Shown in pieces: positions 1 through 44,345 of a stretch of 44,345 bases of DNA. The notes below the pieces were generated by a model. That model made no database searches. It was given only the letters and a program-made list of their open reading frames with translations, and was not told the origin of the DNA. The stretch's first letter is position 1. Each line of letters opens with the position of its first letter. Source of the DNA: a virus; the IMG/VR virus record IMGVR_UViG_3300015360_000076, positions 1 through 44,345 of that record; one strand, 5' to 3'. Both the position numbers and the translations under genes were made by a program.

Positions 1-51
1 ATAAACCATCTTTTATCAGAGCTCAAAGAGTCACTTCTGGAGAGAATTTAA
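1..51 (+). CDS. 3' end of an upstream gene (partial)
   Basis: From base 1, frame 1 is open to TAA at 49-51 and encodes 16 residues ending LKESLLERI. The stop falls directly before the first copy of the left-arm repeat, where the other genes of this arm also end. Too short to identify, and a chance open frame is possible. Confidence 0.3.
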   Translation: MNHLLSELKESLLERI

Positions 52-86
52 AGCTCTTAAGCAATAACCGGAAACATAAACAAAGG
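52..86 (+). repeat. Left-arm intergenic repeat, copy 1 (divergent)
   Basis: Reads CTCTTAAGCAATAACCGGAA then ACATAAACAAAG. It matches the four later copies (626, 1487, 4066, 4648) in the CTTAAG start, the CGGAAAC core and the AAACAAAG end. It lies a few bases before the ArdA start region. It may be a leader or promoter element or a site for a regulator; no strong hairpin is seen. Confidence 0.6.
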
Positions 87-94
87 GATAGTAT

Positions 95-622
95 ATGATT
101 AGAATTTACGTGGCCTGTCTTGCATCTTATAACAATGGCTTTTTGCATGGTAAATGGTTCGATCTAAAAGATTTTAGCAATGCTGATGATTTACGTGACG
201 CAATTACTTCTGATGTTCTTGAGTCAAAGGATAACCCGACAACGCTTAAATACGGCGAAACATGCGAAGAATATGCCATTCATGATTTTGAAGCTCCAAA
301 GGGTATTAAAATTGGCGAATATTCTGACCTGGACGAACTTATGGAAATGCAAGAAATACTTGCCGACGATAACGGCGAGATAATTTTAGCCCTTAAAGAT
401 CATTTAGGAAGTGGTACAAGTTTAGACGATGCAAAAAGTTACTTCGAGGATAACCATAGAGGCGAATTTAAGAGCGATATTGATTTTGCAGACGATGCGG
501 CGGAAAGTATGGGATGGGATTTAAGCAGTGGCGTAGGTCGATATTTTGACTCAGAAGCTTTTGCCCGTGACCTAATGTTTGAGCATTTTGAAATTGATGG
601 ACATTATTTTTCGGCGGCGTAA
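95..622 (+). CDS. ardA: ArdA-type anti-restriction protein
   Basis: 175 aa, the usual ArdA length. ArdA proteins mimic the bent B-form DNA bound by type I restriction-modification enzymes and block them on phage or plasmid entry. Family signatures seen: IYVACLASYNNGFLHG at residues 4-19, EEYAIHDFE at 58-66 and the C-terminal FDSEAFARDL at 151-160. The protein is very rich in Asp and Glu, as a DNA mimic should be. It is preceded by a left-arm repeat and followed by another copy. Its place at the start of the arm fits early expression. Family assignment is firm; activity is inferred. Confidence 0.9.
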   Translation: MIRIYVACLASYNNGFLHGKWFDLKDFSNADDLRDAITSDVLESKDNPTTLKYGETCEEYAIHDFEAPKGIKIGEYSDLDELMEMQEILADDNGEIILALKDHLGSGTSLDDAKSYFEDNHRGEFKSDIDFADDAAESMGWDLSSGVGRYFDSEAFARDLMFEHFEIDGHYFSAA

Positions 623-625
623 AGG

Positions 626-650
626 CCCTTAAGGCAAAATCGGAAACTAA
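626..650 (+). repeat. Left-arm intergenic repeat, copy 2
   Basis: CCCTTAAGGCAAAATCGGAA followed by ACTAA. It matches copies at 1487 and 4648 almost base for base over the first 20 positions but lacks the AAACAAAG end. It lies between the ArdA stop and a promoter with an operator-like dyad. Confidence 0.7.
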
Positions 651-656
651 AATTTA

Positions 657-676
657 GCATTGTGTTGACACAATGC
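657..676. promoter_or_regulatory. Perfect 9-bp inverted repeat (operator-like)
   Basis: GCATTGTGT-TG-ACACAATGC: two perfect 9-base arms around a 2-base centre. The right half overlaps the -35 hexamer TTGACA of the next promoter, a classic repressor position. The half-site GCATTGTG recurs at other promoters in the window (5782, 39601; variants at 11882, 4758, 5196). Confidence 0.65.
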
Positions 677-693
677 GTTAGTCGTGATAAACT
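665..693 (+). promoter_or_regulatory. Sigma70-like promoter
   Basis: TTGACA (665-670), 17-base spacer, TAAACT (688-693) preceded by TGA, giving an extended -10 look (TGnTAAACT). It would drive the small genes from 743 onward. Confidence 0.55.
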
Positions 694-742
694 TGTCTCA
701 GGAATCGAACAAAGCTTAAAACGCTCTTAAAAGGGGATTTAC

Positions 743-973
743 ATGAAAGGCTACACTGTCAGAGCTTATAAAATGACTCAGAACGGTCAAGTACTCGAAA
801 CACTTAGCCCGAAAAATCTTCAATGGTGGATTGCTTGTAACGATTGCAGCTTTAAAACATTGCAGCAAGCCGTTGACTTTTTTCGTCACGCTATAAGAGC
901 CGACATTAGAACTCAAGTTTTTATCGAAGGTCCAAAAGGCGGCATATACTCGCACCAAGGCAGAAAAAAATGA
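743..973 (+). CDS. Small unknown protein
   Basis: 76 aa with a good ribosome site (aaaagggg) upstream. It has an aromatic stretch (LQWWIACND) and a basic C-terminus. I do not recognise the family. Its stop overlaps the next start (ATGA), so it heads a chain of coupled tiny genes running to 1467. Confidence 0.7.
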   Translation: MKGYTVRAYKMTQNGQVLETLSPKNLQWWIACNDCSFKTLQQAVDFFRHAIRADIRTQVFIEGPKGGIYSHQGRKK

Positions 974-1116
974 AACTAGAACAGAAGCTTTTAAATGCCT
1001 ATAATGAGCTTTTATCAGACGCTAAGGCCGCCACTAAGGGTAGCATAGAAGATGAGCGAATAGACGCTAAATTATGCTTGTTAGAGCAATTAATGGAAAG
1101 TGAAGAACAAAAATGA
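970..1116 (+). CDS. Small coiled-coil-like protein, 48 aa
   Basis: Begins at an ATGA overlap with the preceding stop and ends in another ATGA overlap at 1113. The sequence is helical, charged and rich in Leu and Glu. No family recognised; coupling to both neighbours supports it as a real gene. Confidence 0.6.
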   Translation: MKLEQKLLNAYNELLSDAKAATKGSIEDERIDAKLCLLEQLMESEEQK

Positions 1117-1217
1117 AAACAGAAGAAGAAAGAAAAAAGCAACATGAGGAAAACAATCGCAAACAATTGGAATTGCTTAAGGCAGAAATTGCCGCTAAGC
1201 AAAAGGCAAAGAAGTGA
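1113..1217 (+). CDS. Very charged small peptide, 34 aa
   Basis: Almost entirely Lys, Glu, Gln and Ala after the start, predicted as a single long helix. Coupled at both ends (ATGA upstream, GTGA downstream). No function can be assigned. Confidence 0.5.
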   Translation: MKTEEERKKQHEENNRKQLELLKAEIAAKQKAKK

Positions 1218-1354
1218 AAGCAATAAAATCAGTTATAGACTTTTACAATGACTTGTATCCCCTGGAAGCGTTTGGCATTTTCCTGCTATTGCCTTCGTTC
1301 CTACTTCTTTGCGGCCTTGTAGCTTATAAATTACTAACGTGGATGATTCTATGA
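1214..1354 (+). CDS. Single-pass membrane peptide (tandem paralogue 1)
   Basis: 46 aa with a GTG start overlapping the preceding TGA. An amphipathic N-terminus (IKSVIDFYNDLYPLEAFGIF) leads into one hydrophobic segment and a short basic tail. It shares the pattern K-x-(I/L)-K-x-F-Y-x-x-L-Y-P-x-E with the next gene, so the two look like a tandem duplication. Role unknown; inner-membrane location inferred. Confidence 0.6.
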   Translation: MKAIKSVIDFYNDLYPLEAFGIFLLLPSFLLLCGLVAYKLLTWMIL

Positions 1355-1467
1355 AAGCACTTAAAGAATTTTACGAAGGCTTATACCCTATAGAAGTTCT
1401 TACAATTTTCATAGTTTTAGCTGCTTCTGGCCTTATAGTTTATGAATTTCTAGCGTGGGTGTTTTAA
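1351..1467 (+). CDS. Single-pass membrane peptide (tandem paralogue 2)
   Basis: 38 aa. It starts at an ATGA overlap and reads MKALKEFYEGLYPIEVLTIF, then continues hydrophobic to an aromatic C-terminus. Paralogue of the gene at 1214. The stop lies within AAAATTGGAAC, the window-wide repeated motif. Confidence 0.6.
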   Translation: MKALKEFYEGLYPIEVLTIFIVLAASGLIVYEFLAWVF

Positions 1468-1486
1468 AATTGGAACGACTAAAAGC

Positions 1487-1518
1487 CTCTTAAGGCAAAA
1501 TCGGAAACGATAACAAAG
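1487..1518 (+). repeat. Left-arm intergenic repeat, copy 3
   Basis: CTCTTAAGGCAAAATCGGAA followed by ACGATAACAAAG. Full-length copy between the membrane peptide and the gene at 1531. Confidence 0.75.
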
Positions 1519-1530
1519 AAAAGGCATTTT

Positions 1531-1758
1531 ATGAAACTAAAAACGCTTAGAGAAAAAAACAGCGGGTATAATCCAGAAAAAGCAATAGATCATGGAGCTA
1601 ATCCCGTGACGTGGCCCGATGGCAGAAGCTACTTAGTTGACTCTGAGGGGCATTACTATCGCTGGACGTTTTGCAAAACAGAAGCTCAATATATTACTAA
1701 CTTCCCTAATCAGTTTGGGCTAGTAATGAATGGCGAATTTTTCGCATTGGAGGATTAA
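1531..1758 (+). CDS. Small unknown protein
   Basis: 75 aa, soluble, with many aromatic residues (YYRWTF near the middle). Ribosome site about 10 bases upstream (aaaggc). It ends two bases before the recombinase start, so it is probably co-transcribed. No recognised family. Confidence 0.65.
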   Translation: MKLKTLREKNSGYNPEKAIDHGANPVTWPDGRSYLVDSEGHYYRWTFCKTEAQYITNFPNQFGLVMNGEFFALED

Positions 1759-1759
1759 A

Positions 1760-2314
1760 ATGAACATTACAGCGGAAAAATTCATAAACATTCGAGAAGA
1801 GCAAAAACTTTTTCGCACCATCGCAAAAGCTACCGATAAATTTGCGCAAGTAGATCAAATGCTTTTTCAGTTACTTAACTTAAGCGGCTTGCGAATTTCA
1901 GAAGCTCTTAACTTAAAGTGGGCCGATGTTGGCGAAGATTATTTGCTTATCCACTCGCCAAAAAGCGGAAAAAAACAGGAAACTGTAGTTATTGGTAATA
2001 AGCTCCAAGCATTGCTAAAAGCTTTTTTTGCCGCAAATCCTTATTCATTCAGCGAATACGTTTTCAATACGCAAAAGGGCCAATATAAGCGTACAAATGC
2101 GCATGAAAGGCTAAAATATTGGCTAAGAGTTAGTGAGCTCAGAGATAGCATTTCGCTCCACTCTTTTAGACATACATATGCGACTAGATGCTTAGACGCT
2201 GGCCTCTCATTGTCAGTAGTTAGGGACCAGTTAAGACATTCAAGTGTTGCGGTAACTAGCGTTTACTTGCACCATACTCAAGAAACTAAAAATAAGCTGA
2301 AAGAAGTATTTTAA
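1760..2314 (+). CDS. Tyrosine recombinase, catalytic domain only
   Basis: 184 aa from ATG 1760, chosen because ggagg lies just upstream. Such enzymes cut and rejoin DNA through a phosphotyrosine. Catalytic set seen: Arg45 in LSGLRISEAL, a Lys-rich beta-hairpin near 68-72, His134-x-x-Arg137 in HSFRHTYAT, His160 in RHSSVAVT, and Tyr169 in TSVYLHH. The N-terminal core-binding domain of typical 300-400 aa integrases is missing, so it may be a minimal integrase or a multimer or inversion recombinase. A strong terminator follows. No att site could be identified. Confidence 0.85.
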   Translation: MNITAEKFINIREEQKLFRTIAKATDKFAQVDQMLFQLLNLSGLRISEALNLKWADVGEDYLLIHSPKSGKKQETVVIGNKLQALLKAFFAANPYSFSEYVFNTQKGQYKRTNAHERLKYWLRVSELRDSISLHSFRHTYATRCLDAGLSLSVVRDQLRHSSVAVTSVYLHHTQETKNKLKEVF

Positions 2315-2320
2315 TTCTTA

Positions 2321-2345
2321 AAAGCTCCGAAAGGGGCTTTTTTTT
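2321..2345 (+). terminator. Intrinsic terminator
   Basis: Stem AAAGCTCC / GGGGCTTT (one G-U pair) with a GAAA tetraloop, followed by a T run. It sits 6 bases after the recombinase stop. The same hairpin and flank (ending CGCCC) recurs at 5126. Confidence 0.92.
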
Positions 2346-2382
2346 CGCCCTGAAATTTATATGCATAATATTAATATAGTGC

Positions 2383-2411
2383 TTGACGCAATTGCATTGT
2401 TCGATTATACT
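2383..2411 (+). promoter_or_regulatory. Sigma70 promoter
   Basis: TTGACG (2383-2388), 17-base spacer, TATACT (2406-2411). It follows a terminator and precedes the ribosome site at about 2430. The spacer holds GCATTGT, related to the operator half-site at 657. Confidence 0.85.
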
Positions 2412-2442
2412 AAGGAAGAGAAAACAAACGAAGGAACAAAAA

Positions 2443-3078
2443 ATGGTCGCTTTAAAAATTGAATCATTTACGCCGAAACATCTCAGTGAGTGGACTAAGC
2501 CAGATAACTACTGCGGCGCAAGTCACTATGATTCATATGTTTTTCTTCGCCAGCACCGTGATTCTGACGTTCTTACACGTTCCAATTTTGAAGTGGGGCT
2601 TGAGCGTTTAGGCGGCGAATCTGAGACTGTAGAAGTTATCCACGAAGGTCATTGGGCCGTTGGTTGGGTACAATGGATTAAAATCGATGGCTCAAACATC
2701 GAAGCCTTAAATCTTGCCGACGAAATGGCAGGGGATATTTTGGACTATCCAGTTCTTGACGAGTCTCATTGGTCAGAAAAAGAGCATGATGAAAATTATA
2801 AATATTGTCAGAGCGAAATGTCTTATTTTCTTGGCAACTTATGTGAAGAACTTGAGATAGATGAAAGTGCCTTAAGCAAGAATGCAAAATCTACTCTTGA
2901 GCAATTCATCGAAGCGGCATTTTTTTACCGAGCTTCACAATCTGGAGAGGGTTATTTTGAGGTTAGTGACGCAAAAAAAGACTTCGAAAGTATTACATCC
3001 GATTGTGACTACTATCGCACAATGAAAGGCGCATCTAAGAAAATGATTAAACTACTTGATAAAAAGTTTGGAGAATAA
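2443..3078 (+). CDS. Conserved phage/plasmid protein of unknown function
   Basis: 211 aa from ATG 2443, with aagga upstream; the longer reading upstream would begin inside the promoter. The segment HWAVGWVQWIKI followed by LADYPVLDES-like sequence (DYPVLDESHWSEKE, about residues 100-113) resembles a family of hypothetical proteins common on plasmids, phages and actinobacterial elements. No function is established to my knowledge. Acidic and soluble; first gene of a new transcription unit with the small genes at 3082-4072. Confidence 0.75.
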   Translation: MVALKIESFTPKHLSEWTKPDNYCGASHYDSYVFLRQHRDSDVLTRSNFEVGLERLGGESETVEVIHEGHWAVGWVQWIKIDGSNIEALNLADEMAGDILDYPVLDESHWSEKEHDENYKYCQSEMSYFLGNLCEELEIDESALSKNAKSTLEQFIEAAFFYRASQSGEGYFEVSDAKKDFESITSDCDYYRTMKGASKKMIKLLDKKFGE

Positions 3079-3081
3079 ATT

Positions 3082-3300
3082 ATGGAAAACTTATATGATG
3101 CAATCGAAAAACACACTAGTCACTGGGACCGTAGAGATGAAAATACGTTAGTGCTTTACTTTTCTGGTTATAGAACTAAAGCCGCTTATGATTGCGAAAC
3201 TGAAATAAGAACATTCGGCGCGTTTGTTATCGGCATGGACTTTGACCGTCAATGCGGCAAAACTAAAGTTATTGTACGTGAACCTAAAAAGGCGGCTTAA
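3082..3300 (+). CDS. Small unknown protein
   Basis: 72 aa, three bases after the previous stop. Soluble with a mixed beta-type pattern and a central Asp/Arg/Glu-rich region. It abuts the next ATG directly. No family recognised. Confidence 0.65.
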   Translation: MENLYDAIEKHTSHWDRRDENTLVLYFSGYRTKAAYDCETEIRTFGAFVIGMDFDRQCGKTKVIVREPKKAA

Positions 3301-3540
3301 ATGAAAATATTAGCGATTTACGATAACGGCGGCAAAACAATGGACCGTTATACGATTGTGGTTAATACCTACGGCGACCGCGAAAAAAAGTTCCGTGAAT
3401 GCTTATTCTGCGGCAATGACCCAAGGGGTATGAGTGGCTGGAGCTCTTGTCAAATGGGCCGACATCTCGGCAAAAAGCTAACGTTTGAGCAATTGCCTGA
3501 GCTCATTCAGAAGTTTGTCCAGGCGCAAATAGCCTCTTAA
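3301..3540 (+). CDS. Conserved small protein (YDNGGKTMDRYT family)
   Basis: 79 aa starting at the base after the previous stop. The opening YDNGGKTMDRYTIV, the middle NDPRGMSGWSSC and the later GRHLGKKLTFEQLPELIQ recall a widespread hypothetical family of plasmids and phages. Function unknown. Its stop lies in CTCTTAAG, the same context as the left-arm repeats. Confidence 0.65.
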   Translation: MKILAIYDNGGKTMDRYTIVVNTYGDREKKFRECLFCGNDPRGMSGWSSCQMGRHLGKKLTFEQLPELIQKFVQAQIAS

Positions 3541-3580
3541 GAACGTTCCAATTTTTATAACAAAGGTTAAGGGGTAAATT

Positions 3581-3799
3581 ATGAGCACAATGTCTATAGC
3601 ATATAACAAATTCATTAAAAAAATAAAAGTGCATGATTTAGGATTTTATAAGCCAGAAGACATTGCATACCACTTACTACGTGGACAAATGCTTAATCAA
3701 GTTTTAGTAGAGGAATTGTTAAAATTAAATGAGGATAGTTTTTTAGAGAATTTAGAGAATGCAAATAACATTTTAGATCTTAATAATGAGGGTAACTAA
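3581..3799 (+). CDS. Small unknown helical protein
   Basis: 72 aa. Ribosome site aaggggtaaatt just upstream. Predominantly helical and Leu/Asn-rich toward the C-terminus (ENLENANNILDLNNEGN). GTTCCAATTTTT, a copy of the window-wide motif, lies in the gap before it (3545-3556). No family recognised. Confidence 0.65.
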   Translation: MSTMSIAYNKFIKKIKVHDLGFYKPEDIAYHLLRGQMLNQVLVEELLKLNEDSFLENLENANNILDLNNEGN

Positions 3800-4072
3800 A
3801 TGAAATTCATAAAAAGCACTGACAACGTAGACATAGCCGCAAAATCCATTGGCATTCACACTATGGAAGGCTTAGACAATCGAGGCCTACACATTCAAAT
3901 TCGCCACAACGGCGATAAAGAGCTATTCGAGAAAGCTTGCAAGATGGCTGAGATTATCGTCAAAGCTTTAAACGAAGCTGAAAAGCCAGCGAAAAAATAT
4001 CTTATGACCGCGAAAATCGAGGACGATTTTATTGAAAGCATCAAAGCTTCTGGAGATTATAAAGAGTCTTAA
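3800..4072 (+). CDS. Small unknown protein
   Basis: 90 aa, starting at the base after the preceding stop, with gagggt as ribosome site inside that gene. Mixed alpha/beta with a Lys/Glu-rich C-terminal half. Its stop codon is part of repeat copy 4. Function unknown. Confidence 0.65.
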   Translation: MKFIKSTDNVDIAAKSIGIHTMEGLDNRGLHIQIRHNGDKELFEKACKMAEIIVKALNEAEKPAKKYLMTAKIEDDFIESIKASGDYKES

Positions 4073-4097
4073 GAGAAAATCGGAAACATAAACAAAG
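4066..4097 (+). repeat. Left-arm intergenic repeat, copy 4
   Basis: GTCTTAAGAGAAAATCGGAA followed by ACATAAACAAAG. The TAA within it is the stop of the preceding gene, so the element starts inside coding sequence. Confidence 0.75.
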
Positions 4098-4135
4098 CTA
4101 AGCATTACGCTTAAGCTAAAAACTAAGGAATAGTT

Positions 4136-4642
4136 ATGAACAGCATCGGCCCAATTTTTGTCCTCCTCTTTCTCGTATCTTGCGGAAAATACGCAACTGA
4201 TAAAGATCTGAACAAGCTTGGCGATAGAGTAGACAGCTTAGAAACACAACTTGCAGCGTTAGAAAATAAATCTACTGCGAATATTTCGGCCATTGAAAGC
4301 TTAAATCAATCGCTCGAAGCTGTAGAAAATGCGCAAGAAAATCAAGGAATTGCGCAAAATGCTAATTACAATAGTCTCTTAGCTATGATTCAATCATTGC
4401 AAGAGCAAACGACAACACTTTTGGCAAAGCAAGCGGCCTTAGAACTTGAAGATCGTGTTGTTGGGATATATGACCCATGCCCTCTAGTAGTGTCTACAGG
4501 CTTCCAGGAGAGTCTTTTCCGAATGAGCAGCGGTAAGTTAGTGGCTTACTTTGAGCAAGGTAATAAGAGGTTCTTAACGGTGTTAAAAACTGGGCTAAGA
4601 TATAGAACAACTGATTCAAGAGCTTGCATTTTCACTTTGTAA
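4136..4642 (+). CDS. Predicted lipoprotein with coiled coil
   Basis: 168 aa. A signal peptide ends in a lipobox (LFLVSC, Cys16), so the mature protein would be lipid-anchored. Residues about 20-110 form a heptad-like coiled coil (repeated LE/LN spacing). A small C-terminal domain of about 50 residues has two Cys (CPLVV and ACIFTL). A surface or periplasmic trimeric stalk is plausible; phage lipoproteins sometimes block superinfection, but nothing here proves that. Two repeat copies flank the gene. Confidence 0.8.
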   Translation: MNSIGPIFVLLFLVSCGKYATDKDLNKLGDRVDSLETQLAALENKSTANISAIESLNQSLEAVENAQENQGIAQNANYNSLLAMIQSLQEQTTTLLAKQAALELEDRVVGIYDPCPLVVSTGFQESLFRMSSGKLVAYFEQGNKRFLTVLKTGLRYRTTDSRACIFTL

Positions 4643-4647
4643 AAAGG

Positions 4648-4696
4648 CCCTTAAGGCAAAATCGGAAATGAAAACAAAGCTCTTAAGGCAAAATTA
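4648..4696 (+). repeat. Left-arm intergenic repeat, copy 5 plus half copy
   Basis: CCCTTAAGGCAAAATCGGAA then ATGAAAACAAAG, followed at once by a second CTCTTAAGGCAAAATTA that stops before the CGGAAAC core. The tandem one-and-a-half arrangement suggests spread by duplication. Confidence 0.75.
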
Positions 4697-4707
4697 AGGG
4701 CTGCATC

Positions 4708-4737
4708 TTGCCAAAAAGTTCTAGAATGTTGTATAGT
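4708..4737 (+). promoter_or_regulatory. Possible sigma70 promoter
   Basis: TTGCCA (4708-4713), 18-base spacer, TATAGT (4732-4737). Upstream of the helix-turn-helix gene at 4816. Confidence 0.45.
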
Positions 4738-4759
4738 ATGTAAAAAAGAAGCATAAGCA

Positions 4760-4791
4760 TTGCGTTAAGTGACACGTTGAGTTAGTATAAG
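4760..4791 (+). promoter_or_regulatory. Recurrent promoter element
   Basis: TTGCGTTA, then GTTAGTATAAG, ends at TATAAG (4786-4791). The distance from TGCRTT to TATAAG is the same 25 bases as at 5781 and 11881. The ribosome site acaggag of the 4816 gene follows 12 bases later, giving a very short leader. Confidence 0.5.
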
Positions 4792-4815
4792 TTAAACGCC
4801 CTACAGGAGATTTTT

Positions 4816-5106
4816 ATGGCCAAAAAAGTTAAGAGAGATTCAAACGAAGTTGAAAGCTTAGTGGCGAACGGAATGTCCGTTAACAAGGCATGTGCAAAAG
4901 CTGGTTTGCAAAACACAGTGTACTATTTCCGCAAAAGGAAAGATCAAGCACTGGAACGGCAAAAGGAGTACCTCTCGATTAACAATACTCATAAAATGGC
5001 GATTTCTGACGACATTAACGATCTTATGCAAGAATATAGAAGCACAGAAGAAAGGCTATCGCAGATTAAAATGAAAATCGGTGAAAGTTTCATGTCTAAC
5101 TCTTAA
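4816..5106 (+). CDS. Small helix-turn-helix protein
   Basis: 96 aa. Residues about 10-40 (ESLVANGMSVNKACAKAGLQ then basic YYFRKRK) look like the helix-turn-helix of transposase- or resolvase-type DNA-binding domains. The C-terminal half is an alpha-helical, charged region that could dimerise. Strong ribosome site (caggaga). Likely a small DNA-binding regulator; its target is not visible. Followed by an intrinsic terminator. Confidence 0.7.
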   Translation: MAKKVKRDSNEVESLVANGMSVNKACAKAGLQNTVYYFRKRKDQALERQKEYLSINNTHKMAISDDINDLMQEYRSTEERLSQIKMKIGESFMSNS

Positions 5107-5125
5107 AACATTCCTTTCCCCAAAA

Positions 5126-5150
5126 AAAGCTCCGAAAGGGGCTTTTTTTT
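5126..5150 (+). terminator. Intrinsic terminator (copy of the one at 2321)
   Basis: AAAGCTCC-GAAA-GGGGCTTT with a T run and the same CGCCC flank as the first copy. It closes the unit containing the helix-turn-helix gene. Confidence 0.92.
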
Positions 5151-5180
5151 CGCCCAAAAATTACCTTATGACGCAATTTA

Positions 5181-5220
5181 GTGTACTAAAAAAGTACATT
5201 GTGCTAATATTATGTATAAG
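5181..5220 (+). promoter_or_regulatory. Promoter/operator region with TGTAC dyad
   Basis: Inverted repeat TGTAC-TAAAAAA-GTACA at 5182-5198, followed by ACATTGTGCTAATATTATG and TATAAG (5215-5220), then AAGGAG of the next gene. It resembles the recurrent GTGCTAGTATAAT elements; the exact -35 is unclear. Confidence 0.5.
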
Positions 5221-5230
5221 GAGAAACACA

Positions 5231-5296
5231 ATGCAAATAAAAGGCCAACACAATGTTAGAGAAGTCTCAAGAGCAACTCAAAAAAGAATACATTAA
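5231..5296 (+). CDS. Possible 21-aa leader peptide
   Basis: ATG at 5231 lies 7 bases after AAGGAG, the best ribosome site here. The peptide is basic (ends QKRIH). It overlaps the longer reading frame from 5253 in another frame, so only one may be used, or this may be a translated leader. Confidence 0.35.
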   Translation: MQIKGQHNVREVSRATQKRIH

Positions 5297-5387
5297 GAAA
5301 GTTCAAGAACAAGTAATTAAACGCATCCTCAAAGCATCGCGACTAAAAGCTAAAAAGCGAAAGGAGCTAAATGAAAAGAGAAATTAA
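5253..5387 (+). CDS. Possible small basic helical protein, 44 aa
   Basis: ATG 5253 is preceded by a weak aagg. The sequence is a Lys/Glu/Gln-rich helix (KKVQEQVIKRILKASRLKA). It overlaps the start of the 5371 gene by 17 bases and carries that gene's AAAGGAG ribosome site. Real status uncertain because of the overlapping 5231 frame. Confidence 0.4.
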   Translation: MLEKSQEQLKKEYIKKVQEQVIKRILKASRLKAKKRKELNEKRN

Positions 5388-5739
5388 GGACTTGGTTGTG
5401 AAAGCACTCAAATCTGGCGAATTTAAGCAAGGTAAAGGTAGATTGGATGATGGGCATAGGTACTGCGTCCTCGGTGTAATCGCTTCCTTGGCCCTTTGTG
5501 AAGGCATTTGCACGTATGACAAGGGCGGAAAGTACGATGGGCGAAAAGAATCGCTATCGTTTAACACAATGAAATGGGCCGGTATTGCGCAATTCGATGA
5601 GCAATATTTAGAACCTGGAGCGGGCTTTGTAAAGTTTACGCTTAATGGAAAGGAAACTACTTTAGCCGCGCTTAACGACAGTGGAAAAAGCTTTGTGGAG
5701 CTTGCGGCAATTATCGAAAAAAACTGGGAGGACTTGTAA
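5371..5739 (+). CDS. Conserved phage protein of unknown function
   Basis: 122 aa with ribosome site AAAGGAG. The pattern ALKSGEFKQGKGRL (12-25), YCVLGV (32-37), LNDSGKSFVELAAIIE (about 101-116) matches a family of short phage and bacterial hypothetical proteins with a conserved YC.LGV and LND.gksF motif. No biochemical role is known to me. Confidence 0.7.
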   Translation: MKREIKDLVVKALKSGEFKQGKGRLDDGHRYCVLGVIASLALCEGICTYDKGGKYDGRKESLSFNTMKWAGIAQFDEQYLEPGAGFVKFTLNGKETTLAALNDSGKSFVELAAIIEKNWEDL

Positions 5740-5780
5740 CCAACAGAAATAACAGCTATAGTCAAATATTCTTCGCGAAA

Positions 5781-5811
5781 TGCATTGTGCTAATACAGTT
5801 TTTAGTATAAG
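5781..5811 (+). promoter_or_regulatory. Recurrent promoter element
   Basis: TGCATTGTGCTAATACAG then TTTTTAGTATAAG; TATAAG at 5806-5811. Same spacing as at 4761 and 11881. The start site would fall just before the aaaagg of the mini-ORF at 5830. Confidence 0.5.
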
Positions 5812-5829
5812 CTTGGCAAAAGGAAATCA

Positions 5830-5862
5830 ATGAAGATTTCCGCTCCAAGGACGCTGACGTGA
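5830..5862 (+). CDS. 10-aa mini-ORF coupled to the next gene
   Basis: ATG after aaaggaaatca encodes MKISAPRTLT and stops at a TGA overlapping the GTG start of the next gene. This looks like a translated leader that delivers ribosomes to a weak GTG start. Could be fortuitous. Confidence 0.35.
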   Translation: MKISAPRTLT

Positions 5863-6077
5863 AAGATTCACACAAGCTTCTCGTTTTCCGCCAAACAATC
5901 CCACACCAAACAACAGAAGAATTACTATTGGGCCAAATCCGTGGCTTACTCATTCTTGCCAATGCACATCAAGTAAGTGGTAGTTTTGAAGTGTGCAAAA
6001 ATTACCTAGTGAGATGTGAAGAAATACTCATCACTATTGAATTTATGCGTCTACCTCAAGAAAAGTGCGTTGCTTAG
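5859..6077 (+). CDS. Small unknown helical protein
   Basis: 72 aa from a GTG start in a GTGA overlap with the mini-ORF. Predicted all-helical with Leu-rich segments (EELLLGQIRGLLILANAHQ). Three Cys. No family recognised. Confidence 0.6.
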   Translation: MKDSHKLLVFRQTIPHQTTEELLLGQIRGLLILANAHQVSGSFEVCKNYLVRCEEILITIEFMRLPQEKCVA

Positions 6078-6179
6078 GGCATAGGCAAATATTGCTTAAG
6101 CCTACAGCTATAGTTATGATTTGCAAAAGATTGAAAACATAAGGGAAACGCAAGTTATTAACACAGTATCTACACAAAG

Positions 6180-6210
6180 TTTACACAATGCACCATCATT
6201 AAGGTATACT
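6180..6210 (+). promoter_or_regulatory. Probable sigma70 promoter
   Basis: TTTACA (6180-6185), 19-base spacer (18 if TTACAC is used), TATACT (6205-6210). The spacer begins with CAATGCACC, part of an inverted GCATTGTG half-site. The 190-base gap 6078-6268 holds otherwise only AT-rich DNA. Confidence 0.5.
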
Positions 6211-6224
6211 TTATAAAGAGAAGA

Positions 6225-6247
6225 GCTTCGGTAAAGATTGTCGAAGC
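6225..6247 (+). promoter_or_regulatory. Leader hairpin
   Basis: GCTTCG at 6225-6230 pairs with CGAAGC at 6242-6247 around an 11-base loop, just inside the predicted transcript and 45 bases before the next start. It might be a stability or regulatory element; there is no T run, so it is not a terminator. Confidence 0.4.
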
Positions 6248-6292
6248 GCATAAGCAGAAAAAACAAAGTTGTTTAACACAAGAGGTTCAAGG

Positions 6293-6694
6293 ATGAATAA
6301 TAAGCCATTTGCGCTTATCGGGGCAGAGTTGCGCGGAAATGATGTCCACGCTAACTATGAAAGAAATTCAGAGCTGCGCTTAGATCTTGTTAATTTAGGA
6401 TTGTCTTTTGTCGGTGTCACTAATGTCTCCAGGAAGGGGATTTCGTCCCAGGTTTTTATTGTCGAAACATCTGATGAATTAGCCATTGCATATCTTGCGC
6501 GTAAATACGAGCAGAAGTCAATTCTAGTATCAAAAAATGGAACGACAGAAGTTGTTGCCACGAAATCATCCAACGGACGGAAATCGCTTGGCAAGTTTGA
6601 GTCGGTTACTAAAGCTATAGCTACTAAAGCATCGTTCCACATTAAGTTCATAGACGGCGGCAGAGAGTACTTTTACATAACTACTAAAGGATAA
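6293..6694 (+). CDS. Phage protein of unknown function
   Basis: 133 aa from ATG 6293, chosen over the in-frame 6269 ATG because agaggttcaagg precedes it. The pattern YERNSELRLDLVNLGLSFVG followed by SSQVFIVE, then ELAIAYLARKYEQKSILVS, resembles phage proteins of the DUF3293 kind, but I hold this loosely. Predicted alpha/beta and soluble. Confidence 0.65.
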   Translation: MNNKPFALIGAELRGNDVHANYERNSELRLDLVNLGLSFVGVTNVSRKGISSQVFIVETSDELAIAYLARKYEQKSILVSKNGTTEVVATKSSNGRKSLGKFESVTKAIATKASFHIKFIDGGREYFYITTKG

Positions 6695-6698
6695 GCTA

Positions 6699-6872
6699 AT
6701 GAAAGAGCAAATCGAAACGGAAATCAAAGCACTAATCGACATCGCTTGGACTGAGTATGACCTTGCAATTGCGCTTAATGACTCAAAAGCAGCGAACATT
6801 TGGAAGTCAGAAGCTTTTGATCTTCTCTCTAAGCTACCTGAGAACATGGTTATGCTGAAGGACATTCAATGA
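6699..6872 (+). CDS. Small acidic helical protein, 57 aa
   Basis: Starts 4 bases after the previous stop and ends in an ATGA overlap. Helical, acidic (EQIETEIKALIDIAWTEYDL). No family recognised; coupling supports reality. Confidence 0.6.
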   Translation: MKEQIETEIKALIDIAWTEYDLAIALNDSKAANIWKSEAFDLLSKLPENMVMLKDIQ

Positions 6873-6931
6873 GTAAGCAATTGTTTCTCCTAGTAGTGGC
6901 TCTGCTAATGCTGAGCTTGATTAAACACTAG
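6869..6931 (+). CDS. 20-aa membrane peptide
   Basis: Coupled by ATGA. The whole product is MSKQLFLLVVALLMLSLIKH, one hydrophobic helix with charged ends. Similar peptides occur elsewhere in the window (1214, 26802, 37593). Confidence 0.5.
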   Translation: MSKQLFLLVVALLMLSLIKH

Positions 6932-7004
6932 TACTTGAATAAACACATCTTATGTAAGCAACGACAGAAAGTCAATGCAGTATAAGTAAATAACAGGAAG
7001 TTAT

Positions 7005-7505
7005 ATGGGAATTGGCACAAAAATCAAGAAGTTCGAGGCAATGCCTGAGCAAAACCTTAAGCAATTTAATGAAGTTTTTACAGATAGCACACTAACCGGA
7101 AACGAGAATGCAGAAGTAAAAATTGGACCAATTGTTGGCCCTAGTAACGTGAGGATGCTCCTTGTTGGCGGCGAAGAAGTTGTGCATAAATTTACAGTTG
7201 CAGTGTTTTTAGGCCGCGAAGGAAGGTTGATTGGAGAGCCAACTACTACTAACGCAAAACTGGAGAACGAAATTATGACCGAAAAAGAAATGGGACTTGA
7301 GCCGGTCGAATACATGATGCTTCAGTATCTTCGAGGATGTCAGAGTAGTTTGCACACTCAGTTAGAGATTGCTGACAAACTGAATAAGTCTGTACGTGGT
7401 GTGAGAAATACGCTTAAGCAAATGGAAGAGAAGGAAATCATCACAATTGTACCATTGCTTAACATCCACAGGCTTGAAATTAACGTTAACGAAGTTTGGA
7501 TTTAA
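7005..7505 (+). CDS. Winged-helix-like DNA-binding protein
   Basis: 166 aa. The C-terminal 70 residues (QLEIADKLNKSVRGVRNTLKQMEEKEIIT) are a convincing winged-helix pattern: helix, recognition helix, then beta wing. The N-terminal part is not recognised. Coding runs almost directly into a second, shorter winged-helix-like gene, so the two may act together as a regulator or replication initiator. Function inferred only from fold pattern. Confidence 0.65.
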   Translation: MGIGTKIKKFEAMPEQNLKQFNEVFTDSTLTGNENAEVKIGPIVGPSNVRMLLVGGEEVVHKFTVAVFLGREGRLIGEPTTTNAKLENEIMTEKEMGLEPVEYMMLQYLRGCQSSLHTQLEIADKLNKSVRGVRNTLKQMEEKEIITIVPLLNIHRLEINVNEVWI

Positions 7506-7506
7506 T

Positions 7507-7764
7507 ATGAGCGAGCTTGAATTAGAGATTGGCCGCTTTTTTGGTGGATCAAGCTTCTTTTTGTACCAAGTTATCAAGCATAATCCAAAATCATCACTTA
7601 AGGATTTGCAGATTGAAACTGGATTGTCTGATAGATCACTGAAGGATTTACTCAGATACTTAACCGATTCGAATATTATTACGAGAGAGAGAGTGTTTTT
7701 GCGATATACGAAAGGCTTCATCTACTCTTCAAACGACGCTAAAGAAACATGGTCATTACACTAA
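7507..7764 (+). CDS. Small winged-helix-like protein
   Basis: 85 aa from ATG 7507, one base after the preceding stop. The pattern LYQVIKHNPKSSLKDLQIET then GLSDRSLKDLLRYLTDSNII is a classic helix-turn-helix with a following wing. Probably a partner of the 7005 protein; target unknown. Confidence 0.65.
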   Translation: MSELELEIGRFFGGSSFFLYQVIKHNPKSSLKDLQIETGLSDRSLKDLLRYLTDSNIITRERVFLRYTKGFIYSSNDAKETWSLH

Positions 7765-7775
7765 GGAAAAAGAAA

Positions 7776-7967
7776 ATGGAACAAATCATCAAGTACAAAA
7801 ACAGAAAGCTCTACTCACGCACTCAAAGTGCTTATGTAACTCTCACAAGTATTCGCGAAATACTTCAAAAAGGCAAAACTGTGCAAGTTATCGATCACGA
7901 AGGTAACGACATCACTGAGAAGACTTTAGTTAAAGTTACTTTTGCCGAAAAAATGTCCCAATTTTAG
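7776..7967 (+). CDS. PhaR-type (PHB_acc_N) DNA-binding domain protein
   Basis: 63 aa from ATG 7776 (aaggaaaa upstream). IIKYKNRKLYSRTQSAYVTL (4-23) followed by IREILQKGKTVQVID and EGNDIT matches the N-terminal DNA-binding domain of PhaR, the regulator of polyhydroxyalkanoate synthesis (family form: KYpNRrLYDt..S.YiTL..i...v..G..v.V.D...G.DiT). The C-terminal regulatory regions of bacterial PhaR are absent. It is unusual in a phage. The gene lies just upstream of the MoxR-type ATPase and may regulate that operon; this is inference. Confidence 0.8.
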   Translation: MEQIIKYKNRKLYSRTQSAYVTLTSIREILQKGKTVQVIDHEGNDITEKTLVKVTFAEKMSQF

Positions 7968-8013
7968 TTCTAACATAAAACAACTAGCGCATGAAGCGCA
8001 AGGAGAATTCAGG

Positions 8014-9192
8014 ATGAATATCAAGCAATCGTTTCTAGCAATGGACGCATGTTTCGCAGCAGGTTTAACTCCGCATTTCATTGGCCTTCACGGCATTGGA
8101 AAATCGGCAGTAATGTATCAGTATGCTTCGGCAAATGGATATGAAGTTGTAGAAATTCGCGTAGGACTTATGGCCGATGCTGGTGATTTAGTCGGCATTC
8201 AAGAATTTCTTAAGTGTAAAAACACTGGAGAAGCTCTTTCCACTCGCCACGTTTTGCCCGACTGGTTTATGAAAGCGGTTGTGCAAATATCAGAAGCTGG
8301 GGCAAATCAAAAGCCTGTTATCATTTTCATCGATGAGCTTAACCGAGGCCACAAAGATTTGCTCCAGGCTATCTTCGAACTCGTTTACGACCGCTCTTTG
8401 AAAGGCGTAAAAATGCGCAAAGGTTGTCAAGTTGTAGCTGCTTCAAATCCTCCGACGGAAGATTACAGCGTATTAGACTTTGACGATTCAGCTTTTCAAG
8501 ATCGCTTTGTGCATATCAAGTTTGAGCCAACAAAAGAAGAGTGGCTTACATATATCAAAGAAGCTGCTCCAACTTCTACAGTTGGCGACTTCATTGCCGA
8601 GTATCCGCAAATGCTTGAGAATGCTGGACTGAAAAGCTTCAGCCTTGATTTCGTAAAACCTTCACGAAGATCATGGGACAGGATTACTAAGCTAGAAGCT
8701 GTGAAATGCGATCCAAGCATTGAGCTAGAACTTTTCATGGGCATTGTCGGCCTTGAGCCAGCACTAGCTTATACAAAGTTCCGCGAAACAAATTTCAAAG
8801 CTATTCGTGGCGAGCAAGTGCTTAACGAATACAAAACCGTTCGCAAAGAAGTGAAAGCAGCGATTAAGAAAAATCGCACTGACTTACTTGGAACAGTTAA
8901 CCAAGAGCTTGATGAACTTTTCAAAACCATGACTAGCTTAACTAACGCTCAAGCTGAAAACTTGTCTGAGTTTGTGAATGATTTGCCCGCAGAACATGCT
9001 TATGCATTAGCGATTATTGTCAAAAATAACACGCAATGTACTCTCAATATTGTCGATGTCGATGTTAAGAAATTAACAGAGGGCGCGGAGAAAATGGGAA
9101 TGTTCGGCTATACAAAATTCGTAAATAGAGTTTTAGCAGTTCAAACTAAGCGCGAAGAAGCTAAGAAACAAACAGAAGCAGTGGCAACATAA
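8014..9192 (+). CDS. MoxR-type AAA+ ATPase
   Basis: 392 aa from ATG 8014, chosen because AAGGAG lies 8 bases upstream. Walker A GLHGIGKS (24-31), Walker B IIFIDELN (103-110, Asp107-Glu108), sensor 1 Asn145 in VAASNPP, and an Arg in QDRFVHIKF near 164 that fits the arginine finger. MoxR-type ATPases remodel partner proteins, often with a VWA protein encoded next door, as here. Residues beyond about 270 are a helical extension I do not recognise. Probably cytoplasmic and hexameric by family. Confidence 0.85.
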   Translation: MNIKQSFLAMDACFAAGLTPHFIGLHGIGKSAVMYQYASANGYEVVEIRVGLMADAGDLVGIQEFLKCKNTGEALSTRHVLPDWFMKAVVQISEAGANQKPVIIFIDELNRGHKDLLQAIFELVYDRSLKGVKMRKGCQVVAASNPPTEDYSVLDFDDSAFQDRFVHIKFEPTKEEWLTYIKEAAPTSTVGDFIAEYPQMLENAGLKSFSLDFVKPSRRSWDRITKLEAVKCDPSIELELFMGIVGLEPALAYTKFRETNFKAIRGEQVLNEYKTVRKEVKAAIKKNRTDLLGTVNQELDELFKTMTSLTNAQAENLSEFVNDLPAEHAYALAIIVKNNTQCTLNIVDVDVKKLTEGAEKMGMFGYTKFVNRVLAVQTKREEAKKQTEAVAT

Positions 9193-9197
9193 AGCTT

Positions 9198-9221
9198 TGG
9201 GGGAGGAGAAATTTTCCCCCA
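9198..9221 (+). promoter_or_regulatory. Stem-loop between the ATPase and VWA genes
   Basis: TGGGGGA pairs with TCCCCCA around a 10-base loop. There is no T run, so it is a weak terminator at best; it may set the ratio of the two gene products or protect the mRNA end. Confidence 0.5.
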
Positions 9222-9255
9222 GCATTTTACGGCAAGCACAAAAATAGGAAATGAA

Positions 9256-10536
9256 ATGCAAAACATTGAAACTACCGAAACTCCAGCTCTTGCTCCAGAA
9301 GTTATCTGCGGAAAGTCTTTACTAGTTGCTCAAGAATCTCTTTCGATTGTAATTACACTATTACTTTCGCAAGGAGGCGGACAAACTTCGCCAAAAACTT
9401 TCTATGCGCATTTTCTTATGAACATGAATATACAATGGGTGGGGCCAAAGCATCAGGTACAAACTATGGGCGTAAGTATCACTGACAAAGTTAACTTATA
9501 CATTAGCCCGACATTTTTCAATAAGCTAAACACCGCTCAGCAAGGCGAAGTTCTTGAGCATGAAATTGAGCACATAGTTTTCATGCACCCACTTCGGGCA
9601 AAAGATTACATTAGCACTGAGAAGAATGCTAAAGGCCGACACAAGTGCGCAAACATCGCAATGGATGCGAACATTAATGAAAATAAGCCAACGCTTATGA
9701 AATTTAGCGAAGGCTTTGTTACAATTGCTCGCTTAAATGCTCAACTAAAAGAAATTGGTTCGAAAGATGCGCTTGATATAAAAGATCCTTGGGAAGTGCA
9801 TTACGAAAAGCTTATGAAAGCAGCGAAAGAAAATCCCGATCAAGGCGGCGAAGGATCTGATGGTTTTGGCGATCCAGTAGACGATCATTCAATCTGGGGC
9901 GAATCGACAGCTAACAAAGAAGTTGCTGAAGGCATTATCAAAAATGCTGCAAACAAAGCTCAAGCTTCTACTGGAGCTGGAAATATGCCTGAGAATATGC
10001 TCAGAGAAATCGCTAACATGAATAAAAGCACCGTGAATTGGAAACGAGAATTGCGCCAATTTTTTACTAACGCACTCACTTATGATTTTACTAAAACACG
10101 TAATCGCAGAAATCGCCGCTATGGCGTAGTTCAACCAGGACGTAAGAAAAAGCCAAACTTGCACATTGCAGTTTGCGTAGATAGTTCTGGCTCAGTTTCA
10201 GATTCATCTTTCACTCAATTCTTTGCGGAAATTGTAGAAATTTCTGAGATGGGAGTTGAGATTACTGTTCTTGATGCAGATTGCGAAGTGCAAAGCGTTT
10301 ACAAGTTCGACAAGAAGAAGCAAGTGAAGAGATCAGGGCAAGGTGGGACAATGTACCAACCTGCGATTACAAAAGCTAAAGAGCTCGGCGTAGACGGGAT
10401 TATATACTTTGGTGATGCAGATTCCGCCGATACTCCAGTAGATCCTAAGCTTCCATTTCTTTGGGCAATAGTCGGAAATCAAACTGCACCTGGGAATTTT
10501 GGAAGAACTATCAGAGTACTTGAGGAGAAGAAATGA
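9256..10536 (+). CDS. DUF2201-type metallopeptidase-like and VWA domain protein
   Basis: 426 aa. The N-terminal domain has a zinc-site motif HEIEH (102-106) in LEHEIEHIVFMHP, typical of the putative metallopeptidase domain of DUF2201 proteins. A Gly/Asp-rich linker spans about 195-215. The C-terminal VWA-like domain has the MIDAS motif DSSGS (309-313) and a later GGT (QGGTMYQP). Family members are encoded beside MoxR-like ATPases, as here, and the VWA domain probably binds the ATPase. Whether the zincin half is catalytic is not shown. The stop overlaps the next start (ATGA). Confidence 0.85.
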   Translation: MQNIETTETPALAPEVICGKSLLVAQESLSIVITLLLSQGGGQTSPKTFYAHFLMNMNIQWVGPKHQVQTMGVSITDKVNLYISPTFFNKLNTAQQGEVLEHEIEHIVFMHPLRAKDYISTEKNAKGRHKCANIAMDANINENKPTLMKFSEGFVTIARLNAQLKEIGSKDALDIKDPWEVHYEKLMKAAKENPDQGGEGSDGFGDPVDDHSIWGESTANKEVAEGIIKNAANKAQASTGAGNMPENMLREIANMNKSTVNWKRELRQFFTNALTYDFTKTRNRRNRRYGVVQPGRKKKPNLHIAVCVDSSGSVSDSSFTQFFAEIVEISEMGVEITVLDADCEVQSVYKFDKKKQVKRSGQGGTMYQPAITKAKELGVDGIIYFGDADSADTPVDPKLPFLWAIVGNQTAPGNFGRTIRVLEEKK

Positions 10537-11198
10537 AATTTACAATAAAAAAGACGACTGAACAAACTTTAATAGACAATAAAATCCTAGAGCTTTCAAA
10601 AATTTCAGGACTATATGAGTTTACAATTGCTAACTGCTTTTTGGCTGGCGGAGCGGTTAGGGATATTGTTCGCCAAAAAATTCCTAAAGATTGGGACATC
10701 TTCTTCAAAACCGATGCTGCAAAAGATGAGTTTCTTGCAAAGTTTTCGGGAAAAATGGAGCTAACTGGGTTTGGGAATTACAACTGGAAAATGTTCCAAT
10801 TTATTACTATGGAAACTGGTACTCCTCAAAAAGTTACCGATACCTTTGATTGGAACGTAAACCAAGTGTACTACGATTTCGCAAGTTCTAGATTTGGAGG
10901 ACAGACTCAAGACACCATGATGCACTTGATGCTAAATACAAAAGCTAAAACTCCACTTTCGGCGATTATGAGATTGCCTTATTTCATTGAGAAAGGCTTC
11001 AAGATAGATCAGAAAGAGCTTCTCTTTTGCCTAACTTTCATAAGCATAGCAGTTAACTTAACTTCTCACGAAGCTGTCTCAAATCAGAAGAACTTTACAT
11101 CAGGCAACGGCGGAGAAGTTGGCGGCATTGAAGGAGTTATCGAAAGAGCTAAGAAAGCAGCTCTTGAGCAATCGCCTTTATGCAAGGCCTTGCTATGA
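10533..11198 (+). CDS. Nucleotidyltransferase-like protein with SPLxxAL tail
   Basis: 221 aa, coupled by ATGA to the VWA gene. The motif LAGGAVRD (38-44) followed by KDWDIFFKT (52-60, Asp53/Asp55) is the head-domain signature of class II CCA-adding/poly(A)-polymerase-type nucleotidyltransferases (GG...RD...DxD). The RNA-binding parts of those enzymes are not obvious, so the substrate is unknown. It ends EQSPLCKALL, making it the largest protein carrying the common tail. Operon context suggests work with the ATPase/VWA pair. Confidence 0.75.
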   Translation: MKFTIKKTTEQTLIDNKILELSKISGLYEFTIANCFLAGGAVRDIVRQKIPKDWDIFFKTDAAKDEFLAKFSGKMELTGFGNYNWKMFQFITMETGTPQKVTDTFDWNVNQVYYDFASSRFGGQTQDTMMHLMLNTKAKTPLSAIMRLPYFIEKGFKIDQKELLFCLTFISIAVNLTSHEAVSNQKNFTSGNGGEVGGIEGVIERAKKAALEQSPLCKALL

Positions 11199-11425
11199 AC
11201 GAAGCTTTGGCCCAATTATATTTTAAGCTTTTGTGCAGCGGAGATATAAAATATACCGCAAAGAGAGCGTTCTTCAGTGCTCGACCTGACTTCTCGGAAA
11301 TTCTGAGCCTTGAAGAAGCGGTTTATGGCCGCAGAATTCTCAACGACACTACTACTAGAAAGCTTCCAGAGTTTAAGCGAGCGGTTGAGCTTTACGAAAG
11401 TCCTTTAATGGAGGCGATGAAATGA
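11195..11425 (+). CDS. Small tagged protein (YESPLMEAMK tail)
   Basis: 76 aa from ATG 11195, which overlaps the previous stop (ATGA); an earlier in-frame ATG at 11180 lies inside the upstream gene. Charged helical protein with an Arg-rich middle. It ends YESPLMEAMK, a divergent form of the shared tail with Met and Lys at the last positions. No other family recognised. ATGA overlap with the next gene. Confidence 0.7.
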   Translation: MNEALAQLYFKLLCSGDIKYTAKRAFFSARPDFSEILSLEEAVYGRRILNDTTTRKLPEFKRAVELYESPLMEAMK

Positions 11426-11673
11426 GCAAAATTATTCCTGAATTTTACTACAATGATATGAGAACTTTTTTCGCCGACAAAGAGTTTAGCTTCGACAAAG
11501 ATTTTTTAAATAATAACGGATGTAGTGCATTTGTGGGGGCACTAGAAAAATACTATCCCAAGTTTATGGGCAAGGGGATATATAAGCCCTTCACCCAAAT
11601 TAAAGAGCTTCGAGAATTTGGCGAAGAGTTGATAAGAATTCAAAACAGCCCATTGGCGAAGGCTTTGAAATGA
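11422..11673 (+). CDS. Small tagged protein (QNSPLAKALK tail)
   Basis: 83 aa, coupled at both ends. Aromatic N-terminal half (FYYNDMRTFFADKEF) and a helical C-terminal half ending RIQNSPLAKALK. Fold unknown. Only the final decapeptide is shared with the SH3-like tagged proteins. Confidence 0.7.
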   Translation: MSKIIPEFYYNDMRTFFADKEFSFDKDFLNNNGCSAFVGALEKYYPKFMGKGIYKPFTQIKELREFGEELIRIQNSPLAKALK

Positions 11674-11873
11674 AATCTATAAATTGGGACAATCCTATGT
11701 CATACGAGGAATTTGAAGGAGCATCTTGGGGCGGAGTATTTTTATATCACGAAATTGAGCACTACGAGGCTCATATCAAGAAACTAATGAGACACACTCA
11801 GAAAAGTGCTTATGAAAGCTACCTAAGCTACTGTAAAATCATAGCCTCTCCGCTAGGACAGGCACTTTTGTAG
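11670..11873 (+). CDS. Small tagged acidic protein (IASPLGQALL tail)
   Basis: 67 aa. The C-terminal pattern AYESYLSYCKIIASPLGQ matches the proteins at 21430 (YQAYLAYCKLCETPL) and 38605 (YEAYVKWCEILNSPL), defining a second tagged family: Y-x-x-Y-[LV]-x-[YW]-C-[KE]-x-x-x-[ST]-P-L. Acidic, His/Glu-rich middle (YHEIEHYEAH, not a zincin motif). Last gene of the ATPase/VWA operon before a new promoter. Confidence 0.72.
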   Translation: MKSINWDNPMSYEEFEGASWGGVFLYHEIEHYEAHIKKLMRHTQKSAYESYLSYCKIIASPLGQALL

Positions 11874-11880
11874 CAGCTAT

Positions 11881-11911
11881 TGCATTGTATTAGCACATGT
11901 GCTAGTATAAG
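11881..11911 (+). promoter_or_regulatory. Promoter/operator of the lytic transglycosylase unit
   Basis: TGCATTGTATTAGCACATGT then GCTAGTATAAG. It contains the perfect palindrome TAGCACATGTGCTA (11891-11904) directly before TATAAG (11906-11911). AAGGAG begins 10 bases after. The palindrome would allow a dimeric regulator to occlude the -10. Confidence 0.6.
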
Positions 11912-11932
11912 CAAGTGACTAAGGAGAGTTTT

Positions 11933-12292
11933 ATGACGCTTTTATCATGCATTTACTTCTACAGCTTTCTCAACGGTGTCGATCCGATGATTACTCAATC
12001 GGTGATTGAAATCGAAAGCAATGGCAATCCTTTTGCCCTTTCTCCAGATCGCAAAGATGGAGGACTTATGCAAATTCGTATGAAATATGTTCCTGAGACA
12101 ATGCTTCAGTTATTTAATCCCTGTACAAACGTAAAGCGCGGCACAGAGATTCTAAAGAGAGCAAAAGAGAGTTGTAGAGAGTGTGTTGATAGTAGCTGGG
12201 TAGTTGCATACAATGTAGGAATAACTGGTTTTAAGAAAATTAAATACCCTAAAAAATTCCCATACTATTTAAAAATTATGGCGAAATTATGA
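11933..12292 (+). CDS. Lytic transglycosylase (SLT-type)
   Basis: 119 aa from ATG 11933, 6 bases after AAGGAG; a GTG at 11915 is in frame but poorly placed. Catalytic Glu28 in IEIESNGNP and the GGLMQI motif (43-48) mark the goose-lysozyme-like SLT fold that cleaves peptidoglycan between MurNAc and GlcNAc. A short hydrophobic N-terminus (TLLSCIYFYSFL) might direct export. Could be an endolysin-type lysis enzyme or an entry enzyme. A small membrane protein gene follows by ATGA coupling, which favours lysis. Confidence 0.85.
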   Translation: MTLLSCIYFYSFLNGVDPMITQSVIEIESNGNPFALSPDRKDGGLMQIRMKYVPETMLQLFNPCTNVKRGTEILKRAKESCRECVDSSWVVAYNVGITGFKKIKYPKKFPYYLKIMAKL

Positions 12293-12507
12293 TCTTACTA
12301 AAACTCGTCTTCAGATTTCTCATTTCCCACATACTTTCGAACGAACTCACGTCCCAATTTTTCATACGTGGAAACTGGAGCTATATTCTTGCGAACATTG
12401 TCTCTTTCATTTTCGTTTACGAATTTGCGAGATGGGCTTTTGAGCGAAAAGTTGCTGATTTAATTTATAAAGATGTAAAAGTTGGAACGATTAAGGAGGA
12501 TGAATGA
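12289..12507 (+). CDS. Small membrane protein, holin candidate
   Basis: 72 aa. Hydrophobic helix at about 2-18, a polar stretch, a second hydrophobic helix at about 33-48, then a charged C-terminus ending TIKEDE. Coupled by ATGA to the lytic transglycosylase. Size, topology and position fit a holin, but no family motif confirms it. Confidence 0.6.
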   Translation: MILLKLVFRFLISHILSNELTSQFFIRGNWSYILANIVSFIFVYEFARWAFERKVADLIYKDVKVGTIKEDE

Positions 12508-12758
12508 CAAAAGATCAGGCTACTACAATACTAATGAGGTTAAATATGAGAATCGATGAACTAATGAACATGCCAGTTCCCCAAGGGATTTACTTCTCGA
12601 AAGTAACTGGGAAGATCTTTGAAGTTACTGTCAAGCGAGACAGATCTGTAATCAGGTACGTTGACGGAGATAAAGGACTAACTCAATCGAAAGGTACTTT
12701 CAACATTCAGCTTAACTGGTTAGAGTATTACGAACTGCTTATGCCTTACGAGGTTTAA
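12504..12758 (+). CDS. Small unknown protein
   Basis: 84 aa, coupled by ATGA to the membrane protein. Helical N-terminus and beta-rich remainder (KVTGKIFEVTVKRDRSVIRY). No family recognised. Confidence 0.65.
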   Translation: MTKDQATTILMRLNMRIDELMNMPVPQGIYFSKVTGKIFEVTVKRDRSVIRYVDGDKGLTQSKGTFNIQLNWLEYYELLMPYEV

Positions 12759-12760
12759 CT

Positions 12761-12871
12761 ATGAGCGAAGATACGATTGGAAGTTTTTGCACAAAAGAAG
12801 AAAACACTAAAGAGCTTACTTGCGCTTGTGTTAAATGCGAAAGCTTGGAGAATCAAAACAAGAAGCTTTAA
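12761..12871 (+). CDS. 36-aa Cys-rich peptide
   Basis: ATG 12761, two bases after the previous stop. Cys pattern SFC then LTCACVKCES suggests a possible metal or redox site. The upstream gene ends ACGAGG, a plausible ribosome site. Reality moderately supported. Confidence 0.45.
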   Translation: MSEDTIGSFCTKEENTKELTCACVKCESLENQNKKL

Positions 12872-12897
12872 AGTTTATTAAAAAGCAGAGGTAAAAA

Positions 12898-13077
12898 ATG
12901 AAAGACGGAGTTTATATCAATACTTTTAGAGGCAATGCAAATCTAGTAGTTTTTGATAATGGGGAAATTGAGGATGGAGATGTAGTTACATTTCAAAACT
13001 ACAACGCCACGTTTTCTCTGACAGAAAATGTACTTACAATTACCTACTCAGATCTCAAATACATTGGGGAGTTATGA
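12898..13077 (+). CDS. Small beta-rich protein, 59 aa
   Basis: ATG 12898 preceded by agaggtaaaa; the stop overlaps the next ATG (ATGA). Acidic, predicted all-beta (GVYINTFRGNANLVVFDNGE). No family recognised and no C-terminal tag. Confidence 0.6.
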   Translation: MKDGVYINTFRGNANLVVFDNGEIEDGDVVTFQNYNATFSLTENVLTITYSDLKYIGEL

Positions 13078-13280
13078 AAATCAAAGATCAGCTAAAGCTT
13101 CAGCACAACATCGAAGTTCCTTACGAAGTTTGGACTATTTTTGGCGAAAAGAGTAAGGAAGTTCTCATGAGCGGAAGTCAAGCAAGCTTAGGCGAAGATT
13201 TCAAATCGCTAGAGCAGCTTAGAGTTGCTATTGAATGGTACGTTGACCAACTTGGCGGCAAAGTGAAGTGGGAGAAGTAA
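13074..13280 (+). CDS. Small unknown protein
   Basis: 68 aa, coupled at the 5' side by ATGA and abutting the next ATG. Alpha-helical, near-neutral, ending GGKVKWEK. No recognised family. Confidence 0.62.
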   Translation: MKIKDQLKLQHNIEVPYEVWTIFGEKSKEVLMSGSQASLGEDFKSLEQLRVAIEWYVDQLGGKVKWEK

Positions 13281-13937
13281 ATGAATAGCTACTACGACAA
13301 ATATGATAGAATTCATCACAAGCCTTGCATAAACGGCGAACCAAGCAGTGGAAACGGCTGGATTTATTCAGCTTATTCGGGAAAACTTGACGTTCCACTT
13401 GATATAAAAAAATTGGAACAATGCTTTGAGCTCTGCAAAGTTAGCGCAACTCAAATTAACAGAAGCCCAGGTAAAGCTTTACCGCCGATCTCCCGTGATG
13501 AAATTCTCGGCTTATCAGCTTTGAAACTTCTGAAGCCTTACAACCTTAACGGATGGAATTTCTCCCCTTACGCAATTCCTAAATTCTCAGCAATAGCTTT
13601 AGCTAAGCAACTTTGGGAGCTTCGGCCCACTTTAGTTAGTGACGGAGTTGGCGGGTATGAACTTGTCTACAAACATCGCAACTATTTTTGGAAAAACCAC
13701 TTAAGTCAAATCTACCGCTTCTCTTTTTCTGTCTCACTTACTGACCGCCACTTCATTCTAAAAAATTGGGGCGCAAAGAAAAGCTTAAGCTATTTCGTAT
13801 ATTGGGCAATTGCTAAAGTCGATTCACTACTTCCGGCGAAAAATGGAATACGTTGGCTAAAATATGGAACGGGAATTGCGGAAATGGCGAAAGAATTTCC
13901 AGCAGATCATCCGATAACTTTGGCGGCGAAAAAATGA
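13281..13937 (+). CDS. Unknown protein, 218 aa
   Basis: Begins at the base after the previous stop with gggagaag as ribosome site. Aromatic-rich, basic toward the C-terminus, with no signal peptide and no motif I can place. It contains NRSPGKALPP internally, which resembles the tag but is not C-terminal. The stop overlaps the next ATG. Confidence 0.7.
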   Translation: MNSYYDKYDRIHHKPCINGEPSSGNGWIYSAYSGKLDVPLDIKKLEQCFELCKVSATQINRSPGKALPPISRDEILGLSALKLLKPYNLNGWNFSPYAIPKFSAIALAKQLWELRPTLVSDGVGGYELVYKHRNYFWKNHLSQIYRFSFSVSLTDRHFILKNWGAKKSLSYFVYWAIAKVDSLLPAKNGIRWLKYGTGIAEMAKEFPADHPITLAAKK

Positions 13938-14194
13938 AAGAGCTTGAGGATAAGTATTTCGAAGGCTTTGTAAAAGGCTTTTGGGATTTGGAAAGTATCT
14001 CTAAAGGGCAAGTTCTATTTTTGGATATAGGAGAGGAAGTGGACAAGTTTAATGAGGAGATAAACTCGCTTGAGTGTTTTAAATATGGAGAGGTTCTAGA
14101 CCATGAAACATGTTTCGAAACTGAAGAATTACAAAATGCGCTAAAGCGTTGGAAAGAATTCGAAAGCAGCCCGCTTTATCAAGCTCTCTTATAA
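13934..14194 (+). CDS. Small tagged acidic protein (SSPLYQALL tail)
   Basis: 86 aa from ATG 13934 (ATGA overlap with the preceding stop). Strongly acidic helical body, for example EEVDKFNEEINSLE, and a final helix KRWKEFESSPLYQALL. Not SH3-like. It lies 19 bases upstream of the ClpP-like gene, so it is the immediate neighbour of a candidate tail reader. Confidence 0.72.
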   Translation: MKELEDKYFEGFVKGFWDLESISKGQVLFLDIGEEVDKFNEEINSLECFKYGEVLDHETCFETEELQNALKRWKEFESSPLYQALL

Positions 14195-14213
14195 TTACGA
14201 CAGGAGGTTGTAA

Positions 14214-14753
14214 ATGTCTCTCGATGAAATCTGGATGAGCGGTGACTTCACCGCAGAATCAGCTCTCAAGCTTCGCAAAGACATCCTCGAACACGCTGCT
14301 TTGGGCGAAGATGTTCCAATTTTAATTTACATAAACTCTTACGGCGGATCTGTCGATGCTTTAAACAAAATCTTAGACACTATTGAAAGCCTTCCGAATA
14401 AAGTTGTCACAATCTGCTCTGGAACTGCAATGTCCGCTGGAGCGTTTCTTCTTTGCGCCGGAGATGAAAGATACATCGGAAAAAATAGTCGCGTTATGAT
14501 TCATCAAGCAAGTGCTGGAGTTTTTGGCACAGTTAATGAAATGGACGCAAATCTAAAAGAATTTAAGAAGATGAACAACAGAATTATCAATCTCGTTTCT
14601 AAACGCTGCGGAAAATCGGTGAAAGATATTAAGGAATTGTTTGGCGTAAGCACTGACAAGTACTTTTCGCCGCAAGAAGCGAGAAAGTTTGGACTGGTAG
14701 ATAAAATTGGAACGCCAAGGTTAAAGACGGTAACTACTTATGAAATCGCATAG
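14214..14753 (+). CDS. ClpP-like serine protease
   Basis: 179 aa, close to the usual ClpP core length. Strong ribosome site (caggagg). Triad by family pattern: Ser74 in SGTAMSAGAF (69-78), His97 in VMIHQAS (94-100), Asp148 in STDKYFSPQEA. The oxyanion glycines appear in NSYGGSVDAL. ClpP proteases degrade unfolded or tagged proteins delivered by AAA+ unfoldases, while some phage ClpP-like enzymes act as capsid-maturation proteases. Here no head genes are adjacent; tagged small genes flank it on both sides, and its end overlaps the next tagged gene by 14 bases. Confidence 0.88.
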   Translation: MSLDEIWMSGDFTAESALKLRKDILEHAALGEDVPILIYINSYGGSVDALNKILDTIESLPNKVVTICSGTAMSAGAFLLCAGDERYIGKNSRVMIHQASAGVFGTVNEMDANLKEFKKMNNRIINLVSKRCGKSVKDIKELFGVSTDKYFSPQEARKFGLVDKIGTPRLKTVTTYEIA

Positions 14754-14955
14754 GTTTAAGAAAGGTGATAGAGTGGTTAGAGTTTCGGACTCAGGAGACA
14801 TCGGCTTTCCTCCTAAATTAGGCAAGATTTTAGTTGTTGAGAATGTGAAACGATGGGGAGTTATTCATTTTATTGGGGAAGATGTCGGATGCTACCCCGA
14901 AGACCTTATTTCCGAAGAACTCTTTAATTCCCCGCTCTACCAAGCACTACTTTAA
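14740..14955 (+). CDS. SH3-like small protein with SPLYQALL tail
   Basis: 71 aa, overlapping the ClpP-like gene. The opening HRFKKGDRVVRV followed by short beta strands resembles SH3-like small barrels (KOW/Tudor type). First of about 18 paralogues. It ends ELFNSPLYQALL. Next downstream is the PD-(D/E)XK nuclease. Possible adapter or nucleic-acid binder; function unproven. Confidence 0.75.
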   Translation: MKSHRFKKGDRVVRVSDSGDIGFPPKLGKILVVENVKRWGVIHFIGEDVGCYPEDLISEELFNSPLYQALL

Positions 14956-14962
14956 TTACCCC

Positions 14963-14985
14963 AAAACGACTAGGACGGTCGTTTT
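14963..14985 (+). promoter_or_regulatory. Intergenic hairpin before the nuclease gene
   Basis: AAAACGAC pairs perfectly with GTCGTTTT around the 7-base loop TAGGACG. Only four T in the 3' arm, so a weak terminator or an mRNA processing or stability hairpin. Confidence 0.55.
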
Positions 14986-15002
14986 AATGTCAAGGAAGAC
15001 AA

Positions 15003-16028
15003 ATGCGAATAAGTCACTCCTCAAAAACGACACTGAAGCAATGCGGGGAAAAGTACCGCTTACATTACATTAGGAAGCTTCGTTCGCCAAAACTATTCTC
15101 TGCCCTTTTCTTCGGCGGCGCTTTAGATGAAGCATTTTCACGAATGCTTTTGGATAAAAAGCTGATGAAAACTCCAGAAGAGGAGGAGCTGCTCCAATTC
15201 TCTCCTGCTGAAATATTTTATAAAAAAATGGAACGAGTGGAGAACAATGGCAAAACTATCGAAGCTGCAAAAAGCACTTACGCTGATTACTATAGCAGCG
15301 ATTTTTCCCCAGAGTTGCTTACCGCTGAAGCTGTGGAGAAGCTATCGGAATTTGCGCCAGATGTGGCAAATTCTACAGACGCTAAAATCGCCAAAGAGAA
15401 TTTTCTGGCTTTTATGGATGAGTGCAAAGCCGTCGTCAAAGCTAAAAAGAAGCTATCTCTTGAGGACTTGGCGCTCTTCAATTATGTAACTTGGCTTACG
15501 TTGGTTGAGAAAGGCTATCTAATGCTAGAAGCTTACAAAACTCAAATCATGCCCCAAATTTTCGAAGTTTATTCAATTCAAGAACGTATAACTTTGCCGA
15601 ATGAAGCGGGCGATGAAATTACAGGCCTAATCGACTTCACCTGCTCGTTTGTTGACGAACCTGGGACAATGTACGTTTGCGATAACAAAACATCGTCAAA
15701 GCCTTACAAAGCGTCTGAAACAAGCTTGTCAGAGCAACTTGCAACTTACTGCGAATTTAAGCAAACAACTAAAGCTGCGTATGTAGTTATCGAAAAGAAG
15801 ATTTACGCGAAAATTCCTAAAATTCACACGCAAATCTTAAGAGATGACATCACTGAGGCAACATTTGCTGAGACATTTGCACATTTTGAGGAAGCATTGT
15901 ATAGTATTAGTACAGGTGATTTTGAGCAGAACTTTAAGTCTTGCTTCGATTACGGTCGCCTTTGTCCATATTTTGCTCTTTGTAAGCACAATAACGCCGA
16001 AGGATTGGTAGATGTATCCGAAGTTTAA
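15003..16028 (+). CDS. RecB/Cas4-like PD-(D/E)XK nuclease with Fe-S cysteines
   Basis: 341 aa. Nuclease core: GLIDF (Asp211), VCDNKTS (Asp227-x-Lys229) and SEQLATYCEF (Gln245). Cys14 (LKQCGEKY) plus Cys314, Cys321 and Cys327 (GRLCPYFALC) match the four-Cys iron-sulfur cluster of Cas4/AddB-type nucleases. Such enzymes resect DNA ends for recombination, which fits the ERF annealing gene three genes downstream. Its end overlaps a tagged SH3-like gene by 17 bases. Confidence 0.87.
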   Translation: MRISHSSKTTLKQCGEKYRLHYIRKLRSPKLFSALFFGGALDEAFSRMLLDKKLMKTPEEEELLQFSPAEIFYKKMERVENNGKTIEAAKSTYADYYSSDFSPELLTAEAVEKLSEFAPDVANSTDAKIAKENFLAFMDECKAVVKAKKKLSLEDLALFNYVTWLTLVEKGYLMLEAYKTQIMPQIFEVYSIQERITLPNEAGDEITGLIDFTCSFVDEPGTMYVCDNKTSSKPYKASETSLSEQLATYCEFKQTTKAAYVVIEKKIYAKIPKIHTQILRDDITEATFAETFAHFEEALYSISTGDFEQNFKSCFDYGRLCPYFALCKHNNAEGLVDVSEV

Positions 16029-16224
16029 AGTAGGCGAAAAAGTAGTTTACATCGGCAAAAATGCACAAGAGTTTCACGGAAAGCTAGTTCAAATAGAAAG
16101 TGTACGCAGTGTACTTTATAAAGTACCTCACTACTACATTATAGAAATTGACTGGCCTGTTTCCGAAAATATTTTAATTGCTGAAGAAATATATAATTCG
16201 CCACTTTACCAAGCACTACTTTAG
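16012..16224 (+). CDS. SH3-like small protein with SPLYQALL tail
   Basis: 70 aa. YPKFKVGEKVVYIG at the N-terminus; Val- and Tyr-rich strands in the middle; ends EIYNSPLYQALL. It overlaps the nuclease gene end. A 19-base gap with aaggaaa leads into the 16244 gene. Confidence 0.75.
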   Translation: MYPKFKVGEKVVYIGKNAQEFHGKLVQIESVRSVLYKVPHYYIIEIDWPVSENILIAEEIYNSPLYQALL

Positions 16225-16243
16225 CACAACAAGGAAAATATAA

Positions 16244-16564
16244 ATGGCACTAGAAGATCACACCAAGAAAGACTTAGCCGCAATGATTCGAGAGCTCCAA
16301 GCAAAGCTTATCGAAATGAAGCCAGTCGAAAGTCAGCTCAAAGCTGATGCGCAAGAACTGAAAGCTAATGCAATTGGCTTACACAAAGATGAGAAAGGAA
16401 ATTTCAGTCTTGTGAAAATCAAGTTCGATCTGGACAAGAAAGCAGCGGCTATTAGTGAAATTGAAAGCTTAGGATCATCTGACGATGCAATTGCATCATA
16501 CAAACTTAACCAGTATGCATCAGAAATGATCATGCGAAAAACAAGAGGCGGAAAATATGACTAA
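16244..16564 (+). CDS. Recombination-operon helical protein
   Basis: 106 aa. The N-terminal 50 residues form a coiled coil (AAMIRELQAKLIEMKPVESQ). The C-terminus is basic (MRKTRGGKYD). Its end overlaps the next gene by 8 bases. It lies between the nuclease and the ERF protein, so it may assist either one. No family recognised. Confidence 0.65.
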   Translation: MALEDHTKKDLAAMIRELQAKLIEMKPVESQLKADAQELKANAIGLHKDEKGNFSLVKIKFDLDKKAAAISEIESLGSSDDAIASYKLNQYASEMIMRKTRGGKYD

Positions 16565-16808
16565 ACTACAGGCTATCAAAAAGCTAAACAAGAAATTCAA
16601 AACGTACAACTTGAATGTCGAATGTGCTGGTAATGCCAGCAAAGACGTATTCACAGTTAAAGCATTTCTTCAAATCTTTGAGCCAAGTCTTGAGAATGGA
16701 AAGCAGCCGGTTGTAACGAAAAATGCAACTGGTTATGGATTTGATGGTGACATTAAACTAGCGCAAGATAAAGCAATTATCGAAGCTGTAGAAAACTTAG
16801 GATTATAA
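16557..16808 (+). CDS. Small protein upstream of ERF
   Basis: 83 aa, basic N-terminus (QAIKKLNKKFKTYNLNVE) and a C-terminal helix (KLAQDKAIIEAVENLGL) preceded by GYGFDGD. This layout recalls small Rad52- or dsRBD-like alpha/beta folds, but the match is weak. It overlaps its upstream neighbour and ends one base before the ERF start. Confidence 0.6.
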   Translation: MTKLQAIKKLNKKFKTYNLNVECAGNASKDVFTVKAFLQIFEPSLENGKQPVVTKNATGYGFDGDIKLAQDKAIIEAVENLGL

Positions 16809-16809
16809 T

Positions 16810-17412
16810 ATGTCCCAAATACAACCTATCATTTATAAAAAAATGACACAAGTTATGGCGGAAATAGGATTTATTGGTAAGAACCAAAAAAATGCCGCCC
16901 AAGGTTTTAAGTTCCGAGGCATAGACGACTTCGTAAACGCTCTTTATCCAGCACTTACGAAGCATGGTGTTTTCATGGCCCCTAGATGTGTAAACGCCAC
17001 TCAGGAAATCAAAGAAGTGGAACGTTCTAGCGGTAAGAAAGGTGTAGATAAGCATATCTCGCTTTTGATGGAGTATGACTTTTTCGCCGAAGATGGTTCC
17101 AAGGTAACAATTGGACCAATTCCAGCAGAAGGCTTAGACAGTGGAGATAAAGCAACTAACAAAGCTTTGTCTGCTGCTTTGAAGTATGCACTTATTCAAA
17201 CATTCTCAATTCCTACTGAGGATATGGCTGAAGCAGATGCTGAAACACCGACTATCCGTCAAACGTTAGCCGCTCCAATTATTAAAGCGGAAACCGTGGC
17301 CGCTACCTCAACAGGCGGACCAGTTGTTACAATAAAAGCCGACGGAACTCTAGTAACAGCTTCTGGAAGTAAATCTTTCCGCAAACCTAAACCAGCTTCA
17401 GAGGAGTTATAA
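16810..17412 (+). CDS. erf: ERF-family single-strand annealing protein
   Basis: 200 aa. Family features: QGFKFRGIDDFVNALYPAL (31-49), HGVFMAPR, the GS-containing strand region, and DSGDKATNKALSAALKYAL (110-128) followed by IQTFSIPTEDM. ERF proteins anneal complementary single strands in phage recombination and genome circularisation. The C-terminal 60 residues are a low-complexity Ala/Thr linker ending in a basic tail. Functional partner of the nuclease at 15003. Confidence 0.92.
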   Translation: MSQIQPIIYKKMTQVMAEIGFIGKNQKNAAQGFKFRGIDDFVNALYPALTKHGVFMAPRCVNATQEIKEVERSSGKKGVDKHISLLMEYDFFAEDGSKVTIGPIPAEGLDSGDKATNKALSAALKYALIQTFSIPTEDMAEADAETPTIRQTLAAPIIKAETVAATSTGGPVVTIKADGTLVTASGSKSFRKPKPASEEL

Positions 17413-17413
17413 A

Positions 17414-17746
17414 ATGGAACAAGAACCTAAAGTAGTTCCGCAAGAAGAAGTTCAGCACCGACTTGAAGTGCTTGTTCGAGAATCTCTTGCCGAAATTAAG
17501 AACGATCTTTTGCCCCACTTAAAGCATGGCGAAGCTAAGCGATTACTTATGGCCACTTTAGAATATCCGCAAACAGTTGCTGATTTTTCGCAAGAAAGTC
17601 ACGAGCTTATTCGAGCATTTTCTGCCGCAAAAGCTGTAACTGACGCAATGATTTCACTCGGAGTTGAAGTTGTAATCAGTAAGCTAGTTGAGCGCGAAAG
17701 AGATGCCCAGGAAAAAACAGAAGAGGTTGAAAATGCAGAATCCTAG
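17414..17746 (+). CDS. Unknown acidic helical protein
   Basis: 110 aa, one base after the ERF stop with gaggag upstream. All-helical, Glu-rich, ending KTEEVENAES. No motif. Position suggests a recombination or replication accessory. Confidence 0.68.
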   Translation: MEQEPKVVPQEEVQHRLEVLVRESLAEIKNDLLPHLKHGEAKRLLMATLEYPQTVADFSQESHELIRAFSAAKAVTDAMISLGVEVVISKLVERERDAQEKTEEVENAES

Positions 17747-17897
17747 AAAAGAGCGAATTTTGAGATTGCTAAAAAGATTGGAACGATTGACCAATAACTT
17801 GCGCAGAGATTCTACTCTTGCGGATTTGTCCCAATTTTTAGCAGTGGAAAAAGAAATTCAAATACAAACAGCTTATTTACAACACGAAGGAAATTAA
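17733..17897 (+). CDS. Small basic helical protein, 54 aa
   Basis: ATG 17733 after agagg, overlapping the preceding gene by 14 bases. Basic N-terminal helix (RKERILRLLKRLERLTNNLR) that could bind nucleic acid, then a neutral helix. It contains both orientations of the window-wide motif (17777 and 17828). No family recognised. Confidence 0.58.
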   Translation: MQNPRKERILRLLKRLERLTNNLRRDSTLADLSQFLAVEKEIQIQTAYLQHEGN

Positions 17898-17898
17898 C

Positions 17899-18198
17899 AT
17901 GGCTAAGAAAACTTACTACAACTTAGGAAATATGAAAACTAAGAAGGACAAGGACGCTGACGGAAATCTTCAGTACTACATTGAAATTGACCAAAAGCTG
18001 CAAGGTCGTTTGTCTATTGACGGCAAAAAGATCACGACTAAGTTTATTGATGTGGAACGTCCCACTACTAAGTTTGATCGTATGCTCAGCAAGGGCGTAA
18101 TTGATCAAAACGAGTATGACAAGAAAACTGAAGAGTACTCTAAAGAAGGCAGACTGAGCTTCATTAAGTTTGACCTACAAATCGCTAACGAAGAATAG
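17899..18198 (+). CDS. Unknown protein, possible DNA-binding accessory
   Basis: 99 aa. Lys-rich, beta-containing N-terminus (MKTKKDKDADGNLQYYIEID) and an acidic C-terminus (QIANEE). The acidic end recalls single-strand-binding proteins, but an OB-fold is not evident, so this is only a suggestion. Ribosome site cgaaggaaa. Confidence 0.6.
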   Translation: MAKKTYYNLGNMKTKKDKDADGNLQYYIEIDQKLQGRLSIDGKKITTKFIDVERPTTKFDRMLSKGVIDQNEYDKKTEEYSKEGRLSFIKFDLQIANEE

Positions 18199-18221
18199 AA
18201 AAATTGGAACGGGGGCAGCTT

Positions 18222-18452
18222 ATGATTTTCAAAGTTTCCCCCTTTCGCAATGGCAAAGAAGACTTAATCACCCACATTCGGCGAAATGGCAATGACGTAA
18301 CTTTACTCAGTTTCTACTGCGCTTGCGGTGGATTTCCAGTTGCTGCGGCAATTGTTTTCTGCATCGAGGAGTTTCCAGAAAGGGCAGAAGAGTTGAAGAA
18401 GAAGCTGGAAGTTATTAAGGAGTTTTATGGTTACGAATCGATTACTGAGTAG
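18222..18452 (+). CDS. Small unknown protein
   Basis: 76 aa from ATG 18222 with ggggg upstream; a TTG at 18204 is in frame but lies within an AAAATTGGAAC motif. Hydrophobic Cys-containing centre (LLSFYCACGGFPVAAAIVFC) and a charged helix after it. No family recognised. Overlaps the next start by 26 bases. Confidence 0.58.
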   Translation: MIFKVSPFRNGKEDLITHIRRNGNDVTLLSFYCACGGFPVAAAIVFCIEEFPERAEELKKKLEVIKEFYGYESITE

Positions 18453-18660
18453 GGAGGAGTGGATACCTCTAACAAGTGCTGAAGTAAGGGCTATTGTCGG
18501 AGAAGATGTGCGTAACGGAAACTTCCTTGCATTTTTTAGACGGTACTTCGGCGAGGAAACTGCGGATGCTATATGTATATGTCATAACTATGATTCCTAC
18601 GAATTATATCGCCAATGGTGGATTTTAGAAAACACGCCTTTAGGAAAAGCTTTAAAATAA
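18427..18660 (+). CDS. Tagged small protein (NTPLGKALK tail)
   Basis: 77 aa with aaggag just upstream. Aromatic, His/Asp-containing C-terminal part (ICHNYDSYELYRQWWILENT) ending TPLGKALK. Not SH3-like. The Thr-Pro variant of the tail also occurs at 21430 and 26363. Immediately upstream of the helicase gene. Confidence 0.7.
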   Translation: MVTNRLLSREEWIPLTSAEVRAIVGEDVRNGNFLAFFRRYFGEETADAICICHNYDSYELYRQWWILENTPLGKALK

Positions 18661-18667
18661 GGATAAC

Positions 18668-19684
18668 ATGAATTTCAATAAAGCCCGCAAAGATCAAAAT
18701 AAAGTTATGTCTATGGGCGATTTACTACGTTCTGGAAAAATAACTGGGACAATCGATCCAACAAAGCTTGTACATGGCCCCAAAAACTTTGATTGTCTTG
18801 AGCGTCCTTGGTGCAGAGGCGACATTTCAATGATATATGCCGGAGCAGGAATCGGCAAAACAAGTACCATCCTTTACATTTACAAACACATTCTCATGAA
18901 CAATCCGAAAGGCGTTGTCGTTTTCGTTTCATTAGAAATGACAGCGCAAGAAATTGCGGAGAAGTGGTCTTTGGCCACAAAAAACTGCCCCGAACTTTCC
19001 GACCGCTTTTACATTGTTGAAAACTACGATGAGCAGGGGATTTCTAAAATGCTCACTGTTGAAGGCATTAAGTACGAGCTTAAGAAAATTAAAGAAACGT
19101 TAAACGAAACTATTATTGCATCAACTGTGGATCACTTACACCAAGTTAATACGAATGGCTCACCTGACTTTAATCCAGTTATGGACGCTCTGAAGGTACT
19201 AGCAGTTGAAGTAGACACTCACCTCTTTGTCCCATCTCAGACAACGAAAAATAAAGGCGTGGGGGACATTCCAGTTCCCAAAGACGGCTGCTATGGTACA
19301 TCCAAGGCTGAGTGGTTAGCGACACACATTATCTCAATTTTCCAACCTCTCATGAGAGTACAAAAGGAAATCGATCTCCCTGTACTCGGGTGGCAATATG
19401 CAAAAATCCGTTATAAGAACAAGAATGATAAAATTAAAGAGAACATGAATTACCTCCTATATTTTGAGCATGATACTCAGAACCTTAGAGAGTTAACTCG
19501 ACAAGAAAAAGCTGATTTTTCCATGTTCTATGAAAAAGTTCTAGAGCTTCGTTCTAATGAGGAAAAGTTTAAAGCGTACCAGTTTGATTTGTCTGAAACG
19601 ATTGTCGGCAAAGATGGGCAAACAGTGAAACTCAATAAGATTGTAGGCGGCGGAAGGCCTCAGCATTTGGATGAGGAGCTATAA
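18668..19684 (+). CDS. DnaB-like/RecA-fold replicative helicase
   Basis: 338 aa. Walker A YAGAGIGKTS (57-66), Walker B region IIASTVDHLHQV (149-160), and SQTTKNKGV followed by YGTSKAEWLATHI in the place of the DnaB H4/arginine-finger segments. Lacks the N-terminal primase-interaction domain of DnaB. Likely unwinds the fork with the primase and polymerase encoded downstream. A tagged protein lies immediately before it and two immediately after. Confidence 0.82.
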   Translation: MNFNKARKDQNKVMSMGDLLRSGKITGTIDPTKLVHGPKNFDCLERPWCRGDISMIYAGAGIGKTSTILYIYKHILMNNPKGVVVFVSLEMTAQEIAEKWSLATKNCPELSDRFYIVENYDEQGISKMLTVEGIKYELKKIKETLNETIIASTVDHLHQVNTNGSPDFNPVMDALKVLAVEVDTHLFVPSQTTKNKGVGDIPVPKDGCYGTSKAEWLATHIISIFQPLMRVQKEIDLPVLGWQYAKIRYKNKNDKIKENMNYLLYFEHDTQNLRELTRQEKADFSMFYEKVLELRSNEEKFKAYQFDLSETIVGKDGQTVKLNKIVGGGRPQHLDEEL

Positions 19685-19897
19685 GTGGGAAAATTCAAAG
19701 TTGGCGATAGAGTTATAGTTATAGATGATCAATTAAGGCCACACCAACGTCACTTTCTTGGCAAAAGAGGAATCATTAAAGAAATAGATGAGACATGCTC
19801 AGGAAATTTCGATTGCGGACAATACTTCAGTCTTTTCTCTTTCAAACTAGAACTCGAAGCTGTTTATGAATCTCCTCTTTATCAGGCACTTCTATGA
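19685..19897 (+). CDS. SH3-like small protein with SPLYQALL tail
   Basis: 70 aa, GTG start directly after the helicase stop. MGKFKVGDRVIVIDD, then a basic, His-containing loop (RPHQRHFLGKRG), and AVYESPLYQALL at the end. ATGA overlap with the next paralogue. Confidence 0.75.
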   Translation: MGKFKVGDRVIVIDDQLRPHQRHFLGKRGIIKEIDETCSGNFDCGQYFSLFSFKLELEAVYESPLYQALL

Positions 19898-20121
19898 ATA
19901 AGTTTAAGATTGGAGATAAAGTTATCAAGGTTAGAGGCAAACAAGCTTTTGAGGACATTGAAATTTTGGATACAGGGACTGTAGTTGGTGAATGGAATGG
20001 CATAGGGTATAGGATCTTTATAACTAAAGGTAAGTACAAAGGCGAATCTAGCGTTACAGAAACGGAAAACTTAGAGCTTGAGTCAGTTTACAACTCTCCT
20101 TTATATCAGGCACTTCTATGA
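19894..20121 (+). CDS. SH3-like small protein with SPLYQALL tail
   Basis: 75 aa. NKFKIGDKVIKVRG, a Gly/Lys-rich barrel, ends SVYNSPLYQALL. Tandem with the previous paralogue and ATGA-coupled to the primase. Confidence 0.75.
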   Translation: MNKFKIGDKVIKVRGKQAFEDIEILDTGTVVGEWNGIGYRIFITKGKYKGESSVTETENLELESVYNSPLYQALL

Positions 20122-20969
20122 AGCTATCCATTTTCCTCTCAGCAAATGCTCATCCGCAAAATGCTGCCGAGAAGAAGGTCGTAAGCTATCAAGTGTCTAA
20201 GCCAAATATTCCCACAACTGTAGAATTCGAAAACGATGACGATCTCATCCGCTTCGTAACCACTTACGCTTGGTCGCCTTTTGTATTCTCAGGACATCGC
20301 CACGCTGACAATTTCATCTCTTGCGATTTACTTGTCTACGACATTGATGACGGATTAACTATCGACGAAGCAAAAATTGTAATCGAAAATGAAGGTTTAT
20401 GCTGTTTAGCTTTGCCAACACCGTCACACACTGAGGAACATCATAAGTTTCGCATAATCATTCCGCTTAGTCGTACCATTTATAATTCTGATGTTTACAT
20501 TGCCACTTGGGCAAAAGGTGCTGAGCTTTTTGGCGTTGTCGATCCGTCTTGCAAAGATTTAGCCCGCTATTACAACGGCTCAACTATTGACGATGGATTT
20601 TGGGAAGAAGGAAGCTTCTTCGAACCTGTAGAAATAAAATTGGAACAGCTCTTAAGTGCTTCTGCTGCAAAAGGAAATGAGCTTATGCTACCAGTTTCTG
20701 GCGACATCAAGGACGTTATCAAAAGCATTTACGGCGAAGAGAGGAACGTAGTTCCAGAAGCTGTCGATTTCTTTGTGCGAAATGCTGCAAGCGGAATGCA
20801 AGGCCAGTGGATAAATGCGTTAAATCGGTTCTGTTTTTCCCTAGCATTGTCTGGAGTTGGAAAAGATGCTATACTAACGGTGTGCAATGAACTGGCTCCT
20901 CAAGAGCTTGATAAGAAAGACTTGTACCAAATTAAAAAGGCAATTTCGGACGCTGAGAAATTGATATAG
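20118..20969 (+). CDS. Archaeo-eukaryotic-type primase with PriCT-like C-terminus
   Basis: 283 aa. Catalytic pattern: VYDIDDG (Asp75, Asp77), then TPSHTEEHHKFRIIIPLSR (101-119; Ser103/His104/Arg112) and VDPSCKDLARYY (141-152). Residues about 230-283 (WINALNRFCFSLALSGVG and the following helix) match the PriCT helical domain. Makes primers for the polymerase encoded at 21899. No zinc finger seen. Confidence 0.82.
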   Translation: MKLSIFLSANAHPQNAAEKKVVSYQVSKPNIPTTVEFENDDDLIRFVTTYAWSPFVFSGHRHADNFISCDLLVYDIDDGLTIDEAKIVIENEGLCCLALPTPSHTEEHHKFRIIIPLSRTIYNSDVYIATWAKGAELFGVVDPSCKDLARYYNGSTIDDGFWEEGSFFEPVEIKLEQLLSASAAKGNELMLPVSGDIKDVIKSIYGEERNVVPEAVDFFVRNAASGMQGQWINALNRFCFSLALSGVGKDAILTVCNELAPQELDKKDLYQIKKAISDAEKLI

Positions 20970-20972
20970 CTT

Positions 20973-21194
20973 ATGCATAAGTTTAAGAAAGGCGATAGAG
21001 TTATACTTCTGCCATCTGCGGTTAAATCATCTAACGTACATATCAGTAACGTTGGCAAAGTAGTTATAGTTACAGAAGTGTCCCTAATAGATATTAGATA
21101 TAACGCAATTGAACATGGTAACTTTTGGGCAAAAGGCTATGACGTAGAGCTTGAATCAGTTTACAACTCTCCTCTTTATCGGGCGCTACTATGA
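20973..21194 (+). CDS. SH3-like small protein with SPLYRALL tail
   Basis: 73 aa. HKFKKGDRVILLPS; ends SVYNSPLYRALL, with Arg at the usual Gln position. Three bases after the primase stop, with no clear ribosome site, so probably translated by re-initiation. ATGA overlap downstream. Confidence 0.74.
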   Translation: MHKFKKGDRVILLPSAVKSSNVHISNVGKVVIVTEVSLIDIRYNAIEHGNFWAKGYDVELESVYNSPLYRALL

Positions 21195-21433
21195 AAGAAC
21201 AAGATTTGTCCCAAGTTTTCTTCGACATGCAAACTGTGGCAAACTCCTGCAAATACTTAAACGATTCTGATTTATATGACTTGTGCATTATGGATATTCA
21301 AATTTACCAGCGAGTAGATTTAGACGACATGTACGACAAACTTGCGGCTGGAGAAAAGCTAACTGCTGATGAAAGAAAAGAATTGGAACGATTCTATACT
21401 TTAGTCAGTGTCGATTTCCTGGTGAAAGAATGA
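21191..21433 (+). CDS. Small unknown helical protein
   Basis: 80 aa, ATGA-coupled at both ends between two tagged genes, but itself untagged (ends VDFLVKE). Acidic and helical. It contains GTCCCAAGTTTT, a variant of the window-wide motif. Confidence 0.66.
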   Translation: MKEQDLSQVFFDMQTVANSCKYLNDSDLYDLCIMDIQIYQRVDLDDMYDKLAAGEKLTADERKELERFYTLVSVDFLVKE

Positions 21434-21657
21434 AGCTTAGGAATACTGACAATCCTGTAGATGAGGATACGTTTAATCGTGATTGGAGAGGTGTAGCTAG
21501 ACGACATGGGCTAAATAGGCACTCTGTAAAATGGAACGAGTTTCACAACCTTATCGGAAGTCCTTTGGACTCAGTTAAACAGATCTCCCAGCATTACCAA
21601 GCTTACCTTGCATACTGCAAACTTTGCGAAACACCTTTGATGAAGGATTTAGAATGA
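21430..21657 (+). CDS. Tagged small protein (ETPLMKDLE tail)
   Basis: 75 aa. Member of the second tagged family: HYQAYLAYCKLCETPLMK at the C-terminus. The tail is the most divergent in the set (Asp-Leu-Glu for Ala-Leu-Leu). Arg/His-rich middle (RRHGLNRHSVKWNEF). ATGA overlaps at both ends. Confidence 0.7.
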   Translation: MKLRNTDNPVDEDTFNRDWRGVARRHGLNRHSVKWNEFHNLIGSPLDSVKQISQHYQAYLAYCKLCETPLMKDLE

Positions 21658-21902
21658 TTAAGTATAAAGTGGGGGATGTTGTAATTAGACATTCTCCAAA
21701 AGACCATGCCCTTGATTCGGGAATTGGCGAAGACTTACTCATTACGGACGTTAAGAGCTTTATTTTCCCCGTTATTAAAAGTTCTAATAACCATTACTAC
21801 ATGTTGGAAAATACTAGAACAGGCTCAGTTTACTCAGCTTGGGAAGATCAGATAGAGCTTGCCGAAGTTGTGCGCTCTCCATTGTATAAGGCACTTGCTT
21901 GA
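21654..21902 (+). CDS. SH3-like small protein with SPLYKALA tail
   Basis: 82 aa from ATG 21654 (ATGA overlap). IKYKVGDVVIRHSP; ends VVRSPLYKALA. Its TGA overlaps the TTG start of the DNA polymerase (CTTGA), so the polymerase is translationally tied to this gene. Confidence 0.74.
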   Translation: MIKYKVGDVVIRHSPKDHALDSGIGEDLLITDVKSFIFPVIKSSNNHYYMLENTRTGSVYSAWEDQIELAEVVRSPLYKALA

Positions 21903-24187
21903 AAAACTACACCATCGTAACTTGCGCTGAAACTTTGGCCCAACTTTACGCTCACATAGAAGAATTCGACTACTTTGCGTTCGACACTGAAACAACTGGC
22001 TTAAACGTTCGCAAAGATAAAGTTATTGGCTTCTCCATTTGTGGAAAAATTGGAACAGCTTTCTACATGCCGCTTACGACTTGGGATAAAAGCTCCTCAC
22101 AGCTCGTTCCAATTTGGGGGCAAATGGACTTTGAGAATGTCCTTGAGAAGCTTGGCGAAAAAGAACTCTTGATGTGGAACGGATCTTACGATGTTCGCAT
22201 TGTAAAAAACAACTTCAATATTGACCTTACGAATTCCCTTTTGGCTGACGTTATGTTGATGAAACATACTGTAGATGAAGAAGGGGAGTTTGGACTTAAG
22301 AAAGTTGCAATTCAGCTACAAGAAGAATTAGGCCTCGATATGGAAACTGCTGCAAATGAAGAGCAGCTTCGCCTTAAAGAAAACGTTGCCGCTAACGGCG
22401 GATCAACTACAAAAACCAACTATGAAATGTATAAGGCTGATTTAAATGTAATGGGCGAGTACGCCTGTTCTGATGCAGATTTGACTTTGAGAATAGCGGA
22501 ATACTACAAGCAAAAAGTAGAGCAGGAAGGTCAGGAAGAATTCTTGTATGACATTGAGCCAATGCCGCTCCTGAAAGAAGTAACTATTACAATGGAAGAG
22601 AAGGGTATTAGGCTTGATTTGGCAAAAATAGAAGCTACGAAAGTTGCCCTGACACTTGATATGCAAGAGCTTGAAAAAAGCATCCTTAGCCAATTAAACG
22701 CTATTCCAGAGGTATCTACCTGGATAAAGCGCAAGTCACTGGAAGAATTTCCCCCCAAGAACAAAGGCAGTTTTGCACAAGCTGTTTGCAAACATTACAA
22801 CTTTGACTTGCCAAAAACTCCGGCTGGTAAGTTTTCAATTACTGCGAAAACTATTCAAACGCTTAGGCCTTGCCGAGGTAGTGCTTTTCTTTTGGGCAAT
22901 GAGGATTTACTTCCCGAAATTGCGGAGAAGATTTCTTGGGATTTGTTTGTCAAAAGCGGGCAAAGTGAAATCAACATAAACTCAAAGCAACAATTGGGGC
23001 AAATCGTATTCGATTGCTTGGGAATTAAGCCTCTTACAAAAACAGAGAAAGGCGCTCCACAGTTTAATGACGACTTAATTCAGCACTTAGTTGAAGTTAG
23101 GCATATTACTTGGGCCAGAGACTTAAGCAACTATAACAAGCTTGTTAAAATTAGTGGAACATACATTGATCGATTTCTTGATGAACAAGAGAGTGGTCGA
23201 TTTTATCCAAGCTTCAATCAGCACAGGACAATTAGCGGAAGATATGGCTCAAATTTACAGCAGCTTCCTCGGCCTAAAGAAGAAGGCGAGCTTGATGAAA
23301 TTGTTCTAAAGTACATTAATGTCATTAGAGAATTCTTCATTACTGACGAAGGAAGAGCTTTTGTAGATGTAGACTATGAATCACTAGAACCACATGTTTT
23401 TTCGCATGTTTCAAATGATGATGGGCTAAGAGATATTTTTCGCAATGGACATGACTTCTATTCAACTATTGCCATTAAAACCGAAAAGCTAATTGGAGTT
23501 TCTGCCGATAAGAAAGCTGAAAACTACTTAGGCAAAATCAACAAGCCAAAGAGGCAATCGGCAAAAGGGTACTCACTCGGCGTACCCTATGGAATGAAAG
23601 CGTTTGCGCTTGGTAAGACATTAGGAATATCAACTCAAGAAGCTGAGAAGCTTATCGAAGGGTATTTAAGTGGGTTTCCTGAACTTAGGGCGTGGATGGA
23701 TCGCTCCGAAGAGCAAGCTCAACAATATGGTTTCGTAAAATCCGAAACTGGACGTGTAAGACATTTGCCTAAAGTAAAAGCTCTTTACAATAAGCATGGC
23801 GACGAGCTCTTAGAATTCATGTATCGGAAGAAGCTCACGTCCCAACTTTCTTCAAAGATGGGCTACCTCCAGGCTAAAGAGCAAGTCCAAAATTGGTACA
23901 TGGACTATAAGAATGGCCTTAATAACGCAAAGAATTTTCAAATTCAATCCCTTGCTGCCAGCATTGTTAACCTTGCTGCAATTGCGATTAATAGGAAGTT
24001 CAAAGAACTTAAGATTGATGCTTGGGTTGCTCTTAATATTCACGATCAGCTTGTTGTAGATGTTCCGCAAGATAGGGCTAAGGAATGTGCTGCAATTGTT
24101 CAAGACATTATGGAAAACAATTACAAAATATCAATCCCACTAAAAGCTCCAGCAGCTATTGGCTATAATTTAAAGGATGCACATTAA
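21899..24187 (+). CDS. Family A DNA polymerase
   Basis: 762 aa, TTG start in a TTGA overlap. 3'-5' exonuclease motif FDTETTG (Asp29, Glu31). Polymerase motif A VDVDYESLEPHV (Asp492), motif B RQSAKGYSLGVPYG (Arg552, Lys556), motif C IHDQLVVDV (Asp716). The usual HDE of motif C reads HDQ, replacing the Glu next to the catalytic Asp; A and B are intact, so the enzyme is probably active. No 5' nuclease domain. Main replicative polymerase of the phage by context. Confidence 0.93.
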   Translation: MKNYTIVTCAETLAQLYAHIEEFDYFAFDTETTGLNVRKDKVIGFSICGKIGTAFYMPLTTWDKSSSQLVPIWGQMDFENVLEKLGEKELLMWNGSYDVRIVKNNFNIDLTNSLLADVMLMKHTVDEEGEFGLKKVAIQLQEELGLDMETAANEEQLRLKENVAANGGSTTKTNYEMYKADLNVMGEYACSDADLTLRIAEYYKQKVEQEGQEEFLYDIEPMPLLKEVTITMEEKGIRLDLAKIEATKVALTLDMQELEKSILSQLNAIPEVSTWIKRKSLEEFPPKNKGSFAQAVCKHYNFDLPKTPAGKFSITAKTIQTLRPCRGSAFLLGNEDLLPEIAEKISWDLFVKSGQSEININSKQQLGQIVFDCLGIKPLTKTEKGAPQFNDDLIQHLVEVRHITWARDLSNYNKLVKISGTYIDRFLDEQESGRFYPSFNQHRTISGRYGSNLQQLPRPKEEGELDEIVLKYINVIREFFITDEGRAFVDVDYESLEPHVFSHVSNDDGLRDIFRNGHDFYSTIAIKTEKLIGVSADKKAENYLGKINKPKRQSAKGYSLGVPYGMKAFALGKTLGISTQEAEKLIEGYLSGFPELRAWMDRSEEQAQQYGFVKSETGRVRHLPKVKALYNKHGDELLEFMYRKKLTSQLSSKMGYLQAKEQVQNWYMDYKNGLNNAKNFQIQSLAASIVNLAAIAINRKFKELKIDAWVALNIHDQLVVDVPQDRAKECAAIVQDIMENNYKISIPLKAPAAIGYNLKDAH

Positions 24188-24621
24188 TGAGTAAGTTTAA
24201 GTCCTATAAATATAGAGCTGATAAAAAAGGGATATTATTTGATATACCAGAGTTAGTTTTTAATCACTTAACTAAGCAAGAGTGTTATTACTGTAAAACA
24301 ACTGAAGGAGATAGAGGAGTTGATAGGATAAATAACAAATTAGGATACGAAAGCGGTAATTGTGTTTCGTCATGCTGGAATTGCAATAGAGCAAAATCTG
24401 ATATGGATGCCGGTGATTTTGTAGAGTACTTAAAGAGGTTCAATAAAGAGCTAACTATCAGACACAATCCATCTACCGTACATTGGGACGAAGGCTTTGT
24501 AGAAGTAAGAGCGGACATTTGGGACAGAGATGTACCTAGCGATAACATCCTTGCTTTTATGAAAGAAATAACAAAAAAGAAAAATTCTTATTTAGCTTCG
24601 AAGGCATTGGTAAAAAAATGA
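24187..24621 (+). CDS. HNH endonuclease (homing type)
   Basis: 144 aa, TAATG overlap with the polymerase. Zinc and HNH elements: ECYYCKT, GVDRINNKLGYESGNCVSSC and WNCNRAKSDMDAGDFVEYLK. This is the typical free-standing HNH layout (C-x2-C ... DRI ... N ... C-x2-C-N-x-x-K). Codon use looks more AT-rich than in the neighbours. A mobile endonuclease located next to the polymerase gene, a common homing target. ATGA-coupled to a tagged gene. Confidence 0.82.
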   Translation: MSKFKSYKYRADKKGILFDIPELVFNHLTKQECYYCKTTEGDRGVDRINNKLGYESGNCVSSCWNCNRAKSDMDAGDFVEYLKRFNKELTIRHNPSTVHWDEGFVEVRADIWDRDVPSDNILAFMKEITKKKNSYLASKALVKK

Positions 24622-24875
24622 GCAAGTTCATGGAAGGCGATAAAGTTTACTTTAACACTGGAACCTCTTATGGAAGTAAGGTGATAAAAGGCTTAGGCAC
24701 AATACGGAACGTTAGAACTGTGTCCACTGGGGGCTATTACGTTACAGTTAACTCCTTTATACAAGCACCAAAAAACTTCGGTAATATGGATGAAGTAATA
24801 GTATCAGAAAAAGAAGGCGGAGTTATCGAACACGAAGCTATCTACAACTCCCCTCTTTATCAGGCGCTGTTGTGA
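24618..24875 (+). CDS. SH3-like small protein with SPLYQALL tail
   Basis: 85 aa, the longest SH3-like member. SKFMEGDKVYFNTG, with a Gly/Tyr-rich barrel and an insert near VSEKEGG; ends AIYNSPLYQALL. Its TTG-TGA end forms the GTGA start of the next paralogue. Confidence 0.74.
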   Translation: MSKFMEGDKVYFNTGTSYGSKVIKGLGTIRNVRTVSTGGYYVTVNSFIQAPKNFGNMDEVIVSEKEGGVIEHEAIYNSPLYQALL

Positions 24876-25102
24876 GTAAGTTTAAAGTAGGCGATAAAGT
24901 TATCAGAGTTGGGCCGAGTACTTATTACACGTACTACCCTAACGTTATTAAAGGGATGATCTATATAGTTTACCAAATAGCACCTGAGGCATATAGTATA
25001 GTTATCGGTGATGAATCTAATGGCGAGAATTATACCTTCAACGCCTGTTACTTCATTCTCGAAGACGTTTATAACTCCCCCCTCTACCAAGCTCTGCTTT
25101 AG
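24872..25102 (+). CDS. SH3-like small protein with SPLYQALL tail
   Basis: 76 aa, GTG start. SKFKVGDKVIRVGP, then a Tyr-rich loop (STYYTYYP); ends DVYNSPLYQALL. Followed by a promoter region. Confidence 0.75.
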   Translation: MSKFKVGDKVIRVGPSTYYTYYPNVIKGMIYIVYQIAPEAYSIVIGDESNGENYTFNACYFILEDVYNSPLYQALL

Positions 25103-25111
25103 CAAGTTTTG

Positions 25112-25163
25112 CCTCCGCTCTTCCAAAACAGCAGCTTTAGCATTATACTAGCACAAGCGGAGG
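25112..25163 (+). promoter_or_regulatory. Promoter inside a long inverted repeat
   Basis: AGCATTATACTAGCAC (25139-25154) is the exact reverse complement of the element at 39071; TATACT is at 25144-25149. CCTCCGCT (25112-25119) is complementary to AGCGGAGG (25156-25163), which contains the ribosome site of the next gene. A readthrough transcript could pair and mask that site, while one started at this promoter would lack the left arm. Confidence 0.55.
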
Positions 25164-25169
25164 AAGAAT

Positions 25170-25394
25170 ATGTCCCAATTTAAAGTAGGCGATAGAGTTG
25201 TTGTCGTTAGATACGATGGCCGAGATGACCATCTTTATAACGGGCTATTAGCCACTGTTACTGAGGTTGGTGAAGATCACAGAAAGTGGTCGGTAAAAGC
25301 AATGTCTGAGAACTCTGAGGAATTCGAGTATGAAGCAGAAGAACTGGAACTAGAAGCTGTTTACAATTCGCCCCTTTATCAGGCGCTACTGTGA
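25170..25394 (+). CDS. SH3-like small protein with SPLYQALL tail
   Basis: 74 aa with ggagg upstream. SQFKVGDRVVVVRYDG; acidic middle (SENSEEFEYEAEELELE); ends AVYNSPLYQALL. The start codon overlaps a GTCCCAATTTA motif. GTGA overlap follows at the stop, but the next gene uses an ATGA-like position four bases earlier in the same junction. Confidence 0.73.
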   Translation: MSQFKVGDRVVVVRYDGRDDHLYNGLLATVTEVGEDHRKWSVKAMSENSEEFEYEAEELELEAVYNSPLYQALL

Positions 25395-25600
25395 ATAAGT
25401 TCAAAGTAGGCGATAGAGTGGTTAGAACAGGCGTATCTAACGGTAGACACTACTTAGGTAATATAGGCGTAGTTTTTGAGGTAATAAAAAATGGCCGCGT
25501 ATTAGTACAGTGGGAAACCAACACAGTTACTGGCAATTCTTCTGAAAATCTTGAACATGAAGCTATTTACAATTCGCCGCTATACAAAGCGTTAGCATAA
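25391..25600 (+). CDS. SH3-like small protein with SPLYKALA tail
   Basis: 69 aa, GTG start (GTGA overlap with the stop at 25394). NKFKVGDRVVRTG; a compact barrel; ends AIYNSPLYKALA. Confidence 0.75.
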   Translation: MNKFKVGDRVVRTGVSNGRHYLGNIGVVFEVIKNGRVLVQWETNTVTGNSSENLEHEAIYNSPLYKALA

Positions 25601-25606
25601 GGAAGT

Positions 25607-26086
25607 ATGAGCATAAGAAGAAAACCAGAGTTTGATCGTTTCCATTCAGGCCTATCAAGAAGAGTTACTGGATGGCTTGATGATCCGGATTATACCTCAC
25701 AAGACCTTACTAATATCGTTAGGTCTGAATTATCTAGAACTTGGAAGTATTTGATGGATAGGATTAACACACAAGAAAAAGAACTAGCCGAGAAAGATGC
25801 GAAGGTACTCCAGTTGACTGAGATTATTAAAGACATGAAAGAGTTACCAATCGCTCAAGACAACATTGATCTAGAAAAGAGAATGAAACAGCTTGAGGAA
25901 AAACTGAAAGCGGCGGTTGAGAGTATCGAAGACCTGGTTATGGAAAGTGAACACCTTACTGGTTGTAAGTATGATTCTTATGGGCACGAATGGCCATGTA
26001 ACTGCATGGATAGAAATTACTTTAACCGTGACGATTGCATGGATAGGTTAAAAGAAGTACTCGCCAAAATTCGAGGTGAAAAGTGA
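25607..26086 (+). CDS. Coiled-coil protein with Cys cluster
   Basis: 159 aa. Residues about 50-115 form a long coiled coil (EKELAEKDAKVLQLTEIIKD). After it comes a Cys/His segment, GCKYDSYGHEWPCNCMD, that may bind metal. N-terminus basic (MSIRRKPEFDRFHSG). Ribosome site aaggaag. Function unknown. Confidence 0.7.
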   Translation: MSIRRKPEFDRFHSGLSRRVTGWLDDPDYTSQDLTNIVRSELSRTWKYLMDRINTQEKELAEKDAKVLQLTEIIKDMKELPIAQDNIDLEKRMKQLEEKLKAAVESIEDLVMESEHLTGCKYDSYGHEWPCNCMDRNYFNRDDCMDRLKEVLAKIRGEK

Positions 26087-26136
26087 GTTTATATACTGAC
26101 ATTCAAGCGTGGTATTGTAAAAAAGGAAAAACATGA
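26083..26136 (+). CDS. Possible 17-aa coupled peptide
   Basis: GTG start in a GTGA overlap and a TGA in an ATGA overlap with the next gene; product MSLYTDIQAWYCKKGKT. It fills the gap between two genes exactly, which suggests a real translated link. Confidence 0.35.
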   Translation: MSLYTDIQAWYCKKGKT

Positions 26137-26366
26137 AAGAAACATTCGCAAAAATTGGAACATTCCTTGCCGCAATTTCTGGCATTGCATTTATCTTCTA
26201 TCTCTACCGCATTTTCAAAGACGTACCACTTTCTGATGACACATTCCCTCTTTCTGCCGAAAAAATTGAAGCGGAAAAAGCCGTTTCTGCCGCGAAAGAA
26301 GAGCTGAAGGAAGTTGATGCGAAAGTATTTTCGGACAAAGAAATCGAAGACAGGTTCAACAAATGA
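26133..26366 (+). CDS. Membrane-anchored coiled-coil protein
   Basis: 77 aa. Hydrophobic helix IGTFLAAISGIAFIFYLYRI (about 8-27), then an Ala/Glu/Lys coiled coil to the C-terminus. Layout resembles small spanin- or holin-accessory proteins, but there is no specific evidence. ATGA-coupled to the next tagged gene. Confidence 0.65.
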   Translation: MKETFAKIGTFLAAISGIAFIFYLYRIFKDVPLSDDTFPLSAEKIEAEKAVSAAKEELKEVDAKVFSDKEIEDRFNK

Positions 26367-26572
26367 ATGTGCTTTTTCAGATTACTTATGTTGAACGTTT
26401 CGGAACAACTAGAATTGGGCCGGTGAGTGTAATTGCAATTTCCTCTGGAAGCTATATTAATAACCCTCAGAACATCGTTCCACATTTTGTATTTATGGCT
26501 GGGTTAAATTTCGGAAGCATTCCCTGCTCACTTGCTGAGCTTTACACTCCGCTAACGGAGGCTTTGAAATGA
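26363..26572 (+). CDS. Tagged small protein (YTPLTEALK tail)
   Basis: 69 aa. Hydrophobic beta-rich body (VSVIAISSGSYINNPQ) not resembling the SH3-like set; ends AELYTPLTEALK. Coupled upstream and downstream by ATGA. Confidence 0.68.
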   Translation: MNVLFQITYVERFGTTRIGPVSVIAISSGSYINNPQNIVPHFVFMAGLNFGSIPCSLAELYTPLTEALK

Positions 26573-26805
26573 GCCGCTTTAAGATTGGCGATAAAGTTAC
26601 TGTAACTAATCATAACGTTCATCCAAGAAGCAGAAAGGACACTCTCTCTATTGGCGACAGCTTTGTAATTGGCAGCTTCAATGAATGTACTCCTAGCTTA
26701 AAGTATAAGTATGTTTACTTTCCAGAAATGGGCAATGGCTTTTTCGACACTGAGATAGAGCTTGAAGCAGTTTACAGTTCTCCGCTTTATCAGGCGCTGT
26801 TGTGA
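26569..26805 (+). CDS. SH3-like small protein with SPLYQALL tail
   Basis: 78 aa. SRFKIGDKVTVTNHNVHPRS; ends AVYSSPLYQALL. Its TTG-TGA end gives the GTGA start of a membrane peptide. Confidence 0.75.
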   Translation: MSRFKIGDKVTVTNHNVHPRSRKDTLSIGDSFVIGSFNECTPSLKYKYVYFPEMGNGFFDTEIELEAVYSSPLYQALL

Positions 26806-26891
26806 CCTTAGAACCGCTATCGTTTGCATCTGGCTTTTGCGTTGGCATTTTTATAACGCTGCTGTTTTTAATTTGGGAGCTTTATGAGTAA
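26802..26891 (+). CDS. 29-aa membrane peptide
   Basis: GTG start overlapping the previous stop. One hydrophobic helix (FASGFCVGIFITLLFLIW) with acidic ends. It overlaps the next gene by 8 bases and carries that gene's gggagc ribosome site. Confidence 0.48.
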   Translation: MTLEPLSFASGFCVGIFITLLFLIWELYE

Positions 26892-27114
26892 GTTTAAGAA
26901 GGGCGATAGAGTTGTACTGATTGAGTTATGTGATAATACCCAGGAATGGGATAAAGTTTCATTAGGCTCTGTAGGTGTTGTTATTAAAGTAGATGATAGT
27001 CCTAAGTATCGAAACGAAGTAGTTTTTGAAAATGAAAATCAAGATGCACTTTGCGATCACAAGTTAGAATTCGAAAGCGTTTACAATTCCCCGCTTTACC
27101 AAGCTCTGCTTTAG
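26884..27114 (+). CDS. SH3-like small protein with SPLYQALL tail
   Basis: 76 aa. SKFKKGDRVVLIELCDN; Val-rich barrel (GSVGVVIKVDD); ends SVYNSPLYQALL. Last gene before the reductase promoter. Confidence 0.75.
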   Translation: MSKFKKGDRVVLIELCDNTQEWDKVSLGSVGVVIKVDDSPKYRNEVVFENENQDALCDHKLEFESVYNSPLYQALL

Positions 27115-27138
27115 CAAACATTTCCGCAGCAGAGACAT

Positions 27139-27160
27139 TATGCTAACACTGTGCTAAAAT
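27139..27160 (+). promoter_or_regulatory. Promoter element before the reductase
   Basis: TATGCTAACACTGTGCTAAAAT: two overlapping copies of the recurrent element in opposite orientation (TGCTAACAC and GTGCTAAAAT). TAAAAT at 27155-27160 is a possible -10; no good -35 is seen. CTGTCCCAGTTTTT follows in the leader. Confidence 0.45.
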
Positions 27161-27215
27161 AAACCCCTGTCCCAGTTTTTACATTCACTACATTACGAAA
27201 TTGCCAGGAGGGCGC

Positions 27216-30104
27216 TTGAACAAATCGGTTAAGATTCTATCAGAAATTACGGTCTTTGCAAAGTACGCTAAGTACGACAAAAAGAAACAACGTCGCGAAA
27301 CATGGGAAGAGATTTGCTATAGAAACATGGCTATGAACTTGAACAAGTACCCTCAGTTGTATCAGGAAATTCTAGACGTTTACCACAACTTCGTCATTCC
27401 GAAGAAAGTACTACCGAGTATGCGCTCAATGCAATTCGGCGGAAGACCAATTGAGCTTTCTCCAAACCGCGTATTCAATTGCTGCTTTCTGCCCGTTGAT
27501 CACTACAAAACATTCTCAGAAACTATGTTCCTACTTCTTGGCGGATCTGGCGTAGGCTATTCAGTTCAGAAAGCACACATCTCGAAATTGCCAGAGATCA
27601 ATAAGCCTACGAAGAAGCGTCGGTATGTTGTTGGCGATTCTATCGTTGGCTGGAGTGATGCTGTCAAAGCTTTGATGGAGGCTTATTTTCGCGGAAAGTC
27701 TCTTCCAGTATTTGATTTCTCCGATGTGCGGGCGAAAGGTGCTGAGCTAATAACAAGCGGAGGGAAAGCTCCAGGTCCGGAGCCATTGAAAACGTGTCTG
27801 TTTAAAATTCAGACGATATTGGATAGAAAAGAAAATGGGACAAAGCTATCTACTTTGGAAGTGAATGACATCGTATGCTTCATTGCTGATGCCGTACTCA
27901 CTGGGGGAATTCGAAGAGCTGCCTTGATTTGTCTTTTTGATTTAGACGATAACGATATGCTCACTTGCAAATTCGGTGAGTGGTACATTGAAAATCCACA
28001 GCGCGGAAGAGCTAACAACTCAGCAGTGGTTATGCGCCATAAAGTATCTGAGAATGACTTCATGGAGCTTTGGAAAAAGATTGAAGCTTCTGGTTCGGGC
28101 GAACCTGGAATTTACTTTAGTAACAATGCAGATTGGGGCACGAACCCATCATTGAGAGCCGGAACTCGTGTCTATACTACAGACGGTATTTTTCCTATTG
28201 AGGAACTACAAGATAAGGAGTTCTTTGTTAAGAATCTTAATGGCGAGGTTTCCCCTGCTAAATGCTGGCTTTCTGGCAAGAGTAAGCAACTTCATAAGAT
28301 AACTCTGACTGGGGGACATGAATACTATGCAACTCCAGAGCATGAGTGGGCAGTTCAAGATTCTTCTGGAAGCTTTACTAAAGTGAGGACTGATTTATTA
28401 AAAGCAGGGCAAAAGTTTCCTATTCTTAGAGAGAGTAAAATGTTCGATGGTACTTTGGGCAATTATAAAGATGGGTTCTTTATTGGATGGCAATTAGGAG
28501 ATGGAGGAACTCACTTAAGGAAAGATTCTGGATTAATACAACACAATCTTATTGTATCAGAGAAGGATAGCGAGTCGGGAATCAAGGAAACACTCCAGTC
28601 TTATATAAACGAACAACTAGGTTTGGATTGTAATTTCAGGGAGAGAAATGGGAATTTTGAAGTGAACACTTGCGCAAAGTCCTGGAACAATCTTCAAGAG
28701 TCATTTGGGTACTCCACTAAAGAAATGGGACTTCCTAGATCGGTGTGGGTAGGTGGAACTGAAGAGTTTAGAAAAGGCATTATTGATGGGGTGTTTAGTT
28801 CTGATGGGCATATTGAAAAAAATAAAAAAAGAATATCGTTTTGTAGCAAGCACGAGAAGTTCGCAAAAGATGTTTCTGATTTATTAGGGTTTTATGGGAT
28901 TAAGAATGCCGTATCTAGCTCAACTTCCGAAGAGGGGTTTACTAGATTCAATGTTAGGATTACCGAAAATCGCTCTATCCTCCAGTTTAAAAAATTATTT
29001 AAACTTAGTAACAAATACAAACAAGATACTTTAGACTCTTATCAATTCCCTTACGGAGTAAAAGAAGATAACACTGTAGTAATCACTAGTGTAGAGTTGT
29101 CTGATATACGAGAGGATGTCTGGGATATTTCAGTTAAGGACGCGACTCACTGTTTTCAAATTGCCCAGTGTATAACTGGGAATTGCTGCGAAATTGCTCT
29201 TCGGCCCAATCAATTCTGTAACCTTACTGAGATAAATGCTTCAGACATTATCGACCAAGCTGACTTAGAAGCTAGATCTAGAGCTGCTGCATTCCTCGGA
29301 ACGCTGCAAGCGGGCTACACTGACTTCCACTACCTCAGAGACATTTGGAAGAAGCAGACGGAAAAAGATGCTCTCATTGGCGTTGGCATGACTGGTATTG
29401 CGTCTGGAGCAGTTCTTGCTTTGGACTTAACTAAAGCTGCGGAAGCTGTGAAGGAAGAGAATGAGAGAATTGCTAATATCATCGGCATTAATGTTGCTGC
29501 TAGGACAACTTGTGTTAAGCCTTCTGGTACTACTAGCCTTGTTGTCGGAAGTTCTTCTGGTATTCACGCTTGGCATTCGGAATACTATATTCGGAACATT
29601 CGTTTTGGCAAAAATGAAGCAATCTATAAGTACCTTACGGAAAATCATCCAGAATTGGTACAAGATGAATACTTCAAACCGGAATCGCAAGCCGTAGTTG
29701 GCATTCCTGTCAAAGCTCCAGAAGGTTCCATTTTTCGCACAGAAAGCGCAATAGACTTATTGGAACGAGTTAAGAAGTTCTCAAGCGAATGGATTAAACC
29801 AGGGCATAGAAAAGGCGACAACACTCACAACGTTTCAGCGACAGTGACGATTAAGCCTGAAGAGTGGGAAAGCGTCGGTAAATGGATGTGGGAGAACAGA
29901 AGCGTCTACAATGGCCTAGCTGTGCTTCCGTTCTCGGACCATAGTTACATCCAAGCTCCCTTTCAAGACTGTACTAAAGCTGAATATGAAGCTCTGTATG
30001 CCGTTCTCACAAGCGTTGACCTAACGAAGATACAAGAGCTTTCAGACACTACTGACTTAAAAAACGAAGCGGCTTGTTCTGGGCCAAATGGATGTGAAGT
30101 GTGA
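27216..30104 (+). CDS. nrdJ: Class II (B12-dependent) ribonucleotide reductase with intein
   Basis: 962 aa from TTG 27216 (aggaggg upstream); about 617 aa after removal of the 345-aa intein. Reduces ribonucleotides to deoxyribonucleotides for phage DNA synthesis. Seen: FNCCFLP near the N-terminus; after splicing TNPCCEIALRPNQFCNLTEI, where the NPC Cys matches the thiyl-radical Cys; KPSGTTS; and a C-terminal CSGPNGC redox pair. No small radical subunit gene is present, and the motif spacing favours the adenosylcobalamin-dependent class. Shorter than typical monomeric class II enzymes (about 740 aa). The next gene overlaps by GTGA. Confidence 0.88.
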   Translation: MNKSVKILSEITVFAKYAKYDKKKQRRETWEEICYRNMAMNLNKYPQLYQEILDVYHNFVIPKKVLPSMRSMQFGGRPIELSPNRVFNCCFLPVDHYKTFSETMFLLLGGSGVGYSVQKAHISKLPEINKPTKKRRYVVGDSIVGWSDAVKALMEAYFRGKSLPVFDFSDVRAKGAELITSGGKAPGPEPLKTCLFKIQTILDRKENGTKLSTLEVNDIVCFIADAVLTGGIRRAALICLFDLDDNDMLTCKFGEWYIENPQRGRANNSAVVMRHKVSENDFMELWKKIEASGSGEPGIYFSNNADWGTNPSLRAGTRVYTTDGIFPIEELQDKEFFVKNLNGEVSPAKCWLSGKSKQLHKITLTGGHEYYATPEHEWAVQDSSGSFTKVRTDLLKAGQKFPILRESKMFDGTLGNYKDGFFIGWQLGDGGTHLRKDSGLIQHNLIVSEKDSESGIKETLQSYINEQLGLDCNFRERNGNFEVNTCAKSWNNLQESFGYSTKEMGLPRSVWVGGTEEFRKGIIDGVFSSDGHIEKNKKRISFCSKHEKFAKDVSDLLGFYGIKNAVSSSTSEEGFTRFNVRITENRSILQFKKLFKLSNKYKQDTLDSYQFPYGVKEDNTVVITSVELSDIREDVWDISVKDATHCFQIAQCITGNCCEIALRPNQFCNLTEINASDIIDQADLEARSRAAAFLGTLQAGYTDFHYLRDIWKKQTEKDALIGVGMTGIASGAVLALDLTKAAEAVKEENERIANIIGINVAARTTCVKPSGTTSLVVGSSSGIHAWHSEYYIRNIRFGKNEAIYKYLTENHPELVQDEYFKPESQAVVGIPVKAPEGSIFRTESAIDLLERVKKFSSEWIKPGHRKGDNTHNVSATVTIKPEEWESVGKWMWENRSVYNGLAVLPFSDHSYIQAPFQDCTKAEYEALYAVLTSVDLTKIQELSDTTDLKNEAACSGPNGCEV
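28149..29183 (+). mobile_element. Intein with LAGLIDADG homing endonuclease in the reductase
   Basis: 345 codons. Starts with Ser at the splice junction (NP/SLRAGTRVYTTDG, block A) and has block B GHEYYATPEHEW. Two LAGLIDADG-like helices: GFFIGWQLGDGG and RKGIIDGVFSSDGHI. Block F is VWDISVKDATHCF and it ends ITGN before Cys+1. The terminal pair is Gly-Asn rather than the usual His-Asn. Removal restores TNPCCEI, an exact reductase motif. The insertion site is the residue before the catalytic Cys, which also serves as the +1 nucleophile. Confidence 0.92.
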
Positions 30105-30424
30105 AAAAGCTAGTTCGAATGTCGGAAGATGCTTCTAGTTATATGGGAGAGGATGAAATTCTCTCAGATATTAAAAATCTAAAAACTAGAGGGGCAAGTA
30201 ATATTGTCTTGGAGTTTAGCGACCACATAGGAGCTTATGGCGGAATGGAGTGGTGCTTTGACATGATAGAAACTGACGAACAATATAGACGACGACTAGA
30301 AGCTGAAGAACATCAGCGAAAGGTACAAGCAGCCTTAACAAAAAATAAGCAGAAATCAATTCTCGCTAAGCGCGAAGAAGATAAAGCTCTATACGAAAAA
30401 CTCAAGAAGGAGTTTGGAGAGTAG
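30101..30424 (+). CDS. Unknown charged protein after the reductase
   Basis: 107 aa, GTG start in a GTGA overlap; ATG 30119 is an alternative. An N-terminal alpha/beta section (ILSDIKNLKTRGASNIVLEF) is followed by a long basic/acidic helix to the C-terminus. No family recognised. Possibly co-regulated with the reductase. Confidence 0.66.
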   Translation: MKKLVRMSEDASSYMGEDEILSDIKNLKTRGASNIVLEFSDHIGAYGGMEWCFDMIETDEQYRRRLEAEEHQRKVQAALTKNKQKSILAKREEDKALYEKLKKEFGE

Positions 30425-30447
30425 CTTCAGCAAACATTGCCGCAGCC

Positions 30448-30476
30448 TTGCAAAGCTCTGTGCAATGCACTACACT
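30448..30476 (+). promoter_or_regulatory. Sigma70-like promoter
   Basis: TTGCAA (30448-30453), 17-base spacer, TACACT (30471-30476), followed by AGCATAAG and the aaggaggg ribosome site. Upstream AGCAAACATTGCCGCAGC closely resembles AGCAAACATTTCCGCAGC at 27114. Confidence 0.65.
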
Positions 30477-30497
30477 AGCATAAGCCAAGGAGGGCGT

Positions 30498-30665
30498 ATG
30501 TCAAAATCGTTAGCTTTCATTCTTATGCTTCTTATATTAGTGTGCGTAGGCTATTGCATCGGCCTCCTCCCCATCAGCAATTTCATTAAGTTGCCCGCAT
30601 CATTCATCTTCGGATGGACTTGCGGAGGGCCTATTGAAAGATTCCTCCTAAACTTAAAACTATAG
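30498..30665 (+). CDS. Small membrane protein, 55 aa
   Basis: ATG 30498 behind aaggaggg. Two hydrophobic helices (SLAFILMLLILVCVGYCIGL, then LPASFIFGWTCGG) with a basic C-terminus. Own promoter and a strong ribosome site. Holin-like size, but function unknown. Confidence 0.6.
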   Translation: MSKSLAFILMLLILVCVGYCIGLLPISNFIKLPASFIFGWTCGGPIERFLLNLKL

Positions 30666-30671
30666 CCCCTT

Positions 30672-30697
30672 GCGCGGCGGAAGGAGTTCTGTCGCGC
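30672..30697 (+). promoter_or_regulatory. GC-rich hairpin with ribosome-site-like loop
   Basis: GCGCGGC pairs with GTCGCGC (7 bp, one G-U) around a 12-base loop ggaaggagttct. It lies after the membrane protein gene and 36 bases before the next start. No T run. It may stabilise or regulate the mRNA. Confidence 0.45.
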
Positions 30698-30732
30698 TTC
30701 TCGTCCCAACTTTATCGGAGTATGTGTCGTAA

Positions 30733-30936
30733 ATGGTAAATAAATACACTCGACAATCGGCAAAGAAAGAAATCGAAAGTGCTATAGATGATTGGGACAG
30801 TAAGTGGAAAATTGCCACAGAGCTCGCTAACGATGAGGAAATTCGCATGGCAATTGATTGCTATGAGCAAGAGAAGTTAGATCCTGAAAATTACAAATGC
30901 ACTTGTGTTGTACCACGTCCCGAAGATTATATGTAA
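30733..30936 (+). CDS. Small unknown protein with CTC-type Cys pair
   Basis: 67 aa. Helical charged body (SAKKEIESAIDDWDSKWKIA) and a C-terminal segment YKCTCVVPRP. Weak ribosome site. No tag at the end. Confidence 0.6.
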   Translation: MVNKYTRQSAKKEIESAIDDWDSKWKIATELANDEEIRMAIDCYEQEKLDPENYKCTCVVPRPEDYM

Positions 30937-30943
30937 GGAGCTT

Positions 30944-31147
30944 ATGGAATTTAAGAAAGGTGACTTTGTTATTCGCTCGTCTAAGGGCAGATTTTCAGGA
31001 GTTGTTTTTGGCGAAACTTATGAAGTAGTTGGTGTCGATGAGGGTTTTATAACTTTAAAAGGATTCGATAGGAGAGTCTCTTTTCAAGGAGGCAATTTCA
31101 TCCTACATCCTGCAAATGGCTCTCCACTTTTAGAGGCGCTGAAATAA
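30944..31147 (+). CDS. SH3-like small protein with SPLLEALK tail
   Basis: 67 aa from ATG 30944 (AAGGAG at 30935). MEFKKGDFVIRSSKG; Gly/Phe-rich barrel; ends ANGSPLLEALK, one of three SH3-like members whose tail departs from SPLY (with 38820). Confidence 0.73.
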   Translation: MEFKKGDFVIRSSKGRFSGVVFGETYEVVGVDEGFITLKGFDRRVSFQGGNFILHPANGSPLLEALK

Positions 31148-31378
31148 ATGGTACATATACTAGATTCTAAATTCAAAGTTGGCGACATTGTTGTTCGGAC
31201 GAAGCAAGGCTTCTGGGGTGCTGGGACGAAAGCTAAAGTAATTAAAACTCCTACCAACCGCTTACCAGGTGATTATCAAGTGAGAATTGTCGGCGAAGAT
31301 CTTAAGACAGGCTGGAACGTCAAGAACATGGAACTAGAAAGCGTCTACAACTCTCCACTTTACCAAGCTCTTCTGTAG
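31148..31378 (+). CDS. SH3-like small protein with SPLYQALL tail
   Basis: 76 aa, directly after the previous TAA. DSKFKVGDIVVRTKQG; ends SVYNSPLYQALL. Its TAG is immediately followed by the stop of the minus-strand gene at 31379, with no bases between. Confidence 0.75.
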   Translation: MVHILDSKFKVGDIVVRTKQGFWGAGTKAKVIKTPTNRLPGDYQVRIVGEDLKTGWNVKNMELESVYNSPLYQALL

Positions 31379-31609
31379 CTAGAGAAGTGCTTTATAGAGG
31401 GGGGAGTTATAAACTTCCAAAAGCACAATCTCCTCTTTGTAAAATCTCGGAGAATAATCAAAATGCAAAGAATCTGTATCTAATATGTATATTTCCTTGT
31501 CTTTGTTGAAGGTTGCAAGCCTTATGATTTCCGCTTCTACGCCATTGTATATAGCATATTGACCTTTAGCATTTACAACAATAACCATATCGCCGACATT
31601 GTATTTCAT
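31379..31609 (-). CDS. SH3-like small protein with SPLYKALL tail (minus strand)
   Basis: 76 aa. MKYNVGDMVIVVNAKG; ends EVYNSPLYKALL. Last gene of the minus-strand mini-operon. Its tail codons form an inverted repeat with those of the converging gene at 31378. Confidence 0.75.
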   Translation of the reverse strand: MKYNVGDMVIVVNAKGQYAIYNGVEAEIIRLATFNKDKEIYILDTDSLHFDYSPRFYKEEIVLLEVYNSPLYKALL

Positions 31610-31704
31610 TTTAGCCCTAAGTAAAGCTTATGACACGCTAGAAATCCCATTGCGAAAGCTAAGAACATGCTTGTGAGAAAAGTGCCCCAGTTCATGTCTT
31701 TCAT
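31606..31704 (-). CDS. 32-aa membrane peptide (minus strand)
   Basis: Starts at an ATGA overlap with the upstream minus-strand gene and ends at an ATGA overlap with the next. Sequence MKDMNWGTFLTSMFLAFAMG then a Cys and a basic tail; one transmembrane helix. Confidence 0.5.
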   Translation of the reverse strand: MKDMNWGTFLTSMFLAFAMGFLACHKLYLGLK

Positions 31705-31895
31705 AACAACGCCTGATAAAGGGGAGAGTTGTAAACGTCTTTGCGCTCAAGTTCACGTTCTTCGAACCAATCAGGAAGTGCTTCTTTATTCAGTCTGTAA
31801 GGGAGGTAATCGTCGTTTAAGTCTACTTCCATAATTACAAAGACATCTGAAATCTCAATTACAATTACCTCATCACCAACCTTAAACTTTCTCAT
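31701..31895 (-). CDS. SH3-like small protein with SPLYQALL tail (minus strand)
   Basis: 64 aa. MRKFKVGDEVIVIEIS; acidic; ends DVYNSPLYQALL. It overlaps the upstream HNH gene by 14 bases. Confidence 0.75.
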   Translation of the reverse strand: MRKFKVGDEVIVIEISDVFVIMEVDLNDDYLPYRLNKEALPDWFEERELERKDVYNSPLYQALL

Positions 31896-32517
31896 TTAAG
31901 CTTCCCTCCATGATGACAAAAAAGCCCTCTTCAAGTTGTATGCTGTGTAAGAAAGAGTCGTCATCTAGTGAATTAGATTTCTTAATATTAGCATCAGCCC
32001 ACATCGGTCTTAGGTTGGTGAAGTGGTTGGCTAGTTTAAATTGAGTGTCGTCTTCTAAATTGAAAAAGGTTAATGGGATGATGTGGTCAAGGTGCCAGCC
32101 CTTCACTCCGTAATTATCCCAAGACATATACTCATCAGTTTCTGGATGTTGGTAAAATTCATTTTCTAAGTGTTGAACAAGCTCGTCGTATGTGCATCCC
32201 ATGTTTTTGGATATGGAAAACATTTTTTTGCCGTTAGTAGACTTAATTACTTCTTGAAGCCTACCTAGAATATTTCTCCTAAGCCTAAACCCTGCATCTT
32301 CTTTATATTTCTTTTTAACATAAGAGGCATGAGTTTTAAGTATCGCCTTCTTGTTTCTTAGGTAGTATTCCCTTTTTGCTACCGGATCGTAGCCCTTCCT
32401 TGAGTTGAACTCTTTCTTGTGTAATGCGCACATCAAATGCTTTTCTACTTTGACTCCGCACTTGATGCAAAGGCTATGCATCCTTCTAAATTTCTGAGTT
32501 TCTTTTTTTGCAATCAT
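31882..32517 (-). CDS. HNH endonuclease with zinc ribbon (minus strand)
   Basis: 211 aa. N-terminal Cys pairs (LCIKCGVKV, LMCALHK), a basic helical region, then the HNH core GWHLDHIIPLTFF (about 160-172), HFTNLRPMWADANIKKSNS. The ribosome site ggagttaggtagca precedes the start. Part of an inverted group that may have been moved as a unit. Homing or phage-encoded nicking endonuclease. Confidence 0.82.
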   Translation of the reverse strand: MIAKKETQKFRRMHSLCIKCGVKVEKHLMCALHKKEFNSRKGYDPVAKREYYLRNKKAILKTHASYVKKKYKEDAGFRLRRNILGRLQEVIKSTNGKKMFSISKNMGCTYDELVQHLENEFYQHPETDEYMSWDNYGVKGWHLDHIIPLTFFNLEDDTQFKLANHFTNLRPMWADANIKKSNSLDDDSFLHSIQLEEGFFVIMEGSLNEKV

Positions 32518-32544
32518 TGCTACCTAACTCCGACCATGTTTCAT

Positions 32545-32658
32545 TTAAACGCCAAGTGCTGAAGTGATTTGCACAATGCTGTATGCAATTCCGAATGGAA
32601 GTGCTAGTAGAAGGCCTAAGCCTATAATACCGTGAATGAGTGTAGATAATGTTGTCAT
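32545..32658 (-). CDS. 37-aa membrane peptide (minus strand)
   Basis: ATG behind caagggagcttt. Strongly hydrophobic (LIHGIIGLGLLLALPFGIAY). First gene of the minus-strand unit; 27 bases separate it from the HNH start. Confidence 0.55.
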   Translation of the reverse strand: MTTLSTLIHGIIGLGLLLALPFGIAYSIVQITSALGV

Positions 32659-32694
32659 AAAGCTCCCTTGTTAGAATCGCCTCACTAGGTTAGC

Positions 32695-32726
32695 ACTATA
32701 TCAACATAAGGAAAAGGCTAAGGCAG
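32695..32726 (-). promoter_or_regulatory. Probable promoter of the minus-strand unit
   Basis: On the minus strand TATAGT (32700-32695) follows a weak TTAGCC/CCTTAG -35; downstream it reads GTGCTAACC, a form of the recurrent element. The 155-base gap 32659-32813 thus holds divergent promoters. Confidence 0.45.
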
Positions 32727-32763
32727 TATTTGCTGAGGCACTGGCTTGGGAATAATTGCCGCT

Positions 32764-32795
32764 GCCTTTAGCTTATACTAATACTGTGCTAAAGT
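32764..32795 (+). promoter_or_regulatory. Promoter element (plus strand)
   Basis: CTTTAGCTTATACTAATACT then GTGCTAAAGT. TATACT at 32774-32779 or TAAAGT at 32790-32795 may be the -10. AAGGGGA of the next gene follows. Confidence 0.45.
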
Positions 32796-32813
32796 ATCCT
32801 CAAGGGGAATGCT

Positions 32814-32987
32814 TTGAATTACAACAAAACTTACGCTGCTTTCTGGATTGGAGTTCTTTTAGCTTCGACTATATTCACTGTAGTTTTGTTCCAGTTTTTT
32901 ACATCCAAAGACTTTCTTCGCCAAAACAACATCTACTTAGATGGCAAATTCTATGCAATGTGTGCGTCGCCAAGGAAGTGCAAATGA
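32814..32987 (+). CDS. Small membrane protein, 57 aa
   Basis: TTG start behind aagggga; stop overlaps the next ATG (ATGA). One helix (AAFWIGVLLASTIFTVVLFQ) followed by a basic C-terminus with two Cys (CASPRKC). N-in/C-out by charge is possible. Function unknown. Confidence 0.6.
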   Translation: MNYNKTYAAFWIGVLLASTIFTVVLFQFFTSKDFLRQNNIYLDGKFYAMCASPRKCK

Positions 32988-33217
32988 AAACAGAAACATT
33001 GGCCCACTTTCAAAAGCATCTGGAAAACAAACGCTTCGAAATTACATTTGCGAAAAGCTCGCTCCAATTTGATCATGACTTTAGCGATGATGAAATTCTT
33101 GAGATAGTTTCGGCAGAATATGGAAATTCACTTACGCAATCAGTTTCAGCTTTGTTTGAAGTGATTGTGAAAAAACTAATGAGAACAGGAGTTGAGTATG
33201 CGAAAAAATACATTTAG
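32984..33217 (+). CDS. Small unknown protein
   Basis: 77 aa from ATG 32984 with aaggaag upstream; a much longer reading to 32756 would cross the promoter and the membrane peptide frame. Alpha-helical with an acidic centre (FDHDFSDDEILEIVSAEYGN). It overlaps the next gene by 20 bases. Confidence 0.65.
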   Translation: MKTETLAHFQKHLENKRFEITFAKSSLQFDHDFSDDEILEIVSAEYGNSLTQSVSALFEVIVKKLMRTGVEYAKKYI

Positions 33218-33575
33218 CTTAGTATTAGCATTGCTTTTAACTACATCAGCTTATTCTTGCCCCAACAACGTTCAGAAAGTAAAAAGTGGAACAATTGCCA
33301 ATTGCGACGGCTGGCTAGTTTCAGAACCAGCTATGCAAGATTTTGCAAAAACTGATGAGAAGCTTGAGAAATCGGCAAAGCTAATTCTTGAGCAAGAGTA
33401 TTTGCAAAAGCTTACTGAAGCTGAAGTTGATTTCTATAAGAAGCGTTCGACAGAGGTTGAGAAAGCTTTGTCCCAATCTGAAAGGCAGAAGTTTTGGATA
33501 GGAATTGGAACGTTTGCTTTAGGTGTTGCGATAACTGGAATTGCTGCGAAAGCTGCTATTGAAAGTGTTAAATGA
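33198..33575 (+). CDS. Exported coiled-coil membrane protein, possible lysis protein
   Basis: 125 aa from ATG 33198 (caggag upstream). Signal peptide (NTFSLVLALLLTTSAYS), then VKSGTIANCDGWLVSEPAM, a long coiled coil (about 55-95) and a C-terminal hydrophobic helix (GIGTFALGVAITGIAAKAAI). The segment after the signal peptide recalls phage proteins reading KG..AP.dGwLlt, often placed near lysis genes. Spanin-like role is a guess. ATGA overlap with the next gene. Confidence 0.65.
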   Translation: MRKNTFSLVLALLLTTSAYSCPNNVQKVKSGTIANCDGWLVSEPAMQDFAKTDEKLEKSAKLILEQEYLQKLTEAEVDFYKKRSTEVEKALSQSERQKFWIGIGTFALGVAITGIAAKAAIESVK

Positions 33576-33877
33576 GCAGCAGCACTTGGTTTTACATTCA
33601 CTTCTTCTTTGTAACTTTGTCCCACTTTTTAGTTATTATCCTGGCGATTTCTACCGTCGTTAACTTCTGCAAATCAAACGCAGCTCTTCTCGATCGCGGC
33701 AGAAGATTCGCAATAGTATTCTTCTTAACAGCTCTTGGCGTAAATCACATAACGTCTTCGAGTTCTAAATGCATTCTCACTACCTTAGAAAATGGGGCGA
33801 GAGTTAGAGAAGGGAAAGTAGAAGTTGGAGATTTCTTGCCGCGATATTATGAAGCGTTTAAAAGGGTGGGAAAATGA
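33572..33877 (+). CDS. Membrane protein, 101 aa
   Basis: Helix 1 at about 7-30 (FFFVTLSHFLVIILAIS), helix 2 at about 45-58, then a soluble C-terminus (EVGDFLPRYYEAFKRVGK). ATGA overlaps at both ends. Could work with the exported coiled-coil protein. Confidence 0.65.
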   Translation: MSSSTWFYIHFFFVTLSHFLVIILAISTVVNFCKSNAALLDRGRRFAIVFFLTALGVNHITSSSSKCILTTLENGARVREGKVEVGDFLPRYYEAFKRVGK

Positions 33878-34101
33878 AAGTGGGGCAAAGGGTTGTGTTG
33901 GTTTCAGATCATAAGTCCTACATGGGCGGTATAGACATCGGTGGTTGGTTCATTTTATCGAATTTAAAGGCTTTCCAAGACGGGCGCATCCAAGCCATAA
34001 AAGAAGATCCTAAAGCACATAAGATAACTTGGAACATTCACCCCGATGATTTCATCACTGAAGAAATCTACAACTCCCCGCTTTACCAAGCACTGCTGTA
34101 A
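33874..34101 (+). CDS. SH3-like small protein with SPLYQALL tail
   Basis: 75 aa. MKVGQRVVLVSDHKS; ends EIYNSPLYQALL. Next downstream is the exonuclease unit with its own promoter. Confidence 0.73.
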   Translation: MKVGQRVVLVSDHKSYMGGIDIGGWFILSNLKAFQDGRIQAIKEDPKAHKITWNIHPDDFITEEIYNSPLYQALL

Positions 34102-34127
34102 ATTGCCCTAGTCTATCGCAAAAGACT

Positions 34128-34147
34128 TATTTGCACTATACTAACAA
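34128..34147 (+). promoter_or_regulatory. Promoter element before the exonuclease
   Basis: TATTTGCACTATACTAACAA; TATACT at 34137-34142. No good -35 at the usual distance. The complement reads GTTAGTATAGTGC, matching the recurrent element. Confidence 0.45.
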
Positions 34148-34195
34148 CTGTGACGTGGCTTTTTTGCCCCACAAACTTGAACAAGGACGTTCAAT

Positions 34196-35131
34196 TTGCC
34201 CTGGAATACAAAGTCCATTAAGGATTTAATTAAGCTTCGGGAAAATCAGAAACTAACATGGGAAGAGCTTTCCACAGTGTTTTCTGACTTCACTCCGAAT
34301 GCTTTAAGAAAAGCTTATTACAGATACGCTGATGAACCTAAAGCTCCAGTTAAACCTGCCGCTAAAGTACTTATCTTCGATATTGAAACTGCGCCAATGC
34401 TTGGTTACGTCTGGGGATTGTTCGATCAGAACATTGGCCTCAACCAACTTCATACAGATTGGTACGTCCTCTCTTGGTCCGCCAAGTGGTTAGGTGCTCC
34501 AGAATATGAAGTTATGTACGCTGATCAGAGAAACGTTAAAGACATTGAAAACGATTCTGGCATTCTGGCGAAAATTTGGAAGCTGTTAGACGAAGCTGAT
34601 GTAGTTATCACTCAGAACGGTAAACGCTTCGATGTGAAAAAACTTAATGCAAGATTCATTCAGCATGGATTTAATCCTCCAAGTTCATATAGACACATAG
34701 ACACGTTAGTAATTGCAAAACGCCACTTCGGTTTCACTAGCAACAAGCTTGCGTACATGACTGACAAACTCTGCACCAAATATAAAAAATTGGACCATGC
34801 TAAGTTTAGTGGATTTGAATTATGGAAGCAGTGTTTAGCGGGCAACAAAGCTGCGTGGGCGGAGATGGAAGTGTACAATAAATATGATGTCCTCTCCTTG
34901 GAAGAGCTTTATCTGAAGCTTCAACCTTGGGACAAAACTATCAACTTCAACGTTTATAGCGATAACTTAAATCATGTATGCAGTTGCGGAAGTACTGAGT
35001 TTGTGAAGAATGGCTTCAGATACTCAAACACTTCAAAGCAGCAGCGATTGATTTGCAAAAGCTGTGGAGCTGAGCATGTTGATTTGGTTAACCTACTTTC
35101 AAAAGAGAAGCGCAAGTCGCTAAGGAAGTAA
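34196..35131 (+). CDS. RNase H-fold (DnaQ/YprB-like) exonuclease with zinc ribbon
   Basis: 311 aa, TTG start 7 bases after aaggac. N-terminal 45 residues look like a helix-turn-helix (TWEELSTVFSDFTPNALRKA). Exonuclease motifs: FDIETAP (Asp62, Glu64), NGKRFDVKKL (Asp146), YNKYDVLSLEEL (Tyr227, Asp231). C-terminal zinc ribbon with Cys262, Cys264, Cys287 and Cys290. Probably a predicted 3'-5' exonuclease on phage or host DNA or RNA. Its TAATG end overlaps the next gene. Confidence 0.8.
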   Translation: MPWNTKSIKDLIKLRENQKLTWEELSTVFSDFTPNALRKAYYRYADEPKAPVKPAAKVLIFDIETAPMLGYVWGLFDQNIGLNQLHTDWYVLSWSAKWLGAPEYEVMYADQRNVKDIENDSGILAKIWKLLDEADVVITQNGKRFDVKKLNARFIQHGFNPPSSYRHIDTLVIAKRHFGFTSNKLAYMTDKLCTKYKKLDHAKFSGFELWKQCLAGNKAAWAEMEVYNKYDVLSLEELYLKLQPWDKTINFNVYSDNLNHVCSCGSTEFVKNGFRYSNTSKQQRLICKSCGAEHVDLVNLLSKEKRKSLRK

Positions 35132-35463
35132 TGAAAAAAACAAAAAAGCCATACAAAGCTTCTGTAAAAGGCAAAGATTGGGAATTCCATATGCAATCCA
35201 ATGCTTCTTACGTTCGCAAACATGGAAATGATTCTGGAGCAATCACATACCTCACCGACCACGATACGTTCATAAACGAGCACTTCATGTTCCCGAGCAA
35301 AGTAAGGCATGAGTTAGTTCACGTTTACGTTTCTTGTTCTGGCATAAGCAGTGCCAGTTTAACTGCGGATCAGATGGAAGAACTTTGTGCCGAAATTTAT
35401 GAAAGTTACGGCCCCGAAATGGATATGCTGGTTGATAAAATTCTCGAACACTTTTTGAGGTAG
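35131..35463 (+). CDS. Minimal zincin-like metallopeptidase
   Basis: 110 aa. HELVH (60-64) within VRHELVHVYVSC, with an ELCAEIYESYG helix that can supply the third ligand. Resembles short phage and ImmA/IrrE-like zincins. Basic N-terminus (KKTKKPYKASVKGK). Substrate unknown; such proteins can cleave regulators. 1-base overlap with the exonuclease gene. Confidence 0.72.
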   Translation: MKKTKKPYKASVKGKDWEFHMQSNASYVRKHGNDSGAITYLTDHDTFINEHFMFPSKVRHELVHVYVSCSGISSASLTADQMEELCAEIYESYGPEMDMLVDKILEHFLR

Positions 35464-35466
35464 CTT

Positions 35467-35832
35467 ATGAATTGTCCAAAATGCGGTATCGAAAAAGAAT
35501 ATAACTGGCAAGCATCTTGTAATTCTTGCCACGTCTTAGGCTTAGTTATTATCACTCCAGAAGCAGAGCTTGAAACTTCCGCAAAACCAAAGCGTTATAA
35601 TAGTAAAGGGACTTTAGAGGTTTGGGATGCAATCGAACAGTTAGGTCTTGATTATAAGCAGGGTAATATTCTGAAGTATATCTACCGCTCAGAAGACAAA
35701 AATGGACCAGAAGATTTAGTCAAAGCCATTAACTATATTATCAAAATGATCAGTGTCCAAACTGGCGAAGATTATTATGATCTACATAAATTATCCCCAG
35801 AAGATCTATCAAAAAAGATAAAGAAGAAATGA
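35467..35832 (+). CDS. DUF3310 protein with N-terminal zinc ribbon
   Basis: 121 aa. N-terminus CPKCG ... CNSCH; then YNSKGTLEVWDAIEQLGLDY and QGNILKYIYRSEDKNGPEDL, the DUF3310 signature. The family includes T7 gp1.7, reported as a nucleotide kinase. The fusion to a zinc ribbon is less common. Placed in a nucleotide-metabolism stretch with dUTPase. Confidence 0.85.
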   Translation: MNCPKCGIEKEYNWQASCNSCHVLGLVIITPEAELETSAKPKRYNSKGTLEVWDAIEQLGLDYKQGNILKYIYRSEDKNGPEDLVKAINYIIKMISVQTGEDYYDLHKLSPEDLSKKIKKK

Positions 35833-36566
35833 TAATCTATAAAATAACTAACACTATAAACAACCGAATCTATATAGGACAGACTGTGAAGACGTTACAA
35901 GCTAGATGGAGATCTCATTGTTTTAGCAAGAACACTTACATTGGTAGGGCTATAAGGGCATATGGAAGAGATTCTTTTAAAAAGGAAATTATTGAGACAG
36001 TTAATTCGCTAGGAGAGCTGAATGTTAGGGAATGTTATTGGATTGAGTTTCATGATTCAACTAATAAGGAAATTGGATATAACCTAACTTCTGGCGGAGA
36101 AAGACCTTGTTATACGGATGAGTCAATAAAGAAGATGTCTGCTTCTGCAAAAAAAAGAGTGATGAAGCCTTTTACCCAAGAGCATAAGGATAATATATCT
36201 AAAAGTAATAAAGGGCGAAAATCAAAGCCATGTACCCCCGAAAGGAAGGCTCACTTGTCTCGTATGAATACTGGGAAAATTAAAATTATTCACCCAGATA
36301 CTGGAGCAAAGATTTCAAAAGCAAAGAAGGGAGTTAGGTTTTCAGAAGCCCATAAGAAAGCTCTCAGCGAAGCGTGGTTGGAGAGGAAAAAGAAAAACCC
36401 TAAAGAGTTTAAGCTTAAATATTTGGAAGTTGGCATAAAGGCTTGTGCTAGTTGCAAGGTTGATAAAAGTATAGTCGATTTCTTTAGAAAAAGAAAAAAC
36501 GAAGAAGCCAGGGAATCATATTGTAAAAGTTGTGTGTATATACAAAAACAAAAGGGTAAAAAATGA
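35829..36566 (+). CDS. GIY-YIG homing endonuclease with NUMOD3-like repeats
   Basis: 245 aa. IIYKITNTINNRIYIGQT (2-19) is the GIY-YIG signature; Arg in QARWRSH and Glu in ECYWIEFHD fit the catalytic set. Middle region has three NUMOD3-type basic repeats (KKMSASAKKR, DNISKSNKGRKS, AHLSRMNTGKIK). A C-terminal Cys4 zinc element (ACASCK ... YCKSC). Codon use is more AT-rich than neighbours. A mobile gene inserted between DUF3310 and dUTPase. Confidence 0.88.
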   Translation: MIIYKITNTINNRIYIGQTVKTLQARWRSHCFSKNTYIGRAIRAYGRDSFKKEIIETVNSLGELNVRECYWIEFHDSTNKEIGYNLTSGGERPCYTDESIKKMSASAKKRVMKPFTQEHKDNISKSNKGRKSKPCTPERKAHLSRMNTGKIKIIHPDTGAKISKAKKGVRFSEAHKKALSEAWLERKKKNPKEFKLKYLEVGIKACASCKVDKSIVDFFRKRKNEEARESYCKSCVYIQKQKGKK

Positions 36567-36676
36567 TCGAGCTAATTCTAATCATCGCATTCGCTTGCAG
36601 CGTAACCTTCGTCACCGTCAAAGGCGTTCCACAAGACGCTAAAGAGCCGCGTGAAACTTCAGCGTCTACCAAGTAA
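36563..36676 (+). CDS. 37-aa membrane peptide
   Basis: ATGA overlap upstream and TAATG overlap with dUTPase. Hydrophobic N-terminus (MIELILIIAFACSVTFVTV) and polar tail. A signal-anchor or small lipoprotein-like peptide. Confidence 0.5.
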   Translation: MIELILIIAFACSVTFVTVKGVPQDAKEPRETSASTK

Positions 36677-37149
36677 TGAAACGTCTACAACTTACCGGCG
36701 GACTTCAGCTCATCGACGATAGCATTTGCGTAAAATTCAAACGCTTATCGCCAGAAGCAATCGTTCCAACTTTCTCAAGAGTTGGTGATGCTGGGGCAGA
36801 TCTTGTCGCTACATCAGTCACTGAAACCGACTTATACATTGAATATGGGACGAGCTTAGCTATTGCTTTGCCGGATGGAACTGCGGGGCTTATTTTTCCC
36901 CGTTCCAGCTTGTCTAACTATCACTTAGCTTTATCAAATTCTGTCGGCGTGTTGGATCAGAACTATCGCGGTGAGATTAAGTTTCGCTTCAAGAAAACTA
37001 ATAATGGTCCGAGCGCAAGCTATTACAAAGTTGGCGATAGAATCGGACAGCTTATTGTTTTGCCGATTCCTGCAATTACTTTCGAAGAAGTTGAAGAGCT
37101 TGATGAAACTAATCGTGGCGAAAGTGGCTACGGAAGTAGTGGCGTATGA
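36676..37149 (+). CDS. dut: dUTPase (trimeric Dut family)
   Basis: 157 aa. All five motifs: GDAGADL (37-43), PRSSLSNYHLALSNSVG, GVLDQNYRGEI, KVGDRIGQLIVLPI, and RGESGYGSSG at the C-terminus. Hydrolyses dUTP to dUMP and pyrophosphate, keeping uracil out of phage DNA and supplying the dTMP precursor. Confidence 0.94.
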   Translation: MKRLQLTGGLQLIDDSICVKFKRLSPEAIVPTFSRVGDAGADLVATSVTETDLYIEYGTSLAIALPDGTAGLIFPRSSLSNYHLALSNSVGVLDQNYRGEIKFRFKKTNNGPSASYYKVGDRIGQLIVLPIPAITFEEVEELDETNRGESGYGSSGV

Positions 37150-37214
37150 TCTGCCCATTATGTGTCAAAAGATGCGGAAACTCTTGGTGTCCTTTTTACA
37201 AAGGTAAAAAATGA
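37146..37214 (+). CDS. 22-aa Cys-rich peptide
   Basis: ATGA overlaps at both ends. CPLCVKRCGNSWCPF contains four Cys, suggesting a tiny zinc knuckle. Supported mainly by exact coupling. Confidence 0.4.
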   Translation: MICPLCVKRCGNSWCPFYKGKK

Positions 37215-37318
37215 TATTCGTTCCAATTTATTTAATCATACTTATCTCAGCTTGCATTTACAAAAAAGAACGCCGAGTGAATAAGCAATTTCACGGCATA
37301 TCACGGACGGAAAAATGA
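37211..37318 (+). CDS. 35-aa membrane peptide, possible lipoprotein
   Basis: IFVPIYLIILISACIYKKER: hydrophobic segment ending in a lipobox-like ISAC, then basic. ATGA overlaps at both ends; contains a GTTCCAATTT motif at 37220. Confidence 0.48.
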   Translation: MIFVPIYLIILISACIYKKERRVNKQFHGISRTEK

Positions 37319-37593
37319 AAAAATTCAAATATGGCGGAAGTGTTAATGACTGGGAAGATCAGCTAAACCAAGAAGTTTTGCAACAGTGTAAATCACTTCA
37401 AAAAGTAGAAATGATAGTGCTGATGGAAAAAAAAGCCAGAGAGCTTTGCGAATGCTTGAGTTTCGGAACATACACTGAGCGTTTGCTTTTTCTCGATGCT
37501 TTCTACAAAGGCTATTTTGCCGCGCACTGCTTTGATGAAGCGGAGGAGCAGCTAATTCTAACGCTATCTCCGCTTGGACAAGCACTCAAATAA
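37315..37593 (+). CDS. Tagged helical protein (LSPLGQALK tail)
   Basis: 92 aa. Helical with Cys residues and a Glu-rich C-terminal helix ending ILTLSPLGQALK. Not SH3-like. TAATG overlap with the next peptide. Confidence 0.7.
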   Translation: MKKFKYGGSVNDWEDQLNQEVLQQCKSLQKVEMIVLMEKKARELCECLSFGTYTERLLFLDAFYKGYFAAHCFDEAEEQLILTLSPLGQALK

Positions 37594-37658
37594 TGGAACA
37601 TGCAATTGTTTTAATCATAACTTTCGCAATTTTATCCTTCTTCACGCTTCGGAGATAA
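37593..37658 (+). CDS. 21-aa membrane peptide
   Basis: Starts in a TAATG overlap. MEHAIVLIITFAILSFFTLR is one hydrophobic helix. Its end carries cggag, the ribosome site of the following nuclease gene. Confidence 0.45.
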   Translation: MEHAIVLIITFAILSFFTLRR

Positions 37659-37659
37659 C

Positions 37660-38145
37660 ATGCACATAGCTTTAATCATTCTTGCAATACTCATTTACGC
37701 AATTGTAGAAGCGTATAAGCACTTTCGTAAGCCCATCGGCCCAGATAAATTGGAACAAGCTCACCGATCTATTGGCGAACTTGAAACGCAGCTTAAGCTT
37801 TCGAAAGCTTCGAACATTGAAATAGCTGACGTTTGTACAAAAATGCGAGGGGAGTTTGAAAAGCTTCGTCATCAGAAAATATCTGCGGATGTTAAGATGG
37901 GGCAAAAATCTGAGAATCTTCTGCCGTTTCTACAGAGCTTTCCATATCGCGATGAAGAAATTCGCGGACTATTTAATCCTTTAGACCTCATTGTTTTCAC
38001 CGAAACTGAAGTTATCTTCGTGGAAGTAAAAACTGGAGCAGCGCAATTATCGGATAAGCAGAGAAGAATTCGGGACAATATAAAAGCTGGCCGCGTAAGG
38101 TTTGAGATACATAGGATGAATGAGAAAGGCGTGAGCGTAAAATGA
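37660..38145 (+). CDS. Membrane-anchored Holliday-junction-resolvase-like nuclease (Endonuc_Holl type)
   Basis: 161 aa. N-terminal transmembrane helix (HIALIILAILIYAIVEAY), a coiled coil (about 30-65), then a PD-(D/E)XK-type core: NPLDLIVFTETEVIFVEVKT (Asp, Glu-x-Lys) and SDKQRRIRDNIKAGRVRFE. This matches the family of endonucleases related to archaeal Holliday junction resolvases. May resolve branched DNA before packaging, near the membrane. Confidence 0.8.
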   Translation: MHIALIILAILIYAIVEAYKHFRKPIGPDKLEQAHRSIGELETQLKLSKASNIEIADVCTKMRGEFEKLRHQKISADVKMGQKSENLLPFLQSFPYRDEEIRGLFNPLDLIVFTETEVIFVEVKTGAAQLSDKQRRIRDNIKAGRVRFEIHRMNEKGVSVK

Positions 38146-38405
38146 AGAATGCTCAGGAGTTTGTTTATGAACTTGATCATATCATTAGCCCGCTTTTGCC
38201 AGAAAAAGTGTTTTTCCACTGCATGAGAATGACCTCATTTGCTCACTCTCTCAGAATTAGATTCGTAGATTTTGACCACACTACCAGCTATTTTCACAAA
38301 GAGTATGATTTCTCAAACAGGGACGCTATGGTTCGAGAGCTGATAAAAGATACTCAAGAGTTTACTGAGATATGGAACAGTCCTCTAATGAAGGCGCTTA
38401 GATGA
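38142..38405 (+). CDS. Tagged protein (NSPLMKALR tail)
   Basis: 87 aa, ATGA-coupled to the nuclease. His/Phe-rich body and a C-terminal helix TEIWNSPLMKALR. The last two tail residues read Leu-Arg. Fold unknown. Confidence 0.7.
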   Translation: MKNAQEFVYELDHIISPLLPEKVFFHCMRMTSFAHSLRIRFVDFDHTTSYFHKEYDFSNRDAMVRELIKDTQEFTEIWNSPLMKALR

Positions 38406-38608
38406 AAGCTGGGGATTTATTCATCTACAATTGCTCTTTCTACGGTACTTGCGAACTTGAGTTCAAATGCGTAAACAAGTACGGAAACTTCGAATTTCAT
38501 AAAACATGGAACCACGAATTTCCTGTATGGGTTTGGTTAGAATCAGAGCTTCACTTGCTTGTCCCTAAAGACGTTTACAACTCCCCTCTAATGAAGGCGC
38601 TTAGATGA
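38402..38608 (+). CDS. Tagged aromatic protein (NSPLMKALR tail)
   Basis: 68 aa. MKAGDLFIYNCSFYG could be a degenerate SH3-like start; rich in Trp and Phe (NHEFPVWVWLESE); ends DVYNSPLMKALR. Tail identical to the previous gene, including much of the DNA (cctctaatgaaggcgcttag in both), which suggests recent tail copying. Confidence 0.7.
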   Translation: MKAGDLFIYNCSFYGTCELEFKCVNKYGNFEFHKTWNHEFPVWVWLESELHLLVPKDVYNSPLMKALR

Positions 38609-38823
38609 AAGTCCCAGTTACCAAAGAAGAGCACCAGTCTATGACTTATTTGCCCGAGTTTAATAAAGCTCACGGGACTAACTTAGATTCATGGGAAGAT
38701 TACTACAATGTGATTAAGTTCGATTATTCTGAATTTGAAGATGGGCAATATGAAGAGGAATACGAAGCTTATGTAAAATGGTGCGAAATCTTGAACTCTC
38801 CCTTATACAAGGCGCTCTTATGA
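38605..38823 (+). CDS. Tagged acidic protein (NSPLYKALL tail)
   Basis: 72 aa. Second-family member: EYEAYVKWCEILNSPLYK. Very acidic (EFEDGQYEEEYEAY). ATGA overlaps at both ends. Confidence 0.73.
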   Translation: MKVPVTKEEHQSMTYLPEFNKAHGTNLDSWEDYYNVIKFDYSEFEDGQYEEEYEAYVKWCEILNSPLYKALL

Positions 38824-39041
38824 ACATCGGCGATGAAGTTGTTGTTATTCGTGCCAGTTTTGGTAATAGTGAGGAGGTTGGCAGAAAGGGTATTATTCAT
38901 ACATTTAATGATGGTTTCAGCATATACTTCACACATTTCCAAGTGGCTCTTTATGGCTTCCCTGGAACTTTCGGCTACAAAAATGGCGATATAGAACTCA
39001 CTGAACTTTCCAAATCCCCTTTGTGGCAAGCATTGAAATAA
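38820..39041 (+). CDS. SH3-like small protein with SPLWQALK tail
   Basis: 73 aa from ATG 38820 in the ATGA overlap. MNIGDEVVVIRASFG; ends LSKSPLWQALK, combining a Trp with a terminal Lys. Last tagged gene in the window. Confidence 0.72.
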   Translation: MNIGDEVVVIRASFGNSEEVGRKGIIHTFNDGFSIYFTHFQVALYGFPGTFGYKNGDIELTELSKSPLWQALK

Positions 39042-39070
39042 CTTCCGCAGCATTACTTTTGCGAAAAGCT

Positions 39071-39086
39071 GTGCTAGTATAATGCT
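39071..39086 (+). promoter_or_regulatory. Recurrent promoter element (best copy)
   Basis: GTGCTAGTATAATGCT with a consensus -10 TATAAT (39078-39083). Exact reverse complement of 25139-25154. Upstream CTTCCGCAGC matches the region before 27121. No good -35 at 16-18 bases. Confidence 0.6.
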
Positions 39087-39104
39087 AATACACCTTCATA
39101 AAAG

Positions 39105-39446
39105 TTGGGACAATTGGGTAAGAAGCCGCATAAATCATTCCCTGACGACACTGAAAAAAAGAAAATCAAAGCTCAAAGCCATCAACTTAAGTTTTTGGAG
39201 AAGGAAGTTAAACGCTTGAAAGCTGAGCTTGCTACTTTAAACGCAGCATTTCGTAAATCTGCCGACTATATGGCGGATGAATCTGGCCCAATTCCTGTCG
39301 AAAAGCTTATTAAGGATGCTAATTCTCATAAGCCGCTAATTGAATCAAAGAAGATTGTGCCGGAGACTAAGGAAGAAACTCGGGCAAAGTGGAAAGCTTG
39401 GATTGAGGATCGCGTAAAAGCGCAAGGAGATAAAAATGAAGAGTAA
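39105..39446 (+). CDS. Coiled-coil protein
   Basis: 113 aa from TTG 39105; TTG 39114 is equally possible, and neither has a clear ribosome site. Basic N-terminus, coiled coil at about 25-55 (QLKFLEKEVKRLKAELATLN), charged C-terminus. The leader from the upstream promoter would be only about 15 bases. Function unknown. Confidence 0.62.
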   Translation: MGQLGKKPHKSFPDDTEKKKIKAQSHQLKFLEKEVKRLKAELATLNAAFRKSADYMADESGPIPVEKLIKDANSHKPLIESKKIVPETKEETRAKWKAWIEDRVKAQGDKNEE

Positions 39447-39576
39447 GTTCATGTGCTTTTCGAGATCAATTGATGACAAAGATGGAAAGCCTTATGGGTT
39501 TATCTGGCTCACTGCTTGCTTTACTAAGGGCAATTATAGGCTGTTTCCTATCGGATGGTATAACCTACGCAATTAA
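39436..39576 (+). CDS. Small unknown protein, 46 aa
   Basis: ATG behind aaggagataaaa, overlapping the preceding gene by 11 bases. Aromatic and beta-rich (PYGFIWLTACFTKGNYRLFP). No family recognised. Confidence 0.58.
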   Translation: MKSKFMCFSRSIDDKDGKPYGFIWLTACFTKGNYRLFPIGWYNLRN

Positions 39577-39599
39577 TGCCTTAGCATTGGCACAAGTCT

Positions 39600-39618
39600 T
39601 GCATTGTGTTAGTATTAT
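39600..39618 (+). promoter_or_regulatory. GCATTGTG element overlapping the HNH gene start
   Basis: TTGCATTGTGTTAGTATTAT: the half-site GCATTGTGT plus a TATTAT box. If TATTAT (39613-39618) is a -10, transcription would begin at or after the ATG at 39622, so this is either an operator or the HNH gene starts later or is leaderless. Confidence 0.4.
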
Positions 39619-39621
39619 GCA

Positions 39622-40017
39622 ATGGACGCAAAGACTAAACGTATGATTGTCGGTTACTCTAGAAGACTCAGCTTAAGCTGGGAACCTAGAATGTCCGCTA
39701 AGAATAAAGCTAAAGTTGGTCCTGCTCTTCATCGCTGCTCAAAATGCGGCTCTTACAATTACGAGGGCGAATCTAAAAAGACATTCGAAAAGTACGTTAA
39801 GCAGTTTCCTGAAGTGCTTGTAAATTTCCACCGCATTGAAATGGACCATATCGTTCCAGTTGTTCAGGTTAGCGGATGGACTTCTTGGGATGCCTTCTTC
39901 AAGTCTCTGTTCTGCCCAGAAGATAACTATCGTGCTCTTTGTAATAACTGTCACCTAGCTAAAAGTCACCGAGAGGGCTTCATGAGAAGAGAGTCAAAAA
40001 AGGACGATAAAAAATGA
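39622..40017 (+). CDS. HNH endonuclease
   Basis: 131 aa. Zinc and HNH elements: HRCSKCGSYNY, IEMDHIVPVVQVSGW, LFCPEDNYRALCNNCHLAKS. This arrangement is common among phage HNH proteins, which may be homing endonucleases or packaging-associated nickases. No ribosome site. ATGA overlap with a tiny ORF at the end. Confidence 0.82.
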   Translation: MDAKTKRMIVGYSRRLSLSWEPRMSAKNKAKVGPALHRCSKCGSYNYEGESKKTFEKYVKQFPEVLVNFHRIEMDHIVPVVQVSGWTSWDAFFKSLFCPEDNYRALCNNCHLAKSHREGFMRRESKKDDKK

Positions 40018-40073
40018 ACAATATGAAAACATTCACACGTGCCGCTTCGGCAAAAGGTAATGATGAAAACTAA
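40014..40073 (+). CDS. Possible 19-aa coupled peptide
   Basis: ATGA overlap with the HNH stop; product MNNMKTFTRAASAKGNDEN. It overlaps the next start by 14 bases and may serve to couple translation. Confidence 0.3.
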   Translation: MNNMKTFTRAASAKGNDEN

Positions 40074-40851
40074 CTGCATTCTATTCTTGCTAGGACTTTT
40101 CCTATGCACATCTTCTTCTGCGCAAGCTCAAGATATTGTACTTACTAAAGACAATCACATCGTATTTTCAGGCGTTGTTGACGATAGCTCTGTTGCAAAA
40201 GCTCAAATACAATTGGGACAATTGTCTAAGAACTTACATTCTTTTCAAACCATCTACCTAGTTTTAGACACTCCTGGAGGATCTATTTCTGCCGGAAATC
40301 TGTTCATCGACTATGCTAAGTCTTTGCCTCAGAATATCAAACCCATTTGCATTTTTTGCGCAAGTATGGGCTATCACTTCTTCCAAAGTTTTGGCGAAAG
40401 AATCGTTTACGGCTCAAGCACTTTAATGTCCCACAGAGCTTCTCTTGGCGGATTGTCTGGGCAAGTTCCAGGTGAGCTTGAATCTAGACTTGCGAATATT
40501 AAAGCAGTTCTTCAGCAAATGGATGAAGTTACTGCGAAGAGAGTGGGGCTTTCTGTAGAAGCTTATAGAAAGCTTATTCATGACGAGTTATGGCTTGATG
40601 GGAAATCTGCTGTAAACTTGGGACATGCTGACAGAATTGCAAAAATTCGCTGCTCTCAGGACTTGGTAGATGGAGTGAAGTCGGAATCAGTTAATTCAAT
40701 GTTTGGCACAGTGGACTTAACCTTCTCAACTTGCCCGCTAATCACAGGCTACCTATCTGCCAGTCTTTCGATTGGAAATACCTTCAGAAGTAAAGCTGAA
40801 GCAATTCAATACGTGCGTAAAGTTAAAAGAACGAAAATGTGGGGGTTTTAA
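40060..40851 (+). CDS. Exported ClpP/SppA-like serine protease
   Basis: 263 aa from ATG 40060 (40063 also possible; aaaagg upstream). Signal peptide CILFLLGLFLCTSSSAQAQ with a likely signal peptidase I site after AQAQ. ClpP-fold pattern: VLDTPGGSISAGNLF, nucleophile Ser in CASMGYHF, His in LMSHRAS. Acts outside the cytoplasm if the signal works. The C-terminal 60 residues include two Cys and a basic end (VRKVKRTKMWGF). Distinct from the cytoplasmic ClpP-like protein at 14214. Confidence 0.82.
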   Translation: MMKTNCILFLLGLFLCTSSSAQAQDIVLTKDNHIVFSGVVDDSSVAKAQIQLGQLSKNLHSFQTIYLVLDTPGGSISAGNLFIDYAKSLPQNIKPICIFCASMGYHFFQSFGERIVYGSSTLMSHRASLGGLSGQVPGELESRLANIKAVLQQMDEVTAKRVGLSVEAYRKLIHDELWLDGKSAVNLGHADRIAKIRCSQDLVDGVKSESVNSMFGTVDLTFSTCPLITGYLSASLSIGNTFRSKAEAIQYVRKVKRTKMWGF

Positions 40852-41246
40852 TGAAACCGTCTATCGACGAGCTACTTGCGAAAGTAGCTGAAGGTAACAA
40901 GCCTAAGCGGCGAATTGAGAATCATGCAAGTGTTCTGCGCTTTCTTGATGAAACGAAGCTTGAAATTGGAACTTTGGCCGTACCAACTTTTGTAATCTTC
41001 TGGTTTTACCGGAACATTTGGCCAGGTGATCGCCACTACAAGGCAAAGAAAATAGTCTTCTTCCGAACTTTCAACAGGAAGTTCCCGCAATATCGCATCG
41101 GTAAACAGCGGTACTACCTTCTGAAAGAGGGCGTTATAGAAGTGAACGATGAAGTTTTAAAACAGGCTAAAATTTATGACAAGCAGTTCTGGGCGAAAAA
41201 AACCAAAGTACGACTACTTGAACAAACAGGGAACAGTGAAGAATAG
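40851..41246 (+). CDS. Unknown basic protein
   Basis: 131 aa from ATG 40851 (TAATG overlap). Basic (KPKRRIENHASV and RTFNRKFPQYRIGKQRYYLL), possibly nucleic-acid-binding. No motif placed. Confidence 0.66.
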   Translation: MKPSIDELLAKVAEGNKPKRRIENHASVLRFLDETKLEIGTLAVPTFVIFWFYRNIWPGDRHYKAKKIVFFRTFNRKFPQYRIGKQRYYLLKEGVIEVNDEVLKQAKIYDKQFWAKKTKVRLLEQTGNSEE

Positions 41247-41793
41247 AAGAGATTTCATAGAAGCTGATTATGTTGACGGCGTGTTCAACGAGAAGGGCGA
41301 GCAAACTATTCGCGCATTAAATGAAGTGGAACGAGAATTCTTGTCCCAATTTTATGCCGAAGAGGTTCATGGAAACTTCGCCAAAACTAAAGAGATATCT
41401 GCGCAAGAAGCTGTTCATAAGCAATTGAATCGCCAAATGAGAGAAACTCGCAAGCTAATCAGCAGCGAGGAAGTTCTTGAGTTGCAGATAGAAATTGATA
41501 AAGCTTATAAAAAATTGGTACATCTTAGATCGGAAACGAACACTTTTTACCCCGAAGATGCGGACAGGCATGAGATTTTCAAGAACGGAAATAATAGACG
41601 GGAGGATGTTTTTAACAGAGCAAAGTCGGCAAATAAGCTTATTGCGTTCGATGTTCCTGAATATGATGCATTCACTTCGCGGGCAGAGAAGAGCATAAAT
41701 CCAGAGCATTTAGTTTTGGAGTATCTAACGAAGAAGCCGGTGAAGAGAACAGCATTGAAGAAGCGGAAGAATAGTTCTGAAGATGCGTTTTAG
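41176..41793 (+). CDS. Unknown charged helical protein
   Basis: 205 aa from ATG 41176, overlapping the upstream gene by 71 bases; a GTG near 41236 would shorten the overlap and remove about 20 residues. Helical, charged, basic C-terminus (KKPVKRTALKKRKNSSEDAF). The last plus-strand gene; possibly a packaging or head-assembly accessory by position only. Confidence 0.65.
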   Translation: MTSSSGRKKPKYDYLNKQGTVKNRRDFIEADYVDGVFNEKGEQTIRALNEVEREFLSQFYAEEVHGNFAKTKEISAQEAVHKQLNRQMRETRKLISSEEVLELQIEIDKAYKKLVHLRSETNTFYPEDADRHEIFKNGNNRREDVFNRAKSANKLIAFDVPEYDAFTSRAEKSINPEHLVLEYLTKKPVKRTALKKRKNSSEDAF

Positions 41794-42080
41794 AACATCC
41801 TGAAGATTTCGATACCAGCTTTAGCAATTCCTGCAAATATTCCGATAATCCCCAAAAGCTTTAGCACTCCGTTTAATTGCGAAACATGCTTTTCAATGGG
41901 CTTAATGCCAGCTTCTAAAGCCGTAATGTGCCTTTCTGCTAAATCGGTGCGGAAAATATGATGTTTTAAATCAGAAGCTTGCGCAGATTGTACCACTTTT
42001 ATGTCAGTGATGTCCGTACTTACTTTATCTAACTTCTCATCCATCTTTTCCAATAGCTTTTTTAAATCATCCATTCGCAT
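41790..42080 (-). CDS. Coiled-coil protein with C-terminal membrane helix (XhlA-like layout)
   Basis: 96 aa. Residues 1-60 form a coiled coil (LKKLLEKMDEKLDKVSTDIT); the C-terminal helix VLKLLGIIGIFAGIAKAGIE is hydrophobic. The layout resembles XhlA-type haemolysis/holin-associated proteins. Convergent with the gene ending at 41793, with overlapping stops. Confidence 0.65.
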   Translation of the reverse strand: MRMDDLKKLLEKMDEKLDKVSTDITDIKVVQSAQASDLKHHIFRTDLAERHITALEAGIKPIEKHVSQLNGVLKLLGIIGIFAGIAKAGIEIFRMF

Positions 42081-42087
42081 CTACCTT

Positions 42088-44345
42088 TTACATTTTACGC
42101 GCTTTAATGGCAGCTCTGAAAGCTGGCTGTTGATATAATCCAAACAGCACTGCTGTTCGTGTACGTTCGTCAGAATTTGCAGCTTTCTCAAGCGGCCCAG
42201 AAAATACTTTCATCTTCTCATCGGCGCTAAAATATTGGGCCAATTCAGCAACTCTTTCAGGGCCTTGCTCTACGAAGTTCTTAAACTCGGTATGCGGCTT
42301 TTTCGCAAACATATCAGAAGCTTTAGAATTCTGCTCCATAGCTGAGCGTGAGCTGTTAGATCTATCTGTTCCAATTTCTTCAAATGTATTAGCGGCAGAT
42401 TTTGCCAAACCTGGAAGAGGGGAAACAAAGCCTTTCGCAAAACCTGACACTGCATTTTTCACAAGCGGGTTTTGTAAAACTAAGTCAGATGCTCCGAGTA
42501 TGTCCGCAGAAGCGTCTGGAGAGACTGTAAGCTCTTCAGGAGAAAATTGGGACAATGTATCGTCAATAGCTTTAGAACCTTCCTTAGCGCCTTCTACGAA
42601 GTCTACGCCAGGTATGGGATTGAAAGCTTCGGCAGTACCTGCGGCTACAGCGGATGGAACTGAAAGTTCATCGTTTGAAGCAGCGTTTGCGGCAGAAGAC
42701 ATACCGGCTAAAGCTCCAGCAATTGGAAGTCCATATTTTCCGCCAGCTTTAATAACATTCCCAGCTTTTGAATCTTTGTATAGTCCGAAAAGCTCTTGCA
42801 ATCTTGTTCCGCCCATTTTTCCAATGATACCTGGAGCGCGATTAGCTTCGCCTTTAGCGATTGAGTTTACATCAAATGCGTTAAGTTTATTTCCTGAGCG
42901 AAGTCTTTCAACTTCCCCTTTAAGCGCAGAAGTTTCGCCAGATCTGAGCATTTCAGGAATGTCAGCGTTTTCGGGCAAATTGCCCTGACGTTTAGCATCT
43001 TCAAAAGCTTCTTTTAGAAAAGCATATTCTTCAGAGTTTTGCTCTGGGGATAGAAGTACCTTATTAATTTTTTGGCGACCTGGATTTTCTAATGTAACTC
43101 TGTCTAAGTCTTTGTCATACTTTACGCCCATTTTGTCGAAAAGTGCTTCAGTTTTGTAAGACTCAGCAGCTTTGTCCATATTTGGAGCATAGCCATCTGG
43201 AGAAAGGTCACGAAGCTTTTCACGAACAGACGACGAAAGTTCCGCATTGAACTTGCCAACAGTGTTAGCTTTTCCTTCAGGAACGTTATCGCGAATTTCT
43301 TGCAAAAGTTGGTCCATTCTTGTTGGAGTAACTTCTGCCGAATTTCTAACAGGCTCAATTGCATCATTCAATGACTTTGCATAATCGTCGCCGAGAACTT
43401 TATTCTGAAGCTCTGGGGAAATATTTAAAATTTCTTTCGGAGTGTTGCGAACATTGTCGAAGTCAGTTTTTGCTGAAGCTTCTGCTCCACTTACGCTGCT
43501 CTTAACTTTCGCCAAAGATTGTGCTTTAGCATCTTCAAGTCTTGCTTTAATACTTTCTAATCGTTCCAATTTCTTTTTCTGATTTAGTGCTTTAGTTTGA
43601 ATAGCCACTTCGTCTGACTGAAGCTTGTTAAAAACCATCTGTGCTTTCTTATTCTCAGCAACATCTAACTTTTTCGCAGAACTAGCGCCTTCAGCAGTTG
43701 CATCAGCACCTTTCTTAACGTCTTCCGCACCGTCAACCACTTGGGATTTTTCTGCCCGCAGAGCTTGATTGTACGTAAAGTCTTCTTTGCGCTTTTGCAA
43801 ATCTTCTAGCTTTTCTTGAAGATGAGTTGAATCACTAGCTTTTGTAAGCTTTTGCTCAACCTTATCTATTTTTTCGTCAATACGTTGTGCTTGTCTTGTT
43901 TCTTTTTTCGCCGTTAAATCAGCAGAAGCTTCTTTAACTTTAGTTTTTGCGTCATCTACTTTAGATTTTGCGGCATAAATTTCATCATAGCGATCTGGAG
44001 AAAGCTTTGGAGAAAGCTGTTCCAATTTTTGCTGAAATGATGCATCTTTAGAAGCTTGCTTAATGTTTAAGCGTTCATCGACATAGGGACTTTCAATTCC
44101 TGCTTGTACTTTTCCAAGCTCGTTATCAATACCTGAAACTTTAGCTCTCTCGGCTTCGAGTTTTGGAGCAATTGCATCCATCTGAGATGCTAAAAGCTGT
44201 TCGCTTTTTCCTGGAGCAAGTTCTGAACTAAGCTTCGGATCAAGAGCCGGTTGAGCTAGAGTGCGGTAGTATTCATCAACTGGAACGGCTGGTAAGCCTT
44301 CGAGAGACTTTCTTGCCGCAGCAGCGTTATCAATTCCGCCTTGTC
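42088..44345 (-). CDS. Large coiled-coil protein, probable virion/entry protein (partial)
   Basis: The frame is open beyond the window's right edge, so the start is not seen; 751 codons are visible. Long Lys/Glu/Ala coiled-coil stretches (for example KVEQKLTKASDSTHLQEKLE) are followed by a Gly/Ala-rich segment (GLPIAGALAGMSSAANAA) near the last third and a C-terminal globular part (ERTRTAVLFGLYQQPAFRAA). Long alpha-helical proteins with a membrane-active segment are typical of phage internal or ejected virion proteins; this is inference. Confidence 0.7.
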   Translation of the reverse strand, partial: QGGIDNAAAARKSLEGLPAVPVDEYYRTLAQPALDPKLSSELAPGKSEQLLASQMDAIAPKLEAERAKVSGIDNELGKVQAGIESPYVDERLNIKQASKDASFQQKLEQLSPKLSPDRYDEIYAAKSKVDDAKTKVKEASADLTAKKETRQAQRIDEKIDKVEQKLTKASDSTHLQEKLEDLQKRKEDFTYNQALRAEKSQVVDGAEDVKKGADATAEGASSAKKLDVAENKKAQMVFNKLQSDEVAIQTKALNQKKKLERLESIKARLEDAKAQSLAKVKSSVSGAEASAKTDFDNVRNTPKEILNISPELQNKVLGDDYAKSLNDAIEPVRNSAEVTPTRMDQLLQEIRDNVPEGKANTVGKFNAELSSSVREKLRDLSPDGYAPNMDKAAESYKTEALFDKMGVKYDKDLDRVTLENPGRQKINKVLLSPEQNSEEYAFLKEAFEDAKRQGNLPENADIPEMLRSGETSALKGEVERLRSGNKLNAFDVNSIAKGEANRAPGIIGKMGGTRLQELFGLYKDSKAGNVIKAGGKYGLPIAGALAGMSSAANAASNDELSVPSAVAAGTAEAFNPIPGVDFVEGAKEGSKAIDDTLSQFSPEELTVSPDASADILGASDLVLQNPLVKNAVSGFAKGFVSPLPGLAKSAANTFEEIGTDRSNSSRSAMEQNSKASDMFAKKPHTEFKNFVEQGPERVAELAQYFSADEKMKVFSGPLEKAANSDERTRTAVLFGLYQQPAFRAAIKARKM

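Follow-up and report, generated by a model that had tools for sequence, protein, structure and literature searches.

About 30 open reading frames (ORFs) in the window, that is, the whole 44,345-nucleotide stretch of viral DNA analyzed here, end in an SPLxxAL-type C-terminal tail, and this recurrence is far beyond chance. In our estimate, which is evenly balanced, the tail would be a phage-specific C-terminal client tag that is probably read by the MoxR ATPase and zincin-vWA machine encoded at 8014-10536; we infer the reader from sequence comparisons. Several other phages with a MoxR/vWA machine have shared tails of their own, each different in sequence, and the common tails in phages sharing the machine suggest an undescribed address label read by it. 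Full-text searches, which covered open-access papers, found no reports of such tags.

To evaluate the recurrence, a strict tail pattern was used. It was observed that 24 of 96 non-overlapping ORFs carried the pattern, compared with 0.07 expected from internal truncations. When the proteins were collapsed by family, the tail was found in 17 distinct families (log10 p of -29). Among 21 tails, the amino-acid identity was 87%, and the same-codon rate was 0.277, compared with 0.287 from codon usage. Because the amino acids were about 87% identical while the synonymous codons were randomized, these results indicated that the tail peptide is under selection.

Most of the tagged genes are small accessory ones. 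The tagged genes are dispersed through the genome, not confined to the vicinity of the machine, and lie on the plus strand except where indicated. The form SPLYQALL was found at 13853-14194 (an ORF whose true start is probably downstream), 14740-14955 (a KGDRV protein beside the ClpP-like gene 14214-14753), 16012-16224 (KVGEKV), 19685-19897 (KVGDRV), 19894-20121 (KIGDKV), 24618-24875, 24872-25102, 25170-25394, 26569-26805, 26884-27114, 31148-31378, 31701-31895 (minus strand) and 33874-34101. Other forms were SPLYRALL at 20973-21194 (a KKGDRV protein), SPLYKALA at 21624-21902 and 25391-25600, SPLYKALL at 31379-31609 (minus strand) and 38605-38823, SPLMKALR at 38142-38405 and 38402-38608, SPLLEALK at 30905-31147, SPLGQALK at 37315-37593, TPLGKALK at 18427-18660 and, on a further ORF, SPLWQALK at 38778-39041. 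A variant tail, TPLTEALK, was present at 26363-26572, which is ATGA-coupled to the next gene, and a degenerate one, TPLMKDLE, at 21430-21657.

The MoxR-type AAA+ ATPase (8014-9192, plus strand) matched PHROG 1297, which is N4 gp24-like, with an E-value of 3.4e-45, and its match to Pfam AAA_5 (E 1.3e-5) exceeded the cut-off. The product contains GIGKS and FIDE motifs, and the ATG start at 8014 agrees with the "MNI" starts of homologues. After a 63-bp gap without coupling, the gene at 9256-10536 (plus strand) encodes a zincin-like metallopeptidase fused to a vWA domain, which was assigned to the N4 gp25-like PHROG 1314, with Pfam matches to DUF2201_N (E 2.8e-18) and DUF2201 (vWA; E 2.9e-16). Alignment of phage homologues revealed that HEIEH (HExxH) and the MIDAS residues D309, S311 and S313 were invariant. 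Both proteins of the phage MoxR/zincin-vWA pair (PHROG 1297 and PHROG 1314) are thus encoded in the window, and the two genes are a known N4 gp24/gp25-type pair. Many records label PHROG 1314-type zincin-vWA proteins as "HNH endonuclease", which is a mislabel. In several of the phages compared, the pair was located near replication genes.

The initial annotation had described the MoxR gene, the DUF2201 zincin-vWA gene, a nucleotidyltransferase (NTase) gene and three tagged genes in this order, and the ORFs and profile matches bore this out. The described ATGA coupling from vWA through the NTase to the three small genes was likewise found, with overlaps at 10533, 11195, 11422 and 11670, and all four products are tagged as described. 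The NTase (10533-11198, plus strand; PHROG 1614, E 1.4e-11) contains GG..RD and DWD motifs and a C-terminal extension (...ALEQSPLCKALL) ending in SPLCKALL. The three followers, all on the plus strand, end in SPLMEAMK (11195-11425; the listed ORF start at 11180 is upstream of the likely ATG at 11195), SPLAKALK (11422-11673) and SPLGQALL (11670-11873, a paralogue of 21430-21657), and no Pfam match above the cut-off was obtained for the neighbors at 11180-11873. The tagged neighbors had been read as the sign of a module; their count was near expectation, and they are unremarkable because about 27% of the genes of this phage are tagged. According to profile and motif alignment, the NTase belongs to the Gad2 family: its family profile matched Gad2 strongly over the NTase region (E 6.5e-55), and the homologous domain holds GG, DxD and FDF motifs. 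The family profile comparison placed the tail outside the homologous region, and the sequences show a tail grafted onto proteins of unrelated kinds, with the NTase among them.

The sequences show that the tail is uniform within a phage and different between phages. Related phages carry SLxxELL, LxxAIYE and NLxxLLY, and these tails change in concert genome-wide. At tag position -3, the residue was A in the window (24/24), A or V in record G001, and E in G003 (18/19), G049 and G050; orthologous tagged proteins switched the residue along with the genome. In unrelated MoxR/vWA phages, the tails are of quite another sequence: the isolated Vibrio phage Va1 has a PExFI tail on 78 of 331 ORFs in 68 families, PExxI tails were found in Va1, G057 and G065, and G056 has CxxCxxRFxCWT. 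The tagged proteins of other phages include zinc-finger-like, DUF6745-like and PHROG 1987 proteins, and the tail was also found on proteins of 324/333 aa. The terminal residue is variable (L, K, R, A, M, E, F, T and others), and some phages have one to eight residues beyond the motif. Two other kinds of end were looked at and treated as background at the record level: charged C-termini (KKK, KDE) in loci that lack MoxR, and the K[ML]xxLL ends of one N4-like contig (L086/G058).

The tails were found in 9 of 30 phage records with MoxR/vWA and in none of 13 without (p about 0.025 with kinship ignored); the tagged records were mostly located via MoxR/vWA, and tags without MoxR are under-sampled. 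No families other than MoxR and vWA were common to all seven tagged records compared. The sister-group phages G011-G013 have neither machine nor tag. In the MoxR tree, the tagged phages fell in one clade of 8 tips (support 0.77), the two remaining tips of which also showed recurrent tails, and in two further MoxR clades, tails recurred with unrelated sequences. The tags follow a MoxR clade across otherwise dissimilar phages. Out of sample, the single match to the vWA of the 8-tip clade in a bacterial-genome collection lay in a phage-like contig that has a tail of its own, NLxxLLY. Of the MoxR/vWA phage records, about two thirds, among them N4-like ones, have no tail, and thus the machine can work without tags; no shared tail was seen in the N4-like members tested here. 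Tagged genes beside MoxR/vWA numbered 15 of 52, compared with 8.8 expected (p 0.053), so the enrichment was not significant, and in G004, G056 and G049, the genes adjoining the machine are untagged. A screen for reader residues co-varying with tag residue -3 yielded only uncorrected candidates. Around PolA relatives (80 loci, 45-60% identity), no tags were found within 10 kb, and no MoxR was found in 38 full records of PolA relatives. In summary, the proposed link between tag and ATPase is supported more broadly, across phages, and is not supported as a four-gene module.

In the client-tag reading, one genome-specific C-terminal peptide (here SPLxxAL-x) would mark dozens of accessory proteins that are unrelated to one another and mostly small, and the tail would recruit them to the machine. 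The vWA/MIDAS protein may bind the tail and act as a co-chaperone, the MoxR hexamer would use ATP in remodeling the client, loading it or passing it on, and the zincin domain possibly trims it. With confidence slightly short of even, we further propose that in several phage lineages, each phage puts a C-terminal "barcode" of its own on about 7-33% of its proteins and has its own MoxR-zincin/vWA reader, and that tag and reader co-evolve, hence the completely different barcodes of unrelated phages.

It is possible, at about a third of our confidence, that the tail does serve as a targeting signal but has another reader, such as a virion component (for packaging injected accessory proteins), a host hub or another phage protein, and that MoxR/vWA is merely a fellow traveler in these lineages. 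The tailless majority of MoxR/vWA phages and the scatter of the tagged genes away from the machine are consistent with this, and a host change could also account for the strong tail differences between phages. The exclusive sharing of MoxR and vWA by all tagged records compared, the absence of tails in the machine-less sister group, and the tracking of the MoxR clade argue against it. An improbable explanation is that the tagged proteins belong to one hyper-diverged family of small SH3/KOW-like proteins, whose C-terminus is the last part to stay conserved, for the sake of folding. Most tagged window proteins have KFKVGDRV-like N-termini in common, the lengths of tagged proteins group around 75 or 100 aa, and in the modeled structure of the 19894-20121 product, a small beta barrel is followed by a short C-terminal helix that corresponds to the tail; a fold search with this KOW-like model found no PDB structure at an E-value under 0.001. 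However, the signal persists when families are counted (17 in the window, 68 in Va1), the tail is borne by the NTases of two unrelated phages, by the 324/333-aa proteins and by others, and from one related phage to another, the same residue is exchanged across the whole genome.

It is very unlikely that the tail marks proteins for degradation by a Clp-type protease. The tails are hydrophobic and C-terminal, the window has two ClpP-like genes (14214-14753 and 40039-40851), and such genes also lie near MoxR in Va1 and L072 and near vWA in Pastis. However, head-maturation proteases match these genes strongly, the untagged relatives G011-G013 as well as KVP40 have ClpP-like genes too, and, unlike in ssrA-type C-degrons, the last residue is free and, in some phages, one to eight residues follow the motif. 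Given the variable ends and the extra residues tolerated in relatives, an ssrA/ClpXP-type C-degron was rejected. The idea drawn from the initial annotation that MoxR, vWA and NTase are one dedicated effector module defined by the operon is extremely unlikely, and a conserved module of this kind is already largely refuted. The ATGA coupling agrees with it, and so does the Gad2-type NTase adjoining MoxR in the unrelated phage Va1, where it bears Va1's own tag, and in L072; these two NTases are only 28% alike, and the neighborhood is nevertheless kept. However, the NTase was not detected in any of the tagged syntenic relatives searched, and in G001 and G003, the slot after vWA is taken by one small tagged gene. 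Most NTase homologues have no MoxR/vWA neighbors (for instance, in Bacillus phage FADO, Perkons, Vibrio 496E54-1, J2-1 and Eneladusvirus); of the two observations that would together refute the module according to the initial annotation, this is one. AR9_g030, downstream of vWA and NTase-sized, is not an NTase, and IMG/VR single-protein scans with the NTase and with vWA did not find close relatives. A search with the exact SPLYQALL-stop DNA pattern yielded a single match, antisense to a structural-type gene, which was taken as chance. As a tagged protein, the NTase would be one optional client of the machine and not a core part.

The function of phage accessory proteins is mostly unknown. A tag shared by up to a quarter or more of the proteins of a phage would sort them into the clients of one process and would provide a testable role for the MoxR/vWA pair, which is widespread in phages and unexplained. 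Cultured Vibrio phages of the Va1 group offer a direct test of the reading, and should the tag act as an address label, chosen proteins could be sent to that destination.

The window resembles N4 gp24/gp25 (Schitoviridae) and the group 2.2 jumbo phages (PMC7824862) in having both families, the zincin-vWA fusion and their adjacency. A virion-assembly role was proposed for the pair of jumbo phages (PMC7824862), and in the papers searched, no common C-terminal client tag was described for the N4-type pair. The window also shares a MoxR-vWA core with the ternary conflict systems, in which this core was proposed to act on client/effector proteins (PMC7159879). The link with such systems is weak: the bpMoxR score was 14.4 bits against a cut-off of 27, and no VMAP, iSTAND, FtsH or beta-propeller third component was seen. 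Gad2 is an anti-Gabija protein of SPbeta-like phages, the mechanism of which is unknown (PMC12904381). By its sequence, the window NTase shares the NTase domain of Gad2; its 221 aa end in the tag extension in place of the Gad2 C-terminal domain (about residues 220-400). To our knowledge, no such tag receptor is known in phages. The encapsulin cargo-loading peptide, PTS1 and ssrA are short C-terminal peptides common to unrelated proteins, and the likeness of the tail to them is an analogy only: unlike these peptides, the tail is phage-encoded and genome-specific, and it changes in concert.

The pattern [ST]PLxxAL-x ended about 30 ORFs of the window, spread from 10.5 to 39 kb. Among 96 non-overlapping, mechanically called ORFs, 24 carried this tail, compared with 0.07 expected when proteins were truncated at internal positions. 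After collapsing, the tail was common to 17 BLAST families (log10 p of -29, against about -4 for the internal-window null). In 21 window tails, amino-acid identity was 87%, and identical tail residues shared the same codon at a rate of 0.277, compared with 0.287 predicted by codon usage. Since the peptides were highly alike and their codons no more alike than usage predicts, these results indicated that the tail is an old peptide kept by purifying selection. Recent DNA duplication as the source of the tails was ruled out by the chance-level codon use. Most tagged window proteins (65-90 aa) had a KFKVGDRV-like start, and one was modeled as a small barrel with a short helix at its end (pLDDT 73); others were unrelated, helical-looking proteins and the nucleotidyltransferase (NTase).

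Relatives with other tails were reached via MoxR homologues in IMG/VR. The tail was [ST]xLxxALx in record G001, SxLxxELx in G003, G049, G050, and G052, and LxxAIYE in G004, and orthologous tagged proteins bore the tail of their own genome. Ortholog pairs ended in KTSLGLALC (G001) and KTSLGQELL (G050), or in CPSLIKVLL (G001) and PPSLLKELI (G003). Position -3 was A in 24 of 24 window tails, A or V in G001, and E in 18 of 19 tails of G003 and in all tails of G049 and G050. Such concerted change would be expected from a genome-specific reader. Column 378 of the vWA protein and two MoxR columns co-varied with the A/E switch (uncorrected), which is only suggestive of reader residues.

Other MoxR/vWA phages were screened without a preset motif, and unrelated tails were observed. 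In G056, CxxCxxRFxCWT ended members of 24 families. The RFxCWT-type tail lay on 24 G056 ORFs, and in L061 (L061/G056 is IMGVR_UViG_3300027861_000001) it took the form CxxCxxRFxCW(T)x, mostly on small proteins with KVGDKV-like starts; this tail looks like a zinc-knuckle tag. A PExxI tail was found in G057, G065, and the isolated Vibrio phage Va1 (MK387337), in whose whole genome [HY]PExFI ended 78 of 331 ORFs, most near 100 aa. The tagged Va1 genes included the two after MoxR and both genes flanking its distant vWA gene. In the N4-like L086/G058, K[ML]xxLL ended several ORFs, and the whole-record test was not significant.

MoxR and vWA were the sole families present in all seven tagged records compared. 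The sister group G011-G013 had neither MoxR/vWA nor tails, and its DNA polymerases were 53-60% identical to that of the window, compared with 43% for the tagged G003. Helicase and concatenated trees placed G011/G012 with G003/G050 and the window outside, implying that machine and tag were jointly lost or jointly gained, with some gene trees disagreeing. In an 87-tip MoxR tree, the tagged phages known by then fell in one 8-tip clade (support 0.77), and its other two tips, L021 and L024, also had recurrent C-termini. The L024 case is weak because its recurrent ends sit on full-length paralogues: members of this L024/G006 family are rich in alanine in the middle and have identical ends (MSELEKLLL(N/D)I), which may be a tag or plain paralogy. 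One of the copies is joined to vWA by an ATGA overlap. A search of 84,980 bacterial and archaeal genomes with the tag-clade vWA gave one out-of-sample match, the contig L251 of a Flavobacteriaceae MAG. L251 is phage-like, and NLxxLLYxGE ended many of its small KVGDK proteins. This 88-kb contig (CAKZOO010000041.1) carries RNR-, PDDEXK-, and MoxR/vWA-like genes and probably represents a phage that was placed in the bin of its host.

Tails occurred in 9 of 30 MoxR/vWA phage records and in none of 13 without the pair, namely nine relatives and 50-kb stretches of T4, KVP40, phiKZ, and FADO, the last four classed by annotation of the stretch (p about 0.025, one-sided hypergeometric, ignoring kinship). 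Because most tagged records were reached via MoxR or vWA, phages with a tag but no MoxR are under-represented in the sample. Tails were absent from many MoxR/vWA phages, the N4-like LUZ7, SBP1, and Pastis among them, and clustering of tagged genes by the machine was not significant (15 of 52 neighbors versus 8.8, p = 0.053).

The initial annotation had proposed a coupled operon in which MoxR, zincin-vWA, and NTase form a defined module. All six genes were found: MoxR (8014-9192, with the ATG at 8014 fitting homologues' starts), zincin-vWA (9256-10536), NTase (10533-11198), and three small genes (11195-11425, 11422-11673, and 11670-11873). ATGA overlaps joined vWA to NTase and every later junction, whereas a 63-bp gap separated MoxR from vWA. 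Profile searches matched MoxR to PHROG 1297 and AAA_5, the vWA protein to DUF2201_N, DUF2201, and PHROG 1314, and the NTase to PHROG 1614, with a slightly sub-threshold PolyA_pol match. The HExxH and MIDAS residues were unvarying in alignment with phage homologues. Many phage records label PHROG 1314 proteins "HNH endonuclease", in disagreement with the Pfam domains. Elsewhere in the window, a LAGLIDADG intein interrupts the ribonucleotide reductase gene (27201-30104), and two ClpP/S14-type protease genes (14214-14753 and 40039-40851) strongly match head-maturation protease families.

The NTase family profile matched Gad2, an anti-Gabija protein of Bacillus phages (E = 6.5e-55), with which the window NTase belongs. 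Homologues occurred without adjoining MoxR/vWA in FADO, Perkons, Vibrio, Pseudoalteromonas, and Eneladusvirus phages, and no NTase was detected in the tagged syntenic relatives searched, a target set without a positive control; thus the four-gene module is not conserved. The MoxR-NTase pairing itself recurred, in favor of the initial annotation: a Gad2-type NTase lay directly 3' of MoxR in the Va1 group (six Vibrio phages) and contig L072, a neighborhood kept despite NTases only 28% alike. The Va1 copy (29648-30784), without annotation in its record, ended in the local tag KYPEYFL. In Bacillus phage FADO (12340-13478), a Gad2-type NTase adjoins a gene that resembles those for ADP-ribose 1''-phosphate phosphatases, a hint of a setting in RNA repair or nucleotide signaling.

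Collectively, sequence comparison showed that many unrelated proteins end in a peptide that is modular, under selection, and specific to each genome, and that this peptide is associated with MoxR/vWA. We infer that the tail may serve as a client tag, to which either MoxR or the vWA (MIDAS) co-chaperone would bind. The ATPase would then act on the client, perhaps with zincin trimming; possible outcomes are complex assembly, virion loading, or unfolding. The NTase would be one client among others, and because it is related to Gad2, some of the clients may be anti-defence proteins. The open-access papers searched gave no account of phage-specific tags on C-termini throughout a genome, nor of a connection between such tags and MoxR/vWA. 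The NTase family is already known, as is the ATPase pair, which carries the annotation N4 gp24/gp25 in Schitoviridae and has been described in jumbo phages, where help in virion assembly was proposed (PMC7824862); none of the known kinds of phage system fits.
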